DNA of 64,000 bases, taken from positions 31,306 through 95,305 of IMG/VR virus record IMGVR_UViG_3300022188_000008; one strand, given 5' to 3'. The notes under the pieces were generated by a model, which was not told where the DNA came from, searched no databases, and worked only from the letters and a program-made list of their open reading frames with translations. The DNA is from a virus. A program made the position numbers and the translations under genes. The stretch's first letter is position 1. Each line of letters opens with the position of its first letter. Below are positions 1-64,000 of this stretch, one piece after another.

Positions 1-460
1 TCCATGTTCTTCTAACTCCTGAATGAAACATTCTGAATTTCATAACATTTATAGCGCAATATGTTTTTCCTAATCCCATTTTTATGAATAACCCTGCTGA
101 TGGGAAGATAGTTCCGAAATAAATTGTCAATATTTGATGCCTGTAATAATCTCCTAGTAATTCTATTTTAGATTCGAGCTTTTCTTTTAATTCTAATACT
201 TTATCTTCATCATGTATTAAGTTCTTTATAGCAGTTCCCCACATTTTTTGCTTTATAGAAGCAAGGTATTTCTCTTCTTTTGCTTGTAGTTCTTTAAATC
301 TTGGTTCTCTGGGGAACTGCTCTCCGAGGTCAAAAAGATTTTGAGGTGTAAGGGGGATCTTATAGACCCCCTTTTCTATCACCTTAAAATTGATATTCTT
401 TATTCTTCTATCAGTTTTTACCCAAATCCAGTGTTTATTTCTTTTCAATATTTTTATCAT
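1..460 (-). CDS. SNF2-like superfamily II helicase, N-terminal part (runs off left edge)
   Basis: About 153 N-terminal residues are visible. Residues 121-133 contain SAGLFIKMGLGKT, which matches motif I (Walker A, ATP binding) of SNF2-type helicases, where MGLGKT is typical. A YYRHQ stretch lies 20 residues before it, where a Q-like or Ia-preceding element is often found. Motifs II-VI would lie outside the window. The ATG is followed by a lysine-rich start. The ribosome binding site is weak, and the gene sits 3 nt after the stop of the preceding gene, so translational coupling is likely. In phages such proteins act in replication, recombination or transcription control; which role applies here cannot be seen. 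Fold assignment rests on one motif and its spacing. Confidence 0.75.
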   Translation of the reverse strand, partial: MIKILKRNKHWIWVKTDRRIKNINFKVIEKGVYKIPLTPQNLFDLGEQFPREPRFKELQAKEEKYLASIKQKMWGTAIKNLIHDEDKVLELKEKLESKIELLGDYYRHQILTIYFGTIFPSAGLFIKMGLGKTYCAINVMKFRMFHSGVRRTW

Positions 461-463
461 GAT

Positions 464-820
464 TTATTTCTTATTTTTCTTCCTCATGGTGATTCTTTTG
501 CTCTCTTTTATATCACATTGAGCTTCGATGCCCGCCATAGTTTTCTTATCTAATAGCTTGGAGAGGGCAGTTTTATTAATGGACACTACTTTTAAGAATT
601 TAGGCACGCTTTTTATTGCTTTCCAAACAATTGCGGGATTAAAGACTATCGTATGTACAGTTATGATTTCGATAGGATAATCCTTTTTATTGATATATTT
701 TTCATATTTGAGTAATTCCTCTTTATACTGCTTTTCATATTTAGCGTATTGCTCTTTTAATTTTTTTACCCTGAGGTATTCCCCTACCAGTTTGTCTACT
801 TTTTTCTTTGAAATAGCCAT
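464..820 (-). CDS. Hypothetical protein with N-terminal coiled coil
   Basis: 118 residues starting at MAISKKK, chosen because an AGGAGG lies 7-8 nt before this ATG. The stop of the upstream gene overlaps it (TAATG). Residues 3-45 are rich in Lys and Glu with heptad-like spacing (coiled coil). Residues 50-110 look like a small alpha/beta domain ending in a very basic tail. It immediately precedes the helicase gene, so the two are probably co-translated. I do not recognise the family. A nucleic-acid or helicase accessory role is only suggested by position. Confidence 0.7.
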   Translation of the reverse strand: MAISKKKVDKLVGEYLRVKKLKEQYAKYEKQYKEELLKYEKYINKKDYPIEIITVHTIVFNPAIVWKAIKSVPKFLKVVSINKTALSKLLDKKTMAGIEAQCDIKESKRITMRKKNKK

Positions 821-1158
821 TATGTCCTCCTTATAATTCTGAGACAATTAGTAGCAAAAGGATAAAAAGCTAAGTTCCCTGAGATTAATATGGTAATTTT
901 TCCTTCTGGATCTTTTTCTATATAGATGCTACCTCCCCCATCCATTCTAACCTCGACTTTATTTTCCTTATTGAAGTGAAAGCTTTTCATTTTTGAATAT
1001 ACAACAATATCGGATTTCAGACTTTCATCTTGTTCAATTAATATATCAATCATCTTTCCTTGGGTTTTTACTAATTCTTCTAAATCTTTGATATAGCATT
1101 GTATCCATTTAGGTTGTTTCTTTAACTCTTGTTTCTGCTGTTCACTTTTTATCAGCAT
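820..1158 (-). CDS. Hypothetical protein, paralogue of the next upstream gene
   Basis: 112 residues. The start is the second of two nearby ATGs, which has the better spacing from AGGAG. The N-terminus (QKQELKKQPKWIQCYIKDLE) is clearly related to that of the neighbouring gene at 1172-1501 (QREKLKKQPKWVQELVEDLE). The two differ afterwards, suggesting duplication followed by divergence of the C-terminal beta-rich part. The shared QPKW helix followed by a coiled coil looks like a dimerisation module. No enzyme motif is seen. Confidence 0.65.
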   Translation of the reverse strand: MLIKSEQQKQELKKQPKWIQCYIKDLEELVKTQGKMIDILIEQDESLKSDIVVYSKMKSFHFNKENKVEVRMDGGGSIYIEKDPEGKITILISGNLAFYPFATNCLRIIRRT

Positions 1159-1171
1159 TTTCATCTCTCCT

Positions 1172-1501
1172 TTAATATTCTTCGCTTTTTACTCTTATAG
1201 AATTCCACGCTCTGGGCAATACCTTTATACAAGTACGGCCTTGTACCACTAGCCTTCGTTCCTTCTCAAAATAAACTTCTATTATTGATATTCCATCTTT
1301 GAATTTTATTCTTACATTATTATTAAGATAAAACCCATTATTACCATCTGTTTGAACCCAAATATCAGATTCACGCTCTTTTTTATTTAAAATTCTTATT
1401 GTCTCTTTTGCTTTCTCCAATTCCTTTTCCAAATCCTCTACCAATTCTTGTACCCATTTTGGTTGTTTTTTTAATTTCTCTCTTTGTGAATTCGTTAGCA
1501 T
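1172..1501 (-). CDS. Hypothetical protein, paralogue of 820-1158
   Basis: 109 residues from MLTNSQREK, preceded by GGGAG six nt upstream; a longer reading frame exists but lacks a ribosome binding site. Residues 5-50 are charged and helical with the KKQPKW signature shared with the downstream paralogue. Residues 55-109 are strand-rich (VRIKFKDGISIIEVYF). Function unknown. Confidence 0.65.
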   Translation of the reverse strand: MLTNSQREKLKKQPKWVQELVEDLEKELEKAKETIRILNKKERESDIWVQTDGNNGFYLNNNVRIKFKDGISIIEVYFEKERRLVVQGRTCIKVLPRAWNSIRVKSEEY

Positions 1502-1514
1502 TTTATTCTCCCTT

Positions 1515-1757
1515 CTAAGCAATTTTAGCTTCTCTTTCAAAGGAACAAATCAGGTTTTTTAACCCATTTTTTGTTCCCCCTAGTGTTTCATATACTTCAA
1601 CTACATCAACTCTTCTCTCAGAATCGTGAGTTATCGCCACTTCTACGCCTATATTTGGGCTAAAAAGACGACACCTAATACCTGAGTCCTTTTTCCCTCT
1701 GAAATGCCCTTCTGTAGCACCAAACCCCTTATAAAACCCATGAAAGTATAATTTCAT
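1515..1757 (-). CDS. Hypothetical small protein
   Basis: 80 residues from MKLYFHGFYKG. The start is set by TAGGAGG 7 nt upstream; the in-frame extension towards 1904 has no ribosome binding site and overlaps a better small gene. Glycine-rich first third, then a beta-rich section (VEVAITHDSERRVDVVEVYET). Not recognised. Confidence 0.6.
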   Translation of the reverse strand: MKLYFHGFYKGFGATEGHFRGKKDSGIRCRLFSPNIGVEVAITHDSERRVDVVEVYETLGGTKNGLKNLICSFEREAKIA

Positions 1758-1777
1758 TGCATACCTCCTATATTTGT

Positions 1778-1945
1778 TTATCTTCGAAATAGAAACATCC
1801 GCATCAATGTAAAAACAACAGTATTTATTACGACTGATGCAAGAAATACCCATAGACCTAAGAAGAAATATTTTGGTACTACGGTTGCTAAGAAAATAAA
1901 CCACCCAATAGTTATTAATATCATGATAATAGTAAATATCTTCAT
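1778..1945 (-). CDS. Small membrane protein with two transmembrane segments
   Basis: 55 residues. AGAGGAGG lies just before the ATG, and the ATG overlaps the stop of the upstream gene (TAATG). Two hydrophobic segments at about residues 3-24 and 27-47 are separated by a short turn (VPKYF), followed by an arginine-rich tail (MRMFLFRR). That pattern fits a helical hairpin in the inner membrane with the tail in the cytoplasm. Its early-region position argues against a lysis holin; a superinfection or membrane-modifying role is speculative. Confidence 0.65.
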   Translation of the reverse strand: MKIFTIIMILITIGWFIFLATVVPKYFFLGLWVFLASVVINTVVFTLMRMFLFRR

Positions 1946-2172
1946 TATTCCTCCTCTAAATTACCTGTACCTGTCCAATGCTCACAACCAGGAATGTCTG
2001 GTAATTCCCAATTCTCTCCAATATAACCCATTAATGACAGTTTCCCGCATTCTGAGCACTCATAGACAGTATACCATTTGTCTTGCTCTGTTGGCTCTTC
2101 AAATTCTTTTCTTGCTTCTTCAGGATGTTCCTCCCAGAAATCCGATAATCTACCTCGATATTTCCAACCCAT
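1945..2172 (-). CDS. Hypothetical acidic protein with zinc-ribbon-like Cys pair
   Basis: 75 residues. A ribosome binding site (AAAGGAGG) precedes the ATG. The second half carries CSECGKLS and, about 23 residues later, CEHW, a possible C2-C/H zinc site. Very acidic ends (EEHPEEARKEFEEP and NLEEE). Several small phage genes in this window have such metal-binding knuckles. Function unknown. Confidence 0.6.
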   Translation of the reverse strand: MGWKYRGRLSDFWEEHPEEARKEFEEPTEQDKWYTVYECSECGKLSLMGYIGENWELPDIPGCEHWTGTGNLEEE

Positions 2173-2191
2173 ATTTCATACCTCCTTTTCT

Positions 2192-2512
2192 TTAAAGTAT
2201 TTCTTCCCACCACCAAGAATGGGGATTAATTTTACCGTTTCTTACACTAAATCCCATCCTGATTTTATGCTTTCCATCATCAGGGTTTATATGGGTTACT
2301 GTAAAATCATAATACCCATCTGAGGTGGGAATAAAATAGTCCTCGATTATGATATTGGCTATTTCCCATACGTAATCATGGTGATCTATAACTAATTCCC
2401 CGTGGCCTACAATCCCAAATCCATAATCAAGATATTCTTCTTCTACCCTGCAATTGTTTTTAAACCATTCTTGCCAGAAATTATCATTTATTTTCTTGGC
2501 TGCCTCTCCCAT
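2192..2512 (-). CDS. Hypothetical protein
   Basis: 106 residues from MGEAAKKINDNFWQEWF. The ATG is preferred over an in-frame GTG three codons upstream because GGGGGTG is well spaced for the ATG but overlaps the GTG. It is the first gene downstream of a good sigma-70-like promoter at 2537-2565. Two FTVTHINPDDGKHKIRM-like strands near the C-terminus; no recognised motif. Confidence 0.65.
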   Translation of the reverse strand: MGEAAKKINDNFWQEWFKNNCRVEEEYLDYGFGIVGHGELVIDHHDYVWEIANIIIEDYFIPTSDGYYDFTVTHINPDDGKHKIRMGFSVRNGKINPHSWWWEEIL

Positions 2513-2536
2513 GCTTTTCACCCCCTTTCAATTTCG

Positions 2537-2565
2537 ATAATACTATAAATTAACATACTTGTCAA
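2537..2565 (-). promoter_or_regulatory. Sigma-70-like promoter reading left
   Basis: On the minus strand: TTGACA (2560-2565), 17-nt spacer, TATTAT (2537-2542). The spacer ends in TTTATAG, as in the promoters at 8391-8419 and 15202-15229. A CATAATTTTTATTAT palindrome (about 2568-2582) lies directly upstream. It should drive the genes from 2512 leftwards. Confidence 0.75.
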
Positions 2566-2597
2566 TTATAATAAAAATTATGAAAAAGTTATGATTT

Positions 2598-2942
2598 TTA
2601 TTTCACTAGAAACCTTCTAACTGCAAATACGTTTCCGTTACCATCTTTGATACAATCAAGTCCTGTATCAGGGGCTATTATGTCTTTTCTTCCTTTTATT
2701 TTGTTAAATAGAACCACAGAAACGATATATAAAGTGTTCTCTTTTGGTTCAGGTAAATTGATTATTTCTTTCAATCTTGGCCTACTGGTGGGGATAAATC
2801 CCCCCTCGATTTCTATTGCCCAACCAGGTTCGAATTTTGTTAGTGCTCTGGCTACTTTTCCGCTGGGTGGAAATATAGCAATTATTTTATTATCCTCATT
2901 AATCACTCTTATCGGATGTGCTGTTAAATTCACAATTTTCAC
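2598..2942 (-). CDS. Conserved phage-type protein (NLTxHPI / PPSGKVAR family), function unknown
   Basis: 114 residues from a GTG preceded by GGAGGGATAGA. It opens with VNLTAHPIRVI, then FPPSGKVARAL and later LYIVSVVLFNKIKGRKDIIAPDTG. This pattern (NLTPH..., PPSG..AR, YIVS...A...R.D...P) recurs in many phage and bacterial hypothetical proteins, from memory, with no assigned activity. Probably a small all-beta protein. The gene lies upstream of the 2537 promoter and belongs to the operon read from the right. Confidence 0.7.
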   Translation of the reverse strand: MKIVNLTAHPIRVINEDNKIIAIFPPSGKVARALTKFEPGWAIEIEGGFIPTSRPRLKEIINLPEPKENTLYIVSVVLFNKIKGRKDIIAPDTGLDCIKDGNGNVFAVRRFLVK

Positions 2943-2954
2943 TCTATCCCTCCT

Positions 2955-3161
2955 TCACTGAGATTCTTTTACTTTTTTGATAAATGTCTTCTCAATAGGC
3001 ACATAATAAACATAAGCCTCTTCTTTTTTACCATATGTAAATTCAACTTCCCCGCCTGAAGTTGGTTGAATGCCATAATCAATTATGCAAATCTCGTCAC
3101 ATTTATCGTCATCTTTTGTTGCAGATGTAATAATTCCACCCTCGATTGTTATATAAATCAT
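2955..3161 (-). CDS. Hypothetical small protein
   Basis: 68 residues; AAGGAGGATTGAATC precedes the ATG. Mostly short strands (MIYITIEGGIITSATKD) with two nearby cysteines (KCDEICIIDYG). It shares the leader sequence GGAGGATTGAATCATGATT with the gene at 3381, which points to duplicated gene-start cassettes. Function unknown. Confidence 0.6.
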   Translation of the reverse strand: MIYITIEGGIITSATKDDDKCDEICIIDYGIQPTSGGEVEFTYGKKEEAYVYYVPIEKTFIKKVKESQ

Positions 3162-3164
3162 GAT

Positions 3165-3377
3165 TCAATCCTCCTTGCTATACATAAATGTATAAATATA
3201 TAGATGTTTTTCTGAGATGTTAGTAAGTTCATTTACTAATTCCTCGAAATTATCATTTGGGTGAACATACACATTAAAACTGTCATAGATGTTTGAAACA
3301 ATTCTAGATTTAAACCCTTTCTCTTTTAACTCTGTATTGATTTGAAGAATTATTTCAGTAAAATTTGTTGTGCCCAC
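3165..3377 (-). CDS. Hypothetical small protein
   Basis: 70 residues from GTG with AAAGGAGGATTAGAAC upstream. An amphipathic N-terminal helix (TEIILQINTELKEKGF) is followed by strands with VYVHPNDNFEELVNEL. Ends 3 nt before the next gene. No recognised motif. Confidence 0.55.
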   Translation of the reverse strand: MGTTNFTEIILQINTELKEKGFKSRIVSNIYDSFNVYVHPNDNFEELVNELTNISEKHLYIYTFMYSKED

Positions 3378-3380
3378 GTT

Positions 3381-3683
3381 CTAATCCTCCTTTTTCTTTT
3401 TAATGCTGTTGAAATAGAGTTTTGATATACAATACATTGCAAGATCATCTGGTGTTATTTCTCTTCTAGGCTCTTTTAACCACTGTTCGCAATTTTTTAG
3501 TGCTTTTTCTAACCATCTCTCTTTATTATTTAATGTTCTTCTTTCCTTATGTCTTGTTCTATAAATATCCTCGATTCTATAATATTCTGTTTCTAACATC
3601 TTATAAACACTATCTCTCCAAACATCATATTCCCTAAACACTTTATTAACAAAATCTTTGCATTTAGGATTATACATAATCAT
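3381..3683 (-). CDS. Hypothetical basic helical protein
   Basis: 100 residues with a good GGAGG. Mostly helical and rich in Arg, Lys, Glu and Tyr (YRIEDIYRTRHKERRTLNNK) with a lysine-rich C-terminus. The sequence would fit a nucleic-acid- or protein-binding helical bundle, but no known domain is apparent. Confidence 0.6.
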   Translation of the reverse strand: MIMYNPKCKDFVNKVFREYDVWRDSVYKMLETEYYRIEDIYRTRHKERRTLNNKERWLEKALKNCEQWLKEPRREITPDDLAMYCISKLYFNSIKKKKED

Positions 3684-3686
3684 GAT

Positions 3687-4133
3687 TCAATCCTCCTCGA
3701 TTTCTGCCAGTATTGAAATTATCCTCGCTTTTCCTATTTCCTTAACCATTTTCTTTAAACCCTCTTTAATCCTATCTTCAGGCTTTGTATCCCTGAACAT
3801 GCTAACTGTTTCACCCTCGGAGAATCTCTCATAAAAGATATAATCTCCCTCGATTTTTCTAAATATTAGATATTGTCTATTTTGATTTTTCCAGCTTCCC
3901 CCTGCTATTTCGATAGGAACATCAAGAGGAATGTTTTCTACAGGTAAATAAGGCTCTTTTCTTCTTTTTGAATCCCTTGTAAATCCATCTAAGAAAGACC
4001 TGTTAAACTTAAATTTAGGATGCAGTCCTGTTATTTCTGCAACCCACCAATTAACAGAAGTATTTATATACATGAAATCATGAAAATTAACGCATTTATA
4101 TCCATCTCTTTCTATTAGTTTCATTTTTTCCAT
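3687..4133 (-). CDS. Hypothetical protein
   Basis: 148 residues; AAAGGAGG lies upstream of the start MEKMKLIERDG. Contains aromatic-rich NWWVAEITGLHPKFKFNRSF, a basic DSKRRKEP loop, and a beta stretch YLIFRKIEGDYIFYERF. Possibly a small mixed alpha/beta domain that binds nucleic acid. Not recognised. Confidence 0.6.
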   Translation of the reverse strand: MEKMKLIERDGYKCVNFHDFMYINTSVNWWVAEITGLHPKFKFNRSFLDGFTRDSKRRKEPYLPVENIPLDVPIEIAGGSWKNQNRQYLIFRKIEGDYIFYERFSEGETVSMFRDTKPEDRIKEGLKKMVKEIGKARIISILAEIEED

Positions 4134-4149
4134 GTTTAATAGCCTCCTT

Positions 4150-4374
4150 TTAATATCCTGGCCTTAGTTCATTAACAGCTTTTTTAGTTCCCGTCTCTGT
4201 TTCGATCCAACAAAGTACGGCGCCCCAGCGGTTAAAAATAGCTGGTTTCCCCTTCTTTTTGGTAGATTCCAAGACATAACCTTTAAATTCATGTTTTCCT
4301 GATCTACCAATAACTAATTCCCCGATTTGTGGCCTCCAACCTTTAGGTGCTTGGTAATTGATAAAACTTGCCAT
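4150..4374 (-). CDS. Hypothetical small protein, possible beta-barrel
   Basis: 74 residues from MASFINYQAPKGW, set by AAAGGAGG 8 nt upstream; a longer frame to 4443 lacks a ribosome binding site and would overlap the neighbouring gene. Pattern IGELVIGRSGKHEFKGYVLEST looks like an SH3/KOW-type strand arrangement (hydrophobic, Gly, basic loop). Function unknown. Confidence 0.6.
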   Translation of the reverse strand: MASFINYQAPKGWRPQIGELVIGRSGKHEFKGYVLESTKKKGKPAIFNRWGAVLCWIETETGTKKAVNELRPGY

Positions 4375-4393
4375 TTTAATAACCTCCTTTCTA

Positions 4394-4810
4394 TTATTTC
4401 TTAAGGGAATTGATGAAATCAGAAGCAAGTTGACTAAAGGCAATAGGTCTTAAGTTTTTTGCTCTTATCCGCTTTATCTCTCTTATTTTATTATGTATTT
4501 TCTTTTTCTGTTTTTTTACTTTTTCAGCAGCTTGATGAAGTGTTAAATTAGATTCTAAATTGTAATCTAATCCGAAAAGAAATCCCGCTTTTTCCATATA
4601 ACATATAAATTCTGGTAAGCTCATTATTTTATTGCCTAAATATACTTTTGTTTTCCCCTCTCCTGATATGTATAAATCTATTTCAATCCCTTCTTTTTCT
4701 AGTTTTATATCTGTCACTTTGTGAGATAATAGATAACTGTATTCATCTTTTGATAATTTTAAAGCAAAGCCCCCTCCATTATCCATTTTGAGAACCAATT
4801 TCCTTTTCAT
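4394..4810 (-). CDS. Hypothetical protein with basic helical C-terminal half
   Basis: 138 residues. First half is strand-rich (LVLKMDNGGGFALKLSKDEY...IDLYISGEGKTKVYLG). Residues 85-120 form a very basic helix (AAEKVKKQKKKIHNKIREIKR). Good GGAGG upstream. The basic helix suggests nucleic-acid contact; no family recognised. Confidence 0.6.
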   Translation of the reverse strand: MKRKLVLKMDNGGGFALKLSKDEYSYLLSHKVTDIKLEKEGIEIDLYISGEGKTKVYLGNKIMSLPEFICYMEKAGFLFGLDYNLESNLTLHQAAEKVKKQKKKIHNKIREIKRIRAKNLRPIAFSQLASDFINSLKK

Positions 4811-4813
4811 GAT

Positions 4814-4993
4814 TTAATCCTCCTCTTTTATTTCTACATTAAAAATATAATCCCAATCCAGATTATCAGCGTACCAAACAATTGTCTCAGTAGTTCCAAA
4901 TATATTTTTAACTTCCTCGATCTTTTTAACTGGTCTCCATCTCCCAAATTTAAATTTTGTTAACTGACAGGGTTTCTTTCTTGCGTGTAACAT
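4814..4993 (-). CDS. Small hypothetical protein (59 aa)
   Basis: Reads MLHARKKPCQLTKFKFGRWR and ends FNVEIKEED. AAAGGGGGATTAA lies directly before the ATG. The stop falls 4 nt before the downstream gene, inside the usual GGAGGATTAAATC leader. Tryptophan-rich with a basic N-terminus and an acidic C-terminus. Spacing, ribosome binding site and lack of any other gene in this stretch support it being real. Confidence 0.55.
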   Translation of the reverse strand: MLHARKKPCQLTKFKFGRWRPVKKIEEVKNIFGTTETIVWYADNLDWDYIFNVEIKEED

Positions 4994-5018
4994 TTAATCC
5001 CCCTTTTATTTCGATTAT

Positions 5019-5040
5019 AGAGAGGGCTTTTACCCCCTCA
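5019..5040 (-). terminator. Intercistronic hairpin
   Basis: In the minus-strand transcript a GAGGGG stem pairs with CCCTCTC across a TAAAAG loop and is followed by TATAATCG. Same design as the hairpins at 5790 and 6086. It lies inside an apparent operon, so it is more likely a leaky terminator or RNA-processing signal than a full stop. Confidence 0.45.
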
Positions 5041-5048
5041 ATTTATGA

Positions 5049-5765
5049 TTATCTCATCCAAGGATGCCTTTTATCACTATCAGGCAAGTTCTTTATAAAC
5101 TCCACTACATCTTTAGGGAGTTCAAAGAATACCCATCCAGAACCATATTTATATCCACAAACAGGGCAAGGCTTGTCTAATACCCCTTTTGGATGCTCTG
5201 AAGGGTAAACATGGCCTGAAATTGTTATTTCTTCCTTATCAATCTTATAAAAGTGTCTGTACTTTTCCGGTATTTTATCAAGATTAGGCCAGGTGAAATA
5301 CCAGGGAAGATTTAATAATTCTTGTTCTTCCTTGGTTATCTCAGCTTTCCCTGTCTCTTTGAGGCTTTTTAATGCTTTTTCTTTGATTTTTCTAGTGAGA
5401 GTATATAACTCGGTAGTTCTGTTATATTCTCTCTTTACAATCTTTTCCTTGCCCCATCCAAGCTCCTTTTGATGTTCGCAACAAGGGTTCATATCGTTTA
5501 GATGCCAATTTTCCCATATATCTAGGAATTTCTTTAATTTTTCGGAATCCCATCCAGGGGCATACTCGATAATATATCTTCTTATTGTGTCATAAATTTG
5601 CCCACAACTCCCCTTACAATCTCCGTTGCTAAGTGGGGCTTCTACCCCTGTAATGCTTAGCACAAGTCCTCTTTTTTTCTTCTCATATAACCTTATTTCA
5701 CAAAATACATCTCCTTTAAAGGTCTTGCCTACTCTTACAATCTTCTTGAATACTATTTTTTCCAT
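5049..5765 (-). CDS. Conserved phage-type protein with WHLNDM signature and zinc knuckle
   Basis: 238 residues. Residues around 85-105 read IWENWHLNDMNPCCEHQ, a signature that recurs in many phage and mobile-element hypothetical proteins (K.W..WHLNDM..GC.HQ, from memory). Upstream SITGVEAPLSNGDCKGSCGQI fits the N-terminal part of that family. The C-terminal CPVCGYKYGSGW is a half zinc ribbon. No biochemical role is established for the family to my knowledge. Good GGGGG-type ribosome binding site; hairpins flank the gene on both sides. Confidence 0.75.
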   Translation of the reverse strand: MEKIVFKKIVRVGKTFKGDVFCEIRLYEKKKRGLVLSITGVEAPLSNGDCKGSCGQIYDTIRRYIIEYAPGWDSEKLKKFLDIWENWHLNDMNPCCEHQKELGWGKEKIVKREYNRTTELYTLTRKIKEKALKSLKETGKAEITKEEQELLNLPWYFTWPNLDKIPEKYRHFYKIDKEEITISGHVYPSEHPKGVLDKPCPVCGYKYGSGWVFFELPKDVVEFIKNLPDSDKRHPWMR

Positions 5766-5789
5766 AAAAACCCCCTTATAATTTGATTA

Positions 5790-5811
5790 GAGAGGAGGCA
5801 GAAGCCCCCTC
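5790..5811 (-). terminator. Intercistronic hairpin
   Basis: The minus-strand transcript can form an 8-bp stem, GAGGGGGC with GCCTCCTC, with loop TTCT, followed by TCTAATC. It lies between the genes at 5818 and 5049, just before the latter's ribosome binding site. Probably an attenuator-like or processing hairpin. Confidence 0.5.
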
Positions 5812-5817
5812 GATTTA

Positions 5818-6057
5818 TTATCTTTTTGTGACTACCAACATTGAGTTAGGCTCTTGGCCTGATTCAATGGTAAGCACAATTTTTCCCTCTTTAGTGACGT
5901 AACCCCGAATATAAGCGCCTATAGCAACCTTTCCCTCTTTTCGTTGCTTTATTACCATTTCAAAGCCCCCGTCTTTTTCCCTAGGGCCAAATGCTATAGG
6001 ATTCTTATATCCATCAATTTTAGCCTCGATCCAAAAATTTCTAACATTTCTTGGCAT
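5818..6057 (-). CDS. Conserved phage-type small protein (FWIEAxIDG / GGF family)
   Basis: 79 residues: FWIEAKIDGYKNPIAFGPR, then KDGGFEMVIKQRKEGKVAIGAYIRGY, then strands to the end. This order (FW.EA.IDGR, GPR.KDGGF, QR..G) is familiar from uncharacterised phage proteins. Predicted to be an all-beta domain. Ribosome binding site AGGAGG before the ATG. Confidence 0.7.
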   Translation of the reverse strand: MPRNVRNFWIEAKIDGYKNPIAFGPREKDGGFEMVIKQRKEGKVAIGAYIRGYVTKEGKIVLTIESGQEPNSMLVVTKR

Positions 6058-6085
6058 ACTTTATCCTCCTTTTAATTTGATTAAA

Positions 6086-6104
6086 GAGAGGGCAAAAGCC
6101 CCTC
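6086..6104 (-). terminator. Intercistronic hairpin
   Basis: Minus-strand stem GAGGGGC with GCCCTCTC around a TTTT loop, followed by TTTAATC. Third member of the hairpin series in this operon (with 5019 and 5790). Confidence 0.5.
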
Positions 6105-6112
6105 GATTTATA

Positions 6113-6541
6113 TTAATTATGCCTATAAACTACTATTTCATCCTTACTATTAAATCCCAATTCTTCCATTAAATGATTATTGATCTTTGCCGTCTTTTCA
6201 TATCCGTCATAGTTTGCAAAGGTTTCTTCAGGGCAATCTTTATGCAAGTCTAACCATTCATTAAGGCTTTTAACTTGTGCTTGTCCAGGGCCTGCATATT
6301 GTCCTAGACCCCACTTAATCAGGGTTTCTTCTCCTACAATACAAGCAAATTCTTGAGGGTCATCGTTTGCTAAATCTTCCCAGTATTCCCTTGCTTTTTC
6401 TCCAGCCTCTTTATAGCTTTCTGCGATATACCATTCAGTTCCGTCTTCGAGTTCTATTAAGGGTAAATACCCATAATTTTTAACATCTGTTACTTCTAAA
6501 ACCTCTGTTTCACCTTCGATAAGTATTAACAGCTTTTCCAT
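6113..6541 (-). CDS. Hypothetical acidic protein
   Basis: 142 residues, strongly acidic (EDGTEWYIAESYKEAGEKAREYWED and DPQEFACIVGEE). The acidity and length recall antirestriction-type DNA mimics, but no diagnostic motif is present, so this is only a thought. Ribosome binding site AAAGGAGG. Confidence 0.6.
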   Translation of the reverse strand: MEKLLILIEGETEVLEVTDVKNYGYLPLIELEDGTEWYIAESYKEAGEKAREYWEDLANDDPQEFACIVGEETLIKWGLGQYAGPGQAQVKSLNEWLDLHKDCPEETFANYDGYEKTAKINNHLMEELGFNSKDEIVVYRHN

Positions 6542-6555
6542 GATTTACCTCCTTT

Positions 6556-6737
6556 TCAGTTAATAAGTTCTAATTCTTTAAAATCTTTCCAGGGTCTTCT
6601 AATATCGAAGATTGGAAGATCATTTAAACCGTAATTGATAAGTGCTTTTCCCTCTTTTATCTCGTATACCACCCCCTTTTCCATAATGTACCTTTTGGGT
6701 TAGTAATGACCTTCACTTTATCACCTATTTTGAACAT
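6556..6737 (-). pseudogene. Frameshifted small KOW/SH3-like protein
   Basis: AAGGGG precedes an ATG at 6737 that opens MFKIGDKVKVITNPKGTLW, a typical KOW-like beginning, but this frame ends after 26 codons. In the -1 frame the sequence continues as VVYEIKEGKALINYG and on to a TGA at 6556-6558. The whole region is 182 nt, one base short of 61 codons. The break lies at a run of five G on the coding strand, so one lost G (real or a sequencing error) would explain it. No canonical X XXY YYZ slip site exists there, which makes programmed frameshifting less likely. Confidence 0.55.
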
Positions 6738-6749
6738 TTTATCCCCTTT

Positions 6750-7052
6750 TTAATTGATTATAGGCTTTTTAATATCGCTATCTAATACCCTGCAAAAAGG
6801 CGAATTAATCCAATTATCGCCTTTATTATATATTAACCACTGTCTCGGCCTGTACCCCATTAAAGGTATAAATTTTGAAGGCACTAGATATGCTATAAAT
6901 TCATAATTCCCCGCTTTAAATTCAATTGCAGTTTTAAAAGGTGAATATTCAGGTACATATCTATAGTTATTTATATCTCTGATAGCTTTTTCTAGTGGTT
7001 TTACTATTTTTGGACTATTTACAAAATCAGTATTCTTATAACCAAATGTCAT
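6750..7052 (-). CDS. Hypothetical protein
   Basis: 100 residues; AGAGGGGGAT precedes the ATG. Aromatic-rich C-terminal half (YLVPSKFIPLMGYRPRQWLIYNKGDNW). Helix around residues 15-30 (VKPLEKAIRDINNYR). No family recognised. Confidence 0.55.
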   Translation of the reverse strand: MTFGYKNTDFVNSPKIVKPLEKAIRDINNYRYVPEYSPFKTAIEFKAGNYEFIAYLVPSKFIPLMGYRPRQWLIYNKGDNWINSPFCRVLDSDIKKPIIN

Positions 7053-7064
7053 TTTATCCCCCTC

Positions 7065-7316
7065 TTAAATGATATTAAATTCTTTAAGAATATGTTTCAT
7101 TGCTGTTTCGATATTACTATCATTTAAGTATGTATATAATTCCCTAGTATCATAACGGCTTAAGATTAGCATATCCCAACATAACTTTTTTGGACTTGGA
7201 GAAAACTTGTTTATAGCCTCTTTAAGTCTTTCTTTGGTTATTTTCTCAATTGTTTTTTGCATAGTTTGTTTTAATTCTTTGTAGTCTTTTTCTTTTATCT
7301 TTAATCTACCGTCCAT
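7065..7316 (-). CDS. Hypothetical helical protein
   Basis: 83 residues, largely helical and basic in the first half (KEKDYKELKQTMQKTIEKITKERLKEAINKF), then WDMLILSRYDTRELYTYLND. Ribosome binding site AAGGGGGTTAAT. Unknown function. Confidence 0.55.
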   Translation of the reverse strand: MDGRLKIKEKDYKELKQTMQKTIEKITKERLKEAINKFSPSPKKLCWDMLILSRYDTRELYTYLNDSNIETAMKHILKEFNII

Positions 7317-7326
7317 ATTAACCCCC

Positions 7327-7452
7327 TTATTTTTTGATATAATCTTTACATTTTGTTACAGGAAAATCACATGGTATATGTGCCTTGCATGGTACAGGGC
7401 AATTGTAGTTTTTGCATGTACTGCAGAGGCATTTTTTGCATGTATTTTTCAT
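7327..7452 (-). CDS. 41-residue cysteine-rich miniprotein
   Basis: Begins MKNTCKKCLCSTCKNYNC and ends CKDYIKK. Eight cysteines occur at positions 5, 8, 10, 13, 18, 22, 28 and 35. A strong ribosome binding site (AAAGGGGGATATT) precedes the ATG, and the gene fills the gap between two packed neighbours. CxxC and CxC spacing fits one or two zinc knuckles; a disulphide-rich secreted peptide is unlikely because there is no signal peptide. Short zinc proteins often act as transcription or anti-host regulators in phages, but nothing here identifies the target. Confidence 0.6.
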   Translation of the reverse strand: MKNTCKKCLCSTCKNYNCPVPCKAHIPCDFPVTKCKDYIKK

Positions 7453-7465
7453 AATATCCCCCTTT

Positions 7466-7768
7466 CTATCCATATATTGATATCTCAATTAATCTAGCTA
7501 GTTGAAACAGGTGAAAAAATACTTTGTTTATCTGCTCCCCAAATTCGTCTGATAGTAGATAAGTGAAGTTAAATAAGACCCCCGCTTTGTTCCGTATCTC
7601 AAATATGAGGGCTTTATTTTCGATATTTCTGCTATGATAACAGGCTTTAATTGTTTCCCATATATCTATAATTTCGCTATAAAACCTTTTCTCTAACTCA
7701 TTACTTGAATCTATTTCTAGTTTTTCTATTTCTTTTTTGGTTTTTACAATCAAGCCGTAAATAGTCAT
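7466..7768 (-). CDS. Hypothetical helical protein
   Basis: 100 residues, nearly all predicted helix (MTIYGLIVKTKKEIEKLEID, then SEIIDIWETIKACYHSR, then FHLFQLARLIEISIYG). Ribosome binding site GGGGGC. Length and helicity resemble small phage modulators; no motif. Confidence 0.55.
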   Translation of the reverse strand: MTIYGLIVKTKKEIEKLEIDSSNELEKRFYSEIIDIWETIKACYHSRNIENKALIFEIRNKAGVLFNFTYLLSDEFGEQINKVFFHLFQLARLIEISIYG

Positions 7769-7791
7769 TTTAAAGCCCCCTGTAATTTCGA

Positions 7792-8355
7792 TTATTCATC
7801 TTTATCTTTTTCTCTTACCCACAGGCTAAACTTAACCTGGAAACAATCAGCGTTGTTTATAAGCCATACATAATCAAATTTTTCCCCTGAATCGATACAC
7901 GAAAAACCTGCTTTTTTGATAAGGCTATAACCCCATGAAGGTACGGCTTTGTCTGTTCGGTTTTTACAAATATCTATCAATAAATTAGGGTTCTCCTCGA
8001 TGCATTCACGGCAAATTAATTCTCCGCACTCGTCATCTATAATAAAATTTGCCTCCCAAAAAGCAGAATCTGGAACGGTAGAAACGATTTTTCCACAGTG
8101 GGAACAAGTGGCAATTTCGTCAAGATAGGTAGGATAGATAAATTCTAACTCGTTATCTATATAATCATAGAGCTTATCAGGAAGGTTATTCCAATTGGCG
8201 GCAATAACAATTTCTTTTCCAGGGAAATCATAATAATGTGCTTTCCCGAATTCATAGTAACCGGATTTTTCATAAATGTATTTTTGTATTCTTCCGGCAA
8301 TTTTAAGCTCCTTTTCCAGTCTCTCATTAATTTCTTTTTCGACTCTCTCTTCCAT
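7792..8355 (-). CDS. Hypothetical protein with CxxC...CxxC zinc site
   Basis: 187 residues. N-terminal coiled coil (residues 1-25), a YYEFGKAHYYDFPGK motif, and a four-cysteine site: CSHCGKIV and, after about 35 residues, CGELICREC. Between the cysteines lies PDSAFWEANFIIDDE, similar in layout to a family of phage proteins with a treble-clef-like centre (from memory). First gene downstream of the best promoter in the window (8391-8419). Ribosome binding site AAAGGAGG. Confidence 0.65.
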   Translation of the reverse strand: MEERVEKEINERLEKELKIAGRIQKYIYEKSGYYEFGKAHYYDFPGKEIVIAANWNNLPDKLYDYIDNELEFIYPTYLDEIATCSHCGKIVSTVPDSAFWEANFIIDDECGELICRECIEENPNLLIDICKNRTDKAVPSWGYSLIKKAGFSCIDSGEKFDYVWLINNADCFQVKFSLWVREKDKDE

Positions 8356-8390
8356 GTTTAATACCTCCTTTTCTCTGTTGTTTGATTGCT

Positions 8391-8419
8391 ATTATACTAT
8401 AAATTTAATTTTTTGTCAA
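8391..8419 (-). promoter_or_regulatory. Strong sigma-70-like promoter reading left
   Basis: Minus strand: TTGACA (8414-8419), 17-nt spacer ending TTTATAG, TATAAT (8391-8396). Both hexamers are perfect consensus. The palindrome CATAATAAAAATTATG (8429-8444) lies 10 bp upstream, placed for an activator or repressor. Drives 7792-8355 and probably the genes beyond. Confidence 0.85.
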
Positions 8420-8428
8420 TTATTTTTT

Positions 8429-8444
8429 CATAATAAAAATTATG
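8429..8444. promoter_or_regulatory. CATAAT...ATTATG palindrome (candidate operator)
   Basis: CATAAT AAAA ATTATG, perfect 6-bp arms. The same element in either orientation occurs at 8539-8554, 8843-8858, 42300-42315, 57231-57246 and 58042-58057 and inside the array at 12251-12600. A binding site for a phage regulator or replication protein is the simplest reading. Confidence 0.5.
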
Positions 8445-8470
8445 AAATTCTGAAGCCCCGCATAAATTCG

Positions 8471-8530
8471 ATATCAGACAACAATGGCCTCGATCTGAAA
8501 ATGTTCATATCAGACAAGAATGGCCTCGAT
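8471..8530. repeat. 24-bp direct repeat pair
   Basis: Copies at 8471-8494 and 8507-8530 share 23 of 24 bases (ATATCAGACAACAATGGCCT in the first, one C/G difference in the second, both ending CGAT). They lie between the promoter and the terminator of the upstream gene. They may be regulator sites or a local duplication. Confidence 0.7.
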
Positions 8531-8538
8531 ATATATTT

Positions 8539-8554
8539 CATAATTTTTATTATG
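8539..8554. promoter_or_regulatory. CATAATTTTTATTATG palindrome
   Basis: Second palindrome of this intergenic region, the exact reverse complement of the one at 8429-8444. Its minus-strand form lies directly after the terminator-like hairpin at 8556-8578. Confidence 0.5.
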
Positions 8555-8578
8555 AAAAAGAGGGCTAAAATGCCCTCG
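8553..8578 (-). terminator. Rho-independent terminator after the gene at 8586-8981
   Basis: Minus strand: GAGGGC ATTTTA GCCCTC followed by TTTTTC. The plus strand also has a T run after the hairpin, so it could work in both directions. It separates the gene at 8586-8981 from the promoter at 8391-8419. Confidence 0.7.
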
Positions 8579-8585
8579 ATTTTTT

Positions 8586-8981
8586 TCATAATAATTCATA
8601 ATAGCTAGCTTTAATCCTTTTTAACTCGATTCCGTAGGATTTAAGCCTTGTTATCATATAATCAAATCTAATGTTAGTTTTAAGCAATTCATGGCCACTT
8701 TCGTCTAATAATATAGCTTTTTTGGCGATTCCCTTGCCGGAATCACCAATAATAAAACCAACCTCAATCCATATATCCGGATCAATTCCTTTGAATCCAG
8801 GAAATTTTTTATATTGATTATTAAGATATTTTTTCTCTTTTTCATAACTTTTATTATGAACCTCGATTTTTTCTATCTGCAGATCATTAAGAATATTCTG
8901 ACAGACAGAAATGACAAAATTGTCCTCAATTTTATGGCCATATACTTCCAGTAATTCGATTTTAGCCTTGATTTCTTGCAT
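8586..8981 (-). CDS. Hypothetical protein
   Basis: 131 residues from MQEIKAKIELLEVYG; AAGGAGGGATAAAATT precedes this ATG. Helical N-terminus with ILNDLQIEKIEVHN, then strands (IWIEVGFIIGDSGKGIAKKAILLD). The gene carries a CATAA...TTATG palindrome in its coding sequence (8843-8858). Followed by a terminator. Unknown family. Confidence 0.6.
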   Translation of the reverse strand: MQEIKAKIELLEVYGHKIEDNFVISVCQNILNDLQIEKIEVHNKSYEKEKKYLNNQYKKFPGFKGIDPDIWIEVGFIIGDSGKGIAKKAILLDESGHELLKTNIRFDYMITRLKSYGIELKRIKASYYELL

Positions 8982-9023
8982 AATTTTATCCCTCCTTAAA
9001 ATCAATATACGATTATATATCTT

Positions 9024-9040
9024 GGTATCGGATTGATACC
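9024..9040. terminator. Hairpin between 9043 and 8981
   Basis: GGTATC GGATT GATACC. On the plus strand it is followed by TTTTACTTTTC; on the minus strand by AAGATATATAA, so termination of the leftward transcript is doubtful and an RNA-processing or stabilising role is possible. Confidence 0.4.
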
Positions 9041-9042
9041 TT

Positions 9043-9258
9043 TTACTTTTCCCATTGGTGAAATACTATAGCTTTTTGTTTTGGACTATAATAAGCTATT
9101 TTATTATTACTTCTATCAATCCACATTGCAGATCTGCAGGTATTATCATTATTATACTCTGTGAACTCACTGTAAACTTGTTTTCCTGTAGCTTTGCAAT
9201 ACTTTTCTACCATGTTTTTGGCTTGATTGTAGTCTTTTATACCAGTAAATGCTTGCAT
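9043..9258 (-). CDS. Hypothetical small protein
   Basis: 71 residues from MQAFTGIKDYNQAK; the leader AAGGAGGGATAAAATC is almost the same as that of the downstream gene at 8981. Pattern FTEYNNDNTCRSAMWIDRSNNKIAYYSPKQ looks like a small alpha/beta domain. Not recognised. Confidence 0.55.
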   Translation of the reverse strand: MQAFTGIKDYNQAKNMVEKYCKATGKQVYSEFTEYNNDNTCRSAMWIDRSNNKIAYYSPKQKAIVFHQWEK

Positions 9259-9302
9259 GATTTTATCCCTCCTTAAATTCGATATATGATTAATAATCAA
9301 AA

Positions 9303-9342
9303 ATATATCCAGGCATCTTAATGATACCTGGATATGATATAT
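9303..9342 (-). terminator. Hairpin terminator
   Basis: TATCCAGG C ATC pairs with GAT A CCTGGATA around TTAAT. On the minus strand the stem is followed by TATTTTTGATT. It falls between the genes at 9344-9688 and 9043-9258. Confidence 0.5.
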
Positions 9343-9343
9343 T

Positions 9344-9688
9344 TTATTTCTCTTTTTTTAGTCTTCTATAATATGCTAATTCAAAATTTGCTGTATGAAA
9401 GATATCGTTCATTAGATACCTGGTTTTAAAGTCTAATAGTTCTAGCCTACTTCGATTCTTTCTTACAGGAAAAGTTAATGGATCAAGGCAATATCTTCTG
9501 ATTTGTTTTCGGAATATACGCTTGCTATGCCTTATATATAGCTCATTTTCCAGTTCCTTAGCTAGATTATAGTATTCTGGCACTTTGTCGTTATCAGGCA
9601 TAGCTTTTATAGCTTCATAACAATCATTGATAATATATTCCAGGCTATTATCATCTAATACTTTCTTGTAATATTCTACTTTTTCCAT
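9344..9688 (-). CDS. Hypothetical helical protein
   Basis: 114 residues, helical and charged (YNLAKELENELYIRHSKRIFRKQIRRYC), with a conserved-looking NRSRLELLDFKTRYLMNDIFH. Ribosome binding site TAGGAGGTGAAGTT. No family recognised. Confidence 0.55.
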   Translation of the reverse strand: MEKVEYYKKVLDDNSLEYIINDCYEAIKAMPDNDKVPEYYNLAKELENELYIRHSKRIFRKQIRRYCLDPLTFPVRKNRSRLELLDFKTRYLMNDIFHTANFELAYYRRLKKEK

Positions 9689-9712
9689 AACTTCACCTCC
9701 TATTATTAATGT

Positions 9713-9994
9713 TTAATCAATTAATCTTAACTCACAAACCGGTATTAATCCGGTTCTTTGGCTATAATATTCCACATATAAGTTATCTATATCTCCATAT
9801 ATCTTAAAAGACTTATATCTTAAGTTTTTCTTAAGAAATCCCTCTTTTTTTAATGTTTTAATTATCTCTTTGTCGCTTGTATAATCATTAATAGTTATTG
9901 CCATATCTGTCTCAGAAACATTATTAACGTAGTATCCATGTTCGTCACGCCACAAATCATAAGTATAAATTTTATATGTTCTCCTCTTTAACAT
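9713..9994 (-). CDS. Conserved phage-type small protein (YDxW..DGYxVNxV family)
   Basis: 93 residues. YKIYTYDLWRDEHGYYVNNVSETDMAI and the ending GLIPVCELRLID match the layout of a widespread uncharacterised phage family (YDVWGN..DGYEVNDV ... G..P..EL), remembered from other phages. Predicted strand-helix-strand. Good GGAGG. Coding sequence contains small perfect hairpins (AACCGG...CCGGTT, CTTAAG...CTTAAG). Confidence 0.65.
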   Translation of the reverse strand: MLKRRTYKIYTYDLWRDEHGYYVNNVSETDMAITINDYTSDKEIIKTLKKEGFLKKNLRYKSFKIYGDIDNLYVEYYSQRTGLIPVCELRLID

Positions 9995-10028
9995 GATTTA
10001 CCCTCCTTAAATTCATAATAGTTAATAA

Positions 10029-10484
10029 TTAAGCAATTCCTAATATTTCTTTGTTTCTCAATTCGGATTGCCTCATTAAATACCAAACTTGCTCCTTGGT
10101 GACTCCTAGTGTATTGTAATAACGATTGCTAGGAGAATACTCTGGACAAGATATATGCAATATATCCTTTTCCTTATCATAATGTATATTTTCCAAGCTA
10201 AAACTATTGTTTTTCCAGGCATTGAATAATCTCAAGGCAAGTTTACGATGTATTCTATTGGCAGGTACGTCAAAGATTAAACAAATCAATCTATGATCTA
10301 GTTTAATGTGGTTTGGTCTTACTCTGTAACCGAAGCTGTTATAAATCCGTGTCCAGTATTTTCTGGACTGTATTTTTTGCAGATCTAACACGATACGTTT
10401 ACCTTGTCGAAAATTTGTGATTGTTAGAACTGGAATAGTGGAAAATTTATCTTTTATAGGTTTAATGTATACTATCTTTTTCAT
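10029..10484 (-). CDS. Hypothetical protein
   Basis: 151 residues. Beta-rich N-terminus (IVYIKPIKDKFSTIPVLTITNFRQGKRIVLDLQ), a basic central part (RVRPNHIKLDHRLICLIFDVPANRIHRKLALRLFNAW) and a C-terminal helix (TKEQVWYLMRQSELRNKEI). Good ribosome binding site (GAGGATATAAAGC). Could bind nucleic acid, but unrecognised. Confidence 0.55.
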   Translation of the reverse strand: MKKIVYIKPIKDKFSTIPVLTITNFRQGKRIVLDLQKIQSRKYWTRIYNSFGYRVRPNHIKLDHRLICLIFDVPANRIHRKLALRLFNAWKNNSFSLENIHYDKEKDILHISCPEYSPSNRYYNTLGVTKEQVWYLMRQSELRNKEILGIA

Positions 10485-10566
10485 GCTTTATATCCTCCTA
10501 TGTTTCGTAAATGGTTTGAATCATTAACAGTGTATAGTGTTTTTGTAATATTTACAGTAAATTAAA

Positions 10567-10593
10567 TGCCAGGTTGAAAAACCCAACCTGGCA
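10567..10593. terminator. Bidirectional-looking hairpin
   Basis: GCCAGGTT with AACCTGGC, perfect 8 bp around GAAAAACCC. On the minus strand it is followed by ATTTAATTT. It lies in the 117-nt gap between the genes at 10602 and 10484. Confidence 0.5.
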
Positions 10594-10601
10594 AAAAATG
10601 T

Positions 10602-11015
10602 TTATTCTTGTTCGGTAAACTCTTTAAGATTCAAGAGCTTACCAAGAAATACTAACTCGGTATCAGTTACCGAGTTAGCAAGATAGTTAATTCTATGTTC
10701 TGTTAAATACTTTAATTTGTAAAGCGATGATCTTAATATTCTTTCCTTACTAATACCCTTCCTACGCTTCGGAAACATCCATATAGGTAAAAATACTTCG
10801 ATACGGTCATAGTATCCAATAAGTCTACTCTCTCCTCCTGTAGAGTACAATTTAATGTTTATTTCTTTTGGCATCCACTCTGTTAATTCTAGGAGTTTAT
10901 CAGCTAAACATAGCTGATCTTGCAGATCTTTAATCTGCCACATTTTATTAGGATATGTTACATTCAGATGTATTACAGTGGCTTCTAGTTCTTTATAGAA
11001 TTCCTCTCTTGTCAT
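10602..11015 (-). CDS. Hypothetical protein encoded by hairpin-rich sequence
   Basis: 137 residues; AAGGAGGTGCAGC upstream. Predicted helices at both ends and YYDRIEVFLPIWMFPKRRKGIS in the middle. The coding sequence itself contains an 11-bp perfect inverted repeat (10652-10678), a 7-bp hairpin (10899-10918) and a 6-bp hairpin (10922-10938). That density of stems is unusual for a gene. Function unknown. Confidence 0.55.
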   Translation of the reverse strand: MTREEFYKELEATVIHLNVTYPNKMWQIKDLQDQLCLADKLLELTEWMPKEINIKLYSTGGESRLIGYYDRIEVFLPIWMFPKRRKGISKERILRSSLYKLKYLTEHRINYLANSVTDTELVFLGKLLNLKEFTEQE

Positions 11016-11032
11016 GCTGCACCTCCTTATGG

Positions 11033-11221
11033 TTAATTAATAACTTCTACCACAAGCCGGTTAGGCTTATGGTATTGGCTTGTAAATTCATGGTAGATAT
11101 TATTAAAGTCATCTACCACACTTTCCAGAGGCTTGCTATGTTCCTTAGCAAGCCTTTCAAGCTGGATTTCGATTGCCTCCAGCTTATCCCGTAAATTTCT
11201 CAATTTTGCAAAGTATTCCAC
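11033..11221 (-). CDS. Hypothetical helical small protein
   Basis: 62 residues from a GTG (VEYFAKLRNLRDKLEAIEIQ) with GAGGAGGTGACA directly before it; a GTG two codons earlier overlaps the ribosome binding site. Single long helix followed by a short region. The coding sequence includes a perfect 10-bp inverted repeat (11129-11138 with 11146-11155). Confidence 0.5.
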   Translation of the reverse strand: MEYFAKLRNLRDKLEAIEIQLERLAKEHSKPLESVVDDFNNIYHEFTSQYHKPNRLVVEVIN

Positions 11222-11300
11222 TGTCACCTCCTCTTTGCCGCTGTTATTAATCTGCCTGTACTAGTGCGGCTTAACTGGTACAGACAAAAAGAGGACCACA

Positions 11301-11465
11301 TTATACAGCGTGATCCTCTTTGATTATAGCTATTATTTCGTTTCCCATAGTATCCAGTTCCAAGATACTATTGGGAAACAAATAATCCAATACATCCAAG
11401 TCATCAGAACAAGTTATAGTTGCTCTGATAATTTCATTATTTTCTGTTTGTAACAGATTAATCAT
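11301..11465 (-). CDS. Small acidic hypothetical protein
   Basis: 54 residues from MINLLQTENNE; TAGGAGGTGACGAA precedes the ATG. It is the first gene of the leftward block after the 1.27-kb gene-free region. A TATAAT (11494-11499, minus strand) with TTGGCA 15 nt upstream is a weak promoter candidate. The gene ends inside a long hairpin (11290-11319). Function unknown. Confidence 0.5.
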   Translation of the reverse strand: MINLLQTENNEIIRATITCSDDLDVLDYLFPNSILELDTMGNEIIAIIKEDHAV

Positions 11466-12250
11466 TTCGTCACCTCCTATGTCAAATTTTACCATTATAT
11501 ATATGCACACACAATGCCAATTTCATAATTTTTTCATAATTTTTTATTTCTTTAATGATATCGATAACTTAAATTCATATCATGAAAAGTGAAATAATTT
11601 TATTGCACTTAATTGCTGTAGCATTTATGCAACACTACTAATCATGATTTTTTGTGTTTATTTAATGATAACAATACTTTAGCTTCATAGTATCAAAAAA
11701 ACAACAATTGTTGTGTTTTTGCTACTATGTAATTTGTTTCCTATTATTTTCTTCGTTTTTCTCGTGTTTTCTCGTTTTTTGGTTATAAGTTATCAATATC
11801 ATTACATTAATCATTACTAGATTTCTGAAAGTGTACTAGGGAATTTTTTTGAGCATTTCTTGTTTTATTAATGATTACAGCAATTTACAAATACTTAAAT
11901 ATCGCCAATTATAGCTGATTACAGGCAAATAAATTTTTTATGTTTCATATTTACCACATATGCAAATATTTTATTGCACTCAGAACCAGGTGCAATTAAT
12001 TTATTGCATATATCACGATGATGCTACTATCATAACTGCTATAAAATTATTGCAGTTATATTACATTCTGCAACAATATCATAATTATGATTATGATATT
12101 ATGCTTTTGTGCGTGATTTGACGCAGAATGCTGCAATAAAAGTATTGCAGTTAGTGCAATAAATTTATGGCAGTTCTGAGTGTGGGAAAAAAGTATGCCA
12201 AAATGCCAGGTTTTTTGATAAAAGTGGTGGGGGATGTGCGAGCTAGCTAT
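11466..12250. other. Gene-free AT-rich region with TTATTGCA boxes, candidate origin
   Basis: No convincing gene on either strand. The box TTATTGCA followed by C/G and T occurs at about 11600-11609, 11971-11980, 12001-12008 and 12047-12056, and in the opposite orientation at 12131-12140 and 12153-12163, with near matches nearby. Also present are repeated TTTAATGATA/T..C segments (about 11551, 11663, 11867) and the palindrome ATCATAATTATGAT (12078-12091). Together with the array that follows this resembles a replication origin or partition site. Confidence 0.5.
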
Positions 12251-12600
12251 ACATAAAATTCATAACAAAAATTATGATAATTTTTTAATAGTTGTTATAC
12301 ATAAAATCCATAATTTTTGTTATGATAATTTTTTAACAGTTGTTATACATAAAATTCACAACAATAGTTATAAGTAAAATCCATAACAGAAATTATGATG
12401 TTTTTCTAATAATTACTATGATAATTTTTTAATAATTACTATAATGTTTTTCTAATAATAGTTATAAAAATCATAATAGTTGTTATGATAATTTTTTAAT
12501 AATAGCTATACATAAAATCCATAATAAAAGTTATGATAATTTTTAATAATAACTATAAGTAAAACTCATAACAAAAATCATAATAAAAATTATGATACTT
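12251..12600. repeat. Iteron-like AT-rich tandem array
   Basis: Units of 48 bp alternate two half-units: ACATAAAATCCATAACAAAA followed by ATTAT, and GATAATTTTTTAATAGTTGT followed by TAT. Exact 48-bp spacing is seen between 12251 and 12299. Later units are shortened to about 23-25 bp and diverged (to about 12597). Each full unit contains a CATAA...TTATG palindrome. The organisation is like plasmid iterons or centromere repeats, not CRISPR: the spacers are the same family of sequence as the repeats. Confidence 0.75.
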
Positions 12601-12655
12601 TCTTTCTTCAGATATTAATTATATGTTAATTATAACATTATAGGGACGGGGGATT

Positions 12656-12676
12656 ATTTTCCTTCTTCAGGAAAAT
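12656..12676. terminator. Hairpin after the isolated minus-strand gene
   Basis: ATTTTCCT with AGGAAAAT around TCTTC; T/A runs on both sides. It lies 58 nt beyond the stop at 12734 and could terminate the transcript of that gene. Confidence 0.45.
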
Positions 12677-12733
12677 TATAAAATGACATTAGGGGACTTT
12701 TTATGAATTCCTCATTGTTTGTATATTTGAGGT

Positions 12734-14308
12734 TTAAGCATAAATATCCAAATGAATAGTTTTCGGGTATAAAGTACTTTGGTTAGATATTCCATATTCT
12801 TGCCTTACTGTATTTACAAGATCTATTACTGCATCTCTTAGATCTATATTTTCTGGATATTCTTTTGGATCTATTTCAGATATACTTCCATTGGGATTCT
12901 TTCCTACTAATGCAAATGCACGTGGTTCATAATCTTTATAAGTTATTTGACAATCTGGGTCGCCAAACCTGCAAATTGCTCTACAGATATCATCATCAAC
13001 ACTGCAATCGGGATCATATTCGGACAGCCAATCTATAAACCCAGTTCCATGAATGGTTTTTATTATGTATGCAGATACAGCTATTACAACAGCATAATTG
13101 TCACTATAGATTGCTGCTATTGGAGACAATTCACCTGTTCCGGCTTCCTCTTTACTTCTATAAGCGCCATTAAATTGCCATCCTGATGCGGTAATATCTC
13201 CAACTATACACTGGCAAATATCAGATTTTTGAAAAATATCATAATCTTGTGGGTATCCTTCAGGATACCAAGATGAGATCTCCTCAAATACTCCCTCACC
13301 AATTACTTTATAATAACCAAGAGTTGCATTAGATTGGAAATTTTGGTCATAGGAATCCTCAGCTTGGCAATCGTGTTGTTGTTCAGTGTAGTTGTATATT
13401 AAATATAAATTCAAATAAGTTCCGAAGAAATTAAAGGCTGTTTTTTCACGGTATGCATAGACATGAGCATTTATGTCTGCACAACAGTTATTAAATTCCC
13501 CTCCTTCTTCAAAGTTACAACTTTCTCCAGAAGGCATCCATGTAGTTATATCTTGAGTACAATATTCTACAAAACGTGTAGACCCTGTTTGCAACATCTC
13601 ACAAGGCATGAACCCAGCTTCATAAGGATACCACATACAAAAACTAATTCCACTCCAATAAGTACATTCGACACCTCCATAAGTACCTCTTTCAAATATT
13701 AAATATTCTGGAGGACAAGTTTCAGGATGAGATCGAGATAAATATCTAATGGCATTGTCTGTAGTCTCTCGGTATCCTTCAGGGCACAACCCTATCCTAG
13801 AAAGTCGTGATAAATAGTCGATTAAGATCGGGTCTTGGCTAGAGCAAGGAAAGGTTAGTTTTGGGATATCTACGTAATCATTCAATTCTAAATCCCATAA
13901 TATAACATAACCATCTATATCTATCTTTAAGATTTCACCACATCTCTTTATTTTATCAGGAAATCCTACACAATAATACTCCCCATTTACAGCATATATC
14001 AATACTTTATCATTAACATGAAATGCTGATGCTGGATCTAAGTTCTCAGATTGGCAATTATATATAATCTTAGCACCTGATATCTCAGTTATAGGCTCTA
14101 TATCTAAGTGTTCATATTTCTTGTGCTTCTCCAGCTTTCCATAATCAGTTTCATAGTTCCTAGGATAATAAGGTTCATCTAATACAACATCTACAGTCTT
14201 ATTATCTCTATCTACTGATGTTATTGTTCCTTCTATAACATCATGCATCAGGACTGCTTCTGCAGGATCTAATTGTATTGTATAAGGATTTTCAGTGCTT
14301 TTTGGCAT
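12734..14308 (-). CDS. Isolated cysteine-rich protein with OB-like N-terminal domain, probably structural
   Basis: 524 residues. Residues 25-60 (IEGTITSVDRDNKTVDVVLDE) and 95-115 (FHVNDKVLIYAVNGEYYCVG) fit a small OB-type barrel as found in baseplate-spike and tail-associated proteins. The rest contains about twenty cysteines, many paired or closely spaced (NNCCAD, ICQC, DDDICRAICRFGDPDC), which is rare for cytoplasmic phage proteins. No signal peptide. The C-terminal DLRDAVIDLVNTVRQEYG resembles the first helix of CAP/SCP domains but stops there. The gene stands alone, opposite in direction to the late operon, between the repeat array and the large RNA. Ribosome binding site AAGAGGT. Role unknown; virion part or secreted effector are both possible. 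Confidence 0.7.
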   Translation of the reverse strand: MPKSTENPYTIQLDPAEAVLMHDVIEGTITSVDRDNKTVDVVLDEPYYPRNYETDYGKLEKHKKYEHLDIEPITEISGAKIIYNCQSENLDPASAFHVNDKVLIYAVNGEYYCVGFPDKIKRCGEILKIDIDGYVILWDLELNDYVDIPKLTFPCSSQDPILIDYLSRLSRIGLCPEGYRETTDNAIRYLSRSHPETCPPEYLIFERGTYGGVECTYWSGISFCMWYPYEAGFMPCEMLQTGSTRFVEYCTQDITTWMPSGESCNFEEGGEFNNCCADINAHVYAYREKTAFNFFGTYLNLYLIYNYTEQQHDCQAEDSYDQNFQSNATLGYYKVIGEGVFEEISSWYPEGYPQDYDIFQKSDICQCIVGDITASGWQFNGAYRSKEEAGTGELSPIAAIYSDNYAVVIAVSAYIIKTIHGTGFIDWLSEYDPDCSVDDDICRAICRFGDPDCQITYKDYEPRAFALVGKNPNGSISEIDPKEYPENIDLRDAVIDLVNTVRQEYGISNQSTLYPKTIHLDIYA

Positions 14309-14371
14309 ATTTCAGATACCTCTTTTTTAGGGAATAGTATTTTACTCTTAATGCTAAAGTCAAGTTAGGAG

Positions 14372-14400
14372 TTGAAAATGAGAATCTGATGAGGTATAAT
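14372..14400 (+). promoter_or_regulatory. Sigma-70-like promoter of the large RNA
   Basis: TTGAAA (14372-14377), 17-nt spacer, TATAAT (14395-14400). It fires rightwards with an expected start near 14407, exactly before the structured region, and lies within the divergent gap upstream of the minus-strand gene. Confidence 0.7.
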
Positions 14401-14406
14401 AGAGAA

Positions 14407-15190
14407 CATGAGTACGTTAGTAGTAAAAACAATTGCAGATGGGGTTGATACCTTTAATAAAAAAAGAGCTGCTACAGGTATCTGCAACAGCTCCTTGACA
14501 AAAAAAGGTAGAAAAACCCTGGGAGAAAGACTGGTGAGGTCAGTACCGGACCCAGTTCGCCCTTCCCAGGTCGTCTGCAATCATACTAACATCTCTTATA
14601 TTAATTGTCAAGGAGTTTTTGCACAGGGTGGATGCGGTACTGTTGCCAAATCAGGGGTTGACCGGAGTTGGAGGATTTCCTCTAAAAGGGCGCTCCTGGG
14701 TTGGAATAAACCCGATAAACAGCCTATACGACGGATAATGCAATCCTTCAATTATAATTATAAGAGTAGTACGGTTACTGCTGAGACCGAAACAGCAGGA
14801 CAGAGCGCTTGGCCTTGCGATAATAGGCGGCTGATAAAGCGATACTCCTGTTTACCTGAAGTTTTCCTGCCTTTCTCTTCAGGGTTTGTCTTTTTGCTTC
14901 TGGAATCATCTCTTAGAGGTTGCATAAATGCAGCTTTTAAACAACTAAGAGATGTATACAATAAGAGTATAAATATAGATCATAATAAAATTATGATTTA
15001 TAAATTATGGGCATTGTCAATCGCTCTACTACTAACTACACAAAATGCCCATAAATGGATATACATCTACATTCTGTAGATGTATATGCTGACGCATTCT
15101 ATCTTATTGTATTATCCAGAGGTATAACGCCCGAAGTATACTCTTAGAATGAGGATACCTAATAATAGCCTATTATTAGGTATTTTATTA
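14407..15190 (+). ncRNA. Large ornate structured RNA (about 780 nt), class not assigned
   Basis: Between its own promoter and a terminator hairpin lies sequence dense in exact complementarities: 14432-14439/14574-14581 (8 bp), 14491-14500/14606-14615 (10), 14518-14524/14564-14570 (7), 14855-14861/14877-14883 (7), 14907-14916/14945-14954 (10), 14979-14986/14990-14997 (8), 15005-15015/15044-15054 (11), 15059-15071/15075-15087 (13), 14956-14965/15103-15112 (10). Loop-loop or pseudoknot pairs include 14541-14548/14635-14642 (8), 14448-14454/14476-14482 (7) and the H-type 14772-14775/14786-14789 with 14778-14783/14793-14798. Some pairs are mutually exclusive. A 223-codon frame exists in it but has no ribosome binding site and no protein-like composition. 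Size, phage setting and pseudoknot content recall GOLLD, ROOL and similar giant RNAs; I cannot confirm membership. Confidence 0.75.
15155..15190 (+). terminator. Terminator of the large RNA
   Basis: ATACCTAATAATA GCC TATTATTAGGTAT, a perfect 13-bp stem (15155-15183) followed by TTTATTATA. It lies just before the tandem promoters of the late operon. Confidence 0.65.
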
Positions 15191-15201
15191 TATTTGAGGG
15201 G

Positions 15202-15267
15202 TTGACAAAGTTCGAATTTATAGTATTAGGGATAATGATTGACAAGCATATAGAAATATAGTACTAT
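15202..15267 (+). promoter_or_regulatory. Tandem late-operon promoters
   Basis: Promoter A: TTGACA (15202-15207), 16-nt spacer ending TTTATAG, TATTAG (15224-15229). Promoter B: TTGACA (15239-15244), 17-nt spacer ending ATATAG, TACTAT (15262-15267). Both share the TATAGTA(T/C)-type core seen at 2537 and 8391. They sit 30-95 nt upstream of the first late gene. Confidence 0.7.
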
Positions 15268-15296
15268 TATTTCATAATAAGAAATGAGGTAAAATT

Positions 15297-15800
15297 ATGA
15301 ATTTTGATGTTGATATATATAAAGAAGAGAAAAAAGATAAATCCCTTCCTCAAGTAGTAAGGTTGGGAAAAGTTAAATTAATGCTAGATAAAGGACATTC
15401 TGTTGCAGAAATTGCTGAGAAATTAGGTATCAGCAAAACTACTGTATATAAAGATGTGCAGTTTTTAAAAAATATAGAAATAGGGGGTATTGATGAAGAA
15501 ACGAAAAATTTAAGAAGAATAGAGATAGACGAAGAAATACTAAATCAAATAAAAATAGGTAAAGAGATTATTGAGCTTCATATGTATAAAAAACCCCATG
15601 TTGTAGGGGATATTATGAAAGTTATTTGCAATCTGTTAGAGCTAAGAATGAAATTATGGAAAATGGATGCTCAAACAGTATTATCTGCTTCAGAAACAGT
15701 ACTTGATGGTGAAGAATTATTGCCTGAAGATGTTAAAGATCAGATAGGGGATATGCTAGTAAAACACCTAAGCAAAAAAGAGGTGAAAATAAGTGTCTAA
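15297..15800 (+). CDS. HTH protein, candidate small terminase or late regulator
   Basis: 167 residues. Residues 35-60 (MLDKGHSVAEIAEKLGISKTTVYKDVQFL) form a clear helix-turn-helix of the resolvase/sigma type. The C-terminal two thirds are helical with an acidic stretch. As the first gene of the late operon, upstream of terminase, it could be the DNA-recognition (small) terminase subunit or a late transcription regulator. Ribosome binding site GAGGT. Confidence 0.65.
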   Translation: MNFDVDIYKEEKKDKSLPQVVRLGKVKLMLDKGHSVAEIAEKLGISKTTVYKDVQFLKNIEIGGIDEETKNLRRIEIDEEILNQIKIGKEIIELHMYKKPHVVGDIMKVICNLLELRMKLWKMDAQTVLSASETVLDGEELLPEDVKDQIGDMLVKHLSKKEVKISV

Positions 15801-16329
15801 AAAATACAATATTATCTATGTAGATCCTCCTTGGCCTATAAAACTAATATCAAGAAAGGTGAGACCAAAGCAACTTGATATGCCTTATAGTGTTATGACA
15901 TATGAAGACATATGCAACTTACCTGTGCAGAATATTTGTGACAAAAACGAATGCCATTTATTTCTATGGACAACTCATAAGTGGCTGCCTAAAGCATTTT
16001 ATGTGATGGAATGTTGGGGTTTTAAGTATAATTGCATAATAACTTGGGACAAAACATATGGTTTTACACCATTTAGTTTTATGTGGAGTACAGAGTTTTT
16101 GTTATATGGACAATTGAAAGGGAAATGGAAAAGGCCAAGAGGGGTAGGCAAATTCAAAACATGTTATCAGCATAAGCCAATAGGACACAGCATAAAACCT
16201 CATCTTTTCAGGCAGGTTATTGTAGGATTTTGTGGTGATTTGCCACGTATCGAGCTTTTTGCTCGACAGAAAACACTAGGATGGGATGTGTGGGGGAACG
16301 AGGTAGAATCAGATATAGAGCTAATATGA
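15793..16329 (+). CDS. MT-A70-type adenine-N6 DNA methyltransferase
   Basis: 178 residues from GTG, overlapping the previous gene by 8 nt, with AAGAGGTGAAAATAA upstream. The catalytic DPPW motif lies at residues 10-13 (IIYVDPPWPIKL), followed by a DMPYSVMTYEDI segment and HLFLWTTHKWL, then PHLFRQVIVGFCGDLPRIELFARQ and WDVWGNE near the end. That is the usual order of MT-A70 proteins (SAM-binding Rossmann fold, DPPW). It is expected to methylate adenine in phage DNA and may protect against host restriction. Full length for the phage members of the family. Confidence 0.9.
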   Translation: MSKKYNIIYVDPPWPIKLISRKVRPKQLDMPYSVMTYEDICNLPVQNICDKNECHLFLWTTHKWLPKAFYVMECWGFKYNCIITWDKTYGFTPFSFMWSTEFLLYGQLKGKWKRPRGVGKFKTCYQHKPIGHSIKPHLFRQVIVGFCGDLPRIELFARQKTLGWDVWGNEVESDIELI

Positions 16330-16347
16330 GGAAGGAGGTGAAAGTAA

Positions 16348-16623
16348 GTGTCTGATATATTCAAGGATATACAGGATAAATGCAGATATTTTAATAACCT
16401 CGCAATTATTGATGCTTATATTCCTGAAGGAGAAGAGAAAAAGGAATATATTGTTATTTTATTGCATTTATTAAGCGAGAAATTACCTTCTTCAGAGCTT
16501 ATGGCAATATGTGAGGATGCTAAAATAGGAGCTGGGTGTTTGTATAATAGTATATTTTTTGAACATTTTGAAGTATTAAAAGAGGAGATATTTGGCGATG
16601 GGAGTATACAAGATACCTTATGA
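16348..16623 (+). CDS. Hypothetical protein
   Basis: 91 residues from GTG; AAGGAGGTGAAAGTAA upstream, a leader nearly identical to that of the methyltransferase. Mostly helical (YIVILLHLLSEKLPSSELMAICEDAK). Overlaps the next gene's ribosome binding site. Function unknown. Confidence 0.55.
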   Translation: MSDIFKDIQDKCRYFNNLAIIDAYIPEGEEKKEYIVILLHLLSEKLPSSELMAICEDAKIGAGCLYNSIFFEHFEVLKEEIFGDGSIQDTL

Positions 16624-16810
16624 AACATTAATAAAAGTTATAAACCCCGATATAAAACTAATAATAGATGCTATTCTTGAAAATAATGATAGTTTTGAGT
16701 TCAGTAGAGATCCAGTCACAAAGGATATTATTATAAGATGTAAAAATAAACCTAGGGATTCATCAATTTATGGCATTTGTTTTAAGGAGTTAAAGAGATA
16801 TTCAGTATAA
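16598..16810 (+). CDS. Hypothetical small protein
   Basis: 70 residues from MGVYKIPYETLIKVINP, set by AGAGGAG at the end of the previous gene, which it overlaps by 26 nt. Pattern FSRDPVTKDIIIRCKNKP looks like a beta hairpin. Unknown. Confidence 0.55.
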   Translation: MGVYKIPYETLIKVINPDIKLIIDAILENNDSFEFSRDPVTKDIIIRCKNKPRDSSIYGICFKELKRYSV

Positions 16811-16827
16811 AGAAAAAAGATAAAATT

Positions 16828-17082
16828 ATGAAAAATTATGAAAACAAACCTGAAGAGCTAAAAGACCTTGTTTTTTGTGAAGATTGTATGCATTTTCGTG
16901 TTAAACAAGATTATGTAGGTGCAGGGTTAGCCTATGAAACTGAAATATGTGAGGCAATTATAAAACTAAAACATAATCATAGAACATATTGGGAAGAATA
17001 TGGAGACCCAAAGGAAATAAATAAGGATAATAAATGCCCATATTTTGAACCTAAAAAACATAAAAAATGGAGGTTTAAATAA
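16828..17082 (+). CDS. Small zinc-binding protein
   Basis: 84 residues. CEDCMHF near residue 17, a third cysteine (EICEAI) and CPYFEPKK near the C-terminus form a plausible four-cysteine site with irregular spacing. Its TAA overlaps the ATG of the phosphoesterase gene (TAATG), so the two are translationally coupled. No strong ribosome binding site. Confidence 0.6.
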   Translation: MKNYENKPEELKDLVFCEDCMHFRVKQDYVGAGLAYETEICEAIIKLKHNHRTYWEEYGDPKEINKDNKCPYFEPKKHKKWRFK

Positions 17083-17915
17083 TGTTAACTTTTTACCATA
17101 ATATTGATTTAGATGGAAAATGTTCAGGATATGTTGTTAAAAGAGCACATCCTGATTGTAATTTATATGGAATAGACTACGGAGATGACTTTCCTTGGGA
17201 TATCGTTGAAAAACATAATACTATTGTTATGGTTGATTTCTCTCTTCAGCCATTTTCAGAAATGGAGAAATTAGCCAATAAATGCGAAAAACTTATATGG
17301 ATAGATCATCATAAATCAGCTATTGATGAATATTTGAAAACTACAATCACTACTGAGGGAATATTGAGGGATGGTATTGGTGCCTGTCAGCTCTGTTGGG
17401 AGTATTTCTTTCCTACAGAATCAGTTCCTTATTTTATTAAGCTATTAGCAGAATATGATGTCTGGTGGTTCAGGAATCCAGACACCCTTCCTTTTCAGTA
17501 TGGTCTTAGGTTAGAAAATACCAACCCTTATAATTTACCTCTTTGGGAGTCTCTTTTTGAACGGCCTATAGTGAGAGAAGTTATAAAGAGAGGTGAAACA
17601 GTATTGAGGTATGAAGAAATAATAAATGAAAGATATGTAAAATCCAGAGGATTTGAATTGGAATGGGAAGGATTGAAGTTTATTTGTTGTAATAAAGGAC
17701 TTACAAATTCAAAATTATTCGATTCTATCTGGGATACAACTAAATATGATGCGATGATGACTTTTTGCATGTTAGATCCAGAAAGAGGATGGACTGTATC
17801 TCTTTACTCAGATAAGTCTGATGTTGATGTTTCAAAGATAGCTAAAAAATATGGTGGTGGAGGACATAAAGGAGCAGCAGGTTTTCAATGCAAAACTCTA
17901 CCATTTGTACAATAA
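17082..17915 (+). CDS. DHH/DHHA1-family phosphoesterase
   Basis: 277 residues. HNIDLDGKCSGYVVKR (residues 6-21) is the first metal-binding motif (D.D), IVMVDFSL the second, WIDHHKSA (residues 73-80) the DHH motif, and GGGGHKGAAGF near the C-terminus the DHHA1 substrate-binding motif. All manganese ligands appear present. Relatives cleave short RNAs (nanoRNase), pAp or cyclic dinucleotides. In a phage this could recycle nucleotides or degrade a host signalling nucleotide; the sequence does not decide. It lies between the methyltransferase and terminase genes. Confidence 0.88.
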   Translation: MLTFYHNIDLDGKCSGYVVKRAHPDCNLYGIDYGDDFPWDIVEKHNTIVMVDFSLQPFSEMEKLANKCEKLIWIDHHKSAIDEYLKTTITTEGILRDGIGACQLCWEYFFPTESVPYFIKLLAEYDVWWFRNPDTLPFQYGLRLENTNPYNLPLWESLFERPIVREVIKRGETVLRYEEIINERYVKSRGFELEWEGLKFICCNKGLTNSKLFDSIWDTTKYDAMMTFCMLDPERGWTVSLYSDKSDVDVSKIAKKYGGGGHKGAAGFQCKTLPFVQ

Positions 17916-17925
17916 GAGGAAGTAT

Positions 17926-18483
17926 ATGGATATAGAACAAAAATATAAACTCCTAAAAAAACGATTCGGGGAGAAATATACAAACAGACTAATTAGAGCA
18001 TATGAAGGCAAGGAAACTATAACTTCTATAGCTAAGGACTATAATAAATCCAGACAGGCTGTTTCAGCAGTTATAATACGTTATTTAGGATATAAAAAAA
18101 GAGCTAATTCTCTTACTAGAGAAGAAAGAATAAACAGATTCATAGATCAAAAATTAAAAGTTTACCCCTCTCTTTGGGAGCAACTGCTTCTGTTAAAAGA
18201 TGTATTATTATCTATAGAAGAGGGAAAATTAAAAAAAGTAAAACAGGGAACAGCTTTTGTAGTTAAAGATAAGGAATTTCGTTTTAAATTTAGATCCAGT
18301 TTGAAAAACTTCAATTGGTTATCTTTATGGGTTACAAAGCCTGAATTAGCAGATTATTACATTATTACTACTTTTAAAGGAATCGCAATTAAATTCCTTT
18401 CCTTTAGAAATACATCCATGAATGCCAAAGAATTTAGTATGAATAAAGAAAGAATAATTAGATTATTGTATGAGGTTAAATGA
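17926..18483 (+). CDS. HTH-containing hypothetical protein
   Basis: 185 residues from MDIEQKYKLLKKRFGEKY, chosen because AAGAGGAAG precedes this ATG; an upstream in-frame extension would overlap the phosphoesterase heavily. Residues 25-55 (ETITSIAKDYNKSRQAVSAVIIRYLG) are a helix-turn-helix of the sigma-like or Trp-repressor type. C-terminal part unknown. Possibly a transcription factor or packaging-related DNA-binding protein. Confidence 0.65.
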   Translation: MDIEQKYKLLKKRFGEKYTNRLIRAYEGKETITSIAKDYNKSRQAVSAVIIRYLGYKKRANSLTREERINRFIDQKLKVYPSLWEQLLLLKDVLLSIEEGKLKKVKQGTAFVVKDKEFRFKFRSSLKNFNWLSLWVTKPELADYYIITTFKGIAIKFLSFRNTSMNAKEFSMNKERIIRLLYEVK

Positions 18484-18962
18484 CAGTAAAAAGACGTAAA
18501 GACAAAACTAATTTACTTGATTGTTTTAAGTTAAAAACTTGGGATAAGAAGTATTATTATCATGTTTTTGTATGGAAAGATTTAAATAGCCTTAGAGCTA
18601 ATTCTCTTGACTCAGAGGATGCTATTGCAGTTGTTAATCATGAACCTGAAATTTTTAGGATATACAAAGATAAGCCTGATGAGAAAATTATAAGACCTAA
18701 GCTAGGAGAAGTACATATAACTATCGAATACTTTGATGAAGGTGTTGTTGCTCATGAATTACTTCATGCAATGTTTAATAGGATTAGAACTATAAATAAT
18801 CCTACATATAAGCAATTAGAGGAACAAGAATATATAAAAGTTGGTGATACAGATTATATGTGTGAAGAAATAATATGTTATGAATTCAGTGATTGGTTTA
18901 TCAAGACTTATAGAAGGATTTTTGATTTGTGGAAAGAACATAAGGAGTATATAAATGATTAA
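18480..18962 (+). CDS. Putative zinc metallopeptidase (HExxH)
   Basis: 160 residues, start overlapping the previous stop (ATGA). Residues 92-100 read VVAHELLHAM, an HExxH zinc motif. About 34 residues later CEEIICYEFSDWF supplies a glutamate that could be the third ligand (gluzincin-like HExxH...EExxA layout, known from phage metallopeptidases). Substrate unknown. It overlaps the resolvase gene by 8 nt. Confidence 0.65.
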   Translation: MTVKRRKDKTNLLDCFKLKTWDKKYYYHVFVWKDLNSLRANSLDSEDAIAVVNHEPEIFRIYKDKPDEKIIRPKLGEVHITIEYFDEGVVAHELLHAMFNRIRTINNPTYKQLEEQEYIKVGDTDYMCEEIICYEFSDWFIKTYRRIFDLWKEHKEYIND

Positions 18963-19491
18963 ACAACGTATTATTGTTTGTGGCATCGACCCTGGTTTTG
19001 ATGGTGGTATTTCTGTAATATCTGAAACGCCAAGAAATAAACATAAAATAATTTATTCTTCTGTTATGCCTATTATCAAAGAGAAGAGCAGAAGGAAATT
19101 GGATTATCATAAATTAATTATGATTTTTAAAACATATTTACCAACTTTAACAGTTATAGAGAAAGCACAAACAATGCCTAAACAAGGTATAGCTTCTACA
19201 GGTAGATCTATGTATAATGCGGGGGTAATTCATGGTATTCTTTTAGGTCTTAGTCTTCCATTTATTAGAGTAAGACCACAAGAATGGAAAAAAGTTATGT
19301 TAAAAGGCACAAAGAAACAAAAAATAGATGCTATTGAAAAAGTTAGTTGCCTTTTTCCTGATTTATCATTAAAAAAATCCAAAAGAGCAAAAAAACCACA
19401 TGATGGGATTGCAGAGTCAGTCCTTATCGGGTTATATGGATTTACATGTTTAAATCAGGAAAGCCTAAATTATCACAACGAAAAATCCTAA
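18955..19491 (+). CDS. RuvC-like Holliday junction endonuclease
   Basis: 178 residues. RIIVCGIDPGFDGGISVIS at the N-terminus is the RuvC/RNase H-fold first aspartate motif. ILPTLTVIEKAQTMP is the second (Glu) motif, followed by GRSMYNAGVIHGILLGL and VRPQEWKK. The C-terminal KPHDGIAESVLIGLYG carries the last acidic residue with the D..A...A pattern. Such enzymes resolve branched DNA before packaging, which fits the location directly before terminase. Ribosome binding site AAGGAG. Confidence 0.88.
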   Translation: MIKQRIIVCGIDPGFDGGISVISETPRNKHKIIYSSVMPIIKEKSRRKLDYHKLIMIFKTYLPTLTVIEKAQTMPKQGIASTGRSMYNAGVIHGILLGLSLPFIRVRPQEWKKVMLKGTKKQKIDAIEKVSCLFPDLSLKKSKRAKKPHDGIAESVLIGLYGFTCLNQESLNYHNEKS

Positions 19492-20999
19492 GAGAGGTAT
19501 TCTCTTCAAGAATAGACTCTTTTGCAGCTACTATTTTACCTCATTATTTCACAATTCCTTTCTCACCTCTTCATTATTATCTTTTTAGTAACTTCAGAGA
19601 TAGGATAGGAACAAATGCACGAGAGGCAATAGCTGCCCCTCGTGGATTTGGCAAATCCACTGTTACTACACTTGCATGGCCTTTATGGATTATATGTGAG
19701 TCTGCACGAAGAAATAAAAATCTCTACCATTATATAGTTATCCTTTCAGACGTATTCTCTCAGGCTAGTGACTTCTTAGCAGATATAAAGAGGGAGTTGG
19801 AAACAAATGAAATGATCCAATACTTCTATCCTGAAGTATTTGGGAAAGGGCCTAAATGGAGGGATGAATTCATAATAACAAGAAATGATATTATGATTCG
19901 TGCTCTTGGTTCTATGGGTAAAGTTAGAGGTAGAAGATTTAAACAACACCGTGTTGGCTTAGTAATAGCTGATGATCTAGAAAATAGGAATGCTATTATA
20001 TCAGAAACATATAGAGAACATATAACTGATTGGTTTTCTAAAGATGTATTAAAAACTGGCGGCCCTAATCGACCTGTAGATATATTTGTTGTTGGTACGA
20101 TTTTACATCCTTTCAGTTTATTAAATAAACTTTTGACTACTCCAGAATTCTCTGCTTTTCATGGTAAGAAGTTCAAAGCTGTACTGTCTTTCGCTAAAAA
20201 TCAAGACTTGTGGGATGAATGGAAAACCATCTATCAAAATAGATTTGATAAAAGGAGAGAGAAAAATGCGTATATTTTCTATAAAAAGCATGAGGCTGAA
20301 ATGTTGTCGGGTGTTTCTCTCATGTGGCCTGAAGGTTCTTCATATTATGATTTAATGGTAGAGCTTATTGGAGAGGGCACTGCCTCCTTTTATTCTGAAA
20401 AACAGAACGAACCGTTTGACCCATCAACACTTCTCTTCCCTGAAAGTATATTTAGCTTTTATAATGAAGAAGATATTAAAGCTCTTATTGATGATAGTGA
20501 GATATATATTTATTTAGATCCTACTGTTAATAAGAATAAGAAATCAGACTATTATGCCCTTATAGTATTAATGAGACATATAGATTCTGGGTATATTTTT
20601 GTGCTTCATGCTGATGTTGAAAAGAAGCCCCCTTCTTATCAAAAAAGCGAATTAAAGAAGTATTCATTAAAATATTTAGATAAAATAAGGTATGTTGGAA
20701 TAGAGTCTAATGGCTTTCAAGCATTGATTACTGAAGACTTCAAACGAGAATTAAGAGAAGAAGGCATATATGTTCCTATTACTGCTGTTCAGAATAATTT
20801 ATCTAAAAAAGCACGTATCTCTAAGTTAGAACCATTGATAAAAGATGGTACTATTCGCTTTAATAAGAATCATTTGACTTTATATACACAACTACATCTA
20901 TATGGAATTGTAGGTAATGATGATGGCCCTGATGCTCTTGCAGGAGCAGTAGAATTGATAAATAAGAAAAGATTTAAGCTACTCACATACGGGGGATAA
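19446..20999 (+). CDS. terL: Terminase large subunit
   Basis: 517 residues. Walker A at residues 60-68 (APRGFGKST) and Walker B HRVGLVIADDLEN around residue 175 form the ATPase motor. The nuclease domain begins at EIYIYLDPTVNKNKKSDYYAL (first Asp near residue 358) and ends DGPDALAGAVELI, the usual last acidic motif. It pumps and cuts DNA at the portal. Ribosome binding site is poor and the start overlaps the resolvase gene by 46 nt, so coupling is likely. Confidence 0.93.
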   Translation: MFKSGKPKLSQRKILREVFSSRIDSFAATILPHYFTIPFSPLHYYLFSNFRDRIGTNAREAIAAPRGFGKSTVTTLAWPLWIICESARRNKNLYHYIVILSDVFSQASDFLADIKRELETNEMIQYFYPEVFGKGPKWRDEFIITRNDIMIRALGSMGKVRGRRFKQHRVGLVIADDLENRNAIISETYREHITDWFSKDVLKTGGPNRPVDIFVVGTILHPFSLLNKLLTTPEFSAFHGKKFKAVLSFAKNQDLWDEWKTIYQNRFDKRREKNAYIFYKKHEAEMLSGVSLMWPEGSSYYDLMVELIGEGTASFYSEKQNEPFDPSTLLFPESIFSFYNEEDIKALIDDSEIYIYLDPTVNKNKKSDYYALIVLMRHIDSGYIFVLHADVEKKPPSYQKSELKKYSLKYLDKIRYVGIESNGFQALITEDFKRELREEGIYVPITAVQNNLSKKARISKLEPLIKDGTIRFNKNHLTLYTQLHLYGIVGNDDGPDALAGAVELINKKRFKLLTYGG

Positions 21000-21004
21000 G
21001 GTCT

Positions 21005-22591
21005 GTGGCTATAACTGATAGGCAGCATCCTTTATATGAAGATCATAGTGAAGAATGGTTATTTTTTTTAGAAGCATATGAGGGAGGAAGTGAATATATA
21101 GGTAGTGATAACTTATTTACTCATCGCTTAGAATTAGATGATGATTTTGAGAATAGAAAGAAGAGGGCATATTATCTCAATTATTGTTCTGCAGTAATAG
21201 AAAGTTATACAAATTTCATATTTTCCAAGGAAATTATAAGACCCTCTAATGAGATATTTACACCTTTTTTGAGAAATGTAACAGGCTCTGGTGATGATAT
21301 TGATACTTTTATGCGAAAAGTATCTAATTATTCAGGAGCATGTGGATTTGTTTATGTTTTGTTTAATTTTCGTGATTTATCATTATTTCCTTCTTCAGAA
21401 GATAATAAAGTTCCCCTAAGTGTAGTAAAAGAGTATAATCTCTATCCTTATCTTACCATGCACACTCCTGCTGAAGTTGTAGATTTTTCTGTAGATACAC
21501 ATGGTAATTTTGATTGGATACTTCTTGAAGAGGATATTTATGAAGATTCTGACCCTACAGTTGATAGGGAAATAGTTACTGTAAGAAATCTTATTACACG
21601 TGATTATTGGGTGAAGTATGATAAGGAGACAGGAGAACAAATAGGGGAGAAGATAGATAATCCTTTTGGAATTGTGCCTGTTGTTCTAGTGAAAAATATG
21701 GGGGAATCTTATGAAGGATTAAGTCTTTCTACTATTAAGGATATAGCCTATGTGAATAGAGCTATATTTAATTGGTGTTCAAATATTGATGAAATGATAG
21801 AGAGGCAAACTTTCTCACAGTTAACCTGTCCTGATGATGGTTCTTTAGCAGAACAAGCTGAGGCTAAAAAACATACGGGTGAAGATCCATTAGTAAAAGT
21901 TGGGACTGCTGCTATTTTCACTTTTCCTGCAAATGCAGGCCATCCACCTAGATTTATTTCCCCAGATACTTCACAAATAGAAGTAATATGGGAAATGGTG
22001 CTTTCTCATATAAAACAGATATACATTATGGCAGGTCTTGCAGGTACTGCTGTAGATGTTTCTGCTTCTTCAGGGAGAGCAAAACAACAACAATTCTATT
22101 CTATAGAAGCAAATTTAACAGCAAAAGCTGCTAATCTTGAAAAGGCAGAAACAGAAATTCTGAAGATGTATTATGAAATCATGACAGGTAAACCTGTTTC
22201 TGATGAATCTATTTATCAAGTTACTTATCCTCGTTCTTTTGATGTTCTTAATTTTGTAGATTATCTGAAATATACATTTGATGTTATTTCTAAGAATATT
22301 TCTGAAAAACTAGTAAAATATTTAGCTAAAGAAGCAGCACTTAAATTACTGAAATCAGCACCTGATAAGATCAAAGAGGAGGTGATAGATGAGATAGATA
22401 ATAAAGATTCTGAAGAAATTGTGAAAAATGTGAGGGCTGGTAATGTAAAAATGACATTTGGACAAAGTGTTATAGGGTCATCAGATTATAAATCCCCCTC
22501 AGATAGAGCTTATAATGAAAAAGAGGAAGATTCTCTGAGTATAAAAAAAGATACTGGAGAGGGTAGACCTATTGTTAACAAACAAGAATGA
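21005..22591 (+). CDS. Portal protein
   Basis: 528 residues from GTG with GGGGGATAAGGTCT upstream. Order and content fit an SPP1 gp6-like portal: early YYLNYCSAVIESYTNFIFSKEI, central NPFGIVPVVLVKN and SLSTIKDIAYVNRAIFNWCS, then a helical part (AKQQQFYSIEANLTAKAANLEKAE) and a polar C-terminal tail. It forms the dodecameric ring through which DNA enters the capsid. Located right after terL, as usual. Confidence 0.88.
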   Translation: MAITDRQHPLYEDHSEEWLFFLEAYEGGSEYIGSDNLFTHRLELDDDFENRKKRAYYLNYCSAVIESYTNFIFSKEIIRPSNEIFTPFLRNVTGSGDDIDTFMRKVSNYSGACGFVYVLFNFRDLSLFPSSEDNKVPLSVVKEYNLYPYLTMHTPAEVVDFSVDTHGNFDWILLEEDIYEDSDPTVDREIVTVRNLITRDYWVKYDKETGEQIGEKIDNPFGIVPVVLVKNMGESYEGLSLSTIKDIAYVNRAIFNWCSNIDEMIERQTFSQLTCPDDGSLAEQAEAKKHTGEDPLVKVGTAAIFTFPANAGHPPRFISPDTSQIEVIWEMVLSHIKQIYIMAGLAGTAVDVSASSGRAKQQQFYSIEANLTAKAANLEKAETEILKMYYEIMTGKPVSDESIYQVTYPRSFDVLNFVDYLKYTFDVISKNISEKLVKYLAKEAALKLLKSAPDKIKEEVIDEIDNKDSEEIVKNVRAGNVKMTFGQSVIGSSDYKSPSDRAYNEKEEDSLSIKKDTGEGRPIVNKQE

Positions 22592-22607
22592 TATGGAGGA
22601 ATAAGAT

Positions 22608-23492
22608 ATGCCGCCTGAATTAGATAAAGATGTAAACAAAGACCAAAACCTTGATGATGATAAGGACAAGGATAAAAATAAAGATAAGGACAAAAATGGT
22701 GATGTTAAATTCTCTAAATCTTATATTGAGAGTATCATAAGAGATAGAGATAGAACTAAGAAACGTCTTAAAGAGCTTGAAGAGAAATTATCAAAATATG
22801 AAGAAGTAGTAAAAACAGCTCCTCCTAAAGATAAAGTTGAAAAAATGAAGGAGGAACTGGAAGAGCTTAGAAAGTTTAGGGAAGAAATAAAGAAGAAACA
22901 ACAAGAAGCAGAACTTAAAGATAAATCAGAATCCGAGAGACTTAAGATTCAGCTTCAATCTGTTAATGAAGAATATCAAGCTAAACTGAAAGAATTAGAA
23001 GAAGAACTCAATACTACTAAGCAGACTTTTGAACAAAAACTTCAAGAGAAAGAACAACTTCTCAGTACTTTGTATGAGCAAGTTCTTGAAGGTAGAATCA
23101 GGAAAATAGCCATTGAAGAAAAGGCTTATTCTCCTGAACAGATAGTTCTTATGACTAAACACTTTTTTAAGAGAAATGAAGATGGTGAATATTACGCCAT
23201 TAATAAAAAAGGTAAAGAAGTCACTGTTGAGGAATTTGTATCCGACTTCCTTAAAGACCCAGCTAATTCCAATTTAGTGGCGGTTACCTTGCCTCCAGGG
23301 GATGGAGACAAAAATAAACGGAGACCACCAAAGAAGGAAACAGGGGATGATGACGAGATTGATGTCTCAAAAGCTACTCCTGCTGATTATGCTTCTGCCA
23401 GAATTGCTGGGATGGATATAAAGCAGTGGCTGAAGATCCAAAAGATAAAAAAAGAAGTACTTGAAATGAAAAAACAACAAACTGGAGGATAA
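22608..23492 (+). CDS. Scaffolding-type protein
   Basis: 294 residues. The N-terminus is a charged low-complexity segment (DKDKDKNKDKDKNG), followed by about 120 residues of coiled coil (residues 35-165), then a folded-looking part (EEKAYSPEQIVLMTKHFFKRNEDGEYY) and a basic/acidic tail. Highly charged coiled coils between portal and capsid genes are the hallmark of scaffold proteins. Good GGAGG. Confidence 0.75.
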   Translation: MPPELDKDVNKDQNLDDDKDKDKNKDKDKNGDVKFSKSYIESIIRDRDRTKKRLKELEEKLSKYEEVVKTAPPKDKVEKMKEELEELRKFREEIKKKQQEAELKDKSESERLKIQLQSVNEEYQAKLKELEEELNTTKQTFEQKLQEKEQLLSTLYEQVLEGRIRKIAIEEKAYSPEQIVLMTKHFFKRNEDGEYYAINKKGKEVTVEEFVSDFLKDPANSNLVAVTLPPGDGDKNKRRPPKKETGDDDEIDVSKATPADYASARIAGMDIKQWLKIQKIKKEVLEMKKQQTGG

Positions 23493-23495
23493 ACT

Positions 23496-23879
23496 ATGAG
23501 TAAATACGTACAGGTTGGAACAAATGAAGCTGTAATTGAAGTTCCTGCTGCTAGTGGTTTGACACCTAGTGACAGGGGCGGGGCTTTTATAACTATTATT
23601 GATGGTAAAGCTGTCCTAGCTACCGGAGACGTAGATATTTTTGGTTGGGCGGTTAGACCTGCTGGGGATATTTCTGAGGGTGATCCTATTCTTGTGGAGA
23701 GCGTCCTTGGTAAAACTTATAGAATGCCTAAAACTGGAAGTGGAACTCCTGCAATAGGATCTCGTTTTGGTCTTACAGTGTCTGCTGGTGTTCAGTATGT
23801 GGATACAGATGATACTACTTATGTCAAAGTAGAAGTAGTAGGAATTGATGGCGATGATCTTATTGTTAGAGTAATATAA
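23496..23879 (+). CDS. Head decoration / capsid-stabilising protein
   Basis: 127 residues, small, beta-rich and glycine-rich (GDVDIFGWAVRPAGDISEGDPILVE). Position directly before the capsid gene and size fit a decoration protein. Good GGAGG. Confidence 0.65.
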   Translation: MSKYVQVGTNEAVIEVPAASGLTPSDRGGAFITIIDGKAVLATGDVDIFGWAVRPAGDISEGDPILVESVLGKTYRMPKTGSGTPAIGSRFGLTVSAGVQYVDTDDTTYVKVEVVGIDGDDLIVRVI

Positions 23880-23913
23880 CAGGTTTATGAGCTAATAATT
23901 GGAGGTATAAGAT

Positions 23914-24885
23914 ATGAGTGTAACTAGAACTGATTTTACGGAAAAACTAAAGGTTAATGCCTATAGATGGTTTTGGGAGGCAGCTACCAGTAATTATGAC
24001 ACTTGGACGGAGTTATTCGCAGAGGATACGGATTTTCCAGAAGATGCTTCATATACCATGACTACATCAGCCCTGGGATTGGGAGATCTTACGGAGAAGA
24101 AAGAAGGCGATAAGCTGGAATTTGATTCTCCTATGGAAGGGTATACAGTACTTGGTGCTCCTAAGACCTTTGGTAGGCAGATTTCGTTCTCCTTGGAACT
24201 CTATTCTGATACCCAGGTAGAAGGTCTTTTCAGAAAGACTGTAGCAAGCTGGAGAGATGCCTATGAGAGAACCAGGGATAAAACTTTTGCTAAAGTGTTT
24301 AATTATGGTGCTTTTACAGCAGGGCACACTATTTTCAATAACTCTATCCCTGGTGTAATTACTGATCCTTCAGGGGATTTTATTTATGATGGTAAGCCTC
24401 TGTTTGCTGCATCAGGTAATGAGCATGTATCCAAAAATGGTGGTACATATTTTAATTATCAGGCTCTTCCTCTTACAGCAGAGAACTTGAAAACTGTCTA
24501 TACAGCTATGACTACTACAAATGCGAAAGATGAGAGGGATGAGGATATTGATATTATTCCTGATATTTTGCTTGTTCCGCCTGGATTGAAATTTACTGCC
24601 GAGGAAATTCTTAAATCTACTTCTCTTGACTCTGCAAATCCTGGCGTAACTAATGTTCTCAGAGATATTGTGAGACCTGTTGTCTGGAGAAGGTTGACTG
24701 ATTCTGATGGCTGGATTCTTATGCAGTCTAAGAAGGGAATTTATGTAATTAATAAACTTGATCCTGTGATTGATTTCTGGGTAGATCCTGAAACTAAAGA
24801 TTACAGAGCTTCTATTATTTGTAGATTTGGTATCTACGTCCAGAATTGGAGATTTGTATACGGATGTAATCTTGCCCAGTCTTAA
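23914..24885 (+). CDS. Major capsid protein, Mu gpT-like
   Basis: 323 residues. ASYTMTTSALGLGDLTEKKEGDKLEFDSP, then FGRQISFSLEL, IYDGKPLFAASGNEH and ENLKTVYTAM...LLVPPGLKFTAEEIL match the order of the Mu-like gpT head protein family, an HK97-fold shell protein. Strong ribosome binding site and position support high expression. Followed by a hairpin terminator, as expected for a capsid gene. Confidence 0.88.
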   Translation: MSVTRTDFTEKLKVNAYRWFWEAATSNYDTWTELFAEDTDFPEDASYTMTTSALGLGDLTEKKEGDKLEFDSPMEGYTVLGAPKTFGRQISFSLELYSDTQVEGLFRKTVASWRDAYERTRDKTFAKVFNYGAFTAGHTIFNNSIPGVITDPSGDFIYDGKPLFAASGNEHVSKNGGTYFNYQALPLTAENLKTVYTAMTTTNAKDERDEDIDIIPDILLVPPGLKFTAEEILKSTSLDSANPGVTNVLRDIVRPVVWRRLTDSDGWILMQSKKGIYVINKLDPVIDFWVDPETKDYRASIICRFGIYVQNWRFVYGCNLAQS

Positions 24886-24895
24886 GATTTGAGTT

Positions 24896-24920
24896 AGGGG
24901 GCTAGAAGCCCCCTCTTTTT
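24896..24920 (+). terminator. Hairpin after the capsid gene
   Basis: GGGGGCTAGAAGCCCCC followed by TCTTTTT. A strong, simple terminator; the next gene's ribosome binding site follows at once, so some read-through must occur or be intended to set expression levels. Confidence 0.75.
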
Positions 24921-24933
24921 AAAAGGAGGAATT

Positions 24934-25164
24934 ATGCCGAGACCTAAGAAAACTGTTAAGAAAATAGAAGATGTGAAAAATGTTGAACTTGATAAAGAAG
25001 CTCCTAAAGTTGCGGTTTCTAAGAAACCAGCTAAAAGGACTAAGTTGATATTGGATAGAACTAAGATAGAAGAAGTGGAAAAATACGTAAGAGAGGGGAA
25101 GAAAGTACACGTCAAAGGCAGAGGGGCTGAAAAGAAGTACATTGTGTTTCTTGAAGGAGATTAG
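24934..25164 (+). CDS. Basic small virion-region protein
   Basis: 76 residues, very rich in lysine (MPRPKKTVKKIEDVKNVE; KKPAKRTKLILDRTKIEEVE), with a C-terminal short beta part (KVHVKGRGAEKKYIVFLEGD). Possibly a DNA-contacting head protein. Ribosome binding site AAAGGAGG. Confidence 0.6.
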   Translation: MPRPKKTVKKIEDVKNVELDKEAPKVAVSKKPAKRTKLILDRTKIEEVEKYVREGKKVHVKGRGAEKKYIVFLEGD

Positions 25165-25166
25165 CA

Positions 25167-25436
25167 ATGGCGATAAAAAGACGAAAGAAAAGAACCACCA
25201 AGAAGAAGAAATGGATTCCTAAAAACATTAAAAAAGGCGCTCTCAAGAAACAACTTGGTTACAAAGAAAATCAGACTATTCCTACGTCTATCTTGAATAA
25301 AATCCTGAAAGCTAAGGTAGGAAGTAAGATTACTGTTAAGGGTAAGATTATAACAGTAACTGCCACTTTGAAAAGAAGAGCTAATCTTGCTCGTAACTTC
25401 AGAAAAATGCGAAAACGAGGACGTAAAAGAAAATAA
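25167..25436 (+). CDS. Highly basic small protein of a phage-wide family
   Basis: 89 residues: lysine- and arginine-rich start (MAIKRRKKRTTKKKKWIPKN), then IKKGALKKQLGYKENQTIPTSILNKIL and a basic end (FRKMRKRGRKRK). The W-I-..-IKK.GAL+KQLG...IP segment recurs in many phage proteins near head genes (from memory). It may help condense DNA or neutralise charge in the head. Starts 2 nt after the previous stop. Confidence 0.65.
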   Translation: MAIKRRKKRTTKKKKWIPKNIKKGALKKQLGYKENQTIPTSILNKILKAKVGSKITVKGKIITVTATLKRRANLARNFRKMRKRGRKRK

Positions 25437-25453
25437 TTTTCGAGGATTGGTAG

Positions 25454-26452
25454 ATGAGCTTAAATACTTTACAAGGCACTATAGATGCAGAATCTTATAT
25501 TTCTGTTTCAGAAGCTGATGCTCTTTTAGCAGCAGATACAACCTGGTTGGCCTATGATTCTTATATCAAAGAGAATGCTTTGCGATTGGCTACACAATTG
25601 ATTGATAGCGTCAATTTTTATGGCGAAAAGTTAATATCAGCTCAAGCTCTTGAATTCCCTCGTAACTATTTTGATTACATTACAATAACCCCTACTTCTA
25701 TCTTTCAGGGTACAGAAGCAACTATTACGGACACTGCTACTGCTGGAGATATGTCTATTTCTAAGACCCTTAATACCATTGTTAGGCAAGGTAGTGTTGA
25801 AATAACTGTCTACTTGTTGATAGATGGAACTTCAACTCAAGTTATTCTTAGGGATACAAGCTCATCTGCCAATCCTTTTTATAATCCTATTTATGTGTCC
25901 TCTTCTAGTCTCGATTATGATACAGGTGATCTTTTCATAACTTTTAATTATGAAATAGATGATTCTGAAAATTATACTATTTCATATCGTTATCATGCTT
26001 CTATCCAATATGATAGTTTTACATCTTCTTCTGTATCAGAATCTTCTATAGATGAATACAAACAATATGAAGAGAACGCTGCTTTTATAATAATTGATGG
26101 AGTTAATGCGGGTATAGGTAAGAAAGTTGAGAAATTGGATATTTATAATGGTTTAATTATTACAGAGCCTTTTACAATAGATGTTGGAAGTGATGACACT
26201 TTATATCTGATTCCTCAACTTCCTTATAATATACGTCTTACTACGGCTAAACAAGCAGTACATTTAGCTGCTAATTCTGTTACTCAGGATTTAATAAAAA
26301 GACATGCTGGAATAATTCAGTATAAAATAGGTGATGTTTTTGCATCATATTCAAGTGATCCAATAACTCTAAAGAGTCTTTTTTGCCCTGATGCTTTTTA
26401 TTACCTGAATGAATACATAGGTAAAAAAGTATTAGGTTTAGGTAGAGCATAA
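25454..26452 (+). CDS. Head-tail connector (DnaT-like domain) split by a beta insertion
   Basis: 332 residues. The N-terminus (SYISVSEADALLAADTTWLAYD ... ALRLATQLIDSVNFYGEKL ... LEFPRNYFD) and the C-terminus (LIPQLPYNIRLTTAKQAVHLA ... LGLGRA) form the two halves of the DnaT-like head-tail connector family. Between them lie roughly 170 residues of strand-rich, Ser/Thr-rich sequence (SSSLDYDTGDLFITFNYEID). That looks like an Ig-like surface domain related to the one in the tail tube protein. The usual family member has about 150-170 residues without the insert. Confidence 0.7.
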   Translation: MSLNTLQGTIDAESYISVSEADALLAADTTWLAYDSYIKENALRLATQLIDSVNFYGEKLISAQALEFPRNYFDYITITPTSIFQGTEATITDTATAGDMSISKTLNTIVRQGSVEITVYLLIDGTSTQVILRDTSSSANPFYNPIYVSSSSLDYDTGDLFITFNYEIDDSENYTISYRYHASIQYDSFTSSSVSESSIDEYKQYEENAAFIIIDGVNAGIGKKVEKLDIYNGLIITEPFTIDVGSDDTLYLIPQLPYNIRLTTAKQAVHLAANSVTQDLIKRHAGIIQYKIGDVFASYSSDPITLKSLFCPDAFYYLNEYIGKKVLGLGRA

Positions 26453-26784
26453 TGCTAGAAGGTTATACTCCGCATACTGTAGATATTTATTCTTTTTCTC
26501 AAGATGGTTTCGGACAGGAAACCAAAACTGAAATCAAAACTGGTATAAAATGTCGTTTTGTTAGAGGAATCGAAGTTACAAGGGATTATATACCTGATTA
26601 CAGATCTCAGGAAAATATAGTTTATAAAGCTGTTTGTTATATTCCATATTCAGAGATTTCTGATATATCTATAGATTATGGATATATTGTGAAGCATAAT
26701 GATACCGAATATAAAGTTATGGATATTTACGAGGGCACTGATTTTGGTGGTAATATAGATTTTCTCAAATTGGGATTAGTCTAA
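26452..26784 (+). CDS. Head-closure / head-tail joining protein
   Basis: 110 residues; TAATG overlap with the previous gene. Pattern DIYSFSQDGFGQETKTEIKTGIKCRF, then IPYSEISDISIDYGYIVKHNDTEYKVMDIYE fits the small beta-barrel head-closure proteins (SPP1 gp16 type). Position between connector and gp10-like gene agrees. Confidence 0.7.
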   Translation: MLEGYTPHTVDIYSFSQDGFGQETKTEIKTGIKCRFVRGIEVTRDYIPDYRSQENIVYKAVCYIPYSEISDISIDYGYIVKHNDTEYKVMDIYEGTDFGGNIDFLKLGLV

Positions 26785-27533
26785 TGCCTGAATTAATGGA
26801 GTTTGATGATAAATTTGAGAAAGAATTACAAAGAATAGGCTATACTTCTGCCCTTAGATTAGGTTTATATGAAATAAAAGGCAAATATATGGATTCAAAA
26901 AGAGGGCTTTTTGCTAATAAGCCTCTTCCCACATTCATAACAAAAGATTGGCAAATAGCTGGAGGTAAGATAAGAGCAGGTTTTGATATCCTTCTAAAAA
27001 AGATAATATCTGCTGTTACAGCTACCAGTGTTAAGATTGCTCTATCACGTATGTATAAAGTTATGAGGGATGTTTATGAAACTTCTATAAGCTATGCTCC
27101 TTTTGATACAGGAACTTTAAGAAGTTCTGCTAAATTACGATTTAATAGCAAGGTAGTAGGTACTTGTAATGCTGATGGATTGGGTCATTTTACAACTCAG
27201 TTTGCAGATATAGGTGGTTTTTTACAAACTGCACAAGCATATAAATTAAAAAGAAGTACATTTGCTATAACTTTTCATAGAGTAAAAGGTGAAATTATAG
27301 AAGATTTTCCTAAGTCAGGTAGAAGACCTGAACAATTCGATATTGCTATGTTTTTACATGAAAGATTAGACTGGAATCCTAGATATGCTTCTTGGCCTGT
27401 AGGTCCCAAGTGGTTGGAAAGGGCGATGGTACAACATAGTGGTGATTTTAAATATATTCTAAGCAAGATTCTTCCAGAACTAAAGAAAGATAGCAATATT
27501 ATTTTCAGGAGATTTGACCAAAGAGTTAAATAA
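26784..27533 (+). CDS. HK97 gp10-like tail component with extended N-terminus
   Basis: 249 residues. Residues 90-125 (MRDVYETSISYAPFDTGTLRSSAKL) are the family signature A(P)..TG.L+.S. The C-terminal YASWPVGPKWLERAM matches the P.G...F.E.A ending. The N-terminal 85 residues are additional. It belongs to the neck/tail joining machinery. Starts with TAATG overlap. Confidence 0.7.
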   Translation: MPELMEFDDKFEKELQRIGYTSALRLGLYEIKGKYMDSKRGLFANKPLPTFITKDWQIAGGKIRAGFDILLKKIISAVTATSVKIALSRMYKVMRDVYETSISYAPFDTGTLRSSAKLRFNSKVVGTCNADGLGHFTTQFADIGGFLQTAQAYKLKRSTFAITFHRVKGEIIEDFPKSGRRPEQFDIAMFLHERLDWNPRYASWPVGPKWLERAMVQHSGDFKYILSKILPELKKDSNIIFRRFDQRVK

Positions 27534-27974
27534 ATGGGCTTTGTTGAGGATTTAAGGACATTTTTTGAAGATATTCATAATATATCTGAAAATGATATAG
27601 GTTCTAAATTCATATCTATTTGGGGAGAAGAATTAGTTTTAGGCACAAATCTGTTCTTTTTCTTCTTTCCAGAAACTCCTGATGATGTAATTATTATAAT
27701 GCCAAGATCGAGACCAAATAGGCTTAGAAATACACCTTGTTATAATCCAGCATTTGACTTTATAGTGCGTTCTATTGATAAATTAAAAGCATTTAAAACT
27801 GCTGAATTATTGACATTTATATTTGATAAAAGAGGTGGTATTTTATCGCCCAATTCTATGTCTTATATAGGTAGTGGTACTCCGACTGCTTACTATTTAG
27901 ATGAGAGAGGCAGGCAAACTTTTACTAATTATGTATGGTTTAATAGTATAATTTATAATGTTGAAGATTTATAA
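27534..27974 (+). CDS. Tail terminator / completion protein candidate
   Basis: 146 residues. A helical start (FVEDLRTFFEDIH), then a strand-rich body (NLFFFFFPETPDDVIIIMPRS), and LRNTPCYNPAFDFIVRSIDKLKAFKTAELL, a pattern of tail-terminator folds (beta sheet, two helices). Genomic position just before the tail tube supports it. Confidence 0.6.
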   Translation: MGFVEDLRTFFEDIHNISENDIGSKFISIWGEELVLGTNLFFFFFPETPDDVIIIMPRSRPNRLRNTPCYNPAFDFIVRSIDKLKAFKTAELLTFIFDKRGGILSPNSMSYIGSGTPTAYYLDERGRQTFTNYVWFNSIIYNVEDL

Positions 27975-28017
27975 AATCATAATAATTCATAAATCTAAGT
28001 TTTTGAAAGGATGAATT

Positions 28018-28272
28018 ACGACAAAAATAAAGAGTGAGGCAGATTGGCAGGCTGAGGATGATGCGAGGGTACTAATAAATGCAGAAGCCATCAAGAGAGA
28101 TAAAAAAAGGTTAAAAAGAGCTTTAAAAAAAGTAGATGAGCGTATTAAAGAAGAGCAACGAGTTTTACAATCAGCCAAACAAGTAAAAACAAAAATTAAA
28201 ACAACTACTAAGAAGAAACGTCCTAAAAGAAAGACCACTAAAAAGACTACACGAAGAAAGAAAAAATCATAA
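28018..28272 (+). CDS. Lysine-rich coiled-coil protein with a non-ATG start
   Basis: 84 codons read in one open frame: TKIKSEADWQAEDDARVLINAEAIKRDKKR... ending KKKRPKRKTTKKTTRRKKKS. There is no ATG, GTG or TTG at the N-terminus. AAAGGATGAATT precedes ACG, which sits 6 nt after the Shine-Dalgarno; ATT immediately before is the alternative start. The tail resembles histone H1-like basic tails. The frame is well preserved, so it is probably translated from a rare start or has lost its ATG recently. Confidence 0.5.
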   Translation, partial: TTKIKSEADWQAEDDARVLINAEAIKRDKKRLKRALKKVDERIKEEQRVLQSAKQVKTKIKTTTKKKRPKRKTTKKTTRRKKKS

Positions 28273-28289
28273 CGAAAAATTATGATTTC
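28268..28289. promoter_or_regulatory. CATAA...TTATG palindrome before the tail tube gene
   Basis: ATCATAA CGAAAAA TTATGAT, 7-bp arms, at the end of the lysine-rich gene and 65 nt before the tail tube gene. Confidence 0.4.
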
Positions 28290-28353
28290 AAACTATTGAA
28301 TATATTAAACATATAGTCTCTTGGATTCAACAAACTAAACGGAGGTAATAAAT

Positions 28354-29214
28354 ATGGCTTCAAAAAATACAAATAACTATTCCCTTGGAATGCCTCTATT
28401 GTACTTTTATAGTACTTCAGGGGCTTCGGGATTGACTATTCTTGAGAATGCGTATGCAGGTACTGGTACTTATAATGCTAAGTATTACTACCTTGGCAAT
28501 GCAGCGGATATGTCACTAACACTTGGTACAGATTCATTAGACCATTTTACAGTTACTGCTGGTAAAAAACAGAAAGATAAATCAATTATCATTGAGCAGA
28601 CAATTAGTCTTTCTATGACTTTTGATGAGTTTGATGCTGATAATATGAGAAGGTTTTTCTATGGTGCTAATCAGACTAAGACTGTAGCAGACGAGGATTC
28701 TGGTATTGTCCCAGATGGTACTGAGACTCATTTTGAGTTTACTTTGGATAATATTCCAGTATCTCCTACTACAGTTACAGTGACTGCTACAATTAGTTCT
28801 TCGGATGTTGATATGACTGATGACGGTGGTGGGACTCTTTCCCCTGCAAGTGGTAGTAGTACTGGGACTATTGATTATGGTTCAGGTACTATAGTGTTAG
28901 ATTATGAAAACCCACCTGATAATGGATCTAATATCACTGTGGATTATACCTGTATTGTAGGTATAACGGTATTCGATGAGAACGCAATTACTGCAGAAGG
29001 TGCTATGTTGATGGTATTCCCGACTACAGTTGGTAGGCAGTGGAAATATCATATTCCCAAATGTTCCATTAAGCCTTCAGGTGATCTTGGTTTTGGTGCT
29101 GAAGATTGGATGTCTGGTACTTTTGAGGTTGAAATTCTTAAAGATGAAACCTTTAGCCATACTTTTGATACTTCTGAAGTTGATTGCCCGTATGGCTACA
29201 TTGATTTCTTTTAA
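28354..29214 (+). CDS. Major tail (tube) protein with Ig-like insertion
   Basis: 286 residues; ACGGAGG upstream. N-terminal NYSLGMPLLYFYSTSGASG and central QTISLSMTFDEFDADNMRRFFYG followed by VGRQWKYHIPKCSIKPSGDLGFGAEDWMSGTFEVEILKD are typical for tail tube proteins. Residues 118-195 form a strand-rich insertion (TIDYGSGTIVLDYENPPDNG) of the Ig-like decoration kind. A terminator follows, consistent with high dosage. It assembles into the hollow tail tube. Confidence 0.82.
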   Translation: MASKNTNNYSLGMPLLYFYSTSGASGLTILENAYAGTGTYNAKYYYLGNAADMSLTLGTDSLDHFTVTAGKKQKDKSIIIEQTISLSMTFDEFDADNMRRFFYGANQTKTVADEDSGIVPDGTETHFEFTLDNIPVSPTTVTVTATISSSDVDMTDDGGGTLSPASGSSTGTIDYGSGTIVLDYENPPDNGSNITVDYTCIVGITVFDENAITAEGAMLMVFPTTVGRQWKYHIPKCSIKPSGDLGFGAEDWMSGTFEVEILKDETFSHTFDTSEVDCPYGYIDFF

Positions 29215-29223
29215 TAGTTAATT

Positions 29224-29246
29224 TCGGGGGCTTTTAGCCCCTTTTT
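29224..29246 (+). terminator. Hairpin after the tail tube gene
   Basis: GGGGGCTTTTAGCCCC followed by TTTTTT. Same design as the one after the capsid gene, so both high-copy virion genes are followed by hairpins. Confidence 0.75.
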
Positions 29247-29271
29247 TAAATAATATAATGAGGTGTAAAAT

Positions 29272-29673
29272 ATGTCTAAAAAGGAGAAAGTAACTGAAGC
29301 AGATAAAGAATTTTCTGAAGATATTAAAACACAATTAACAAGAGAAGTTGTAGTTGAGGATGTTAAGATAAAGCCTTACACTTTCGGTCAATTCATAGAA
29401 TTGACACCTATACTTGAAAGGATATATAAAGAGATTGAGGAAAAAGAACTTTTTAAAGATGGATTCCCTGAGAAATTAGAATTTAAAGGGGATTTCATTA
29501 AATTATATATGATAGCAGCAAAAGATATGATTAAACTCATATCTCTTGCTTGCCCAGAAGTTACTGATGATGAGATTAAAGAATGGCCTATAGAAAAAGG
29601 GATGCTAATATTAGCTACTATTTTCTACATTAATTTAGGCTTCCTAAAAAATATTTCAGCTCTCTTTACCTAA
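29272..29673 (+). CDS. Tail assembly chaperone, zero-frame product
   Basis: 133 residues, acidic, helical (IELTPILERIYKEIEEKELF; IKLISLACPEVTDDEIKEW). Located between tail tube and tape measure, where lambda has gene G. Near its 3' end there is a slippery A AAA AAT (29646-29652), a 6-nt spacer and a 12-bp stem with one bulge (29659-29670 with 29688-29700). The zero-frame stop TAA (29671-29673) sits in the loop. A fraction of ribosomes should shift to -1 and make a G-T type fusion. Confidence 0.82.
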   Translation: MSKKEKVTEADKEFSEDIKTQLTREVVVEDVKIKPYTFGQFIELTPILERIYKEIEEKELFKDGFPEKLEFKGDFIKLYMIAAKDMIKLISLACPEVTDDEIKEWPIEKGMLILATIFYINLGFLKNISALFT

Positions 29674-30089
29674 AAAAAGCACCTGGAGGTAAGAGAGAGC
29701 AATATACATTATTACTAACAGATATATTCCAGGTGCTGATATCAAACGGGCATTCCTACCATGATATTTTAAATACCTACTCTATTTCGCAAACCTATGC
29801 TTTTTATGATTCTATAATAAGGCACGAATCACGAAAAAAATATGATTTCTTTGCTACTTTAGCAACTACAATAGGTTCAGCGATATCATTACAATTAGCA
29901 TCTACAAGTAAAAAGGCTTTTAAGGAAGCTGCAAAAAGATGGGATAAATTAGTACGATTTTTTAATAAGCAGAGTATAGAGACAATAAAGAAGAAAGAGA
30001 AGAAAGAAGATAAAGCAAGGAAAGTGCTAAATCAATTATTATCTTTAGTTCCTGTAGTACCGGAGAGTAAGAAAAATGACGGTAGCTGA
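29649..30089 (+). CDS. Tail assembly chaperone, -1 frameshift extension
   Basis: Open in the -1 frame from 29634 to 30089; the part after slippage reads KYFSSLYLKKAPGGKREQYT and on through SNGHSYHDILNTYSISQTYAFYDS. No ribosome binding site or good start codon exists for independent translation (only a GTG at 29733 without Shine-Dalgarno). The product is expected as a fusion to the upstream 133-residue protein, as in lambda gpG-T, guiding tape measure assembly. Its end overlaps the tape measure start by 14 nt. Confidence 0.78.
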   Translation, partial: KYFSSLYLKKAPGGKREQYTLLLTDIFQVLISNGHSYHDILNTYSISQTYAFYDSIIRHESRKKYDFFATLATTIGSAISLQLASTSKKAFKEAAKRWDKLVRFFNKQSIETIKKKEKKEDKARKVLNQLLSLVPVVPESKKNDGS

Positions 30090-33000
30090 ACTCATAGCAA
30101 CATTAGCATTAGATTTTGAAGATCAGGCATCTGCAAAGGCTTCTAAAGCAGCTAGATCATTAGAAGCATCTCTGAGAGGCATAAATATAGAAGGCGCAAT
30201 CAAAGGCGATCCTTTCAGTAGAACCTATAAGTATGTCAATGCTTTTAGGGATCAATTTAGAGTGTTATCTAAAGAACTGACGGCAGGTTTAGATCTTAAG
30301 ATTAAAGGAAAGCAGCTCCCAGGCGTAAAAACCTTAATAAACAACATAGAAAAAATAGATAATAACTATGTAAGAGCAAAGACATCCTTAGATGTTTTTA
30401 ACAATGCTATAAAAGAAGCTACCTCATTATATGCTGATTTTGGACAATCAGGAGTTATGTCTAGCGAGGAGATAGATGAGGCCCTAGGAAGATTGGCATA
30501 TGATTTAAGAGAAGTAAAAGCTAACCTCTCTAGCGTCAGAATATCTCCAGAATTAAATAAAGAGATACGAGGATCTATTTTACCTGCTGTGGAAGAAATG
30601 ATAAAAGCATTTGATAAAGGAGGGGTTTCTTCTAAAACGGCCTTTGAAAAAGCAGTAGAAGGTATAAAAGATTTTGATTTGATAAATAAAGTAGCTCTTA
30701 CTGGTCTTCAGAAATTAATACAAGAGATTGATCTTCTTAATAAGAAAACTGAACAGTTTTATACAAAGAAGAATATAATGGCTACTCCTACTACACAATT
30801 AGGAGGGGCTTATACTGATATTCTGTCAAAGTTAGGGAAAACCCGTTCTGAATTATCTCAATTATTAGGGCTATTAAGTTCTGAATTTGAATATGTTCCA
30901 AGAATGGCAGAAAGAGTTCGATCTCAAGTAGCTGCTCTTGCGAAATCAGGGTATGACCTGAGTAACATAGAGGTAAGAAATATTAAGAAAGTAGTACAAT
31001 ATAGGGATATTGAACTACAATCTCTACAGGTAAAAGCCAATCTTTTAAGAGCAGGCTTAGTATCAGAACAAGAAGCAGTCAATATCATAAAACAGGCTTC
31101 AAATTATGCTCAGAAATATAATCTCGAATTAAAAGATGTATTAACTACCCTTAATATGTCTACAAAAGATTGGGCAACATTCTATATTGCTTCTCTTAAA
31201 TCAGATGCTGCTGTTCAGAAGATACGTACTGAGTTGGATACAGTTAACTTGTTGTTGAGAGAGGCTTGGACTCTTGGGAAATCAATTAATAGCGAGGTAT
31301 TGATAGCTCTTAGGAGAAGACAAAAAGAGTTGGAATTGGAAGCAAAACTGATTGAATTTGAAGATAAAAGAGTTTTTTCTGTAGCAGAAGTTGTTAAATA
31401 TTACGATTTAATAGTAGAAAAAGTCCGTGCTTCTCTAGGTATTGATATAAGTAAGAATCTTAAGCAAGCTATTTTTACTATTGCTGAGATTAATACACAA
31501 TTAGAGAGCCAATATAATATAGAATCTAATATTGCAAAATTAAGAAAAATAATTGCTGATTCATATATTAAAGATTTTGATATTATTAAATTAATAGAAA
31601 CATCAGGACTGACGAGAGAGAAGATAGAAGAATCTATAGCTATTGCAAGAGAACAATCCATAAAATCATTACAACTTCAATATGAACTTGGAATACTTAA
31701 TGAATCTTCTCAAGCTAAGTTACGAGATGAGTTACTACAACAAACTGAACTTACAAGAGAGCAGCAGGTTTTATTGGGAAAATTAAATACTGAACTAAGT
31801 ATAGAGAAATCTGCATATTCCAACTTATTAGCAGAACAGGAAAGATTAAATAATCTCCTAAAAGCGCAGAAACAATATCTCAGTAATCTCAAAGTAACAA
31901 GTGGAAGTAGTGAGGATATAAAAGATGCCGAAAGAATCCTTTCATTAATTAAGGAGAGGAAACGAGTTGTAGATGAGACCCTTTCAGTTACTCAACAATT
32001 AACTGATTTATCAGATAGGAATGTCAAAGATGTAGAAAGAGAAGTACGTTCACGAGTTGAGGCAGAAAAAGTACTACGCTCTATAACTAAAGAGAAGATA
32101 AACCAGCTCACTACAGATATAGAAAGTTTAAAATCAGTTTCTGAACTTAGAGCAAAAGAACAGCAGATATTAAATATCCTGAAAACAACTACTAAATTTG
32201 TAACTGCTAATGGTAAACTTACAAAGGAATGGAGGGATAGAACTAAGAAATTAGAAGAAACTCTAGGCATAGTTAGGGAAAAACTAAGAAAGATCGAAGC
32301 AGAAACATCAAGAACTCAGAAAACAATATCTGGTGCAAGAAGTATTCTTTCTGGTTTTTTTAATATTAGATTAGTAGGCGTTTTTATGCTCTATCGTACT
32401 TTATGGGAATTACGTAGAGCTTTCTCAGATTTAGCTAAGTCAGCTATGGAAGTCGAAGACAAAATGAAGAAATTTGAAACAATAACTCTTGCTACTACAG
32501 AGTCTGTTTCTTTAGCAACAGATACTGTAAAGGATCTATCTACTAAATATGCCTTAGCAGCTACAGATATTGCAGATGCACTTATTAAGATTGGACAAGC
32601 TGGGTATACTGCTCAAGAATCTATTTCTTTGATAAGTTCTACATCGCAATTAGCTGTAGCTACAGGTTCAGAATTAGGGGATACTGTAAATCTTATGTTA
32701 TCTGCAATGCAGGCATGGGATTTGGAAACCTCAAAATCTGTAGATATAGCTAATATTTTTACTTCTGCTATAAATAGTACACGACTAACTGTAGATAGAT
32801 TAAATACGTCTTTTAACTACATTACAGGTATTGCCCCGCAATTAAATATCACGTTGGAAGAAACTGCTGCTATTCTTGGTACAATGGCAGATGCTGGTAT
32901 TAGAGCTTCTACGTCTGGTACTTCTATGCGGGCAATGTTTGCTGAATTATTAAAGCCTTCCAATAGATTGATTGATACATTAAGTGATTTGGGATTAACA

Positions 33001-35856
33001 ATAGAAGATGTAGACCCACAATTGCACACAGTAACTGATATTTTAATTACCCTCAAAAAAGCAGGCTTTTCTGCTGCTGATGCTTTCAGAGCTTTTGGTA
33101 GAAGAGGGGCTTCTGGGATTGCTGTTTTAGTAGCTAATGCAGATAAAGTAGCACAATTGAGCACTTCTTTTAATAATTATGCTCGTGCTGCTTCTCTTGC
33201 AGCTATTGCGAGTGAGAGTTTACAAGCTAGATTAACTATCTTTTGGAATAGTTTAAGAGCCGAGGTAATGAATGTAGTCCCTGCCATAACCCATTTTATT
33301 GATGCTATTTCTGGATTAAGGGATATAAAAATTACTTCTACTGGTATAGAATTTACTAAGACTGTTGGAGAAATTGTACTTTCTTCAGAATCAGCATCCA
33401 AACGCTTAAATGATCTCACCCTTTCTATGCAGAGATTTAATGATGCTGTTGCAGAGGTACGAGGTTTAGAGCAGGCTGGATTGCTTATTCAGGCAATTTC
33501 TAAAGCATATAAAACAGGATTAGTACCTCTTGCTGAATATAATAAGTTGATGAAAGAATATAATGAAAGATTAGCAAAAGGTACTGATATCACGGATACT
33601 TTCAGGAAAGCTCAAGATCTTCTAAATGGCACTATAAAGCGCAATATAGAATTAGAAAAAGTTAGAAGAATAATAGAATTTACTGATGCTATTGAAAAGC
33701 AGGCCGCTGCGGAACGAAAAGTCAGAGAGGCATTTAGAGATCAAAATAAAGAAATAACTAGAGTATTGACTACGTGGCAAGATTATCAAAAAGCTGTATC
33801 TAAAACGTCTCCTTTAGAAGCATTAGGAGAAGTTGGTCTTGGGTTAACTCCGCAAATAGATGAACTGGAAAGGACTATTGCTAATGTACAGAAATTACTT
33901 GGTTCTCCTTTATCTTCAGAATGGTTGAAGTCTTTAAAATCTCAGAGTGAACAATTAACAGGAATTACAAAAGATGCAAGCAATCAGCTCTATAAGTTCA
34001 TTAAAGTAATTGAATTAGCAGGTCCTGAATTTGCAAAGAAATTAGTAACATCAGGTAAAGATATAGACGAGTACAGCAAATCCTTACAGAATTTTATAAA
34101 TATGCTTAAAAAGCAAGGTAGCTTAAAAGATATCTCACTTGTAGACACAAAAAATATAAGAGAATTAGCAAAATACCCTAAGTTATTTACCGAGTTAGCT
34201 ATACAGTCTGTAAGGACGTCTGAGGATATAGATGCTTTAAGAGCAGCATTTAAAGCTCTTATAGATGATGGAATATTACCTGTAACAGAAGGTGGAATAG
34301 TACAGGAATTTGTTAATAAACTTAATTCTTCTGATATACAGACTAAATCCTTATCAACATCTATTAATATTCTTCAGCAGCGATTTGATGATCTGTATAA
34401 AACACTCTCTAGAGCTACATCTAATTTCAAAGATACAGTTAAGCCTTTGCAAGAAGTTCAAACTATTACTCTTAAATATGCTCAGACTCTAGAAAGGTTA
34501 AATCTAGTACGAGAATTAGCCCATGCAGGAATTACTGATTATTCTAAGAAACTGTCTGAATTAACAAATGTTCAGAAAATACAAATAGATCAACAAAAAG
34601 CTCTTCAAGCTAAACAAACATATTTGATAGATAAGCAATCTATAACTACCGGATTGCAGCTATTAGAGCAGACTTATAAGAGGCAATTAGAATTAGCTAA
34701 AGGCAATGCAGATAAAATAAGACAGATTAATTCTTGGAGAGCTGAAAATGAAACCAGGCTATACTCCGATATGAGTGTAGCAGCTCTTAAATATAAAAAT
34801 ACAATAGATAGATTAGTTAAGGAAGAAACCTCTGCTCTTCAGAGACTCTATCAACAGTTAAATAATGTTAATACCCAGTTACAGCAAAATGAAATCTCTT
34901 TGGAATTATCTTTAAAGAATTTTGATGCCGCTGTTAAAACTAAATTAGAAAAGATGAGCGGCACTACTAAGAATACTTTTGATAGATTAAAGAAGGAAGC
35001 TAGAAGTATAAGCTCTCTTATAAGCGAGGCAAGACTTTATGCTGATGAGGCTAAAGGTAAAGTATACCTCCAACAGGCAGAGCAGAAACTAAATGCTCTT
35101 AAATCTGCATTTTTATCTACAAATAAACTAAGCGAAGACCAAGTACGTTCTTTATCTCATCGTATAAAGGCTCTTATGAAAGATCTTGCAGAAGTTAAGG
35201 ATTCTGTGCTTGAAGATCAAAAGACTACTTTAGAAGCTCAGATAAATATGATGCGTAAGTCTCTTGATTCCCTTGTTACAGAAATGAAATCCTCAATGGA
35301 TGCTGTTAGGAAAAGTCTACAAAAACAAGGAGAGCTGAAGATAAAGGATAATATTGATACTGAAATAGTACCTAGGTTTAATGACCTCATTGAGAAGATA
35401 ACAGACTCTAAACCTGAATTAAAAATAAAGCATAATTTAGGAGATGTTAAATCAGATTTGGAGGATATAAATGATTTATTAGATGATATTTCTCATAAAG
35501 GTAAAATTAATATTTCTGTATCAGGAGGTGGAGGTAAATCAATAGGTGGTTATATACCTGGTTATGGTGGTGGAGATATAGTTCCTACGTGGTTAGAGCC
35601 AGGAGAATTTGTTATTAGGAAGGAAGTTGTTAGGGATTTTGGGGTAGATTTCTTTAGAAATATTAATGAAGGGGTGGCTTTTAATACTTCATTTCCCAAA
35701 ATGCAATATGGGGGAATGATTCCAGAAGTAAAAGCTAAAGATATAGTTAATGTAAATCTTAATTTAGGTAGTTCACAATTTCCTTTGTTTGGAGAGAGGG
35801 AAGTTGTTGAGATGTTAGTGTCCAGACTTCAAAAAGAGAGGTTGATGTCGATATGA
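30076..35856 (+). CDS. Tail tape measure protein
   Basis: 1926 residues, the longest gene. Long coiled coils (residues 1-760 and 1080-1800) surround a more compact centre, residues about 765-1030 (VFMLYRTLWELRRAFSDLAKS ... ALAATDIADALIKIGQAGYTAQES ... DLETSKSVDIANIFTSAINS). The centre matches the TP901-type tape measure core, including a hydrophobic segment. The C-terminus has GGYIPGYGGGDIVPTWLEPGEFVIRKE, a familiar tape measure ending. Its length would predict a tail of very roughly 0.29 micrometre by the usual 0.15 nm per residue rule. Starts within the chaperone extension. Confidence 0.93.
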   Translation: MTVAELIATLALDFEDQASAKASKAARSLEASLRGINIEGAIKGDPFSRTYKYVNAFRDQFRVLSKELTAGLDLKIKGKQLPGVKTLINNIEKIDNNYVRAKTSLDVFNNAIKEATSLYADFGQSGVMSSEEIDEALGRLAYDLREVKANLSSVRISPELNKEIRGSILPAVEEMIKAFDKGGVSSKTAFEKAVEGIKDFDLINKVALTGLQKLIQEIDLLNKKTEQFYTKKNIMATPTTQLGGAYTDILSKLGKTRSELSQLLGLLSSEFEYVPRMAERVRSQVAALAKSGYDLSNIEVRNIKKVVQYRDIELQSLQVKANLLRAGLVSEQEAVNIIKQASNYAQKYNLELKDVLTTLNMSTKDWATFYIASLKSDAAVQKIRTELDTVNLLLREAWTLGKSINSEVLIALRRRQKELELEAKLIEFEDKRVFSVAEVVKYYDLIVEKVRASLGIDISKNLKQAIFTIAEINTQLESQYNIESNIAKLRKIIADSYIKDFDIIKLIETSGLTREKIEESIAIAREQSIKSLQLQYELGILNESSQAKLRDELLQQTELTREQQVLLGKLNTELSIEKSAYSNLLAEQERLNNLLKAQKQYLSNLKVTSGSSEDIKDAERILSLIKERKRVVDETLSVTQQLTDLSDRNVKDVEREVRSRVEAEKVLRSITKEKINQLTTDIESLKSVSELRAKEQQILNILKTTTKFVTANGKLTKEWRDRTKKLEETLGIVREKLRKIEAETSRTQKTISGARSILSGFFNIRLVGVFMLYRTLWELRRAFSDLAKSAMEVEDKMKKFETITLATTESVSLATDTVKDLSTKYALAATDIADALIKIGQAGYTAQESISLISSTSQLAVATGSELGDTVNLMLSAMQAWDLETSKSVDIANIFTSAINSTRLTVDRLNTSFNYITGIAPQLNITLEETAAILGTMADAGIRASTSGTSMRAMFAELLKPSNRLIDTLSDLGLTIEDVDPQLHTVTDILITLKKAGFSAADAFRAFGRRGASGIAVLVANADKVAQLSTSFNNYARAASLAAIASESLQARLTIFWNSLRAEVMNVVPAITHFIDAISGLRDIKITSTGIEFTKTVGEIVLSSESASKRLNDLTLSMQRFNDAVAEVRGLEQAGLLIQAISKAYKTGLVPLAEYNKLMKEYNERLAKGTDITDTFRKAQDLLNGTIKRNIELEKVRRIIEFTDAIEKQAAAERKVREAFRDQNKEITRVLTTWQDYQKAVSKTSPLEALGEVGLGLTPQIDELERTIANVQKLLGSPLSSEWLKSLKSQSEQLTGITKDASNQLYKFIKVIELAGPEFAKKLVTSGKDIDEYSKSLQNFINMLKKQGSLKDISLVDTKNIRELAKYPKLFTELAIQSVRTSEDIDALRAAFKALIDDGILPVTEGGIVQEFVNKLNSSDIQTKSLSTSINILQQRFDDLYKTLSRATSNFKDTVKPLQEVQTITLKYAQTLERLNLVRELAHAGITDYSKKLSELTNVQKIQIDQQKALQAKQTYLIDKQSITTGLQLLEQTYKRQLELAKGNADKIRQINSWRAENETRLYSDMSVAALKYKNTIDRLVKEETSALQRLYQQLNNVNTQLQQNEISLELSLKNFDAAVKTKLEKMSGTTKNTFDRLKKEARSISSLISEARLYADEAKGKVYLQQAEQKLNALKSAFLSTNKLSEDQVRSLSHRIKALMKDLAEVKDSVLEDQKTTLEAQINMMRKSLDSLVTEMKSSMDAVRKSLQKQGELKIKDNIDTEIVPRFNDLIEKITDSKPELKIKHNLGDVKSDLEDINDLLDDISHKGKINISVSGGGGKSIGGYIPGYGGGDIVPTWLEPGEFVIRKEVVRDFGVDFFRNINEGVAFNTSFPKMQYGGMIPEVKAKDIVNVNLNLGSSQFPLFGEREVVEMLVSRLQKERLMSI

Positions 35857-36233
35857 GTATAATACTAGGTGGGATTACGTTATCTAATGATATGGTTATA
35901 GAGAATAACTTCTCTTTTGAGCCTTTTTCTGGTTATATAACTAGAACATTAGGAGGTAGAATATGTTATTATGCTACTGAAGGAACTGCTGGGAAACCTA
36001 TTAATTTAGTAGCTACAAAAGAAAGTGGTTGGATAACATATTCTACTTATAAACAATTGAAGGACTTAATAGATGTTAATAACCCTATTACATTAGAATA
36101 TGGAGATATAACTTATACCGTTATTTTCCGATTTGATGATCCCCCTGTTTTAGATTTTAAACCCCTTATAAATAGAAATAACTTACAGGATGATGATTAT
36201 ATGTATGGAACTATAAAATTATTGGAGGTTTAA
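35853..36233 (+). CDS. Tail-tip associated protein (distal-tail position)
   Basis: 126 residues, beta-rich (MSIILGGITLSNDMVIENNF; NLVATKESGWITYSTYKQLKDLI; GDITYTVIFRFDDPPVLDFKPL). It follows the tape measure by overlap (ATGA), the place of small distal-tail or tail-tip proteins; the GW/DITY layout resembles short tail-tube-like domains. Specific role uncertain. Confidence 0.6.
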   Translation: MSIILGGITLSNDMVIENNFSFEPFSGYITRTLGGRICYYATEGTAGKPINLVATKESGWITYSTYKQLKDLIDVNNPITLEYGDITYTVIFRFDDPPVLDFKPLINRNNLQDDDYMYGTIKLLEV

Positions 36234-36235
36234 TT

Positions 36236-36493
36236 ATGGTTATAGAAGATACAAGACGTGGTATGGAATTCCATTTCGATTTAACAAAAGATAACAGAAT
36301 TAGAAAAGTAGAAATTATATTTGCAGAACCAAAGGACTTCTCATGTATTCTTAGACCAGAAGGATTATTTGCAGCTTGTGGTGGTATGATGCGTATGCCT
36401 TCTCCAGCTCCGCAACCTATACCTGTACAACCAAGACAAGTTCCACCACAAAACCCTTTTAATGCAAAACAAACTAATGAAGAAAAGAAATAG
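36236..36493 (+). CDS. Hypothetical small tail-region protein
   Basis: 85 residues. The first half is an alpha/beta fragment (MEFHFDLTKDNRIRKVEIIF), then a CGGMMRMP turn and a proline/glutamine-rich disordered tail (PAPQPIPVQPRQVPPQNPF). Good GGAGG. Function unknown; the tail could be a flexible linker. Confidence 0.55.
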   Translation: MVIEDTRRGMEFHFDLTKDNRIRKVEIIFAEPKDFSCILRPEGLFAACGGMMRMPSPAPQPIPVQPRQVPPQNPFNAKQTNEEKK

Positions 36494-36502
36494 GAGTAGA
36501 AA

Positions 36503-37525
36503 ATGCCAGTATCTACATCAGAAGTAGTTCTTTTCAAAGCCTCAGTAAACTCGGATGCTTCAAATAATGGGGGTAGAGAGAGTTATACTCAGGTAACAGA
36601 TAATACATTATATAATGTTTTCCCAAGAGTTACTAATGCAGAGAGGATAGCAGGGATAACTCGTTACAGGAAAGTATTTGTTCATAATATAGATGATGAA
36701 CAGGATACTTTGTACAATGCAGCCTTTTTTATTGATAAATTGAGCACAGGGGATGATTATTATCGTATAGCTACAGGTACAGCTACTGATACTCAGAATG
36801 ATATTGGTAGTTATGATTTCTACGGTACAGGTAGATTAAATTCCGCAGCTACAGCAGGAAGTACCTCTATAGAGGTTAATTTTTTTCAGACAGACCTTAA
36901 TAGTGTGCTTTCTGCAGGGGATAAACTTTATATAACTAACTTAGAAGACGAATCAGATACTACACATCATAGTGAGTTTAATGAAATAAGTGCTATATCG
37001 TGGTCAGGCAGTGTTGCTACTATAACTCTTGCAGACCAATTACAGTATGATTATCTCACATCTTATACAAGTGGCAGTGATACTATTTATACAAGAGTTG
37101 CCGTCTACTTAGAGTTAGGAGATCTACATGCTTATACCGATTCAGTAACTGCAACTACAGCAGGCGATGGTGATTTTGATGATTCCAATTATCCAATAAC
37201 AGGGGATAATCAAGGATCGGTAAGAGACTTCATAACATTGACTTTTACTTCTGCAACTGCTTTTGATGCTTCGGGAAATTACTTAGGAAGTTTAGGTTCT
37301 GGGAATACTACTTCCGATTTTTCACCTACTAACCCTAATACTTCAACCCCATATTTCACAATTCCATCTTCAGGTTGGACAGGGACTTGGGCAAGTGGAG
37401 ATACTCTCACTTTTGAATTATATCCTGCAAGTGCGGCAGTGTGGATAAAAGAAGTAGTTCCAGCAGGAGCAAATAGTAAAGCCAATAATACAGTTATTGT
37501 CGGTATTTATGGGGAATCAGCTTAA
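36503..37525 (+). CDS. Structural protein, beta-rich (tail fibre or tip)
   Basis: 340 residues, rich in Thr, Ser, Asp and Gly. RVTNAERIAGITRYRKVFVHNIDDEQDTLYNAAFFIDK is followed by repeated strands (GSTSIEVNFFQTDLNSVLSAGDKLYITNLEDESD). Similar phage proteins sit in tail-tip operons. Good ribosome binding site. No enzymatic motif. Confidence 0.6.
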   Translation: MPVSTSEVVLFKASVNSDASNNGGRESYTQVTDNTLYNVFPRVTNAERIAGITRYRKVFVHNIDDEQDTLYNAAFFIDKLSTGDDYYRIATGTATDTQNDIGSYDFYGTGRLNSAATAGSTSIEVNFFQTDLNSVLSAGDKLYITNLEDESDTTHHSEFNEISAISWSGSVATITLADQLQYDYLTSYTSGSDTIYTRVAVYLELGDLHAYTDSVTATTAGDGDFDDSNYPITGDNQGSVRDFITLTFTSATAFDASGNYLGSLGSGNTTSDFSPTNPNTSTPYFTIPSSGWTGTWASGDTLTFELYPASAAVWIKEVVPAGANSKANNTVIVGIYGESA

Positions 37526-37536
37526 GGAGGTAAATA

Positions 37537-38034
37537 ATGGCCTTAGAATGGAGATATACATACTCAGGCACTGATAATGGAGATCCCAATGAATCTCTTG
37601 GAGGTGATATGAGTGCTACACAATTAAGTTCCACGCCTATGAATAATTTATTTGATAACATTACTCCAGATGAAGCAGATGTAGGCGAATCTGAGTATAG
37701 GTGCTTAGTATTATATGCAAATGGTGGGGATTATACTGATATATCTATTTATATGAATCCAGAGACTTCTTCTCCCGATACGCAAATAGATATGGCTTTA
37801 GAAGGAATTAATCCTAGTTCTCCTACTACAATCACTGATGAGGATACTGCTCCAGATCAAACAGGTTGGACAGAAACTAGTTTTTTTCATAGGACATCTT
37901 CTAATAAATTAAATATATCTAGTTTGAATGATGGAGATAAGGCATATATATGGTTTAAAAGGACAGTATCTGCTGGAGCAACGGCTACATCTGAAGACAG
38001 TGGAACTATAAATGTGGATTATGTACCAGCATAA
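37537..38034 (+). CDS. Structural protein, beta-rich
   Basis: 165 residues (MALEWRYTYSGTDNGDPNES ... FDNITPDEADVGESEYRCLVLYANGG). Ends with SAGATATSEDSGTINVDYVPA. The layout (EYR..Y..N...........I.....) resembles phage Ig-like virion proteins encoded next to the preceding gene. AAGGAGG upstream. Confidence 0.6.
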   Translation: MALEWRYTYSGTDNGDPNESLGGDMSATQLSSTPMNNLFDNITPDEADVGESEYRCLVLYANGGDYTDISIYMNPETSSPDTQIDMALEGINPSSPTTITDEDTAPDQTGWTETSFFHRTSSNKLNISSLNDGDKAYIWFKRTVSAGATATSEDSGTINVDYVPA

Positions 38035-38048
38035 TCTAGGAGGTTAAT

Positions 38049-39524
38049 ATGGCAATTTACTGGGTAGATCCTGATGCTACAGATGACACTGGGGATGGCT
38101 CTAAATCAAATCCTTGGAAGACTACAAACCATGCAATATCTGCTGGGGATGTTATACAAATAAAGAAAAGTCCTCTTACTACTATGAGTTGGACTGTTTC
38201 AGGTACTTATGGTCAGAGAGATTTTATTGCCTCTGATGATCCTTCAGGGGATATAACTGTTAATGATGTTATTTTAGTAGATGGTGAATATTACATTGTT
38301 ATAGGTATATCAGGATATACGATACAGACATTCAAACCTTTCTTAGGTACTACAAGTAGTGGTTTAACTTGTTATAAAGTAGGTGTATTCGATATTGATA
38401 CGATTGTTTGGGAAGTATTTTCTAGTGGAAATAGCAGTGGTTATACTTATTATAGAGGAGGCTTTGATTGGACTACTGAAGTTCAAGATGGGTATACTTT
38501 TATAAAAGGAGCATCTTCACAGGTATTTAAGATAGATACAAAAGAATATTTTAAAGTAGGTAGAATATGTCCTGTATATACTAGTAATTCTTATGGATAT
38601 CCATTTTATGCTTATGGGCTTTCTAATTGCGAAATATATGGTGTGATTAGTGGCTCAGGTGACTATTATGGTTTGAATATATCCTCTAGCTATGCTGATA
38701 GAAATATCTATATTCATGATTTAGAAGCCCAAGGAAGATGTGTTATTATTAATGGTGGAAATTCTACGGTGTTAGAAAATATAGATATTTGGTTATATGG
38801 AAGTAGTTTTGCAGACTTGAGGAGTTCAGATCACGACAGGATGGTTTGTACAAATATTAGAATAAATGGCTCTGAGCATTTTTCTTATAGTTTAGTAGTT
38901 GGAGGTTTGGCCTGTTTTTTCTCCAATTTAAAATTAGGAGAAGTTTTACCTAATACAGTTAATTCTGTGTTTTTATATACATCTCCTACTTTTTTAAGAT
39001 GTATAAATTCTAATATAGATTTGGAAAATGTTTATATAGAGTCTGCAAAAGATTCAAAAATAATAAGTTTAAACCATGATGGAGCCAGTGGAGATGATAG
39101 GACTGGGATGTATGGATGGTTCAATGCAAGTTATAAAAATGGTATAATTCAAAAGGATTCTTCTTTATACAATACTACGTCCCCTTCTTTAAAATTCACA
39201 CCACTGCATGATACATATCCTCTTATTCAGAGATTTCAGGTCCCTGTAGAAAGTGGTATTAAACGGATCTCTATGTATCTAAGGAAGGATAGTTTATACA
39301 ATGGATCCTATCGTCCTAAGATGATAGTTAGATACTTTGAAGGATCGACAACTGCAACTTGGAAAGAGGTTGAGACAGAGATGTCAGATGTAGATGATTC
39401 TTGGGAGCAAGTATATATAGATGTAGTTGTTGATCTAGATCAAGTAGTAGAGGTAGAGATTAGAGGTCTGGGAACTACAGGTAATTTTTGGTGTGATGAT
39501 ATAGCAGTAAGTGATATTTCTTAG
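38049..39524 (+). CDS. Tail fibre-like beta-helix protein with C-terminal carbohydrate-binding-like domain
   Basis: 491 residues. Starts IYWVDPDATDDTGDGSKSNPW, the common opening of right-handed beta-helix (pectate-lyase-like) virion proteins, followed by repetitive strands (CEIYGVISGSGDYYGLNISSSY). Residues 365-491 look like a jelly-roll carbohydrate-binding module (SLKFTPLHDTYPLIQRFQVP ... DDSWEQVYIDVVVDLDQVVEVEIRG). No signal peptide, unlike the later fibre-like genes. Probably recognises cell-surface sugars. Confidence 0.65.
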   Translation: MAIYWVDPDATDDTGDGSKSNPWKTTNHAISAGDVIQIKKSPLTTMSWTVSGTYGQRDFIASDDPSGDITVNDVILVDGEYYIVIGISGYTIQTFKPFLGTTSSGLTCYKVGVFDIDTIVWEVFSSGNSSGYTYYRGGFDWTTEVQDGYTFIKGASSQVFKIDTKEYFKVGRICPVYTSNSYGYPFYAYGLSNCEIYGVISGSGDYYGLNISSSYADRNIYIHDLEAQGRCVIINGGNSTVLENIDIWLYGSSFADLRSSDHDRMVCTNIRINGSEHFSYSLVVGGLACFFSNLKLGEVLPNTVNSVFLYTSPTFLRCINSNIDLENVYIESAKDSKIISLNHDGASGDDRTGMYGWFNASYKNGIIQKDSSLYNTTSPSLKFTPLHDTYPLIQRFQVPVESGIKRISMYLRKDSLYNGSYRPKMIVRYFEGSTTATWKEVETEMSDVDDSWEQVYIDVVVDLDQVVEVEIRGLGTTGNFWCDDIAVSDIS

Positions 39525-39544
39525 TGTGACGAAGGATAAGATAG

Positions 39545-41491
39545 ATGCAAGATTTTAAGTTTTGGGGCACAGAAGGGACTTATACCCCACCATCTTCTTT
39601 AGATATAAATGGTATGTCTTTTACATATATCTATTGGAGATGGGCTAGTGGAACTGGTGGTACTTCCATATCCACGATGTTAAATGATATTAGTTGGAAA
39701 ATAATAGGTGTAAAAAAGAATGTTATATCTTGGAGGATAGGTGGTATTTTGTCTTTTGATATTACATGGAAAGTAGGTTTATTAGAAATTTTATCTCCCA
39801 CATCTTGGAGGATAGGAGGTATTTTTAGTTCAGAAATTGCTTGGTTGATTTTTAATAAGATTTCTAATGACATTACTTGGAGTATTCAACAAAGGATATA
39901 TCATAATTATGACTTAATAAATTCTTTATCGCTTGAAGTTTATTCTACTTTAAGAAATCTAATTCAAAGTATTAGATTTTATGATGTGAAAAATTCTTTA
40001 CTTATGGGATATATTTTTAGTTTAATTAATGATTTTTTAGAAGGTAATTTGGAACTATTAACTGTACTTAATAAATTAGGTTTTGATGATGTTGAAAAGT
40101 ATTATAAACTTAAAAATAGCCTTAATTATGATGAATTATTAAAGATAACAACTTTATTGAATTCCTTAGACCAGGATGTATTCACAACTATAGATTTAGT
40201 TAATTATATAGGTGAAGAACTCAAAAAGAATATAACACTGATAAATGATTTATTAGCTAATAATCCCCTATTAAAAGACTATTTCTTAGTTACTACTCTT
40301 GGCAAATCAGATCCTCTTCATTTAGGAGATTTTGATTCTGTAGCTGATGAGGGAGCAAGTGCAACTACAGGTGATTATGATGTATTTTTAGATGGGCAAT
40401 CCATAAAAGACTGTGTAGAAAGCGTAACAATAACCATTTCAGAAAGCTATTATACTAATTCTTTTGATATGGAAATATCTGATTTGTCATTATGGTCATT
40501 ATTAGAACCCGATGGTTCTGAAACATTAAGAATACGTATAAAAATAGGTACTGATAATTATTATTTCTTGTTAGAGAAACGTGAATTTAGTGCTTCCTAT
40601 GGTAAAAGAACTATAAAAATATGGGGTAGAAGCAAGACAGCTATACTCTCAGAGCCATATTCTACAAAATTAAGCGATGAATATGCTCCTTCAGGGATGG
40701 CTAGCGATGTTATTGCAAATTATGCAAATGGTTTTACTATAGAATATAATGCTTTTGATTATTACATTCCTGAAAATACTTTAGAGGTGTCAGGTAAAAC
40801 AAAAATCCAAGTAATAGATGAAATTGCTAAGGCTGGAGGTGGGATTGTAAGATGTGGAAAGCAGGGAGAATTGATAATTAGATATAAACGACCTTATGAC
40901 CCTGATTCCATAGAAAGTGAAACAACTGATTATGATTTTGATTATTATGATAATATCCTTTCATTAAATGAAAATGAAATACAAGAAAGTGGCTATAATG
41001 CAGTATTAGTTGAAACAGACACTTCTAATAAGCAGGGCAGTAATGTAAGTGGGACTATAATACTAGATCCTGATAAGTCTCCTTCTAATCCTGTTCCAGG
41101 AGATCCTATCTATATTCGTGTTTATCTTACTGCTATTCCTGATTATACAGAATCAGGATATCCTGATTCTTTTTATGAATTTAGAACTACAGATGGTTCA
41201 TTATCTTATCAAGGTACAATTACAGAGGAAGTAACAGAAGATGTAGAAATTGTATCTTCTAAAGGGAATACACAATATCCAATCCTTAATATTGTATCCT
41301 ATGAATGGAAAGGGTTAAACCCAGGCACTTTAGAAGTAGACCCTGAAAGAGAAAATACTTTAAAACTAATTCCTTCAGGGGATAGAACTGAAGGCATTGT
41401 TTCTATAACTTATAATACTGTTTATGACCTATGGTATGCAGAGGGATTAACAGAAGATTCAATTTTGTTTGTTGCAGCTAAGGAGATTTAA
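39545..41491 (+). CDS. Tail hub / baseplate-type protein
   Basis: 648 residues. N-terminal repeats around ISWRIGGI (ISWKIIGV, ISWRIGGILSFDITW, TSWRIGGIFSSEIAW) suggest a small beta-repeat region, then a helical part (residues 120-255). From residue 278 on, DYDVFLDGQSIKDCVESVTITISESYYTNSFDMEISD is typical of tail hub proteins (gp27/gpP-like domains). The C-terminal 170 residues hold a beta domain also present in the next two related genes. It probably forms the tail tip under the tape measure. Confidence 0.65.
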   Translation: MQDFKFWGTEGTYTPPSSLDINGMSFTYIYWRWASGTGGTSISTMLNDISWKIIGVKKNVISWRIGGILSFDITWKVGLLEILSPTSWRIGGIFSSEIAWLIFNKISNDITWSIQQRIYHNYDLINSLSLEVYSTLRNLIQSIRFYDVKNSLLMGYIFSLINDFLEGNLELLTVLNKLGFDDVEKYYKLKNSLNYDELLKITTLLNSLDQDVFTTIDLVNYIGEELKKNITLINDLLANNPLLKDYFLVTTLGKSDPLHLGDFDSVADEGASATTGDYDVFLDGQSIKDCVESVTITISESYYTNSFDMEISDLSLWSLLEPDGSETLRIRIKIGTDNYYFLLEKREFSASYGKRTIKIWGRSKTAILSEPYSTKLSDEYAPSGMASDVIANYANGFTIEYNAFDYYIPENTLEVSGKTKIQVIDEIAKAGGGIVRCGKQGELIIRYKRPYDPDSIESETTDYDFDYYDNILSLNENEIQESGYNAVLVETDTSNKQGSNVSGTIILDPDKSPSNPVPGDPIYIRVYLTAIPDYTESGYPDSFYEFRTTDGSLSYQGTITEEVTEDVEIVSSKGNTQYPILNIVSYEWKGLNPGTLEVDPERENTLKLIPSGDRTEGIVSITYNTVYDLWYAEGLTEDSILFVAAKEI

Positions 41492-41968
41492 ATGGCTGAG
41501 AAAATATTAGCAACTTATGTTTTAGAATTTGATGATGGCAGTACAGGAAGTTTAACTTTAACTGTAGAATCAGAAGATAATGATGGAAGAACCAGTTTCT
41601 ACCCAGGAGATGTTATACATTTAAGATTATATGCTGCTCCTAGTAGCTTGTTAAGTTCAGTAAGTATTCATGCTACTAAAGGGTCTATTAATCACTCTGC
41701 TGTTACTACAGATACTTTCGAAGAAGATGTAGTTTTTACAAATGGTGAGGGCAGCGTAAGTCATACTATAGAAACAGCTTCTATAGAATGGTATGGCACA
41801 GATTTGGGGTCTATTTCATATAATGCAGGAATCTCATCTTCTATTACTTCTCAGACTAAAAGTATGGGAATAGGCAAAGTAACATATACAGCGAAGTATT
41901 TACCTATAACTTATTCTAGTGTCTCAGGTGATTTTGATCCTGTATTAATATGGGTGGAGGCTGAATAA
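41492..41968 (+). CDS. Tail-tip beta-domain protein
   Basis: 158 residues: ILATYVLEFDDGSTGSLTLT, YPGDVIHLRLYAAPSS, ASIEWYGTDLGSISYN, GKVTYTAKYLP. The same order of motifs (PGD.I.L.., .EW.G.....G.., VTYT..Y) appears at the end of the preceding gene and in 42579-43346, so it is a duplicated domain. Starts directly after the hub gene. Confidence 0.55.
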   Translation: MAEKILATYVLEFDDGSTGSLTLTVESEDNDGRTSFYPGDVIHLRLYAAPSSLLSSVSIHATKGSINHSAVTTDTFEEDVVFTNGEGSVSHTIETASIEWYGTDLGSISYNAGISSSITSQTKSMGIGKVTYTAKYLPITYSSVSGDFDPVLIWVEAE

Positions 41969-42295
41969 ATGGCTGTTTCTATTGTAGTGCAAAAAATAGG
42001 TTCTGGAGATGAAAAACGCAAAACTACTATATCTAGTCCTCTTATCACTACAGAACCGCAAGCCATTACTGTAGGAAAGCAAGAACTCTATAATTGGTAT
42101 TATAGATATAAGCAATATAAACTTTTAGTGCCTTATAGAGGGTTAATGGATGGAGATATTGTTGGTATTTATTGTGATAACCCAGAAGTTAATTCTAAGT
42201 ATAAAATAAATTCAATGACAATAAATATTACTAAGAATAAAGGTGTGTCAGTAGCTATGAATGTAGAAGGCGAATATATCGACCCATTTAATTAG
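41969..42295 (+). CDS. Tail-tip small protein
   Basis: 108 residues, beta-rich (LYNWYYRYKQYKLLVPYRGLMDGDIVGIYCDNPEVNSKYKI; NITKNKGVSVAMNVEGEYI). Small all-beta virion protein in a run of such genes. Specific role unknown. Confidence 0.55.
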   Translation: MAVSIVVQKIGSGDEKRKTTISSPLITTEPQAITVGKQELYNWYYRYKQYKLLVPYRGLMDGDIVGIYCDNPEVNSKYKINSMTINITKNKGVSVAMNVEGEYIDPFN

Positions 42296-42299
42296 ATTT

Positions 42300-42315
42300 C
42301 ATAATTTTTGTTATG
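42300..42315. promoter_or_regulatory. CATAATTTTTGTTATG palindrome
   Basis: Identical to the copies at 57231-57246 and 58042-58057 and to the core of the 12.3-kb array; followed by ATTTTTT. It lies 22 nt before the gene at 42337, in the middle of the late operon. Confidence 0.45.
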
Positions 42316-42336
42316 ATTTTTTGAGAGGTAACTATA

Positions 42337-42579
42337 ATGCAATTAACACGGGTTTTAACGGATATTTTTAAAACTTCTCCTACAAAAGAAGGTACAATAG
42401 TAGATATTGTTGGCAGTGATTATTTAGTGAAATTGAATACTGAAGAAATGATTAAAGCTAAGGTACAAGATGATATTAATGTTAAAAAAGGGGATACGGG
42501 TATAGTTATAATTGGTACTCCTAACGTTTTTATACCCCTTTCTACAAAAAATCTAGTTACTAAAAAGGTATACGTATAA
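42337..42579 (+). CDS. Small OB-like tail-tip protein
   Basis: 80 residues: KEGTIVDIVGSDYLVKLNTEEMIKAKVQDDINVKKGDTGIVIIG. This is the strand layout of an OB fold as in spike and central-tip proteins (G.I..I....V.......A....NVK.GD.V.V). It resembles the N-terminal domain of the isolated gene at 12734-14308 and the gene at 44385. GAGAGGTAACTATA upstream. Confidence 0.55.
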   Translation: MQLTRVLTDIFKTSPTKEGTIVDIVGSDYLVKLNTEEMIKAKVQDDINVKKGDTGIVIIGTPNVFIPLSTKNLVTKKVYV

Positions 42580-43346
42580 TGAGTACATTAGCTACTTATG
42601 TAATAAATTTTGATACGGAAAAGCAAGGTAATGAAGGCTATTTATATATAGAAATAGACCCTGATAAAAATAATGGGAAAATGAGTTTCTCTCCAGGAGA
42701 TCCTATTACATTATCAATAATGTCTTCTTCAATAATCAAGGAAACATGGACTTCTGCTGGGAATCTATCTGCTTCAGGTAATTCTACAAAAACCATTACA
42801 GAATATTTTGCAATAGATAACAAATATTCTGAAACTACAGAAGTTAGCTTACGTTATGATCCTCTTTCTATAAAAGAACGGAAATGGCTAGGGCAACAAA
42901 ATGGAAATGTAACTTTTGATGGAAGACGAATTCTATTACCTTCAGGGAGCTATTTTGGATATTATAAAGTTACATATACATATAATGTATATTATTATAA
43001 TTTGACATCCATCTCTAGTGATTATTCAGAAACTAACGTATGTGTCTTTTTTGTTAATGATGAAGAAGTTGTGATTAATCAAATAATAACTTTAATGACA
43101 GATGACGAGGAAGACGAGGATAATCCAGAAGTGAGTATTATTGTGAAAGATTATGTAGCTGAAACTGTAGTACCTGGGACAGTTGTACAGGTAGATGGGG
43201 AAACAGTAGGAGTTACTGATGATAATGGCTATTGCTACATAGGTAAACTGACACGAGGACGTCATGATTTGAAATTAATTCCCCCATCTCCATACTTACA
43301 GAGTGATCAAGATGGTTTAGCTAATGATTGGTTTACAATAGATTAA
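42579..43346 (+). CDS. Tail-tip protein with duplicated beta domain and PEGA-like end
   Basis: 255 residues. The first 150 carry the domain shared with 41492-41968 (TLATYVINFDTE, FSPGDPITLSIM, ERKWLGQQNGNVTF, YKVTYTYNVYYY). The C-terminal 70 residues (VSIIVKDYVAETVVPGTVVQ ... GVTDDNGYCYIGKLTRGRHDLKLIP) match carboxypeptidase-regulatory/PEGA-like beta sandwiches. Overlaps the previous stop (TAATG). Confidence 0.55.
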   Translation: MSTLATYVINFDTEKQGNEGYLYIEIDPDKNNGKMSFSPGDPITLSIMSSSIIKETWTSAGNLSASGNSTKTITEYFAIDNKYSETTEVSLRYDPLSIKERKWLGQQNGNVTFDGRRILLPSGSYFGYYKVTYTYNVYYYNLTSISSDYSETNVCVFFVNDEEVVINQIITLMTDDEEDEDNPEVSIIVKDYVAETVVPGTVVQVDGETVGVTDDNGYCYIGKLTRGRHDLKLIPPSPYLQSDQDGLANDWFTID

Positions 43347-43354
43347 GGTAGGAA

Positions 43355-44392
43355 ATGGCTAAAGAAACTATATTAACTACATATGTACACCCAAAAGGTT
43401 ATTGCCCTGTAAGGGGAGCATGTACTGTTTCTACTCCTGGAGAAGAAGGAAGTACTACTACTGAGAACAATATTTCCAGAAGATTTGCTTTACGAGGTTA
43501 TATTAATAATATTTATAGCCATGTTATTAGAATAAATAATTGGGCTAAATCTGTATTTCATACTGCTGATAATTTGGAAAATAAATTATTGGGGTTAACA
43601 TATAAATGGTTAAGCGAATACTATTTTTGGATGCAGGGTACAAAATATTTCATAGATGATAATTTGAGGTATAAGATTTGGAAAGAAACCGCTGAACTGA
43701 TCTCTAATCTGAGAGAAGAATACAATAAATTATCTTCTAGCAGTGAATCTATGTATAGAAATAATTTTGATTATGAAATACAGCAGCTAGAAGAGTTGCA
43801 TAAAAAAGCTAAAAAAGAAGCATTACAGGTTCAATTAGTTGCATATATAACAGATCCAGAACATGATGTTATAGAAGATGATGAATATGAAAATATTACA
43901 GGAAATATTCTCCATGCCCTTCCTAGGCTAGGGGTTGATGTTTTTAAAATAGGTTTCTTCCCAAAAGCTGAAACAAGTGAAAATGAACGAAATGTAACTG
44001 CTTTTGTAACAAGTAGAACGTATTTTAATGATTTAGGTTGTACTATTTATATGAAATATACTACAGAAACTACAGAAATTTATGATAAAGTACCTTCTTT
44101 ACATGTAAAAGCTACCTTTCCCCCTGAAGAAGAAAAATGTGGGGATATGTATCAATATTGGTTCTTGGTGGGACCCCAACCTTTTTATAAATTACATTTT
44201 CAGGTAATAGGAGGAAGTGTTACAGCACATAAAATACTTATCTTAGGAGGCCGTAAACTTCAGTATGTTTGGTCAAGGATGTATAGTGCTGCTCCTATCC
44301 CAGGAGTAACAACTTCTTCATTAATAATAGAGGATTATTTTAAAAACGTATTATATTATATAGTTGATACTGTGGAGAAGGATAATGGCTGA
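43355..44392 (+). CDS. Structural protein, tail-tip region
   Basis: 345 residues. An aromatic-rich helical middle (WAKSVFHTADNLENKLLGLTYKWLSEYYFW) and coiled coil (ETAELISNLREEYNKLSSSSES) precede a strand-rich C-terminal domain (LHVKATFPPEEEKCGDMYQYWFLVG). It follows the tail-tip series and precedes the secreted module. Function unknown. Confidence 0.55.
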   Translation: MAKETILTTYVHPKGYCPVRGACTVSTPGEEGSTTTENNISRRFALRGYINNIYSHVIRINNWAKSVFHTADNLENKLLGLTYKWLSEYYFWMQGTKYFIDDNLRYKIWKETAELISNLREEYNKLSSSSESMYRNNFDYEIQQLEELHKKAKKEALQVQLVAYITDPEHDVIEDDEYENITGNILHALPRLGVDVFKIGFFPKAETSENERNVTAFVTSRTYFNDLGCTIYMKYTTETTEIYDKVPSLHVKATFPPEEEKCGDMYQYWFLVGPQPFYKLHFQVIGGSVTAHKILILGGRKLQYVWSRMYSAAPIPGVTTSSLIIEDYFKNVLYYIVDTVEKDNG

Positions 44393-44669
44393 GAAAGAAT
44401 ATATTCCAGCGCCTGTGAGCAGTGTTCAATTTTACTATTCAACTATAAAATCTATAGAAAATGAAGATAATATTAATAAGAAAATAATTTTAGAAGACAA
44501 CACAGAAGTTCAGCCTACTGATTTTTATAATTATAAAGTAGGTGATAAAGTATTTGTTTTTAGTGGTTCGGCTACAAAAGCCAAATTACCTATATGGTAT
44601 AAAAATGAATTTGATGGAACTCCAAGAGTAATACCTGTAAAGATATCTAACTATGGATTAGGAAGTTAA
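44385..44669 (+). CDS. Small OB-like protein
   Basis: 94 residues from MAEKEYIPAPVSSVQFYYS; GGAGAAGGATA precedes the ATG, overlapping the previous gene by 8 nt. Pattern STIKSIENEDNINKKIILEDNTEVQPTDFYNYKVGDKVFVF fits an OB barrel. Last gene of the AT-rich tail series. Confidence 0.55.
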   Translation: MAEKEYIPAPVSSVQFYYSTIKSIENEDNINKKIILEDNTEVQPTDFYNYKVGDKVFVFSGSATKAKLPIWYKNEFDGTPRVIPVKISNYGLGS

Positions 44670-44673
44670 AGAT

Positions 44674-44702
44674 TTGACTTTATTTTTTGTATTTTGTTAT
44701 CT
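44674..44702 (+). promoter_or_regulatory. Possible promoter of the secreted fibre module
   Basis: TTGACT (44674-44679), 17-nt spacer, TTATCT (44697-44702), 28 nt before the ATG of the first signal-peptide gene. Both hexamers deviate by one or two bases. Confidence 0.35.
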
Positions 44703-44730
44703 ATGAATAGAAACAAAAGGAGAGAGTATC

Positions 44731-45213
44731 ATGAAAAAAGCATTATTAGGTATCGTGATTTTGTTATTATTTTCTATATCCCCATGTTTTGCCCTTCTTG
44801 GAAATTATACAATTGGTTCAGGAACATGGTCTCCTACCAATCCACAAGCTGGATTACATTATTATGGCAATAATAGATATAAACTCACACTTGAAGCTAC
44901 TTCTAATGGAGATGGAGACGCCTCCATCACTATCAGAGACCTGGGGATGCTGGACATTGCGGGGTACTCATGCATTACGGTGGAGCCAGATGGAACGGAC
45001 ATCCCCACGGACGGCTTTGACTTGAGCATTAAGGACGGCCTCGGGAGGGAGCTCATTACTGGTGGGCAAGGCACAAACCTGAGCAACAGCTCTGCAACAA
45101 GCATCTATCTGGATTGGACACATGTCTGGGACAGCATGACAATCTCCCTCTCAGGAATGGGAGACTCGAAGAAGGCAACTATTACGATTGTGTTTGATGT
45201 TTACTACCCGTAG
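44731..45213 (+). CDS. Secreted beta-sandwich protein, phage decoration-like; recombination junction inside
   Basis: 160 residues; AAAGGAGAGAG upstream. Signal peptide: MKKALLGIVILLLFSISPCFA with probable cleavage after CFA. The mature part (YKLTLEATSNGDGDASITIR ... DGFDLSIKDGLGRELITGGQG) resembles phage virion/decoration proteins of one beta-sandwich domain. The DNA is AT-rich up to about 44,905 and then abruptly GC-richer with different codon choice, so a recombination point probably lies inside the gene. A 9-bp hairpin (45212-45235) follows the stop. Confidence 0.65.
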   Translation: MKKALLGIVILLLFSISPCFALLGNYTIGSGTWSPTNPQAGLHYYGNNRYKLTLEATSNGDGDASITIRDLGMLDIAGYSCITVEPDGTDIPTDGFDLSIKDGLGRELITGGQGTNLSNSSATSIYLDWTHVWDSMTISLSGMGDSKKATITIVFDVYYP

Positions 45214-45235
45214 CAAATTGTTTGCTGACAATTTG
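45212..45235 (+). other. Hairpin between secreted-module genes
   Basis: GCAAATTGT TTGCTG ACAATTTGC, perfect 9-bp stem, no T run. It ends 17 nt before the next ATG; likely an mRNA-stability or weak attenuation element. Confidence 0.4.
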
Positions 45236-45251
45236 CTTGGTGGAGGCTTAG

Positions 45252-47045
45252 ATGAAGAGAACGTTTTTTCTCGTAACCTTGATGATGCTTTTGCTGTTGC
45301 CTGCGATGGGGTGGGCAGCAGACTGGTATGTCCGTCCTGCAGGAGGAGACTATGGCAATGAGGATGGCACAAGCTATGAGAACGCTTTTGATGGATTTTC
45401 CAATGTCTCTGGCCTTAGCAGTGGCGATACATTATGGGTTTGCGGAACACACAGAGAAACATTGACCATTAATTGGAGCAACGCAATAGTTCGACTGGAC
45501 TATCCATCAGATCCAGGGGTTATCTGTGGCTCAGATCGGATAGATGGTGATGACAGTGGTTGGTCAGGCCCAGATGCCAATGGTGAATACAGTATCTCAT
45601 TAAGCACTGAGTGCAATGTGGTAATCAAAGACGGAATAGTGATGTTGAAGGGTACTGTCGGTTCTCTAAGTCCGAATGAATGGGATTGGGATTCAAACAC
45701 ACTTTATATTGGTAGTGATCCTAGCGGGCACACCTTTGAAGTTGGACAACGAAACTTTCTTATACAGTTCCCTGATTCAGCTGTGTCTAATTTTACTATC
45801 ATAGGTGATGGAGAGCATAAACAGCTTTGTTACGCCAATCGCAATGCTATATCGGCGTCTTGGGATGGGAATACACAATCGTATGGGGACCTTACAGTAG
45901 AGAATATCTGGTTTGATGCCAATGCGAGCCAATGTATTCACTCAGACGGCTCGTATACCTTTGACACAGTGATAGTTCGTAACTGTAAGATAACTCAAAA
46001 CGGCGGTGAAGGTATTTACCTAAAAAATAATATCAACACTAAAGCAATTATTGAGAATAACATTATAGGCTCAGGAACATATGATAACTTTGGCTGGAAT
46101 GGAGGTGGTACAGCATATGACGGTGACGGTATCGACTTAGGACATGGTTACGAGATTACAATTCGCAACAATATTATTCAGAACATAAATGGCACAGGAA
46201 TTCTTGCACAGTCAGGAGATGCGCTAATTGAAGATAATACCATTATTGAGCCTGGGATTGACCGCACTACTAAGTGCGGAATATACATTGACCCGCAGGA
46301 AAGTACTGACGAGGTCATTGTAAGAAGAAATAGAATACTCATGAATTCAAGTAACGCAGACGGAATCCAAGCCAGAGCAGTAAGCGGTAATGAGATTCGA
46401 AAAGAGATATCGTACAACTTGGTAGTATTGCCGATGTCATCTGCAAAAGCATGTGTCACAAATCCAGTATACAACACGAGATATTTTAAGATTCTCAACA
46501 ACACTCTGATTGGCGGAACACATGGTGTTTATATGGATGGAGAGAATCCAATATCATGTGAAATTAAAAATAATATAATCAAAAACAGTACACATAATTT
46601 GTATTTTACTCAGTCTGGGTTATCTGGTATTCAGGTTACCCATAACGCTTTTTATCCAGTCGGTAGTTCCAACGACTTTTATGTTGCTGGTACTACTTAT
46701 ACCACATTGTCAGCGTTTGAGTCTGCAATTAGTACAGCATTAAACAATATGGATGATGATCCAAGGTTATTATCCACCTACCACCTCTCCCACAACTCCC
46801 CCTGCATCAACGCAGGAACAACTATCTCAGGCTTCTACGAGACAGCTCTAGACCTAGACAAGCAACCAATCATCGGAACGCCTGACATTGGATGTGACGA
46901 GAGGAAGGCATTGTGGTGGGATGGGAGGAGATGGCACATGCAGAAATTAATGGTTGAATACAAACCACACAATTCCAACGTGCAAGACGAAGGAACAAAC
47001 GACATTCTAGACGAGAGTGGCAGCAACATCTTGGATGAAAGCTAA
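45252..47045 (+). CDS. Secreted right-handed beta-helix (pectate-lyase-like) protein
   Basis: 597 residues. Signal peptide MKRTFFLVTLMMLLLLPAMGWA, then DWYVRPAGGDYGNEDGTSYE, the standard opening of beta-helix fibre proteins. Residues 160-480 contain successive turns (IENNIIGSG, ITIRNNIIQNINGTGIL, ALIEDNTIIEPG, VIVRRNRILM, FKILNNTLIGG, EIKNNIIKN). The C-terminus ends in a short repeat (NDILDESGSNILDES). It could be a surface polysaccharide-binding or -cleaving protein; no catalytic triad can be assigned by eye. GC-rich codon use relative to the tail genes. Confidence 0.72.
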   Translation: MKRTFFLVTLMMLLLLPAMGWAADWYVRPAGGDYGNEDGTSYENAFDGFSNVSGLSSGDTLWVCGTHRETLTINWSNAIVRLDYPSDPGVICGSDRIDGDDSGWSGPDANGEYSISLSTECNVVIKDGIVMLKGTVGSLSPNEWDWDSNTLYIGSDPSGHTFEVGQRNFLIQFPDSAVSNFTIIGDGEHKQLCYANRNAISASWDGNTQSYGDLTVENIWFDANASQCIHSDGSYTFDTVIVRNCKITQNGGEGIYLKNNINTKAIIENNIIGSGTYDNFGWNGGGTAYDGDGIDLGHGYEITIRNNIIQNINGTGILAQSGDALIEDNTIIEPGIDRTTKCGIYIDPQESTDEVIVRRNRILMNSSNADGIQARAVSGNEIRKEISYNLVVLPMSSAKACVTNPVYNTRYFKILNNTLIGGTHGVYMDGENPISCEIKNNIIKNSTHNLYFTQSGLSGIQVTHNAFYPVGSSNDFYVAGTTYTTLSAFESAISTALNNMDDDPRLLSTYHLSHNSPCINAGTTISGFYETALDLDKQPIIGTPDIGCDERKALWWDGRRWHMQKLMVEYKPHNSNVQDEGTNDILDESGSNILDES

Positions 47046-47057
47046 CAGGAGGTATAG

Positions 47058-48059
47058 ATGAAAAAGATATCTTGGATTTTAGTAGTCTTGTTATTTGTAG
47101 CGTCAGTTGTGCTCGCCGGCAAGATGTCAGATTACTCTGATTTGTCTGCGGGCAACATCGCTGACGGAGACATGTTTCTGCTTCGTGACGTGAGCGACAC
47201 AACGTTAGGTTCAACGGGCACACAGAAAGAATATAGTTGGGCTGCGATGAAAGCAGACCTATTCAGTGCTGGGTTTATGAAAGACTTGGTAGATGATACT
47301 AGCCCACAGCTTGGAGGGAACCTTGATAGCAATAACTTCAACGTTTACATAGGCGATGGTACCTACTCGTGGGATCATAGCCCTATACTTGGGTGTGAGG
47401 GAGTTGTTGAGATAGATGGAACACTCTATGCTGACGGCGGAATCCAGACAGGAGCCAGTGCTCAACCTGGAGTGACTGGGGATGACTCAGACACCACAGC
47501 TAGCCCTGATTGGAAGATTTATGGAGATGCTACAGATCCCACAGCAGGTAGCGAAGATGTTGACTTGTTTATCCAGACCTTGGTGGATGGATCAATGACT
47601 ACGTTGCTTCAGTTTGATGCTGATGGGAACATTGAGGTAGCTAAGGACATTAATCTTGCATCAGGCAAGAAGTACAAGATCAATGGTAGTCAGATCAGTT
47701 CTGATGACCTTTCTGACTCCACAACAATAAACACAAACCTTTTAGAATTTATAAACAAGGACTTGACTACGCTTCATAGTGGTAAGGATGAATGGGTTTA
47801 CATCCCTACTACTTGTTCTTGGACTAGTGTTCATGTTGGCTATGATGGTACGGTAACAGACCTAGTCTTTACAGTTTATAGCGCTGACAGCCCGTATGGA
47901 ACTGCTACCACCGTTGGAACTATTGATCCTGATAACTCTCCATCGGTATCAGGGTGGGGTAATATAACTGCGGGCAAATGGGTGAAGATGGAAGTGACAA
48001 CGGCAAGCACTGGCGATGCTACGGCATGTCAGGTTGCTTTTGTGCTGACTAATCAATAG
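47058..48059 (+). CDS. Tail-fibre-like protein with signal peptide
   Basis: 333 residues. Signal peptide MKKISWILVVLLFVASVVLA, then MSDYSDLSAGNIADGDMFLLRDVSD and LVDDTSPQLGGNLDSNNFNV. The latter motifs are typical of phage tail fibre and structural proteins, normally without signal peptides. A C-terminal beta sandwich (residues 235-333: KDEWVYIPTTCSWTSVHVGYDG) may bind ligand. This is the clearest case in the window of a fibre-type protein routed to secretion. GGAGG upstream. Confidence 0.65.
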   Translation: MKKISWILVVLLFVASVVLAGKMSDYSDLSAGNIADGDMFLLRDVSDTTLGSTGTQKEYSWAAMKADLFSAGFMKDLVDDTSPQLGGNLDSNNFNVYIGDGTYSWDHSPILGCEGVVEIDGTLYADGGIQTGASAQPGVTGDDSDTTASPDWKIYGDATDPTAGSEDVDLFIQTLVDGSMTTLLQFDADGNIEVAKDINLASGKKYKINGSQISSDDLSDSTTINTNLLEFINKDLTTLHSGKDEWVYIPTTCSWTSVHVGYDGTVTDLVFTVYSADSPYGTATTVGTIDPDNSPSVSGWGNITAGKWVKMEVTTASTGDATACQVAFVLTNQ

Positions 48060-48070
48060 TGAGGGAGAGT

Positions 48071-48814
48071 ATGAAGAAAGTAACATTAATTTTTGGTTTT
48101 ACGCTATGCCTTATCTTAAGTGCCGTAGTGGTGCTTAATGCGGGGTGGTGGGTTTATACTGTAACGGAGCCAGCTTCTAGCTCTTGTTCAACACCTTCTT
48201 ATGGGGATGAATTAAATGAGGGTTTTCTTGGCACTGGATATGAGAATACTTGGGCGGAAAGCGGCAGTTCAGCAACAATAGATGAAGATACCTCTCTTAG
48301 TGGTTCTCCGCCAACTGCATGTTGTAATGAAGGATTAGCCATAACACTAAGCGGAACGGGCACATCAAATACATATTGGGATAGAGGCAGTACAATTTCC
48401 TATTCGACATCTACAGACATAGTATTCTGGATATATTTTACTACATTGAATTTTTCAGATGACTATGAAGCTACCAATCTCGTTGAATGGAATAGCGCAA
48501 CTACACACTATGATGTTTCGAATTGTACAGGTTGGGTTGATGTTATGAAGACAAATACAGGTACATATGTGATGCGTGGTAGAGGTTCTACTTCTTCATC
48601 AAATATATCAATCACCACAGAAACCTGGTATAAAGTTAAATTGCATTTAGATTCGGTAGCGTCCGATTCATACTTACAGATTGATGACGGAACACAATAT
48701 TTTTTTACTAGGAAGGATGTAGACGGCAGGTACCTGTCCATTGGTACAAATGCTCTAGAAACCGGAGATGAATTGGCATATCAAATAGGATATATTTATG
48801 TTGATACACCATAA
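48071..48814 (+). CDS. Secreted beta-sandwich (concanavalin-like) protein
   Basis: 247 residues from MKKVTLIFGFTLCLILSAVV with GAGGGAGAGT upstream. Signal peptide ends near VLNA. The mature part (GDELNEGFLGTGYENTWAESGSSATIDEDTS ... DIVFWIYFTTLNFSDDYEATNLVEW) has the layout of a laminin-G/concanavalin-type domain found on phage fibres, probably for sugar binding. Overlaps the next gene by 17 nt. Confidence 0.62.
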   Translation: MKKVTLIFGFTLCLILSAVVVLNAGWWVYTVTEPASSSCSTPSYGDELNEGFLGTGYENTWAESGSSATIDEDTSLSGSPPTACCNEGLAITLSGTGTSNTYWDRGSTISYSTSTDIVFWIYFTTLNFSDDYEATNLVEWNSATTHYDVSNCTGWVDVMKTNTGTYVMRGRGSTSSSNISITTETWYKVKLHLDSVASDSYLQIDDGTQYFFTRKDVDGRYLSIGTNALETGDELAYQIGYIYVDTP

Positions 48815-50111
48815 AGATAGGATTTTATTAGTGCTTCTATTTGTTATACTAATCTTGGTACATACCCATGTATTGGCTTGGACCAAGAGTGGAGATAAAT
48901 ATTATACGGATGGTAGTCAATCAGATGTCCAATCAGCCATAGACGATTCTTCTGTAGGGGAGATAATTCATGTGCCAGGAGGCACATTCACATGGGATAG
49001 AGTATCTATATCTCATGAAATTGTCTTAGAGGGAGAGGGTGTAAATAGTACCACTATTCTTAACAGTCGTACTATCAGTTGTTCGGCTATGTTGCTGTGT
49101 AGCATTTCTACTGATACATCTAACTCTCTGCGCATAACAGGCTTTACATTTAAACCAGCACCGCCTGGCGGGTATTCACCTACACATATACAGATTAACG
49201 GGGATTCCGAGTTTAGAATTGACCACTGTGAATTTACTGGTGTAGATAATTCAGACGATATATGTAATGCAATAATAATTGTTGGTTACAATACGTATGG
49301 AGTCATAGATAGTAATATCTTCTATGACGCAACCAACGAAGTAATACAAGTCAAGGCTGATAACACCACATGGTCAGAGGATGACAAACTAGGAACAGAT
49401 GAGTTTGTATTTATAGAAGATAATATTTTTGATAGTAGTAGCGTTTCTATAGGCACACACGCAGTTACTTCTATTTATGGAGCCAGAGTATGTTTTCGTT
49501 ATAATACGTTATATGGACTTGACTGTGATGCACATGGCCATGGTTCTGAGGTAGGACATCAAGGAACTAGAGTGGTTGAGTACTACAAAAATAAATTGTA
49601 CACTGACGGTCGATGGACATCTGGAATGGTTATAAGGGGTGGTACTGGTGTTATATGGGGAAATGAGTTTTATGACCAAGGTACAGATCAGGGATGGAAT
49701 GACTGTGTGAAGTTAACTGAATATAGAGTTTCCAGAGATACTCCTAATGATGGTTGTTGCCCAATTGCAAGTGGTGGTGAAGGGTATCCGTGTTACGATC
49801 AAATAGGGCGAGGCAAAAATCAACAGAGTTCACCATTGTACATTTGGGGGAATATGCTGGATAGTGATGGAGATGGAATATTAGATAGCAATGCTAGTGT
49901 TAATGTTAGGACTATAACACCAGATGAATGTAATGCAGAACTTTGCACAGACTATATAAAAACTGTAGCCCACAATGGACAAATATTGCCTGATTATTAC
50001 ATTGATATTCAGAAGCCTGGATATTCACCATACACTTATCCTCACCCCTTAAGAGGATGGTTTAAAGGATTCAAAGGAATGACATTTTCAGGAGGTATCT
50101 CAACGCAATGA
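48798..50111 (+). CDS. Secreted beta-helix protein with C-terminal FSGGISTQ tag
   Basis: 437 residues. Basic start and a long hydrophobic stretch (RILLVLLFVILILVHTHVLA) form a signal peptide. Then YYTDGSQSDVQSAIDDSSVGEIIHVPGGTFTW begins a right-handed beta-helix with repeated turns (EFRIDHCEFTGV, YGVIDSNIFYDA, EFVFIEDNIFD). The C-terminus MTFSGGISTQ is almost repeated in 50756-52168, suggesting a shared sorting, capping or assembly tag. Confidence 0.65.
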   Translation: MLIHHKDRILLVLLFVILILVHTHVLAWTKSGDKYYTDGSQSDVQSAIDDSSVGEIIHVPGGTFTWDRVSISHEIVLEGEGVNSTTILNSRTISCSAMLLCSISTDTSNSLRITGFTFKPAPPGGYSPTHIQINGDSEFRIDHCEFTGVDNSDDICNAIIIVGYNTYGVIDSNIFYDATNEVIQVKADNTTWSEDDKLGTDEFVFIEDNIFDSSSVSIGTHAVTSIYGARVCFRYNTLYGLDCDAHGHGSEVGHQGTRVVEYYKNKLYTDGRWTSGMVIRGGTGVIWGNEFYDQGTDQGWNDCVKLTEYRVSRDTPNDGCCPIASGGEGYPCYDQIGRGKNQQSSPLYIWGNMLDSDGDGILDSNASVNVRTITPDECNAELCTDYIKTVAHNGQILPDYYIDIQKPGYSPYTYPHPLRGWFKGFKGMTFSGGISTQ

Positions 50112-50143
50112 AAAACAACAAGTATATATTTTGGAGGCATTTA

Positions 50144-50734
50144 ATGAAGAAATGGCTAACTTTAACATTGCTTTTGTTCTGCATCCCTGCTCTAGTGTGG
50201 GGATGGGGGACGGTGATTATTAGTGGGAATGCGAGTAGTGAAACTATTTGCAATACATTAGCCCTTAGCTATGAATCATCTGGTGATGATGATTGGACAT
50301 TCGGATACGGTTTTACGGATTGTGTAGCAACAGATTTTACGACCACAAATCAGCTTTCAGTATGTAAAGTAGCTGTTTATATCCGTAAAACTGGAACACT
50401 ATCTGGAAATGTAAGGGTGGGCTTTCAATCTGATGCATCTGGTAGCCCGTCAGGGATATGGTTAGCTGTAAGCGAGTGGGTATCGTGGAGTGATATTGGC
50501 ACTACATACGATTGGGTAAATTTCACTTTTCCTACGAATGTATCTTTATCCGCTTCTACTACTTATTGGTTAGTTATAGATACGGATACGGAGTTAAGTG
50601 CAGACCAAGCCTATTGGTACCGAAACAAAACAAGTGGTCCTGGGAGTAATGCTGTGTGTGGTGAGATAGATTGTGACTGTTCATCTTGGAATACCGCCAG
50701 TGGTAGGACTGCATATTATAGGATTTATGAATAA
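50144..50734 (+). CDS. Secreted beta-sandwich protein
   Basis: 196 residues from MKKWLTLTLLLFCIPALVWG; TTGGAGGCATTTA precedes this ATG (an in-frame ATG at 50108 has no ribosome binding site). The mature part contains NTLALSYESSGDDDWTFGYGF, KVAVYIRKTGTLSGNVRVGF and TYWLVIDTDTELSADQAYWY, a layout of choice-of-anchor or carbohydrate-binding-type sandwiches. Ends within the 29-bp duplication. Confidence 0.62.
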   Translation: MKKWLTLTLLLFCIPALVWGWGTVIISGNASSETICNTLALSYESSGDDDWTFGYGFTDCVATDFTTTNQLSVCKVAVYIRKTGTLSGNVRVGFQSDASGSPSGIWLAVSEWVSWSDIGTTYDWVNFTFPTNVSLSASTTYWLVIDTDTELSADQAYWYRNKTSGPGSNAVCGEIDCDCSSWNTASGRTAYYRIYE

Positions 50735-50765
50735 AAACTGCATATTATAGGATTTATGAATAAAA
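50708..50765. repeat. 29-bp perfect tandem duplication
   Basis: The unit ACTGCATATTATAGGATTTA followed by TGAATAAAA occurs at 50708-50736 and again at 50737-50765. The first copy encodes the end and stop of the upstream gene; the second provides the ribosome binding site (TAGGA) and the ATG of the downstream gene. Confidence 0.95.
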
Positions 50766-52168
50766 TGAGAAACCTTAGAATTTTATTTTTCATTATGACA
50801 TGGATCATTTTTGTGCTCTTACATAGTTTGAGCCTAGCTGCTTGTCACTATGTACGTCCTCCAGGCGGTGATTACGGCAACGAGGACGGAACCGACTGGA
50901 ATAATGCGTATGATGGCTTGCCCACAACACTGGTAAGGGGTGATGTTTACTATGTTGCTGCTGGAGTTTACAATAACGGTTGGTATTTGGACGACCCAGA
51001 ATCCGGAACATCTGTCATAACTATAAAAAAGGCCAATGCTTCTGAGTGTGCAAGCGTTCAAGGTTGGCTGTCTGAATTTGAGACTGGCCAGGTAGTGGTT
51101 TATAATGGCTCTGATACAACCTACGGAGCAGCTATTACAATAACCCGTGGATATTATATTATCGACGGCGTTACGGGAACGGGTACCTCCGGTTATGGCA
51201 TCAAACTCCGATATGCTCACTTAAATCAAGACAATACAGGTATCCTTATCAGGGATAATGCCGTATCAAGTTTGACCGTGAGACATGTTGAGTTTGACAT
51301 GCCAGGAAGTTCTTATAATTACGCCCAGTGGGGAATATATCGTGTATCAGGTTCGTTTTCAAATGCGCATGTCGATCATTGCTACGCACACAATTTTAAT
51401 GTTTTTATGAAAGATGATGGTGGAGGAGGGACAATCATTGAAAACTGCTATTTCAAAAACCAATGGTCATCTTCCAACCATCACGGAGAATTAATTTCTA
51501 TTGTCTGCACAGATGGCCTGATCTTTCGGTACAATATTGTCGAAAATGCTGTAAACGGAACTGGGGGTATAATTGTTTTAGGTGATTATGAAACATACGA
51601 ATGTAGTGTCGATGACGTGGAAATTTATGGAAATGTGTTTTTTGATTGTTCTGGTGGTGGGAATGGAATAATAGGAACGGGAAGTAGTTACTGCTCACTA
51701 GGTGCCAAAAACTGGAAAATTTACAATAACACTATTGTTGATTCAGGTTCAGTGTTTGTTTATTTCCCGATGCGAGAGTGTGCAGCTGGAGGTGAACCTG
51801 CAAGTAATTTTCTTATTAAGAACAATCTGATATTCAATAGCAGCGCCTATATAGATGCGAATTCAGCAACCGTAGACCATAATTATTTCAATTCTGAAAC
51901 AAGTGTGGGACCAGATGGAAAGGGGACAAACCAAGTTAATTCTACCCAAACATCAGCACAAACTTTTGTAGACTATGAGAATGATAGATTTGAGTTAAAG
52001 AGTGGATCTGATGCAATAGATACAGGCGTTGATCTTGGGACACCGTATAATATTGATATACTAAGTGTTTCTCGACCTCAAGGCTCAGCTTGGGACATCG
52101 GGGCTTATGAATATGTATGGGGAAATTTCCTTGGCATTTCATTTTCAGGAGGCATCTCAACACAATAG
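50756..52168 (+). CDS. Secreted beta-helix protein with C-terminal FSGGISTQ tag
   Basis: 470 residues. N-terminal signal-like stretch (ILFFIMTWIIFVLLHSLSLA) followed by CHYVRPPGGDYGNEDGTDWN, closely similar to the opening of 45252-47045. Beta-helix turns include IIENCYFKNQ, LIFRYNIVENA, VEIYGNVFFDC, WKIYNNTIVD. A cysteine directly after SLAA gives a possible lipobox (SLAAC), so it might be lipid-anchored. Ends ISFSGGISTQ. The start lies in the second copy of the 29-bp duplication. Confidence 0.65.
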   Translation: MNKMRNLRILFFIMTWIIFVLLHSLSLAACHYVRPPGGDYGNEDGTDWNNAYDGLPTTLVRGDVYYVAAGVYNNGWYLDDPESGTSVITIKKANASECASVQGWLSEFETGQVVVYNGSDTTYGAAITITRGYYIIDGVTGTGTSGYGIKLRYAHLNQDNTGILIRDNAVSSLTVRHVEFDMPGSSYNYAQWGIYRVSGSFSNAHVDHCYAHNFNVFMKDDGGGGTIIENCYFKNQWSSSNHHGELISIVCTDGLIFRYNIVENAVNGTGGIIVLGDYETYECSVDDVEIYGNVFFDCSGGGNGIIGTGSSYCSLGAKNWKIYNNTIVDSGSVFVYFPMRECAAGGEPASNFLIKNNLIFNSSAYIDANSATVDHNYFNSETSVGPDGKGTNQVNSTQTSAQTFVDYENDRFELKSGSDAIDTGVDLGTPYNIDILSVSRPQGSAWDIGAYEYVWGNFLGISFSGGISTQ

Positions 52169-52200
52169 GAAAATAACATACCACACAGAAGGAGGAAACA

Positions 52201-52557
52201 ATGAGAAAGCTAAGTAAGACATTATTAACCATCATGGCTATGGTAGCAATCGCAGTGGCCTGCACAACTACCAATACAGGATACAGGTTCGATTGGGATA
52301 AGCTACCTCCCAAGACACGGGCTACGCTGGCGATGGACATCTACAACCAGGAATATCAGAACTATAAGCTCCAAGCCTTAGCCCCAGACCTGACAAATCA
52401 TGAAAGGGATGTTCTGAGGAAGAAGAAGGAGGCACTTATCCAACTACACGATGTTATCCAGCTTTATAACGGGTACATCATGAAGGGAGAGGTTCCACCG
52501 GACTTACTGGAAAAGAAACTGGTAGAAGCGTTGAATGCAATCTTAGATGCAGTATAG
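52201..52557 (+). CDS. Small lipoprotein
   Basis: 118 residues; GAAGGAGGAAACA upstream. Signal peptide MRKLSKTLLTIMAMVAIAVAC with lipobox-like AVAC, so Cys21 would be lipidated. The mature part is helical (LPPKTRATLAMDIYNQEYQNYKLQ; HERDVLRKKKEALIQLHDVI). Position upstream of the lysis genes makes an outer-membrane spanin-like or accessory lipoprotein possible; its partner is not obvious. Confidence 0.65.
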   Translation: MRKLSKTLLTIMAMVAIAVACTTTNTGYRFDWDKLPPKTRATLAMDIYNQEYQNYKLQALAPDLTNHERDVLRKKKEALIQLHDVIQLYNGYIMKGEVPPDLLEKKLVEALNAILDAV

Positions 52558-52566
52558 GAGGACAAC

Positions 52567-52737
52567 ATGGACGACACAACAAGAAGCCTGGTAGAAGAAT
52601 TGACCAAATTAGTGATATATGGCGCTGTTTCCTATTTGAGAATCGCAGGAAAGAGTGATGAGGAGATAGACCAGCTTTTCAATGAAGCGCTGGAGAAGTT
52701 TAGGGCGAACAAACCAGAGGATTTGCCGAATGTGTAA
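52567..52737 (+). CDS. Small helical protein (56 aa)
   Basis: MDDTTRSLVEELTKLVIYGA ... ending EKFRANKPEDLPNV. TAGGAGGACAAC precedes the ATG. Looks like a single helical hairpin. Unknown function. Confidence 0.6.
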   Translation: MDDTTRSLVEELTKLVIYGAVSYLRIAGKSDEEIDQLFNEALEKFRANKPEDLPNV

Positions 52738-52779
52738 GCAGCGGAAAAGATATAAACCACGAATCGCAAGGAGGGTAAA

Positions 52780-52944
52780 ATGACACAAGTTGGGAGTTGT
52801 CCTAAATGTGGTGCACCAATTTATGCTCCATCTGTATGGCATGGGATTACTCCACCACCGCCAATGTTTACTTGCGGTTGCAACTCTGTAATTAATACTG
52901 TTGTAACTAGCAATACGTATACAGTTCGGGTAGAAGATAAATAG
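52780..52944 (+). CDS. Small zinc-ribbon-like protein (54 aa)
   Basis: MTQVGSCPKCGAPIYAPSVW then FTCGCNSVINTVV. CPKCG and CGC form a plausible zinc ribbon. Good GGAGGG. Unknown function; similar short ribbon proteins occur in many phage moron regions. Confidence 0.62.
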   Translation: MTQVGSCPKCGAPIYAPSVWHGITPPPPMFTCGCNSVINTVVTSNTYTVRVEDK

Positions 52945-52948
52945 ATGT

Positions 52949-52969
52949 GGGTTTAGTCAGCGAGCATTC
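52949..52969. repeat. Truncated copy of the 53455 RNA element
   Basis: GGGTTTAGTCAGCGAGCATTC matches GGGTTCGGTCAGCGAGCATCC at 53457-53477 in 18 of 21 positions. The two copies flank the ADP-ribosyltransferase-like gene. Confidence 0.65.
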
Positions 52970-53034
52970 TATAGTACTATTTAATGTAAGTGATTTTTTT
53001 GAACGTGATGGGTTGCTATCAACTAAATTAAAAA

Positions 53035-53442
53035 ATGTTATATCATGGAACAAAAGTTTTTCCTAATGAAGTTTTAATTACTGGTTTAAAGCCAATTGAC
53101 GTGGAGCAAACCATAAATAATGTAATAGAGAAATATGCTTTTTGTGGCCAACTAAAATGTAAATTTAAGAAGAGAATTTCTGAATATGTCCAAGCAAAGT
53201 TAAAGCATTTACACGTCTATCTGACGGATGATTTTAACATGGCTATTAGTTATGCAAAGTATGGTAGTAATTTCATAGGCCTCCTTGAAATAGAGGCTTG
53301 TGATTTGCTTGGTAAAACTTGGAAACCAAATAAAATCGGATATGTATATTTTGTAAATTTGCAAGGAAAGGATGAAGTGAAAGTACCTTATGTCCATCCT
53401 AGATTAATCACTGGGTGGGTAAAGATTGATTTTTCTGCATAG
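53035..53442 (+). CDS. Probable ADP-ribosyltransferase-fold protein
   Basis: 135 residues. LYHGTK at residues 2-7 (His4), VLITGLKPI, then HVYLTDDFNMAISYAKYG and FIGLLEIEA reproduce the H-Y-E order of the diphtheria-toxin/PARP-like ART clan (also the KptA/Tpt1 RNA phosphotransferase relatives). An in-frame stop directly upstream fixes the ATG. No clear ribosome binding site. The gene is much more AT-rich than its neighbours and is flanked by 21-bp imperfect repeats, suggesting recent insertion. Possible roles: modifying host proteins or nucleic acids, or countering a defence. Confidence 0.6.
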   Translation: MLYHGTKVFPNEVLITGLKPIDVEQTINNVIEKYAFCGQLKCKFKKRISEYVQAKLKHLHVYLTDDFNMAISYAKYGSNFIGLLEIEACDLLGKTWKPNKIGYVYFVNLQGKDEVKVPYVHPRLITGWVKIDFSA

Positions 53443-53454
53443 TATAAGGTAGAA

Positions 53455-53521
53455 GCGGGTTCGGTCAGCGAGCATCCCCAACCAACGGGATGAGCAGGGG
53501 CAGTTCCTGCAACCCGCTCCA
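53455..53521 (+). ncRNA. Small cloverleaf-like structured element
   Basis: GCGGGTT (53455-53461) pairs with AACCCGC (53511-53517), 7 bp. Inside are CATCCC/GGGATG (53473-53478 with 53487-53492, 8-nt loop) and GCAGG/CCTGC (53494-53498 with 53506-53510, 7-nt loop), the latter directly adjoining the closing stem. TCCA follows. The arrangement mimics a tRNA lacking a D arm, but the loops lack tRNA consensus, so a tRNA-like or cis-regulatory element is more likely. It ends 12 nt before the next ATG. Confidence 0.45.
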
Positions 53522-53532
53522 AGGGGAGTACC

Positions 53533-53808
53533 ATGAGAAAGTTTAGAAAGAAACCGGTTGTTATAGAAGCAGAACAATGGTTTAAAATTGGTGATGTTAA
53601 AGCCGCTGGAATAATCCCGTGGACTGTGAATTGCGATAATATATGCCTAAAATGTGGCAAACCATTAAAACACCACGGATTATGTCCAACATTGGAAGGA
53701 AATCATATAGTTTGTCCAGGAGATTGGATAATTAAAGGTGTGGCTGGGGAATTTTATCCCTGTAAACCTGATATTTTTGAAGAAACGTATGAGGAATGGA
53801 CTGGCTAG
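53533..53808 (+). CDS. Conserved phage protein (RKKPVVIEAEQW family)
   Basis: 91 residues. RKFRKKPVVIEAEQWF at the start and HIVCPGDWIIKGVAGEFYPCKPDIFEETYEE at the end are the signature of a very common phage protein of unknown function. A zinc-type insertion ICLKCGKPLKHHGLC lies between. Ribosome binding site AAGGGGAGT. The preceding RNA element may control it. Confidence 0.8.
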   Translation: MRKFRKKPVVIEAEQWFKIGDVKAAGIIPWTVNCDNICLKCGKPLKHHGLCPTLEGNHIVCPGDWIIKGVAGEFYPCKPDIFEETYEEWTG

Positions 53809-53884
53809 ACCCTAGTGGTCGGGAATCCCCATCAGTGGAAGCAAAAGGCCGGCGTCCCGTGGGTTTGCAACCACTGGCCAGTCC
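53798..53884 (+). ncRNA. Structured leader element
   Basis: Three nested stems stack on each other: GGACTGGC/GCCAGTCC (53798-53805 with 53877-53884), AGTGGT/ACCACT (53814-53819 with 53870-53875) and CGGGA/TCCCG (53820-53824 with 53855-53859). It starts in the last codons of the preceding gene and ends 30 nt before the next start. It could be a processed RNA or a translation-control element. Confidence 0.45.
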
Positions 53885-53914
53885 TAATCAAGGAGTGAGA
53901 GCAGTTCTATAGAT

Positions 53915-54142
53915 ATGCAACAAGCAGCAATAAAACCCAGAGCACAAAGGCGATACAACAGACAGCGACTGATGAAGCGATTAGCTAGGGAAATCACTTG
54001 GTATTCGCCAAGCGAGAAGGAACTAAGCATCCTAGTGAACAGCAGGCCAAGGTGTTCTTGTTGGATGTGCGGGAATCCAAGAAGACACTTTGGTCAGAGG
54101 ACGGTGCAGGAGAGAAAGCAATATGGCAGCAACACCAGATGA
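53915..54142 (+). CDS. Conserved small protein with CSCxMCGNPR motif
   Basis: 75 residues: RRYNRQRLMKRLAREITWYS, then PRCSCWMCGNPRRHFGQRTV and QERKQYG. The CSC.MCGNPR....G..T.QE+ motif is common in short phage and bacterial proteins of unknown function, probably zinc-binding. GGAGTGAGAGC is 17 nt upstream, rather far, so the start is uncertain. Overlaps the next gene. Confidence 0.65.
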   Translation: MQQAAIKPRAQRRYNRQRLMKRLAREITWYSPSEKELSILVNSRPRCSCWMCGNPRRHFGQRTVQERKQYGSNTR

Positions 54143-54305
54143 GAGCATGAATGTAATAGCCTATACCACTACGACACGTCATGGAGATATTTGGGAAGAA
54201 CCTAAAATTATGCAATATCCCAACACAAAACCAATTGTTAAAGTTAAAAGTAAAAGGATGCGACGTAGAGTGGTAATTAGCAAGATAAAAAGGAGAACAA
54301 GATGA
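54123..54305 (+). CDS. Small hypothetical protein with basic C-terminus
   Basis: 60 residues from MAATPDESMNVIAYT; GCAGGAGAGAAAGCAAT precedes this ATG. A short beta part and then a basic tail (KVKSKRMRRRVVISKIKRRTR in part). Overlaps both neighbours (20 and 4 nt), typical of a tight operon. Confidence 0.55.
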   Translation: MAATPDESMNVIAYTTTTRHGDIWEEPKIMQYPNTKPIVKVKSKRMRRRVVISKIKRRTR

Positions 54306-54466
54306 AAAACGTAGGCATAGCAACATGTGACCAATGCGGGCAGGAGAAAGAGTGCATTCAGATCAGCATCTTGGTGGAGAGCTTCTTCTTCACCAAAACG
54401 AAGACATACAACCTTTGCGAAACATGCCTCTCGAAAGCGCTGAGGATGTGTAAGAGGGAGCAATGA
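54302..54466 (+). CDS. Small zinc-ribbon protein (54 aa)
   Basis: MKNVGIATCDQCGQEKECIQ and later YNLCETCLSKALRMC. CDQC...CETC with 28 residues between is a typical zinc ribbon. Overlaps the previous gene (ATGA) and the next (CAATGA). Good coupling and AAGGAGAACAAG upstream. Confidence 0.65.
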   Translation: MKNVGIATCDQCGQEKECIQISILVESFFFTKTKTYNLCETCLSKALRMCKREQ

Positions 54467-54819
54467 AACTGATCGTTGAAGAGTGGAACGACAACACTGG
54501 GTTTGAGTATCGAGGGAGTATCCCCAATCCTCAATTTGATGCTCAAGTGTGGTTGGATAACGAGCTTTCAATAATAGTTAGGGCACTGTTCGAAGGGGAG
54601 GTAGTTGCAGCACTCCAGTTCAACAATTCTTTTGACCACGGTGATGAAATATTGGTTTATGGCCGACTTGTGAAGCCGAAACCAATTTATGAAACATATG
54701 CCAGGTGGAGAATTGCAAAGATGAAACAACCAACTTCCAAGACACAAATTAAGAGTCACTCTTTCTTTAAAGGGGAGCATTTTCTTTTTAGGATAATAAG
54801 ATGGTTTGCAAGGAACTGA
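54463..54819 (+). CDS. Hypothetical protein
   Basis: 118 residues: MKLIVEEWNDNTGFEYRGSI; ALFEGEVVAALQFNNSFDHGDEILVYGRLV. Strand-rich first 80 residues, basic C-terminus (FFKGEHFLFRIIRWFARN). AAGAGGGAG upstream. Not recognised. Confidence 0.55.
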   Translation: MKLIVEEWNDNTGFEYRGSIPNPQFDAQVWLDNELSIIVRALFEGEVVAALQFNNSFDHGDEILVYGRLVKPKPIYETYARWRIAKMKQPTSKTQIKSHSFFKGEHFLFRIIRWFARN

Positions 54820-55349
54820 AGACAACAAACTTTGAACGGCTAAAACCTAAGATGACAACAGGCATGTGTATCCTTTGGAGGGGGAACTTCCTTATCTCGG
54901 AGGTAATACGACAGTGGACTGAATACAGTCATGTATCCTTAATTGTCAGATTCAATAGATACCCCCTACTCAAGGATAAGGTCTTCCTCATTGAGGCGTA
55001 TGAGCACGGCTTGGAGTTCAACGATTTGGAAGAGAGACTTGAGGAAGAGCCAGGGAGGGTTGACCTCTTCGTTCCGTATGACCTCGACAAGTGGAAAGCA
55101 CTGACCATCTTCAAGAACGCATTCCTCTTCTTGGCACACAATACTGGCTACGATTATGCAGGACTCTTCAAGAGTGCATTTACTCACCCAGATAGAGACC
55201 CAACCAGGTTCTTCTGCTCGGAGTTCGTGGATTATATCTGGATAACCAATGGGTTGAAACGCAAAGTCAACAACACATTGGCGGCCTGGCCTGGAGACAT
55301 TCCTAAGTGGTGGGATGGGCAGCTTTATACGATTAAGGAGGATGGATGA
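54801..55349 (+). CDS. YiiX-like (permuted NlpC/P60) cysteine hydrolase
   Basis: 182 residues. TGMCILWRGNFLISEVIRQWTEYSHVSLIVRF gives the conserved histidine (YSHVSLIV), an acidic FLIEAYEHGLEF follows, and FFCSEFVDYIW (about residue 145) gives the catalytic cysteine. This His-before-Cys order is that of the circularly permuted YiiX/YebB-like papain-fold hydrolases. Possible substrates are peptidoglycan peptides or lipid-linked amides. Position in the lysis cassette suggests a part in envelope breakdown, not proven. Confidence 0.72.
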   Translation: MVCKELKTTNFERLKPKMTTGMCILWRGNFLISEVIRQWTEYSHVSLIVRFNRYPLLKDKVFLIEAYEHGLEFNDLEERLEEEPGRVDLFVPYDLDKWKALTIFKNAFLFLAHNTGYDYAGLFKSAFTHPDRDPTRFFCSEFVDYIWITNGLKRKVNNTLAAWPGDIPKWWDGQLYTIKEDG

Positions 55350-55561
55350 AAACATATTTATTTGATGACAAAAGGTCAATTTGGCACGCAGTACTTGGCT
55401 TTTTTGTTGGTGTATTTCCGTGGTATTTAGCTGTACCTGTAGTATTGGGATATACCGTATATGAGGTAAGGGAACCGGAAGACCCAACAGCCACCGTGGG
55501 CGATATGGTTGAATTTGTCGTTGGGTTCATAATCGGCATCATCATACGTATAGGAGGATAA
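55346..55561 (+). CDS. Small membrane protein, holin candidate
   Basis: 71 residues with two hydrophobic segments: residues 13-38 (IWHAVLGFFVGVFPWYLAVPVVLGYTV in part) and 52-69 (MVEFVVGFIIGIIIRI). Overlaps the hydrolase gene (ATGA-type). Size and topology fit class II holins or holin-like accessory proteins. Confidence 0.6.
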   Translation: MKTYLFDDKRSIWHAVLGFFVGVFPWYLAVPVVLGYTVYEVREPEDPTATVGDMVEFVVGFIIGIIIRIGG

Positions 55562-55562
55562 G

Positions 55563-55784
55563 ATGGAAACAACCAAAGAAATCATTGCTGGCATTGTAGA
55601 AACTACCAAAGAAGTCATCATTGGGGTTAATGAAACCCTGAAGAATGACAAGTTTCTTGGCTTCTTGGCAGTTGTTATCCTTGCGTTTGTGGTCAAGGAT
55701 GCTTCACCAGAATCAATGGAATGGTACAAGATGGCCTTGAGTGGGCTGTTTGGTGCGATCGTGGGGCACTCAATGAAGAGGTAG
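55563..55784 (+). CDS. Holin-like membrane protein
   Basis: 73 residues. Amphipathic N-terminus (TTKEIIAGIVETTKEVIIGVN), then hydrophobic FLGFLAVVILAFVVKD and WYKMALSGLFGAIVGHSMKR. The last motif is frequent at the C-terminus of phage holins. Starts 1 nt after the previous stop with AGGAGGATAAG. Confidence 0.68.
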   Translation: METTKEIIAGIVETTKEVIIGVNETLKNDKFLGFLAVVILAFVVKDASPESMEWYKMALSGLFGAIVGHSMKR

Positions 55785-55787
55785 GAA

Positions 55788-56102
55788 ATGACGGATTGGA
55801 TAGTCACCGGAGCACTCGGGATTATTTCGCTTTTCATTACAATCGCAACCCTTCTCAAGCGAACATTTGTCTTCAAGGAGGAATGCAGGAATATGAGACA
55901 AGCCACAGAAGCACTACACACAAAGGATCTGAAATTAAGAGACCAAATGATAGAGATGTTAGAGCGGAAGTTTGAAGAGTTTCGCAAGGACATCAAGGCA
56001 GAAATGACAGCTACCAGGGATGAGTTACGGGAAGAGATGAACGGAGTCAAAGGCATTCTTCAAACAATCCTAGCAAAGGTAGACGGCAAGGGGTCATTAT
56101 GA
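55788..56102 (+). CDS. Membrane-anchored coiled-coil protein (spanin- or XhlA-like)
   Basis: 104 residues: N-terminal transmembrane helix (WIVTGALGIISLFITIATLL), then a long charged coiled coil (residues 35-100). Topology (N-anchor, periplasmic coil) is that of inner-membrane spanins or XhlA-type lysis proteins. The lipoprotein at 52201 might be an outer partner but is far away. Overlaps the lysin gene by 4 nt. Confidence 0.62.
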   Translation: MTDWIVTGALGIISLFITIATLLKRTFVFKEECRNMRQATEALHTKDLKLRDQMIEMLERKFEEFRKDIKAEMTATRDELREEMNGVKGILQTILAKVDGKGSL

Positions 56103-56722
56103 ACCAGACAGAGAAACATCACGTCAGGAACACCACCCAAGGGCTGAAGATGGTGTGTCGGAAGCTCACCAAGGCTAGAAACAAGCACCAAGAGTCGGCA
56201 AAGGAAATAAACGATGCCATCTCAGATATTGAGTTTTTTGCAAGGAGGCTAGAGAATAGCATGAAGGGACGGGCACAAGAAAAACACATTGCAGTTTTCA
56301 ACCGGTACAGCGATCTTGAGTTGCTAACCATGCTGCTAATCGGAGAAGCGGAGGGAGAACCCTGGGAGAGCAAGGTGGGGGTTGGACTCACGGTCAGGAA
56401 CAGGGTCTTGACGAGAAAGAAGTACTTTGGCTTGGGATGGCGGGGCGTTATGTTGGCGACAACGTCTAGCGGGGCACCGCAGTTCTCTTGCTTTGCATCG
56501 AAATCTAGAATTAAGTCTATGATTACTCACTGGAAGAAACAAGATGTACTTTGGCAAGAACATCAAGGTATTGCGCTAAACGTATACTTGGGGCTGTTTA
56601 GGGATTTTGTTGGTAATCCTCTTTACTATCATGCAGTTGGATTTAAGCCCCGTGGTTGGTGGTTGAAATTAAAGAAATTAGGTAGGTTTGGAAATCATAT
56701 TTTTTATACAGAAAAGTCTTGA
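56099..56722 (+). CDS. SleB/CwlJ-like cell wall hydrolase (endolysin)
   Basis: 207 residues. The N-terminal 70 are a coiled coil. LELLTMLLIGEAEGEPWESKVGVGLTVRNRVL carries the catalytic glutamate region of the SleB family, followed by QFSCF and LYYHAVGF near the C-terminus. It cleaves the glycan strand of peptidoglycan as a lytic transglycosylase in characterised relatives. DNA composition changes from GC-rich to AT-rich at about 56,490-56,510 within the gene, a probable recombination point. No signal peptide, so a holin would be needed. Confidence 0.8.
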   Translation: MNQTEKHHVRNTTQGLKMVCRKLTKARNKHQESAKEINDAISDIEFFARRLENSMKGRAQEKHIAVFNRYSDLELLTMLLIGEAEGEPWESKVGVGLTVRNRVLTRKKYFGLGWRGVMLATTSSGAPQFSCFASKSRIKSMITHWKKQDVLWQEHQGIALNVYLGLFRDFVGNPLYYHAVGFKPRGWWLKLKKLGRFGNHIFYTEKS

Positions 56723-56771
56723 TTTTTATAAATTAATATGTTAAGCAATCATCGAAGTAATAAATAAGGAA

Positions 56772-56856
56772 GGAATAGCAATTATGAGTGAAGGAATGAC
56801 AAGTTATATAAACGACAATAACTCAGATAAACTGAGTTTTTGTGCTATTCCTTCTT
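56772..56856 (+). other. Structured 3' region before the late terminator
   Basis: AAGGAATAGCA (about 56772) can pair with TGCTATTCCTT (about 56841-56853), and ACTCAGATAAACTGAGT forms an inner hairpin. A 65-codon reading frame crosses the region but also runs through the terminator, so it is not called as a gene. This could be a 3' UTR stabiliser or a small RNA. Confidence 0.45.
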
Positions 56857-56860
56857 ACAG

Positions 56861-56898
56861 CCCTCTAAGCATCACTCACTTAGGGGGTTTTCTTTTTT
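56861..56898 (+). terminator. Main late-operon terminator
   Basis: CCCTCTAAG pairs with CTTAGGGGG (with one G-U) around CATCACTCA, followed by TTTTCTTTTTT. Located 139 nt after the lysin stop. Confidence 0.85.
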
Positions 56899-56979
56899 CT
56901 ACACATACCCTACTATCTGGTATCCCCTCTAAAGGCTTTGAGGATATAACTATATCTCTTTTGAGATATATTTGTATAT

Positions 56980-57186
56980 GAGCCGAGGCTGGCGTCTCCT
57001 CGCTGGAAAAGTGGCGCTACCCAGATTTGACCTTCAGGAGGTCACCCCGTCCTGGTGCTGGTAGGCAGGGGATAGGCTGGGGATTCGTTGTTGGGGGTAT
57101 GCAACAACGAATGGCCGGTAAAGCCAGACCTGGGCGGTCACACCACCCCAGTTCAGCCCGAGGAGGGCTGATTCCGACGATGGCTC
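56980..57186 (+). ncRNA. Compact GC-rich multibranch structured RNA (about 207 nt)
   Basis: A closing stem GAGCC/GGCTC (56980-56984 with 57182-57186) encloses: CGAGG/CCTCG (56984-56988 with 56998-57002), TGACCT/AGGTCA (57028-57033 with 57039-57044), CCCC..CCT/AGG..GGGG (57045-57053 with 57063-57071), CTGGGG/CCCCAG (57077-57082 with 57146-57151) with a perfect 11-bp hairpin inside (57083-57093 with 57102-57112), and CAGCCC/GGGCTG (57154-57159 with 57165-57170). It is strikingly GC-rich amid AT-rich DNA. Short frames on both strands lack ribosome binding sites. Strand is inferred. An omega-RNA-like (HEARO) relic is one idea among others. Confidence 0.65.
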
Positions 57187-57230
57187 CATACGGTAGAAAA
57201 AAATCATAATTTTTCATAATAATCAAATTT

Positions 57231-57246
57231 CATAATTTTTGTTATG
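57231..57246. promoter_or_regulatory. CATAATTTTTGTTATG palindrome
   Basis: Copy of the dispersed element, with partial copies immediately to the left (57204-57221). It lies between the compact RNA and the AT-rich palindromic segment. Confidence 0.45.
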
Positions 57247-57299
57247 ATTTTTCTCATAATGTAGAAAACACTTATGCCATCCCAGACATAACGTCTAAT

Positions 57300-57335
57300 A
57301 TATAAATTTCATAATAATTATTATGAAATTTATAT
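57300..57335. repeat. 36-bp perfect palindrome
   Basis: Perfect dyad centred between 57317 and 57318; the left arm includes ATAAATTTCATAATAA. It contains the CATAAT element on both arms. It can form a cruciform, or an 18-bp hairpin in RNA. Confidence 0.9.
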
Positions 57336-57341
57336 TATATA

Positions 57342-57542
57342 GGAACTATCTCTCTTATGTACTATTACTAGGTATAATATCTGGTAATAGTATATAGGGG
57401 GATAGTTCCTCTGATTCACCACCGGTAGAGATCTACCACTATTATGATAAATTATGAAATCTAGAATCATGATATCGTTAGATATCGTGATAGTAGATGA
57501 GATAATCAAGATATCTACAGATATGATGATATCTTGATAAGA
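57342..57542. other. AT-rich hairpin cluster at the convergence of transcription
   Basis: GGAACTATC and GATAGTTCC (about 57342-57410) close an arm that holds ACTATTAC/GTAATAGT. Next come ATCATGATATC/GATATCGTGAT (about 57466-57492) and ATCAAGATATC/GATATCTTGAT (about 57507-57540), each with 11-bp stems. No gene is seen between 56723 and 57695. The cluster may block converging polymerases, be an origin, or encode another RNA. Confidence 0.5.
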
Positions 57543-57695
57543 TGTTACAGATTAAGAGAGATAATGTGTAGTTATTACCTGTTATTATGAATTTATTATG
57601 ATTTTATATATATTAGACGTTATGCCAGTTATGAAATAACGGAGATTTAGATAGAGAATTTTTTCTGTTTGGTATTTTCATTATAATGGCTATTT

Positions 57696-58013
57696 TTATT
57701 TTGCAGCAGATTGTATCCATCTTTTATATTTTTCTAATTCTAATTCAACTCTAGTTTTTAACTTGGTGATATCAGAAGCTGTTAAATTATATTTATTCCC
57801 ACCAATTGATTTCAATATAAACGTATCTTTGTATATTCCTCGTTTGAATTTATTGAGTATATTATTAATAGTCTCATCTACAACATTAAAATGTATATAA
57901 ATGGTATATCCTAATGGTGATACCCAACCATCTCCAGTTTTATTTACTGAAATATGATAATTTATATTGTTTGAATTACAATATTTTATAACTTCAGTTA
58001 ATTCCCTTTTCAT
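57696..58013 (-). CDS. Hypothetical protein
   Basis: 105 residues; AAAAGGAACTAATAGGCT precedes the ATG. Mixed alpha/beta with an N-terminal helix (LTEVIKYCNSNNINYHIS) and a basic C-terminal helix (TRVELELEKYKRWIQSAAK). Last gene of the leftward right-hand block. Unknown. Confidence 0.55.
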   Translation of the reverse strand: MKRELTEVIKYCNSNNINYHISVNKTGDGWVSPLGYTIYIHFNVVDETINNILNKFKRGIYKDTFILKSIGGNKYNLTASDITKLKTRVELELEKYKRWIQSAAK

Positions 58014-58041
58014 AGCCTATTAGTTCCTTTTTTAGAATTTT

Positions 58042-58057
58042 CATAATTTTTGTTATG
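58042..58057. promoter_or_regulatory. CATAATTTTTGTTATG palindrome
   Basis: Same element as at 42300 and 57231, located in the gap between the genes at 58053 and 58013 and overlapping the end of the former. Confidence 0.45.
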
Positions 58058-58409
58058 ATTTTTTCTTAGAGGAAAAGAAACTTAATGTGATAATAGCACC
58101 ATCATCATCTATATATGTTAAATAAAGATCTAAATCAGTTATATCTTTCCAGCTAAATTCCTTTCCTTTAGTTGTTATTAGTTTAATTTCTTTCACAGAT
58201 TCTTGTCGTATATCTCTACTTGGGAACGTATATAGGTCTTTCCTCCAGATTGGTAATTCATGTGTGTTTTCTTTCCAGAATTTATCTAAATCTTTTTTGG
58301 CTTTTCTGGCATGTCTCAAAAACAATAAATTTGCAATAATACATATTAAAGCCCATACTAAAACTCCAACTATAACAGCCATCACTACTTTATGATATAT
58401 TATAAGCAT
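58053..58409 (-). CDS. Membrane-anchored hypothetical protein
   Basis: 118 residues. Transmembrane helix at residues 8-31 (VVMAVIVGVLVWALICIIAN), then a basic stretch (RHARKAKKDLDKFWK) and a cytoplasmic alpha/beta domain (EIKLITTKGKEFSWKDITDLDLYLTYI). AAGGGATAAAA upstream. Unknown role. Confidence 0.6.
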   Translation of the reverse strand: MLIIYHKVVMAVIVGVLVWALICIIANLLFLRHARKAKKDLDKFWKENTHELPIWRKDLYTFPSRDIRQESVKEIKLITTKGKEFSWKDITDLDLYLTYIDDDGAIITLSFFSSKKKS

Positions 58410-58411
58410 TT

Positions 58412-58579
58412 TTATCCCTTGTTATAAGATTTAGGAATGTATGTATTATTATAGTCCTTCTTCAGGAACTTGTAGATGATGAATACCTTATTATTTTCAT
58501 GTATTAGATATTTGCTCCATAAGGGGTCTGATAATAAGTCCCTGAAGAGGTTTTTATGTATTTCTATTCTAGCTTTCAA
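58412..58579 (-). CDS. Small hypothetical protein (55 aa, TTG start)
   Basis: Reads MKARIEIHKNLFRDLLSDPL ... ending YIPKSYNKG. GGAGGATGTA precedes a TTG; no ATG is available. It fills the space between two genes on the same strand and overlaps the upstream one slightly. Mainly helical. Unknown. Confidence 0.5.
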   Translation of the reverse strand: MKARIEIHKNLFRDLLSDPLWSKYLIHENNKVFIIYKFLKKDYNNTYIPKSYNKG

Positions 58580-58916
58580 TACATCCTCCTTCCAGCCACC
58601 TTAATAAATTAGCCCCCTCTTTTATACATTTTATCCCCCCGATATCTCTAAAAACACAACAACATTTCCGTTCTCCAATAATCTCCCATTTATCATCTAT
58701 CCATTCCCATGCGATTCTATTCATTTTGCAAAGTTGGCATACTCGAAGAAGAGGAAAGCATTGCCTTACAGACAAAAGCAGGATAGGCTTACGATAAACC
58801 AAGCTATTTATATTTCTCATGTAACCCCAAAATCTAGTTATATACCTGCCGTCCTAAAGTGCTAGCCATACCCATTGCATTTTACCTACTGATTTCAGCT
58901 TTTTATTTATTTTCAT
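58569..58916 (-). pseudogene. Paralogue of 61151-61483 interrupted by an in-frame amber codon
   Basis: AAGGAGTCTGAA precedes an ATG at 58916 and the frame reads KLKSVGKMQWVWLAL, TAG (58854-58856), then DGRYITRFWGYMRN and on to VCQLCKMNRIAWEW ... LLRWLEGGCIES. The paralogue at 61151-61483 has RSIAKMQWVWLALEED ... VFCRMHYWHSQW ... LWAWLERGC, so the frame is homologous on both sides of the TAG. The 20-bp DNA at 58861-58880 is shared with 61427-61446. Either a fresh nonsense mutation, reinitiation at the ATG at 58820 (83 residues), or stop read-through. Zinc-type cysteines are retained. Confidence 0.65.
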
Positions 58917-58979
58917 TTCAGACTCCTTAACTAATAATTGAGTTGTAAATTTTACTTCTCAGGATAGCATTATTGATTA

Positions 58980-59462
58980 TTATTTTTCTATTAAATATAT
59001 CTCTCCACCACATATAGGACATTGATATACTCTCTTTCTTAATTCTGCTAAGATTTTGGGATGTATTATGTGATCTATCCTAACTCTTTCTTTATCATCT
59101 TTGTTCTCTTCGAACCAATCAATAAATAGTTTCTCATCACCACTAAAAGAGAAAAAAGCTATAAATCCATGACAACCATATTTGATATATACTTTCTCTC
59201 TTTCTATTATGAAATTAACAGTACATCCATTTGGATGTAGCTTTGTAACGCTTAATAGCACGTCTTCTAATGTTCTTTTTTCTTGCAGGACTATTTTTCT
59301 TTCTTTTTTATTTTTGATAGATTCGAGATATTCTTCCCTCAGTTCTCTAGCTTTAAAGGCTTTTCGGGCTTCTTCTTCAATTTCCATCATATCTCTGGGA
59401 TATTTTAAAAGATCTTCATTATCTGCTGGTTCTAATAGCATATCTTTTGGTTGTATTTTCAT
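58980..59462 (-). CDS. Hypothetical protein with C-terminal zinc knuckle
   Basis: 160 residues; AGAGGAGTACAGAAT upstream. Acidic helical N-terminus (EEEARKAFKARELREEYLESI), a central beta part (CTVNFIIEREKVYIKYGCHGFIAFF) and the terminal CPICGGEIYLIEK. Unknown function. Confidence 0.6.
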   Translation of the reverse strand: MKIQPKDMLLEPADNEDLLKYPRDMMEIEEEARKAFKARELREEYLESIKNKKERKIVLQEKRTLEDVLLSVTKLHPNGCTVNFIIEREKVYIKYGCHGFIAFFSFSGDEKLFIDWFEENKDDKERVRIDHIIHPKILAELRKRVYQCPICGGEIYLIEK

Positions 59463-59484
59463 ATTCTGTACTCCTCTTCTCTAT

Positions 59485-59796
59485 TTAACTCTTTTCCTTC
59501 CAGTTATTCCATTTTATTTCTGCTAATTCCCATCCTAAATCAAGCGTTAAGAAGAAACAGCATCTCCTACCTATATAACCTAATTCGCAGAATAGGCATT
59601 TTTCATAATTATCTTCCTCATTATTCTCTATCAGAAATTGCTGCAAATCATATGTGCCTTCTTCATAATTTTCATAGTTCTCATTTATGAACCGATGCAT
59701 CCTTAGCTTTGCTATAGAGCAGAAAGGATTATGCTCTTTTACAATGTACCCATCAAAAGCCATTCCAACTATCGACCAAAAAATATCATTTTGCAT
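59485..59796 (-). CDS. Hypothetical protein with Cys cluster
   Basis: 103 residues. CLFCELGYIGRRCC is a likely metal site; the N-terminus has WSIVGMAFDGYIVKEHNPFC. Ends WELAEIKWNNWKEKS. Ribosome binding site AAGAGGAATAGT. Similar in style to the neighbouring WxL/CxxC proteins. Confidence 0.55.
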   Translation of the reverse strand: MQNDIFWSIVGMAFDGYIVKEHNPFCSIAKLRMHRFINENYENYEEGTYDLQQFLIENNEEDNYEKCLFCELGYIGRRCCFFLTLDLGWELAEIKWNNWKEKS

Positions 59797-59815
59797 ATAC
59801 TATTCCTCTTTTTTA

Positions 59816-60268
59816 TTAAGGATTTGGTTCAAAAAATTCAATAACGATATAAGTTGCTTTGGGGGCTAATTCTTTGAATTCCTCAAAAGTAAATCCCGAG
59901 TATGGGTGTGGATGCCAGCTTTCTCTATTAAAACTCAGTTTAATATTTTCTATATTTTTCCACTCCCATTCTACGTTTCCTTCTTTAGTAGTTACTTTCA
60001 TAGATACATTCCCATCAGAAATTTCGGCTTCTGCACTGTCTCTTCCTTCTTCACCAGATTCATTATTCGCTGTAAGCTCTAATTTCCTACCTAATTCTTT
60101 TTCAGCTTTTGCCAACAAATACCTTGTATATGCTAATTCTTTGGCTAGATCTTTTGGGTTGTAATCAAATTCTTTTAATTCAATATCTCCTTCAGATATC
60201 GAAAGGTTTTCAAATTTAGAAGCATGTAACAAATAAGAGTTTCTGTTAAAAATACATGGTTTAGGCAT
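59816..60268 (-). CDS. Hypothetical protein
   Basis: 150 residues; AGGAGGAGTATAAA upstream. Helical middle (LAKELAYTRYLLAKAEKELGRKL), then strands (NVSMKVTTKEGNVEWEWKNIENIKLSF). HPHPYSGFTFEEFKELAPK lies near the end. Not recognised. Confidence 0.55.
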   Translation of the reverse strand: MPKPCIFNRNSYLLHASKFENLSISEGDIELKEFDYNPKDLAKELAYTRYLLAKAEKELGRKLELTANNESGEEGRDSAEAEISDGNVSMKVTTKEGNVEWEWKNIENIKLSFNRESWHPHPYSGFTFEEFKELAPKATYIVIEFFEPNP

Positions 60269-60284
60269 TTTATACTCCTCCTAT

Positions 60285-60674
60285 TTACAATATTCCTTCC
60301 TTCTTCAGACGTATTAAATCATCTGGGCTAACTTTATCCAACAATTTCAGCAAATCTTGTATCTCTGTAGCATTCTTATTTGCAGAAATCTCTTTTTCTA
60401 ATTTTTTATGTAGCTCTTCTATCTTATATTCATATTCTATTTTTTGTGTTTCTAATTTTTCAATTAGAGGCTCTATAAATTCTGTAAGTAAATCACAGTC
60501 TACAGAAGCATACATAGAGCCGTCTTTATAAAAATATATAGGCCATAACCCATCACTTCTTATTTCTGAGGGAACAATTATCTTTCCTCTATACTCAGAC
60601 TTGTATTTCTCATTTGCAGTCATGTTGTAATCTATAGCTTCTCCTTCTTTCAGGTATATAATGTATTCACCCAT
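60285..60674 (-). CDS. Hypothetical protein with C-terminal coiled coil
   Basis: 129 residues; AAGGAGGATTAAATA upstream. Beta-type N-terminus (GEYIIYLKEGEAIDYN; YRGKIIVPSEIRSDGLWPIYFYKDG) and a coiled coil (FIEPLIEKLETQKIEYEYKIEELHKK) ending LDKVSPDDLIRLKKEGIL. Overlaps the upstream stop by one base. Confidence 0.55.
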   Translation of the reverse strand: MGEYIIYLKEGEAIDYNMTANEKYKSEYRGKIIVPSEIRSDGLWPIYFYKDGSMYASVDCDLLTEFIEPLIEKLETQKIEYEYKIEELHKKLEKEISANKNATEIQDLLKLLDKVSPDDLIRLKKEGIL

Positions 60675-60988
60675 TATTTAATCCTCCTTCTTGTTAATAA
60701 AATGGCTAATCCTTGTTTATATTGTATCATTTGTAGAATGTTTAATTCATACATGTGTCTCCATTGATTCAACATTGTCTGCAACTTTGTGGTATTTCCA
60801 GTTATGATTTTATATTCAACCTTTTCTTGCTGTTTGATATTGCTATTCATAACAACCATCAATGCCTCCATTTTAGGATCTAATTGTTGATACTTTTCTT
60901 CTACAGGATAATGTTTACATCCAGTAATGTAACCATTCTCAGTATCTATGATTTCTTTTCCACAAAATTCACAAATGAAACTACTCAT
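60674..60988 (-). CDS. Zinc-finger-type hypothetical protein
   Basis: 104 residues. FICEFCGKEIIDTENGYITGCKHYP gives a C2-C-H zinc site at the N-terminus; the remainder is helical (LQTMLNQWRHMYELNILQMIQYKQ). Upstream TAAGGATAAAGA. Unknown target. Confidence 0.6.
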   Translation of the reverse strand: MSSFICEFCGKEIIDTENGYITGCKHYPVEEKYQQLDPKMEALMVVMNSNIKQQEKVEYKIITGNTTKLQTMLNQWRHMYELNILQMIQYKQGLAILLTRRRIK

Positions 60989-61158
60989 TCTTTATCCTTA
61001 TAAGGCTCAATTGTTAGTGTCCTGAATAGAGAACCACAACTTCTACATCTATACCTGAACCACAGTGGAAGACCAAATTCATTATGGTCCTCAATATCTA
61101 TACTTTTACAGATAGAACAAATAATAATGTCATTGTCTTTTATTTTTCGTTTAATCAC
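60985..61158 (-). CDS. Small zinc-ribbon protein (57 aa)
   Basis: Reads from a GTG: IKRKIKDNDIIICSICKSID, then WFRYRCRSCGSLFRTL. CSIC and CRSC about 20 residues apart form a clear zinc ribbon. GAGAGGGGGT lies just upstream; the gene overlaps both neighbours by a few bases. A DNA- or RNA-polymerase-binding role is possible for such ribbons. Confidence 0.6.
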   Translation of the reverse strand: MIKRKIKDNDIIICSICKSIDIEDHNEFGLPLWFRYRCRSCGSLFRTLTIEPYKDKE

Positions 61159-61483
61159 ACCCCCTCTCCAACCAAGCCCACAGTTTTGTTATAATTTCAT
61201 CACTACAGTATCTATCCAAAACACAACTACACCCTGCAAACTTGTAACCTTCTCTTTTATCTGCCCATTGACTATGCCAGTAGTGCATTCTGCAAAAGAC
61301 ACAATCCCTACTGGTGCGGAAAAAGCGTAAATGAGCTTCAGAAACTAGATTGCTATAAAAAAGAAAATCCCACCAGGGAGCTTTATTTGCATTGACAAAT
61401 TTTCTCCAGCGATGGTCTTCTTCTAACGCTAGCCATACCCATTGCATCTTAGCTATTGATCGTAAACATCCAGTATTTCCCAT
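61151..61483 (-). CDS. Hypothetical zinc-type protein, intact paralogue of 58569-58916
   Basis: 110 residues: RSIAKMQWVWLALEEDHRWR, then CVFCRMHYWHSQWADKREGYKFAGCSC and LWAWLERGC. Start at MGNTGCL is supported by the matching N-terminal length of the paralogue. Cysteine spacing suggests one zinc site. Starts inside the end of the upstream gene in another frame. Confidence 0.6.
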   Translation of the reverse strand: MGNTGCLRSIAKMQWVWLALEEDHRWRKFVNANKAPWWDFLFYSNLVSEAHLRFFRTSRDCVFCRMHYWHSQWADKREGYKFAGCSCVLDRYCSDEIITKLWAWLERGCD

Positions 61484-61748
61484 TACGCATCTTCTCCCAT
61501 TCTTCTTGCAATTCCAAGAACTTCTTCACAACATCCTTACAATCACACTTTTCACATACAAATGGATTTCCGTGCTTGAAGCCTGTACCATTCAGGTATA
61601 CCCATCTGGCTACATCGCCCTCCTTGAAAAAGCGACCACACAGCCCACACCTGAAGTATCTACCATCACGATATCCTCCCCAAGGACGCTTCAGGTCTTC
61701 TTTGGTGACCACAAAGGGCTTTTGGTTGGTGAAATCTCGTTTACTCAT
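61449..61748 (-). CDS. Conserved phage zinc-type protein (PWGGxR..RCGLCG family)
   Basis: 99 residues. LKRPWGGYRDGRYFRCGLCGRFFKEGDVARWVYLNGTGF and NPFVCEKCDC fit a family of short phage proteins with this arrangement (from memory), binding zinc through CGLC and CEKC. Unknown function. Confidence 0.68.
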   Translation of the reverse strand: MSKRDFTNQKPFVVTKEDLKRPWGGYRDGRYFRCGLCGRFFKEGDVARWVYLNGTGFKHGNPFVCEKCDCKDVVKKFLELQEEWEKMRNGKYWMFTINS

Positions 61749-61969
61749 CTTCTTTTCTCCATCTTTTTAGGAGCATTAAATAATAGGCCATACAACGCCA
61801 TCAATTTAGGACGAATTTCTGCTATTGTAGAATCGAGTCTGTTCAAGTGTTCTAATGCTTCATCCCATTTTTGCTCATCTGCCGCAATGCTCATACTGCT
61901 AACTGTGGAGCTTGCTTTGGTAATTAGCTTATCTGTTTCGTCTAATAATTTGCTGATTTCATTCTTCAT
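61745..61969 (-). CDS. Small helical protein
   Basis: 74 residues from MKNEISKLLDETDKLITKAS; GGAAGAAGAAG precedes this ATG inside the end of the upstream gene. Heptad-like helix throughout (EQKWDEALEHLNRLDSTIAEIRPKLMALY), basic tail. Unknown. Confidence 0.55.
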   Translation of the reverse strand: MKNEISKLLDETDKLITKASSTVSSMSIAADEQKWDEALEHLNRLDSTIAEIRPKLMALYGLLFNAPKKMEKRR

Positions 61970-62414
61970 CTTCTTCTTCCAGCCCTGGCGGTAGCTCGCC
62001 CTTGAAGGGGGCGACCTCGTCAAAAACACACTTTCCTTTGTCTTGATAGTGACACCAAAAACGCTCACCATCCTTTTGCCAATATCTAACTAGAACCCAA
62101 TATCCGCCTCTAACTCTTCCCCAAACCCACTCGTTTCTCTTCGGCTTCCAAGGCCGAGGTGGAAGGTTCTTCGGGTCGAGGACATCTACTGGGGCATAGA
62201 GGAAATAAGGCACTTTATCCGAATGGTGTATAGTTCCATTTCGTGTGATTTCTACTGCTTGTTTAGCATCGTCTGAGACAACCCATATAGGATAGAAATC
62301 ATCACTTAAATTCCCACGATCTACAGTCCTTACTGTGTATTCTTTATTACCTTCTAAAAAATTGTACAACTTATCCCCAACCTGTACATCTGCTAAATAA
62401 GATTTATCACTCAT
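61959..62414 (-). CDS. Hypothetical protein with SH3-like repeats and acidic tail
   Basis: 151 residues; AAAAAGGAGAAAAGTA upstream. VQVGDKLYNFLEGNKEYTVRTVDRG and NEWVWGRVRGGYWVLVRYWQKDGERFWCHYQD look like small beta-barrel (SH3/KOW-like) units. The C-terminus is strongly acidic (GLEEEDEE). Unknown. Confidence 0.55.
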   Translation of the reverse strand: MSDKSYLADVQVGDKLYNFLEGNKEYTVRTVDRGNLSDDFYPIWVVSDDAKQAVEITRNGTIHHSDKVPYFLYAPVDVLDPKNLPPRPWKPKRNEWVWGRVRGGYWVLVRYWQKDGERFWCHYQDKGKCVFDEVAPFKGELPPGLEEEDEE

Positions 62415-62454
62415 TACTTTTCTCCTTTTTTAATATTACTCTTTATTTCATTTA

Positions 62455-62751
62455 TTATGGTTTCAACTTCATTAAAGCATAAAATTCTGGATTTAATATT
62501 CTTGGTATAGCCTCAAGAAAGAAAATAAGCATAAATGCAAAAGTGAAAACTCCAAAAATTGTTAAAAGCACAGTAATTATACAACTATCTTGCTCTTTCT
62601 TCTTTCCCCATAATAATGTCATAATGAAAGCAGATAGGAAGATAAAAACCCCTATTCCTGAGATCCATACTTCTATCCAAGTTTGGTGTATTGCTAATTT
62701 CCAAGCCTGTGGAGCAAATTCTTTAAGCCATTGTATTACTTCTTTATCCAT
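62455..62751 (-). CDS. Small membrane protein, two transmembrane helices
   Basis: 98 residues. Hydrophobic segments at about residues 26-48 (WIEVWISGIGVFIFLSAFIMTLL) and 57-82 (SCIITVLLTIFGVFTFAFMLIFFL), with a short charged loop (WGKKKEQD) between. AAAGGAGAGGGTA upstream. It is in an early-type gene block, so a lysis role is less likely. Confidence 0.62.
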   Translation of the reverse strand: MDKEVIQWLKEFAPQAWKLAIHQTWIEVWISGIGVFIFLSAFIMTLLWGKKKEQDSCIITVLLTIFGVFTFAFMLIFFLEAIPRILNPEFYALMKLKP

Positions 62752-63179
62752 TACCCTCTCCTTTCAGTCCATCTTCTTTCTTTGCTATTCCATTTATATC
62801 CTAATTTCTTCAATTTCTGAGAAACATAAGAAGCACTAAACCCTAATTCTGCTCCCAAATCTTTAGGTCTGAAATTACCAAATTTATGTATTACTTCTTT
62901 GACCCCTCCTCTTTCTTCTATTGCTTTCTGAAGACCTGTTTTAGTGCCTGCCCATCCTTTAGGCTTTAAAGGTATTTTCATATATATAAGTGCTCTGTAG
63001 ATTGTACAGGGGTCATATCCCCACCTTCTAGCCATCTCTTTTGTAGATGTTTCATAATATTCTTTCCTAAGAGCTTGCTTTGTTTTCTCTAAGTCGTAGC
63101 TATTCTTTTCGAATGCTAAGGCTAAGAATGTACCTTTCCTAAAGGGAATTTTTATGCCATTCTTTTTTCTTTCGGTCAT
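62751..63179 (-). CDS. Double helix-turn-helix DNA-binding protein (paralogue A)
   Basis: 142 residues. Two HTH-like segments: KEYYETSTKEMARRWGYDPCTIYRALIYMKI and FRPKDLGAELGFSASYVSQKLKKLGYKW. Same layout as the next gene upstream (63139-63555): TFLALAFEKN / SFLELALQVN, KEYYET.T..MA+.WGY...TIY..L, KGWA. Probably site-specific DNA binding, perhaps to the repeats or palindromes in this genome. Overlaps its paralogue by 41 nt. Confidence 0.72.
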   Translation of the reverse strand: MTERKKNGIKIPFRKGTFLALAFEKNSYDLEKTKQALRKEYYETSTKEMARRWGYDPCTIYRALIYMKIPLKPKGWAGTKTGLQKAIEERGGVKEVIHKFGNFRPKDLGAELGFSASYVSQKLKKLGYKWNSKERRWTERRG

Positions 63180-63555
63180 ATTTATAACCTCTTCTTGCTA
63201 AGCTCCTGCTTAGATATGTCTGAGATATTCCTAATTCTGATGATATTTCTTTTATGGTCTTCCCCTTGTGCATCTTTATTATCTTCTGAATTCCACCTTG
63301 TTCTTTTACAATTCTATCAAACATAGAATCTTTAGAAGCCCAACCTTTATGAATAAATTTGACGCCGAGCCTTTTAAGAGTTACATATATTGTCTGGGAG
63401 TGATACCCCCACTTTTTTGCCATTATCATAGTATTTGTCTCATAATATTCTTTCTTGAGAGCTTCTACTGTTTTATCCCAATCCCAGTTGTTTACCTGCA
63501 AAGCTAGCTCTAAGAAAGATCCTGCTTGTATTCGTCTTCCTTTAATGATACGCAT
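63139..63555 (-). CDS. Double helix-turn-helix DNA-binding protein (paralogue B)
   Basis: 138 residues. HTH-like KKEYYETNTMIMAKKWGYHSQTIYVTLKRLGV and KTIKEISSELGISQTYLSRSLARRGYKY. Tandem duplicate of 62751-63179. Its start lies within the SpeD-like gene (46-nt overlap). A transcription-regulator role is likely. Confidence 0.72.
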   Translation of the reverse strand: MRIIKGRRIQAGSFLELALQVNNWDWDKTVEALKKEYYETNTMIMAKKWGYHSQTIYVTLKRLGVKFIHKGWASKDSMFDRIVKEQGGIQKIIKMHKGKTIKEISSELGISQTYLSRSLARRGYKYDRKKKEWHKNSL

Positions 63556-63890
63556 AATTCTGTGACCTCAGCATCAAACCAATTTTCAACAGCAGAAATT
63601 ACTGCGGGTTTAGAGAATTTCTTACAAGATGTAATATCTATGTAGAATTCTCCTGTTTCAGGCCATGTATGTAGTTGTGCTCCACTTTCCAAGTAAACAC
63701 ATCCTATCGAAATACCTGGAGCTTTACCATTCCAACTAGCCCCTCCAATTAAATGTGCTGTTCTCCCTATTTCTGTAACATCTAATGTTTTCACTAAATA
63801 ATCCATAAATCTACTACAATAATTCAAATCACTGAGAAGTTTAGAGTGCTTTGTAGTACAATTAAGTGGAAGCCTGTACAACTCAACCAT
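63510..63890 (-). CDS. S-adenosylmethionine decarboxylase-like protein (SpeD family), altered active-site loop
   Basis: 126 residues. LESGAQLHTWPETGEFYIDITSC (residues 67-89) aligns with the self-processing motif ESH(L/I)(T/S)IHTWPE of bacterial SpeD. The cleavage pair Glu68-Ser69, the proton-donor His74 and Cys89 keep the exact spacing of the characterised enzyme (S, +5 H, +20 C). The three residues after the serine are Gly-Ala-Gln rather than His-(Leu/Ile)-(Thr/Ser). So pyruvoyl formation could be intact while substrate choice differs (other phage and bacterial SpeD homologues decarboxylate arginine or ornithine). Probable role in polyamine supply for DNA packing or in SAM consumption. Good GAGGGAAGAGAAA upstream. 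Confidence 0.82.
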   Translation of the reverse strand: MVELYRLPLNCTTKHSKLLSDLNYCSRFMDYLVKTLDVTEIGRTAHLIGGASWNGKAPGISIGCVYLESGAQLHTWPETGEFYIDITSCKKFSKPAVISAVENWFDAEVTELCVSLKEDEYKQDLS

Positions 63891-64000
63891 TTTCTCTTCC
63901 CTCCAGAATTTGATTAAAGATTATATCAACTAACTCATAATTCCCTTTTTCTATAGTTTCTATTATTTCCTTATCTAAATCATAACTATAAGAATTGTAA
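63883..64000 (-). CDS. C-terminal fragment of an unknown protein (runs off right edge)
   Basis: The last 38 codons are visible (ending IIFNQILEGRENG), in frame without stops; the TGA overlaps the SpeD-like gene's ATG region. Too short to identify. Confidence 0.55.
   Translation of the reverse strand, partial: YNSYSYDLDKEIIETIEKGNYELVDIIFNQILEGRENG

What the first reader, a model, noticed from the sequence alone, without database searches (positions are those of the whole stretch)
44731..52168. Seven consecutive fibre or beta-helix proteins carry signal peptides
Every gene from 44731 to 50756 starts with a Sec-type signal sequence, although several have bodies typical of tail fibres (IADGDMFLLRDVSD, LVDDTSPQLGGNLD; YVRPxGGDYGNEDGT). 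Phage fibres normally assemble in the cytoplasm. Secretion would put these proteins in the periplasm or on the surface of infected cells, pointing to receptor masking, surface-polysaccharide remodelling before lysis, late particle decoration, or a lysogenic surface layer.
Basis: partly seen in the sequence, partly recalled or inferred. Interest (0 to 1): 0.78.

Follow-up and report, generated by a model that had tools for sequence, protein, structure and literature searches.

The report
Phage tail-fibre genes with export signals
An uncultured bacterial virus carries seven neighbouring fibre-like and sugar-binding-type proteins that all begin with the tag cells use to send proteins out through the inner membrane, and similar tagged cassettes turn up in many unrelated viruses, which suggests that some tailed phages prepare part of their cell-attachment gear outside the cytoplasm.

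Summary
All seven genes at 44731-52168 start with a Sec-type signal sequence; the next gene (52201) has a lipoprotein-type one. Elsewhere in the 95-kb record only 3 of 124 ORFs pass the same caller. SignalP was not available; my rule-based caller scored 13/13 exported, 0/20 cytosolic and 3/5 inner-membrane E. coli proteins.

Four of the seven are recognisable fibre or beta-helix proteins; the other three look like carbohydrate-binding or surface-protein domains, or are unassigned.

Three signs support real export. In the near relative G001 the signal of gene 1 has diverged (8/21 identical) while its mature part is 90% identical. Mature parts are Cys-rich (20 vs 4.4 per 1000 in this phage). None has another hydrophobic segment.

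It is not usual: of 99 complete viral fibre ORFs with the VDDTxPQLGG motif, one has a signal. It is recurrent: about 20 other viral contigs, many with confirmed capsid or packaging genes, and one apparent Desulfobacterota prophage carry signal-bearing fibres, in runs of up to seven.

Best reading: a late appendage cassette exported by Sec, folded in the periplasm, probably joining virions at lysis (inferred). Secreted non-virion proteins remain a serious rival. No earlier description was found in the held library.

The parts
44731..45213 (+). Gene 1, 160 aa: signal MKKALLGIVILLLFSISPCFA, then a small beta-sandwich, possibly carbohydrate-binding
   Evidence: Signal by rule. Orthologue in G001: mature part 90% identical, signal 8/21. 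AlphaFold2 pLDDT 70; weak CBM-like fold matches
45252..47045 (+). Gene 2, 597 aa: signal MKRTFFLVTLMMLLLLPAMGWA, then YVRPAGGDYGNEDGT and a right-handed beta-helix
   Evidence: PF13229 E 4e-14; G001 counterpart keeps signal and C-terminal region, body swapped; signal-free viral counterpart L004
47058..48059 (+). Gene 3, 333 aa: signal MKKISWILVVLLFVASVVLA, then a tail-fibre-type body with LVDDTSPQLGGNLD
   Evidence: Signal by rule; motif shared with 99 complete viral fibre ORFs; strong Shine-Dalgarno
48071..48814 (+). Gene 4, 247 aa: signal MKKVTLIFGFTLCLILSAVVVLNA, body unassigned (lectin-like by eye only)
   Evidence: Signal by rule from the start at 48071; 31% identical G001 counterpart; no Pfam or PHROG match
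48798..50111 (+). Gene 5, 437 aa: signal MLIHHKDRILLVLLFVILILVHTHVLA, then a beta-helix-type body with 12 Cys
   Evidence: Signal by rule; 28% identity, E 5e-20, to a signal-bearing PF13229 protein of an apparent prophage in a Desulfobacterota-phylum genome; Cys count
50108..50734 (+). Gene 6, 208 aa: signal ending VWG, then a choice-of-anchor R domain, 6 Cys
   Evidence: Signal by rule; NF041539 E 2e-8, over cut-off
50756..52168 (+). Gene 7, 470 aa: signal ending LSLA|A or lipobox LAA|C, then YVRPPGGDYGNEDGT, beta-helix-type body and choice-of-anchor Q domain
   Evidence: Signal and lipobox by rule; NF041518 E 4.5e-10, over cut-off; N-terminal region resembles gene 2
52201..52557 (+). Following gene, 118 aa putative lipoprotein (signal ending AVA|C); eighth signal-bearing gene in a row, membership in the cassette uncertain
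   Evidence: Signal by rule; no counterpart seen in G001

Best explanation
The genes form a Sec-exported appendage cassette of a long-tailed (siphovirus-type) phage. Late in infection the fibre, beta-helix and lectin-like proteins are made with cleavable signal peptides, cross the inner membrane through the host Sec system, lose the signal and fold in the periplasm, probably with disulfides in the Cys-rich ones. They then act outside the cytoplasm; most likely progeny virions capture them as adsorption appendages when the inner membrane fails at lysis. Supported by sequence inference: signals, late-region position, fibre bodies, recurrence. Inferred only: actual export, cleavage, disulfides, and attachment to virions.
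For: 7/7 signals against 3/124 elsewhere with a calibrated caller and no second hydrophobic segment. Mature part 90% identical but signal 8/21 in G001. Cys 20 vs 4.4 per 1000, signal-free fibres 2.3. Position between tail genes and lysis genes. G001's signal-bearing fibre shares modules with annotated tail fibres of isolates. Fibre cassette diverges or is swapped while TerL is 95% identical, as receptor-binding genes do. No other fibre recognised among the tail genes scanned. Same design in unrelated phages next to portal, head or terminase genes.
Against: No protein has been seen in a virion, and no tail-attachment domain was identified. Virions assemble in the cytoplasm in all model tailed phages (established knowledge), so attachment must wait for lysis. 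The apparent Desulfobacterota prophage has an ordinary signal-free fibre/collar protein as well as signal-bearing ones. Choice-of-anchor domains are typical of bacterial surface proteins (their usual setting is from my knowledge of the families).
Confidence: 0.42

Rival explanations
1. The proteins are exported but are not virion parts. They work on the infected cell's surface or in its surroundings: blocking or trimming receptors and surface glycans to stop superinfection or re-adsorption of progeny, or acting as released glycan binders or lyases.
For: Export signals as above. Bodies are beta-helix, CBM-like and choice-of-anchor domains. Signal-bearing proteins with fibre-like modules occur among ordinary chromosomal genes of Desulfobacterota-phylum genomes. 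A prophage with both signal-bearing and signal-free fibre proteins.
Against: Tail-fibre modules and rapid swapping are typical of receptor-binding virion parts; no anchor or outer-membrane export signal found, so a diderm host would keep them in the periplasm until lysis; in G000 no other fibre was recognised.
Confidence: 0.36
2. A lysogenic-conversion (moron) cassette: adhesins or a surface layer expressed from the prophage.
For: Higher G+C than the tail genes in both phages (0.42 vs 0.32); bacterial-type domains.
Against: Same strand and tight packing between tail and lysis genes; no terminator-like site between 44669 and 44731 and promoter-like sites at chance level; lysis genes share the higher G+C; no integrase was looked for or seen.
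Confidence: 0.1
3. The hydrophobic N-termini are not signals but uncleaved membrane anchors or docking helices of virion proteins.
For: The caller cannot always separate a signal peptide from an N-terminal membrane anchor (3/5 inner-membrane proteins called).
Against: Classical n-, h- and c-regions with small-residue cleavage sites; not conserved as a docking element would be (8/21 identical beside a 90% identical body); signal-free homologue L004 starts at the mature N-terminus; Cys enrichment.
Confidence: 0.08

Closest known systems
Tail fibres of tailed phages (VDDTxPQLGG type; P2-like, cyanophage and pelagiphage fibres)
   Same: Motif, modules and position after the tail genes
   Different: 98 of 99 sampled fibre ORFs and three isolate fibres have no signal peptide; here all members have one, with much higher Cys content
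Bacterial secreted beta-helix, choice-of-anchor and tail-fibre-domain proteins
   Same: Signal peptide plus beta-helix, choice-of-anchor or fibre-like modules
   Different: Here they form a run of seven inside a phage late region, and no C-terminal anchor or sorting signal follows
Other phage proteins exported by host Sec: signal-bearing endolysins such as fOg44 Lys (cited in PMC8878798), superinfection-exclusion lipoproteins such as T5 Llp and filamentous-phage coat proteins (from memory)
   Same: Phage proteins sent across the inner membrane by host Sec
   Different: Those are lysins, single exclusion proteins or inoviral coats, not multi-gene fibre cassettes of a tailed phage

Membership tests
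Phage tail fibre (virion receptor-binding protein) | Tail-fibre sequence modules | tested here: met
   47058 carries the shared motif; the G001 counterpart matches annotated tail fibres in isolates. The other members are not shown to be fibres
Phage tail fibre (virion receptor-binding protein) | Encoded at the end of the tail module, before lysis | tested here: met
Phage tail fibre (virion receptor-binding protein) | Cytoplasmic, without a signal peptide | tested here: not met
   7/7 have signals; 1/99 control ORFs does
Phage tail fibre (virion receptor-binding protein) | Present in the virion | not testable with these tools
   Needs virion proteomics
Sec substrate with cleavable signal peptide | n-, h- and c-regions with small-residue cleavage site, no further membrane segment | tested here: met
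Sec substrate with cleavable signal peptide | Actual translocation and cleavage | not testable with these tools
   Needs fusions or N-terminal sequencing
Bacterial choice-of-anchor surface protein | Choice-of-anchor domain | tested here: met
   50108 (R) and 50756 (Q), over NCBIfam cut-offs
Bacterial choice-of-anchor surface protein | C-terminal sorting or anchor signal after the domain | tested here: not met
   50108 ends YYRIYE and 50756 ends FSGGISTQ; no C-terminal hydrophobic segment

The most novel reading that the evidence does not exclude
Many uncultivated tailed phages, long- and short-tailed, have a Sec-dependent assembly branch: receptor-binding appendages are exported, mature in the periplasm and are mounted on virions only at lysis, so that adsorption gear and heads are kept in different compartments until release.
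Probability: 0.38. Interest if true: 0.86.

Novelty: new variant of a known kind. Interest (0 to 1): 0.64.

Why it matters
Absence of a signal peptide has been used as support for the phage origin of a protein (PMC6199706); this cassette and its relatives suggest that the rule fails in whole groups of phages. If the proteins are on virions, these tailed phages have an assembly step outside the cytoplasm that no model tailed phage has shown. If they are not, phages deploy multi-protein secreted sets at the surface of the dying cell. Either answer is testable by proteomics once a culturable example is at hand, perhaps a Desulfobacterota prophage.

Tried and rejected
SignalP is not available, so I wrote and calibrated a rule-based caller. 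Protein searches of isolate phages with two cassette genes, 45252 and 47058, found nothing, and pattern-based searches for relatives of the same two failed in viral contigs; G001 was found through TerL. A fixed regex for the fibre N-terminal module was too strict. An iterated profile placed 47058 from residue 22, but a held-out profile confirmed a signal directly in front of that module only for L177 (E about 1e-6) and weakly for L182, so I do not claim it for 47058 beyond the exact VDDT motif. AlphaFold of 48798 failed (pLDDT 35). PDB sequence searches for three members found nothing. A terminase profile search missed even G000 and G001 and was uninformative. Literature searches found no description of such cassettes. 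Even/odd Cys counts gave no clear signal (16 of 27 even).

Full report
What is there. The window is 31306-95305 of a 95,305-base IMG/VR virus record, G000. Family scans give a siphovirus-type late region: large terminase 19446-20999, portal 21005-22591, protease/major head protein 23914-24885, major tail protein 28354-29214, tape measure 30076-35856 and further tail proteins to 44669. The seven genes of the finding follow at once, then a putative lipoprotein (52201), small membrane proteins and a cell-wall hydrolase (56099; PF07486). Only some members are assignable: 45252 is a PF13229 beta-helix, 50756 has a choice-of-anchor Q domain and 50108 a choice-of-anchor R domain, both over NCBIfam cut-offs, 47058 has the VDDTSPQLGGNLD fibre motif, and 48798 is homologous (28%, E 5e-20) to a PF13229 protein. 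The 44731 product was modelled at pLDDT 70 as a beta-sandwich; among its best PDB matches are carbohydrate-binding modules and the Haloferax virus turret at TM 0.45-0.5, which I treat as a hint only.

Are the signals real? My caller requires a basic n-region, an uncharged hydrophobic core near the N-terminus and a small-residue cleavage site or lipobox. It cassette genes plus 52201, and 3 of 124 other ORFs in the record (hypergeometric P 9e-11). On 38 E. coli proteins it found 13/13 exported, 0/20 cytosolic and 3/5 inner-membrane ones. The inner-membrane weakness is met by the lack of any second hydrophobic segment in all eight proteins. Several starts have good Shine-Dalgarno sequences and the genes are tightly packed.

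Independent support. A close relative, IMGVR_UViG_3300021467_000006 (G001; TerL 95% identical), has a five-gene cassette in the same place. Four pass the caller; the fifth has a hydrophobic start but no clean cleavage site. For gene 1 the mature parts are 90% identical but the signals share only 8 of 21 residues, as expected of a signal under constraint on character rather than sequence. For gene 2 the signal (16/21) and the C-terminal region are kept while the middle is swapped (36% identity over the rest). The mature parts are Cys-rich: 20.2 per 1000 against 4.4 in this phage's other structural proteins, 14.1 against 4.1 pooled over seven phages (residues are not independent, so the Fisher P of 4e-20 is only indicative, and L139 is an exception). 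Signal-free fibres with the VDDT motif have 2.3 per 1000. The signal-free beta-helix L004 has 7 Cys in 496 residues, so part of the excess may belong to the beta-helix fold.

Is it usual? A scan of IMG/VR for VDDTxPQLGG[ND]LD gave 99 complete fibre ORFs; one has a signal. That one, L103, has a run of three signal genes near portal and major head protein genes. Three isolate fibres that share modules with signal-bearing fibres have no signal. The signal-free viral beta-helix L004 starts 'MSTWYVRPSGG', just where the mature part starts here.

Is it isolated? No. Among relatives of G001's fibre in viral contigs, 9 of 10 complete ORFs have signals. Among relatives of two of those, L144 and L142, 12 of 19 distinct loci do, 14 allowing an alternative start. 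The queries were signal-bearing, so these fractions are enriched by choice; the scan peptides came from the bodies. L142 has seven consecutive signal genes and a lipoprotein nearby. Phage context was confirmed for L103, L139, L145, the records of L144, L148 and L142, and L163, L172, L175, L177 and L182, spanning several terminase, portal and head families, so the trait crosses lineages. A contig of a genome drawn from the phylum of Desulfosarcina cetonica has, next to ordinary chromosomal genes, a stretch with a signal-bearing fibre (PHROG tail-fibre matches), a signal-bearing beta-helix related to 48798, and a signal-free tail-collar/fibre protein. I read it as a prophage at a contig end; it suggests, but does not show, a Desulfobacterota host for the window's phage.

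How it most likely works. Given late position, fibre modules, swapping and no other fibre recognised in the tail genes scanned, I favour export followed by use as virion appendages at lysis (0.42). The strongest rival is export for use on the cell surface or outside (0.36), favoured by the choice-of-anchor domains, by bacterial signal-bearing proteins with fibre-like modules and by the prophage that has both kinds of fibre. Lysogenic conversion (0.10) and docking helices (0.08) fit less well. Export itself, whatever follows, I put near 0.88.

Novelty. I found no earlier description in the held library, which lacks most subscription journals and, by its own statement, preprints. One paper treats absence of signals as support for phage origin of variable proteins (PMC6199706). 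I file this as a new variant of tail-fibre or appendage genes, not as ordinary tail fibres, because the no-signal feature was tested and not met.

Noticed in passing
52201-52557 (+): A 118-aa putative lipoprotein (signal ending AVA|C) directly follows the cassette; a spanin or exclusion lipoprotein is possible. No counterpart was seen in G001.
   Followed up: partly
44000-57000: G+C rises from about 0.32 to 0.39-0.44 from the first cassette gene through the lysis genes; G001 shows the same step (0.315 to 0.429).
   Followed up: partly
50079-50111 and 52136-52168: Genes 5 and 7 share the C-terminal end FSGGISTQ; in gene 5 the codons for it contain the AGGAGG Shine-Dalgarno of the overlapping next gene.
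   Followed up: no
54801-55349 (+); also L144:9945-10478: A YiiX-like permuted papain-fold protein (phrog_1128; weak Peptidase_C92) lies near the lysis genes here and downstream of the signal-bearing cassette of an unrelated phage.
   Followed up: partly
63510-63890 (-): Phage-encoded S-adenosylmethionine decarboxylase (PF02675, E 8e-11).
   Followed up: no
L001:8609-10885 (-): RecA gene with an intein (PF00154 plus PF14890) that seems to interrupt the Walker A motif.
   Followed up: no
L001:1333-2787 (-): DUF2828/DUF7788 protein, TROVE/vWA-like by eye.
   Followed up: no
L202:3423-5081, L206:4211-5965, L207:3012-4139: Genomes drawn from the Desulfobacterota phylum encode, among ordinary chromosomal genes, signal-bearing proteins with fibre-like modules; possible partners in exchange with phage fibres.
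   Followed up: partly
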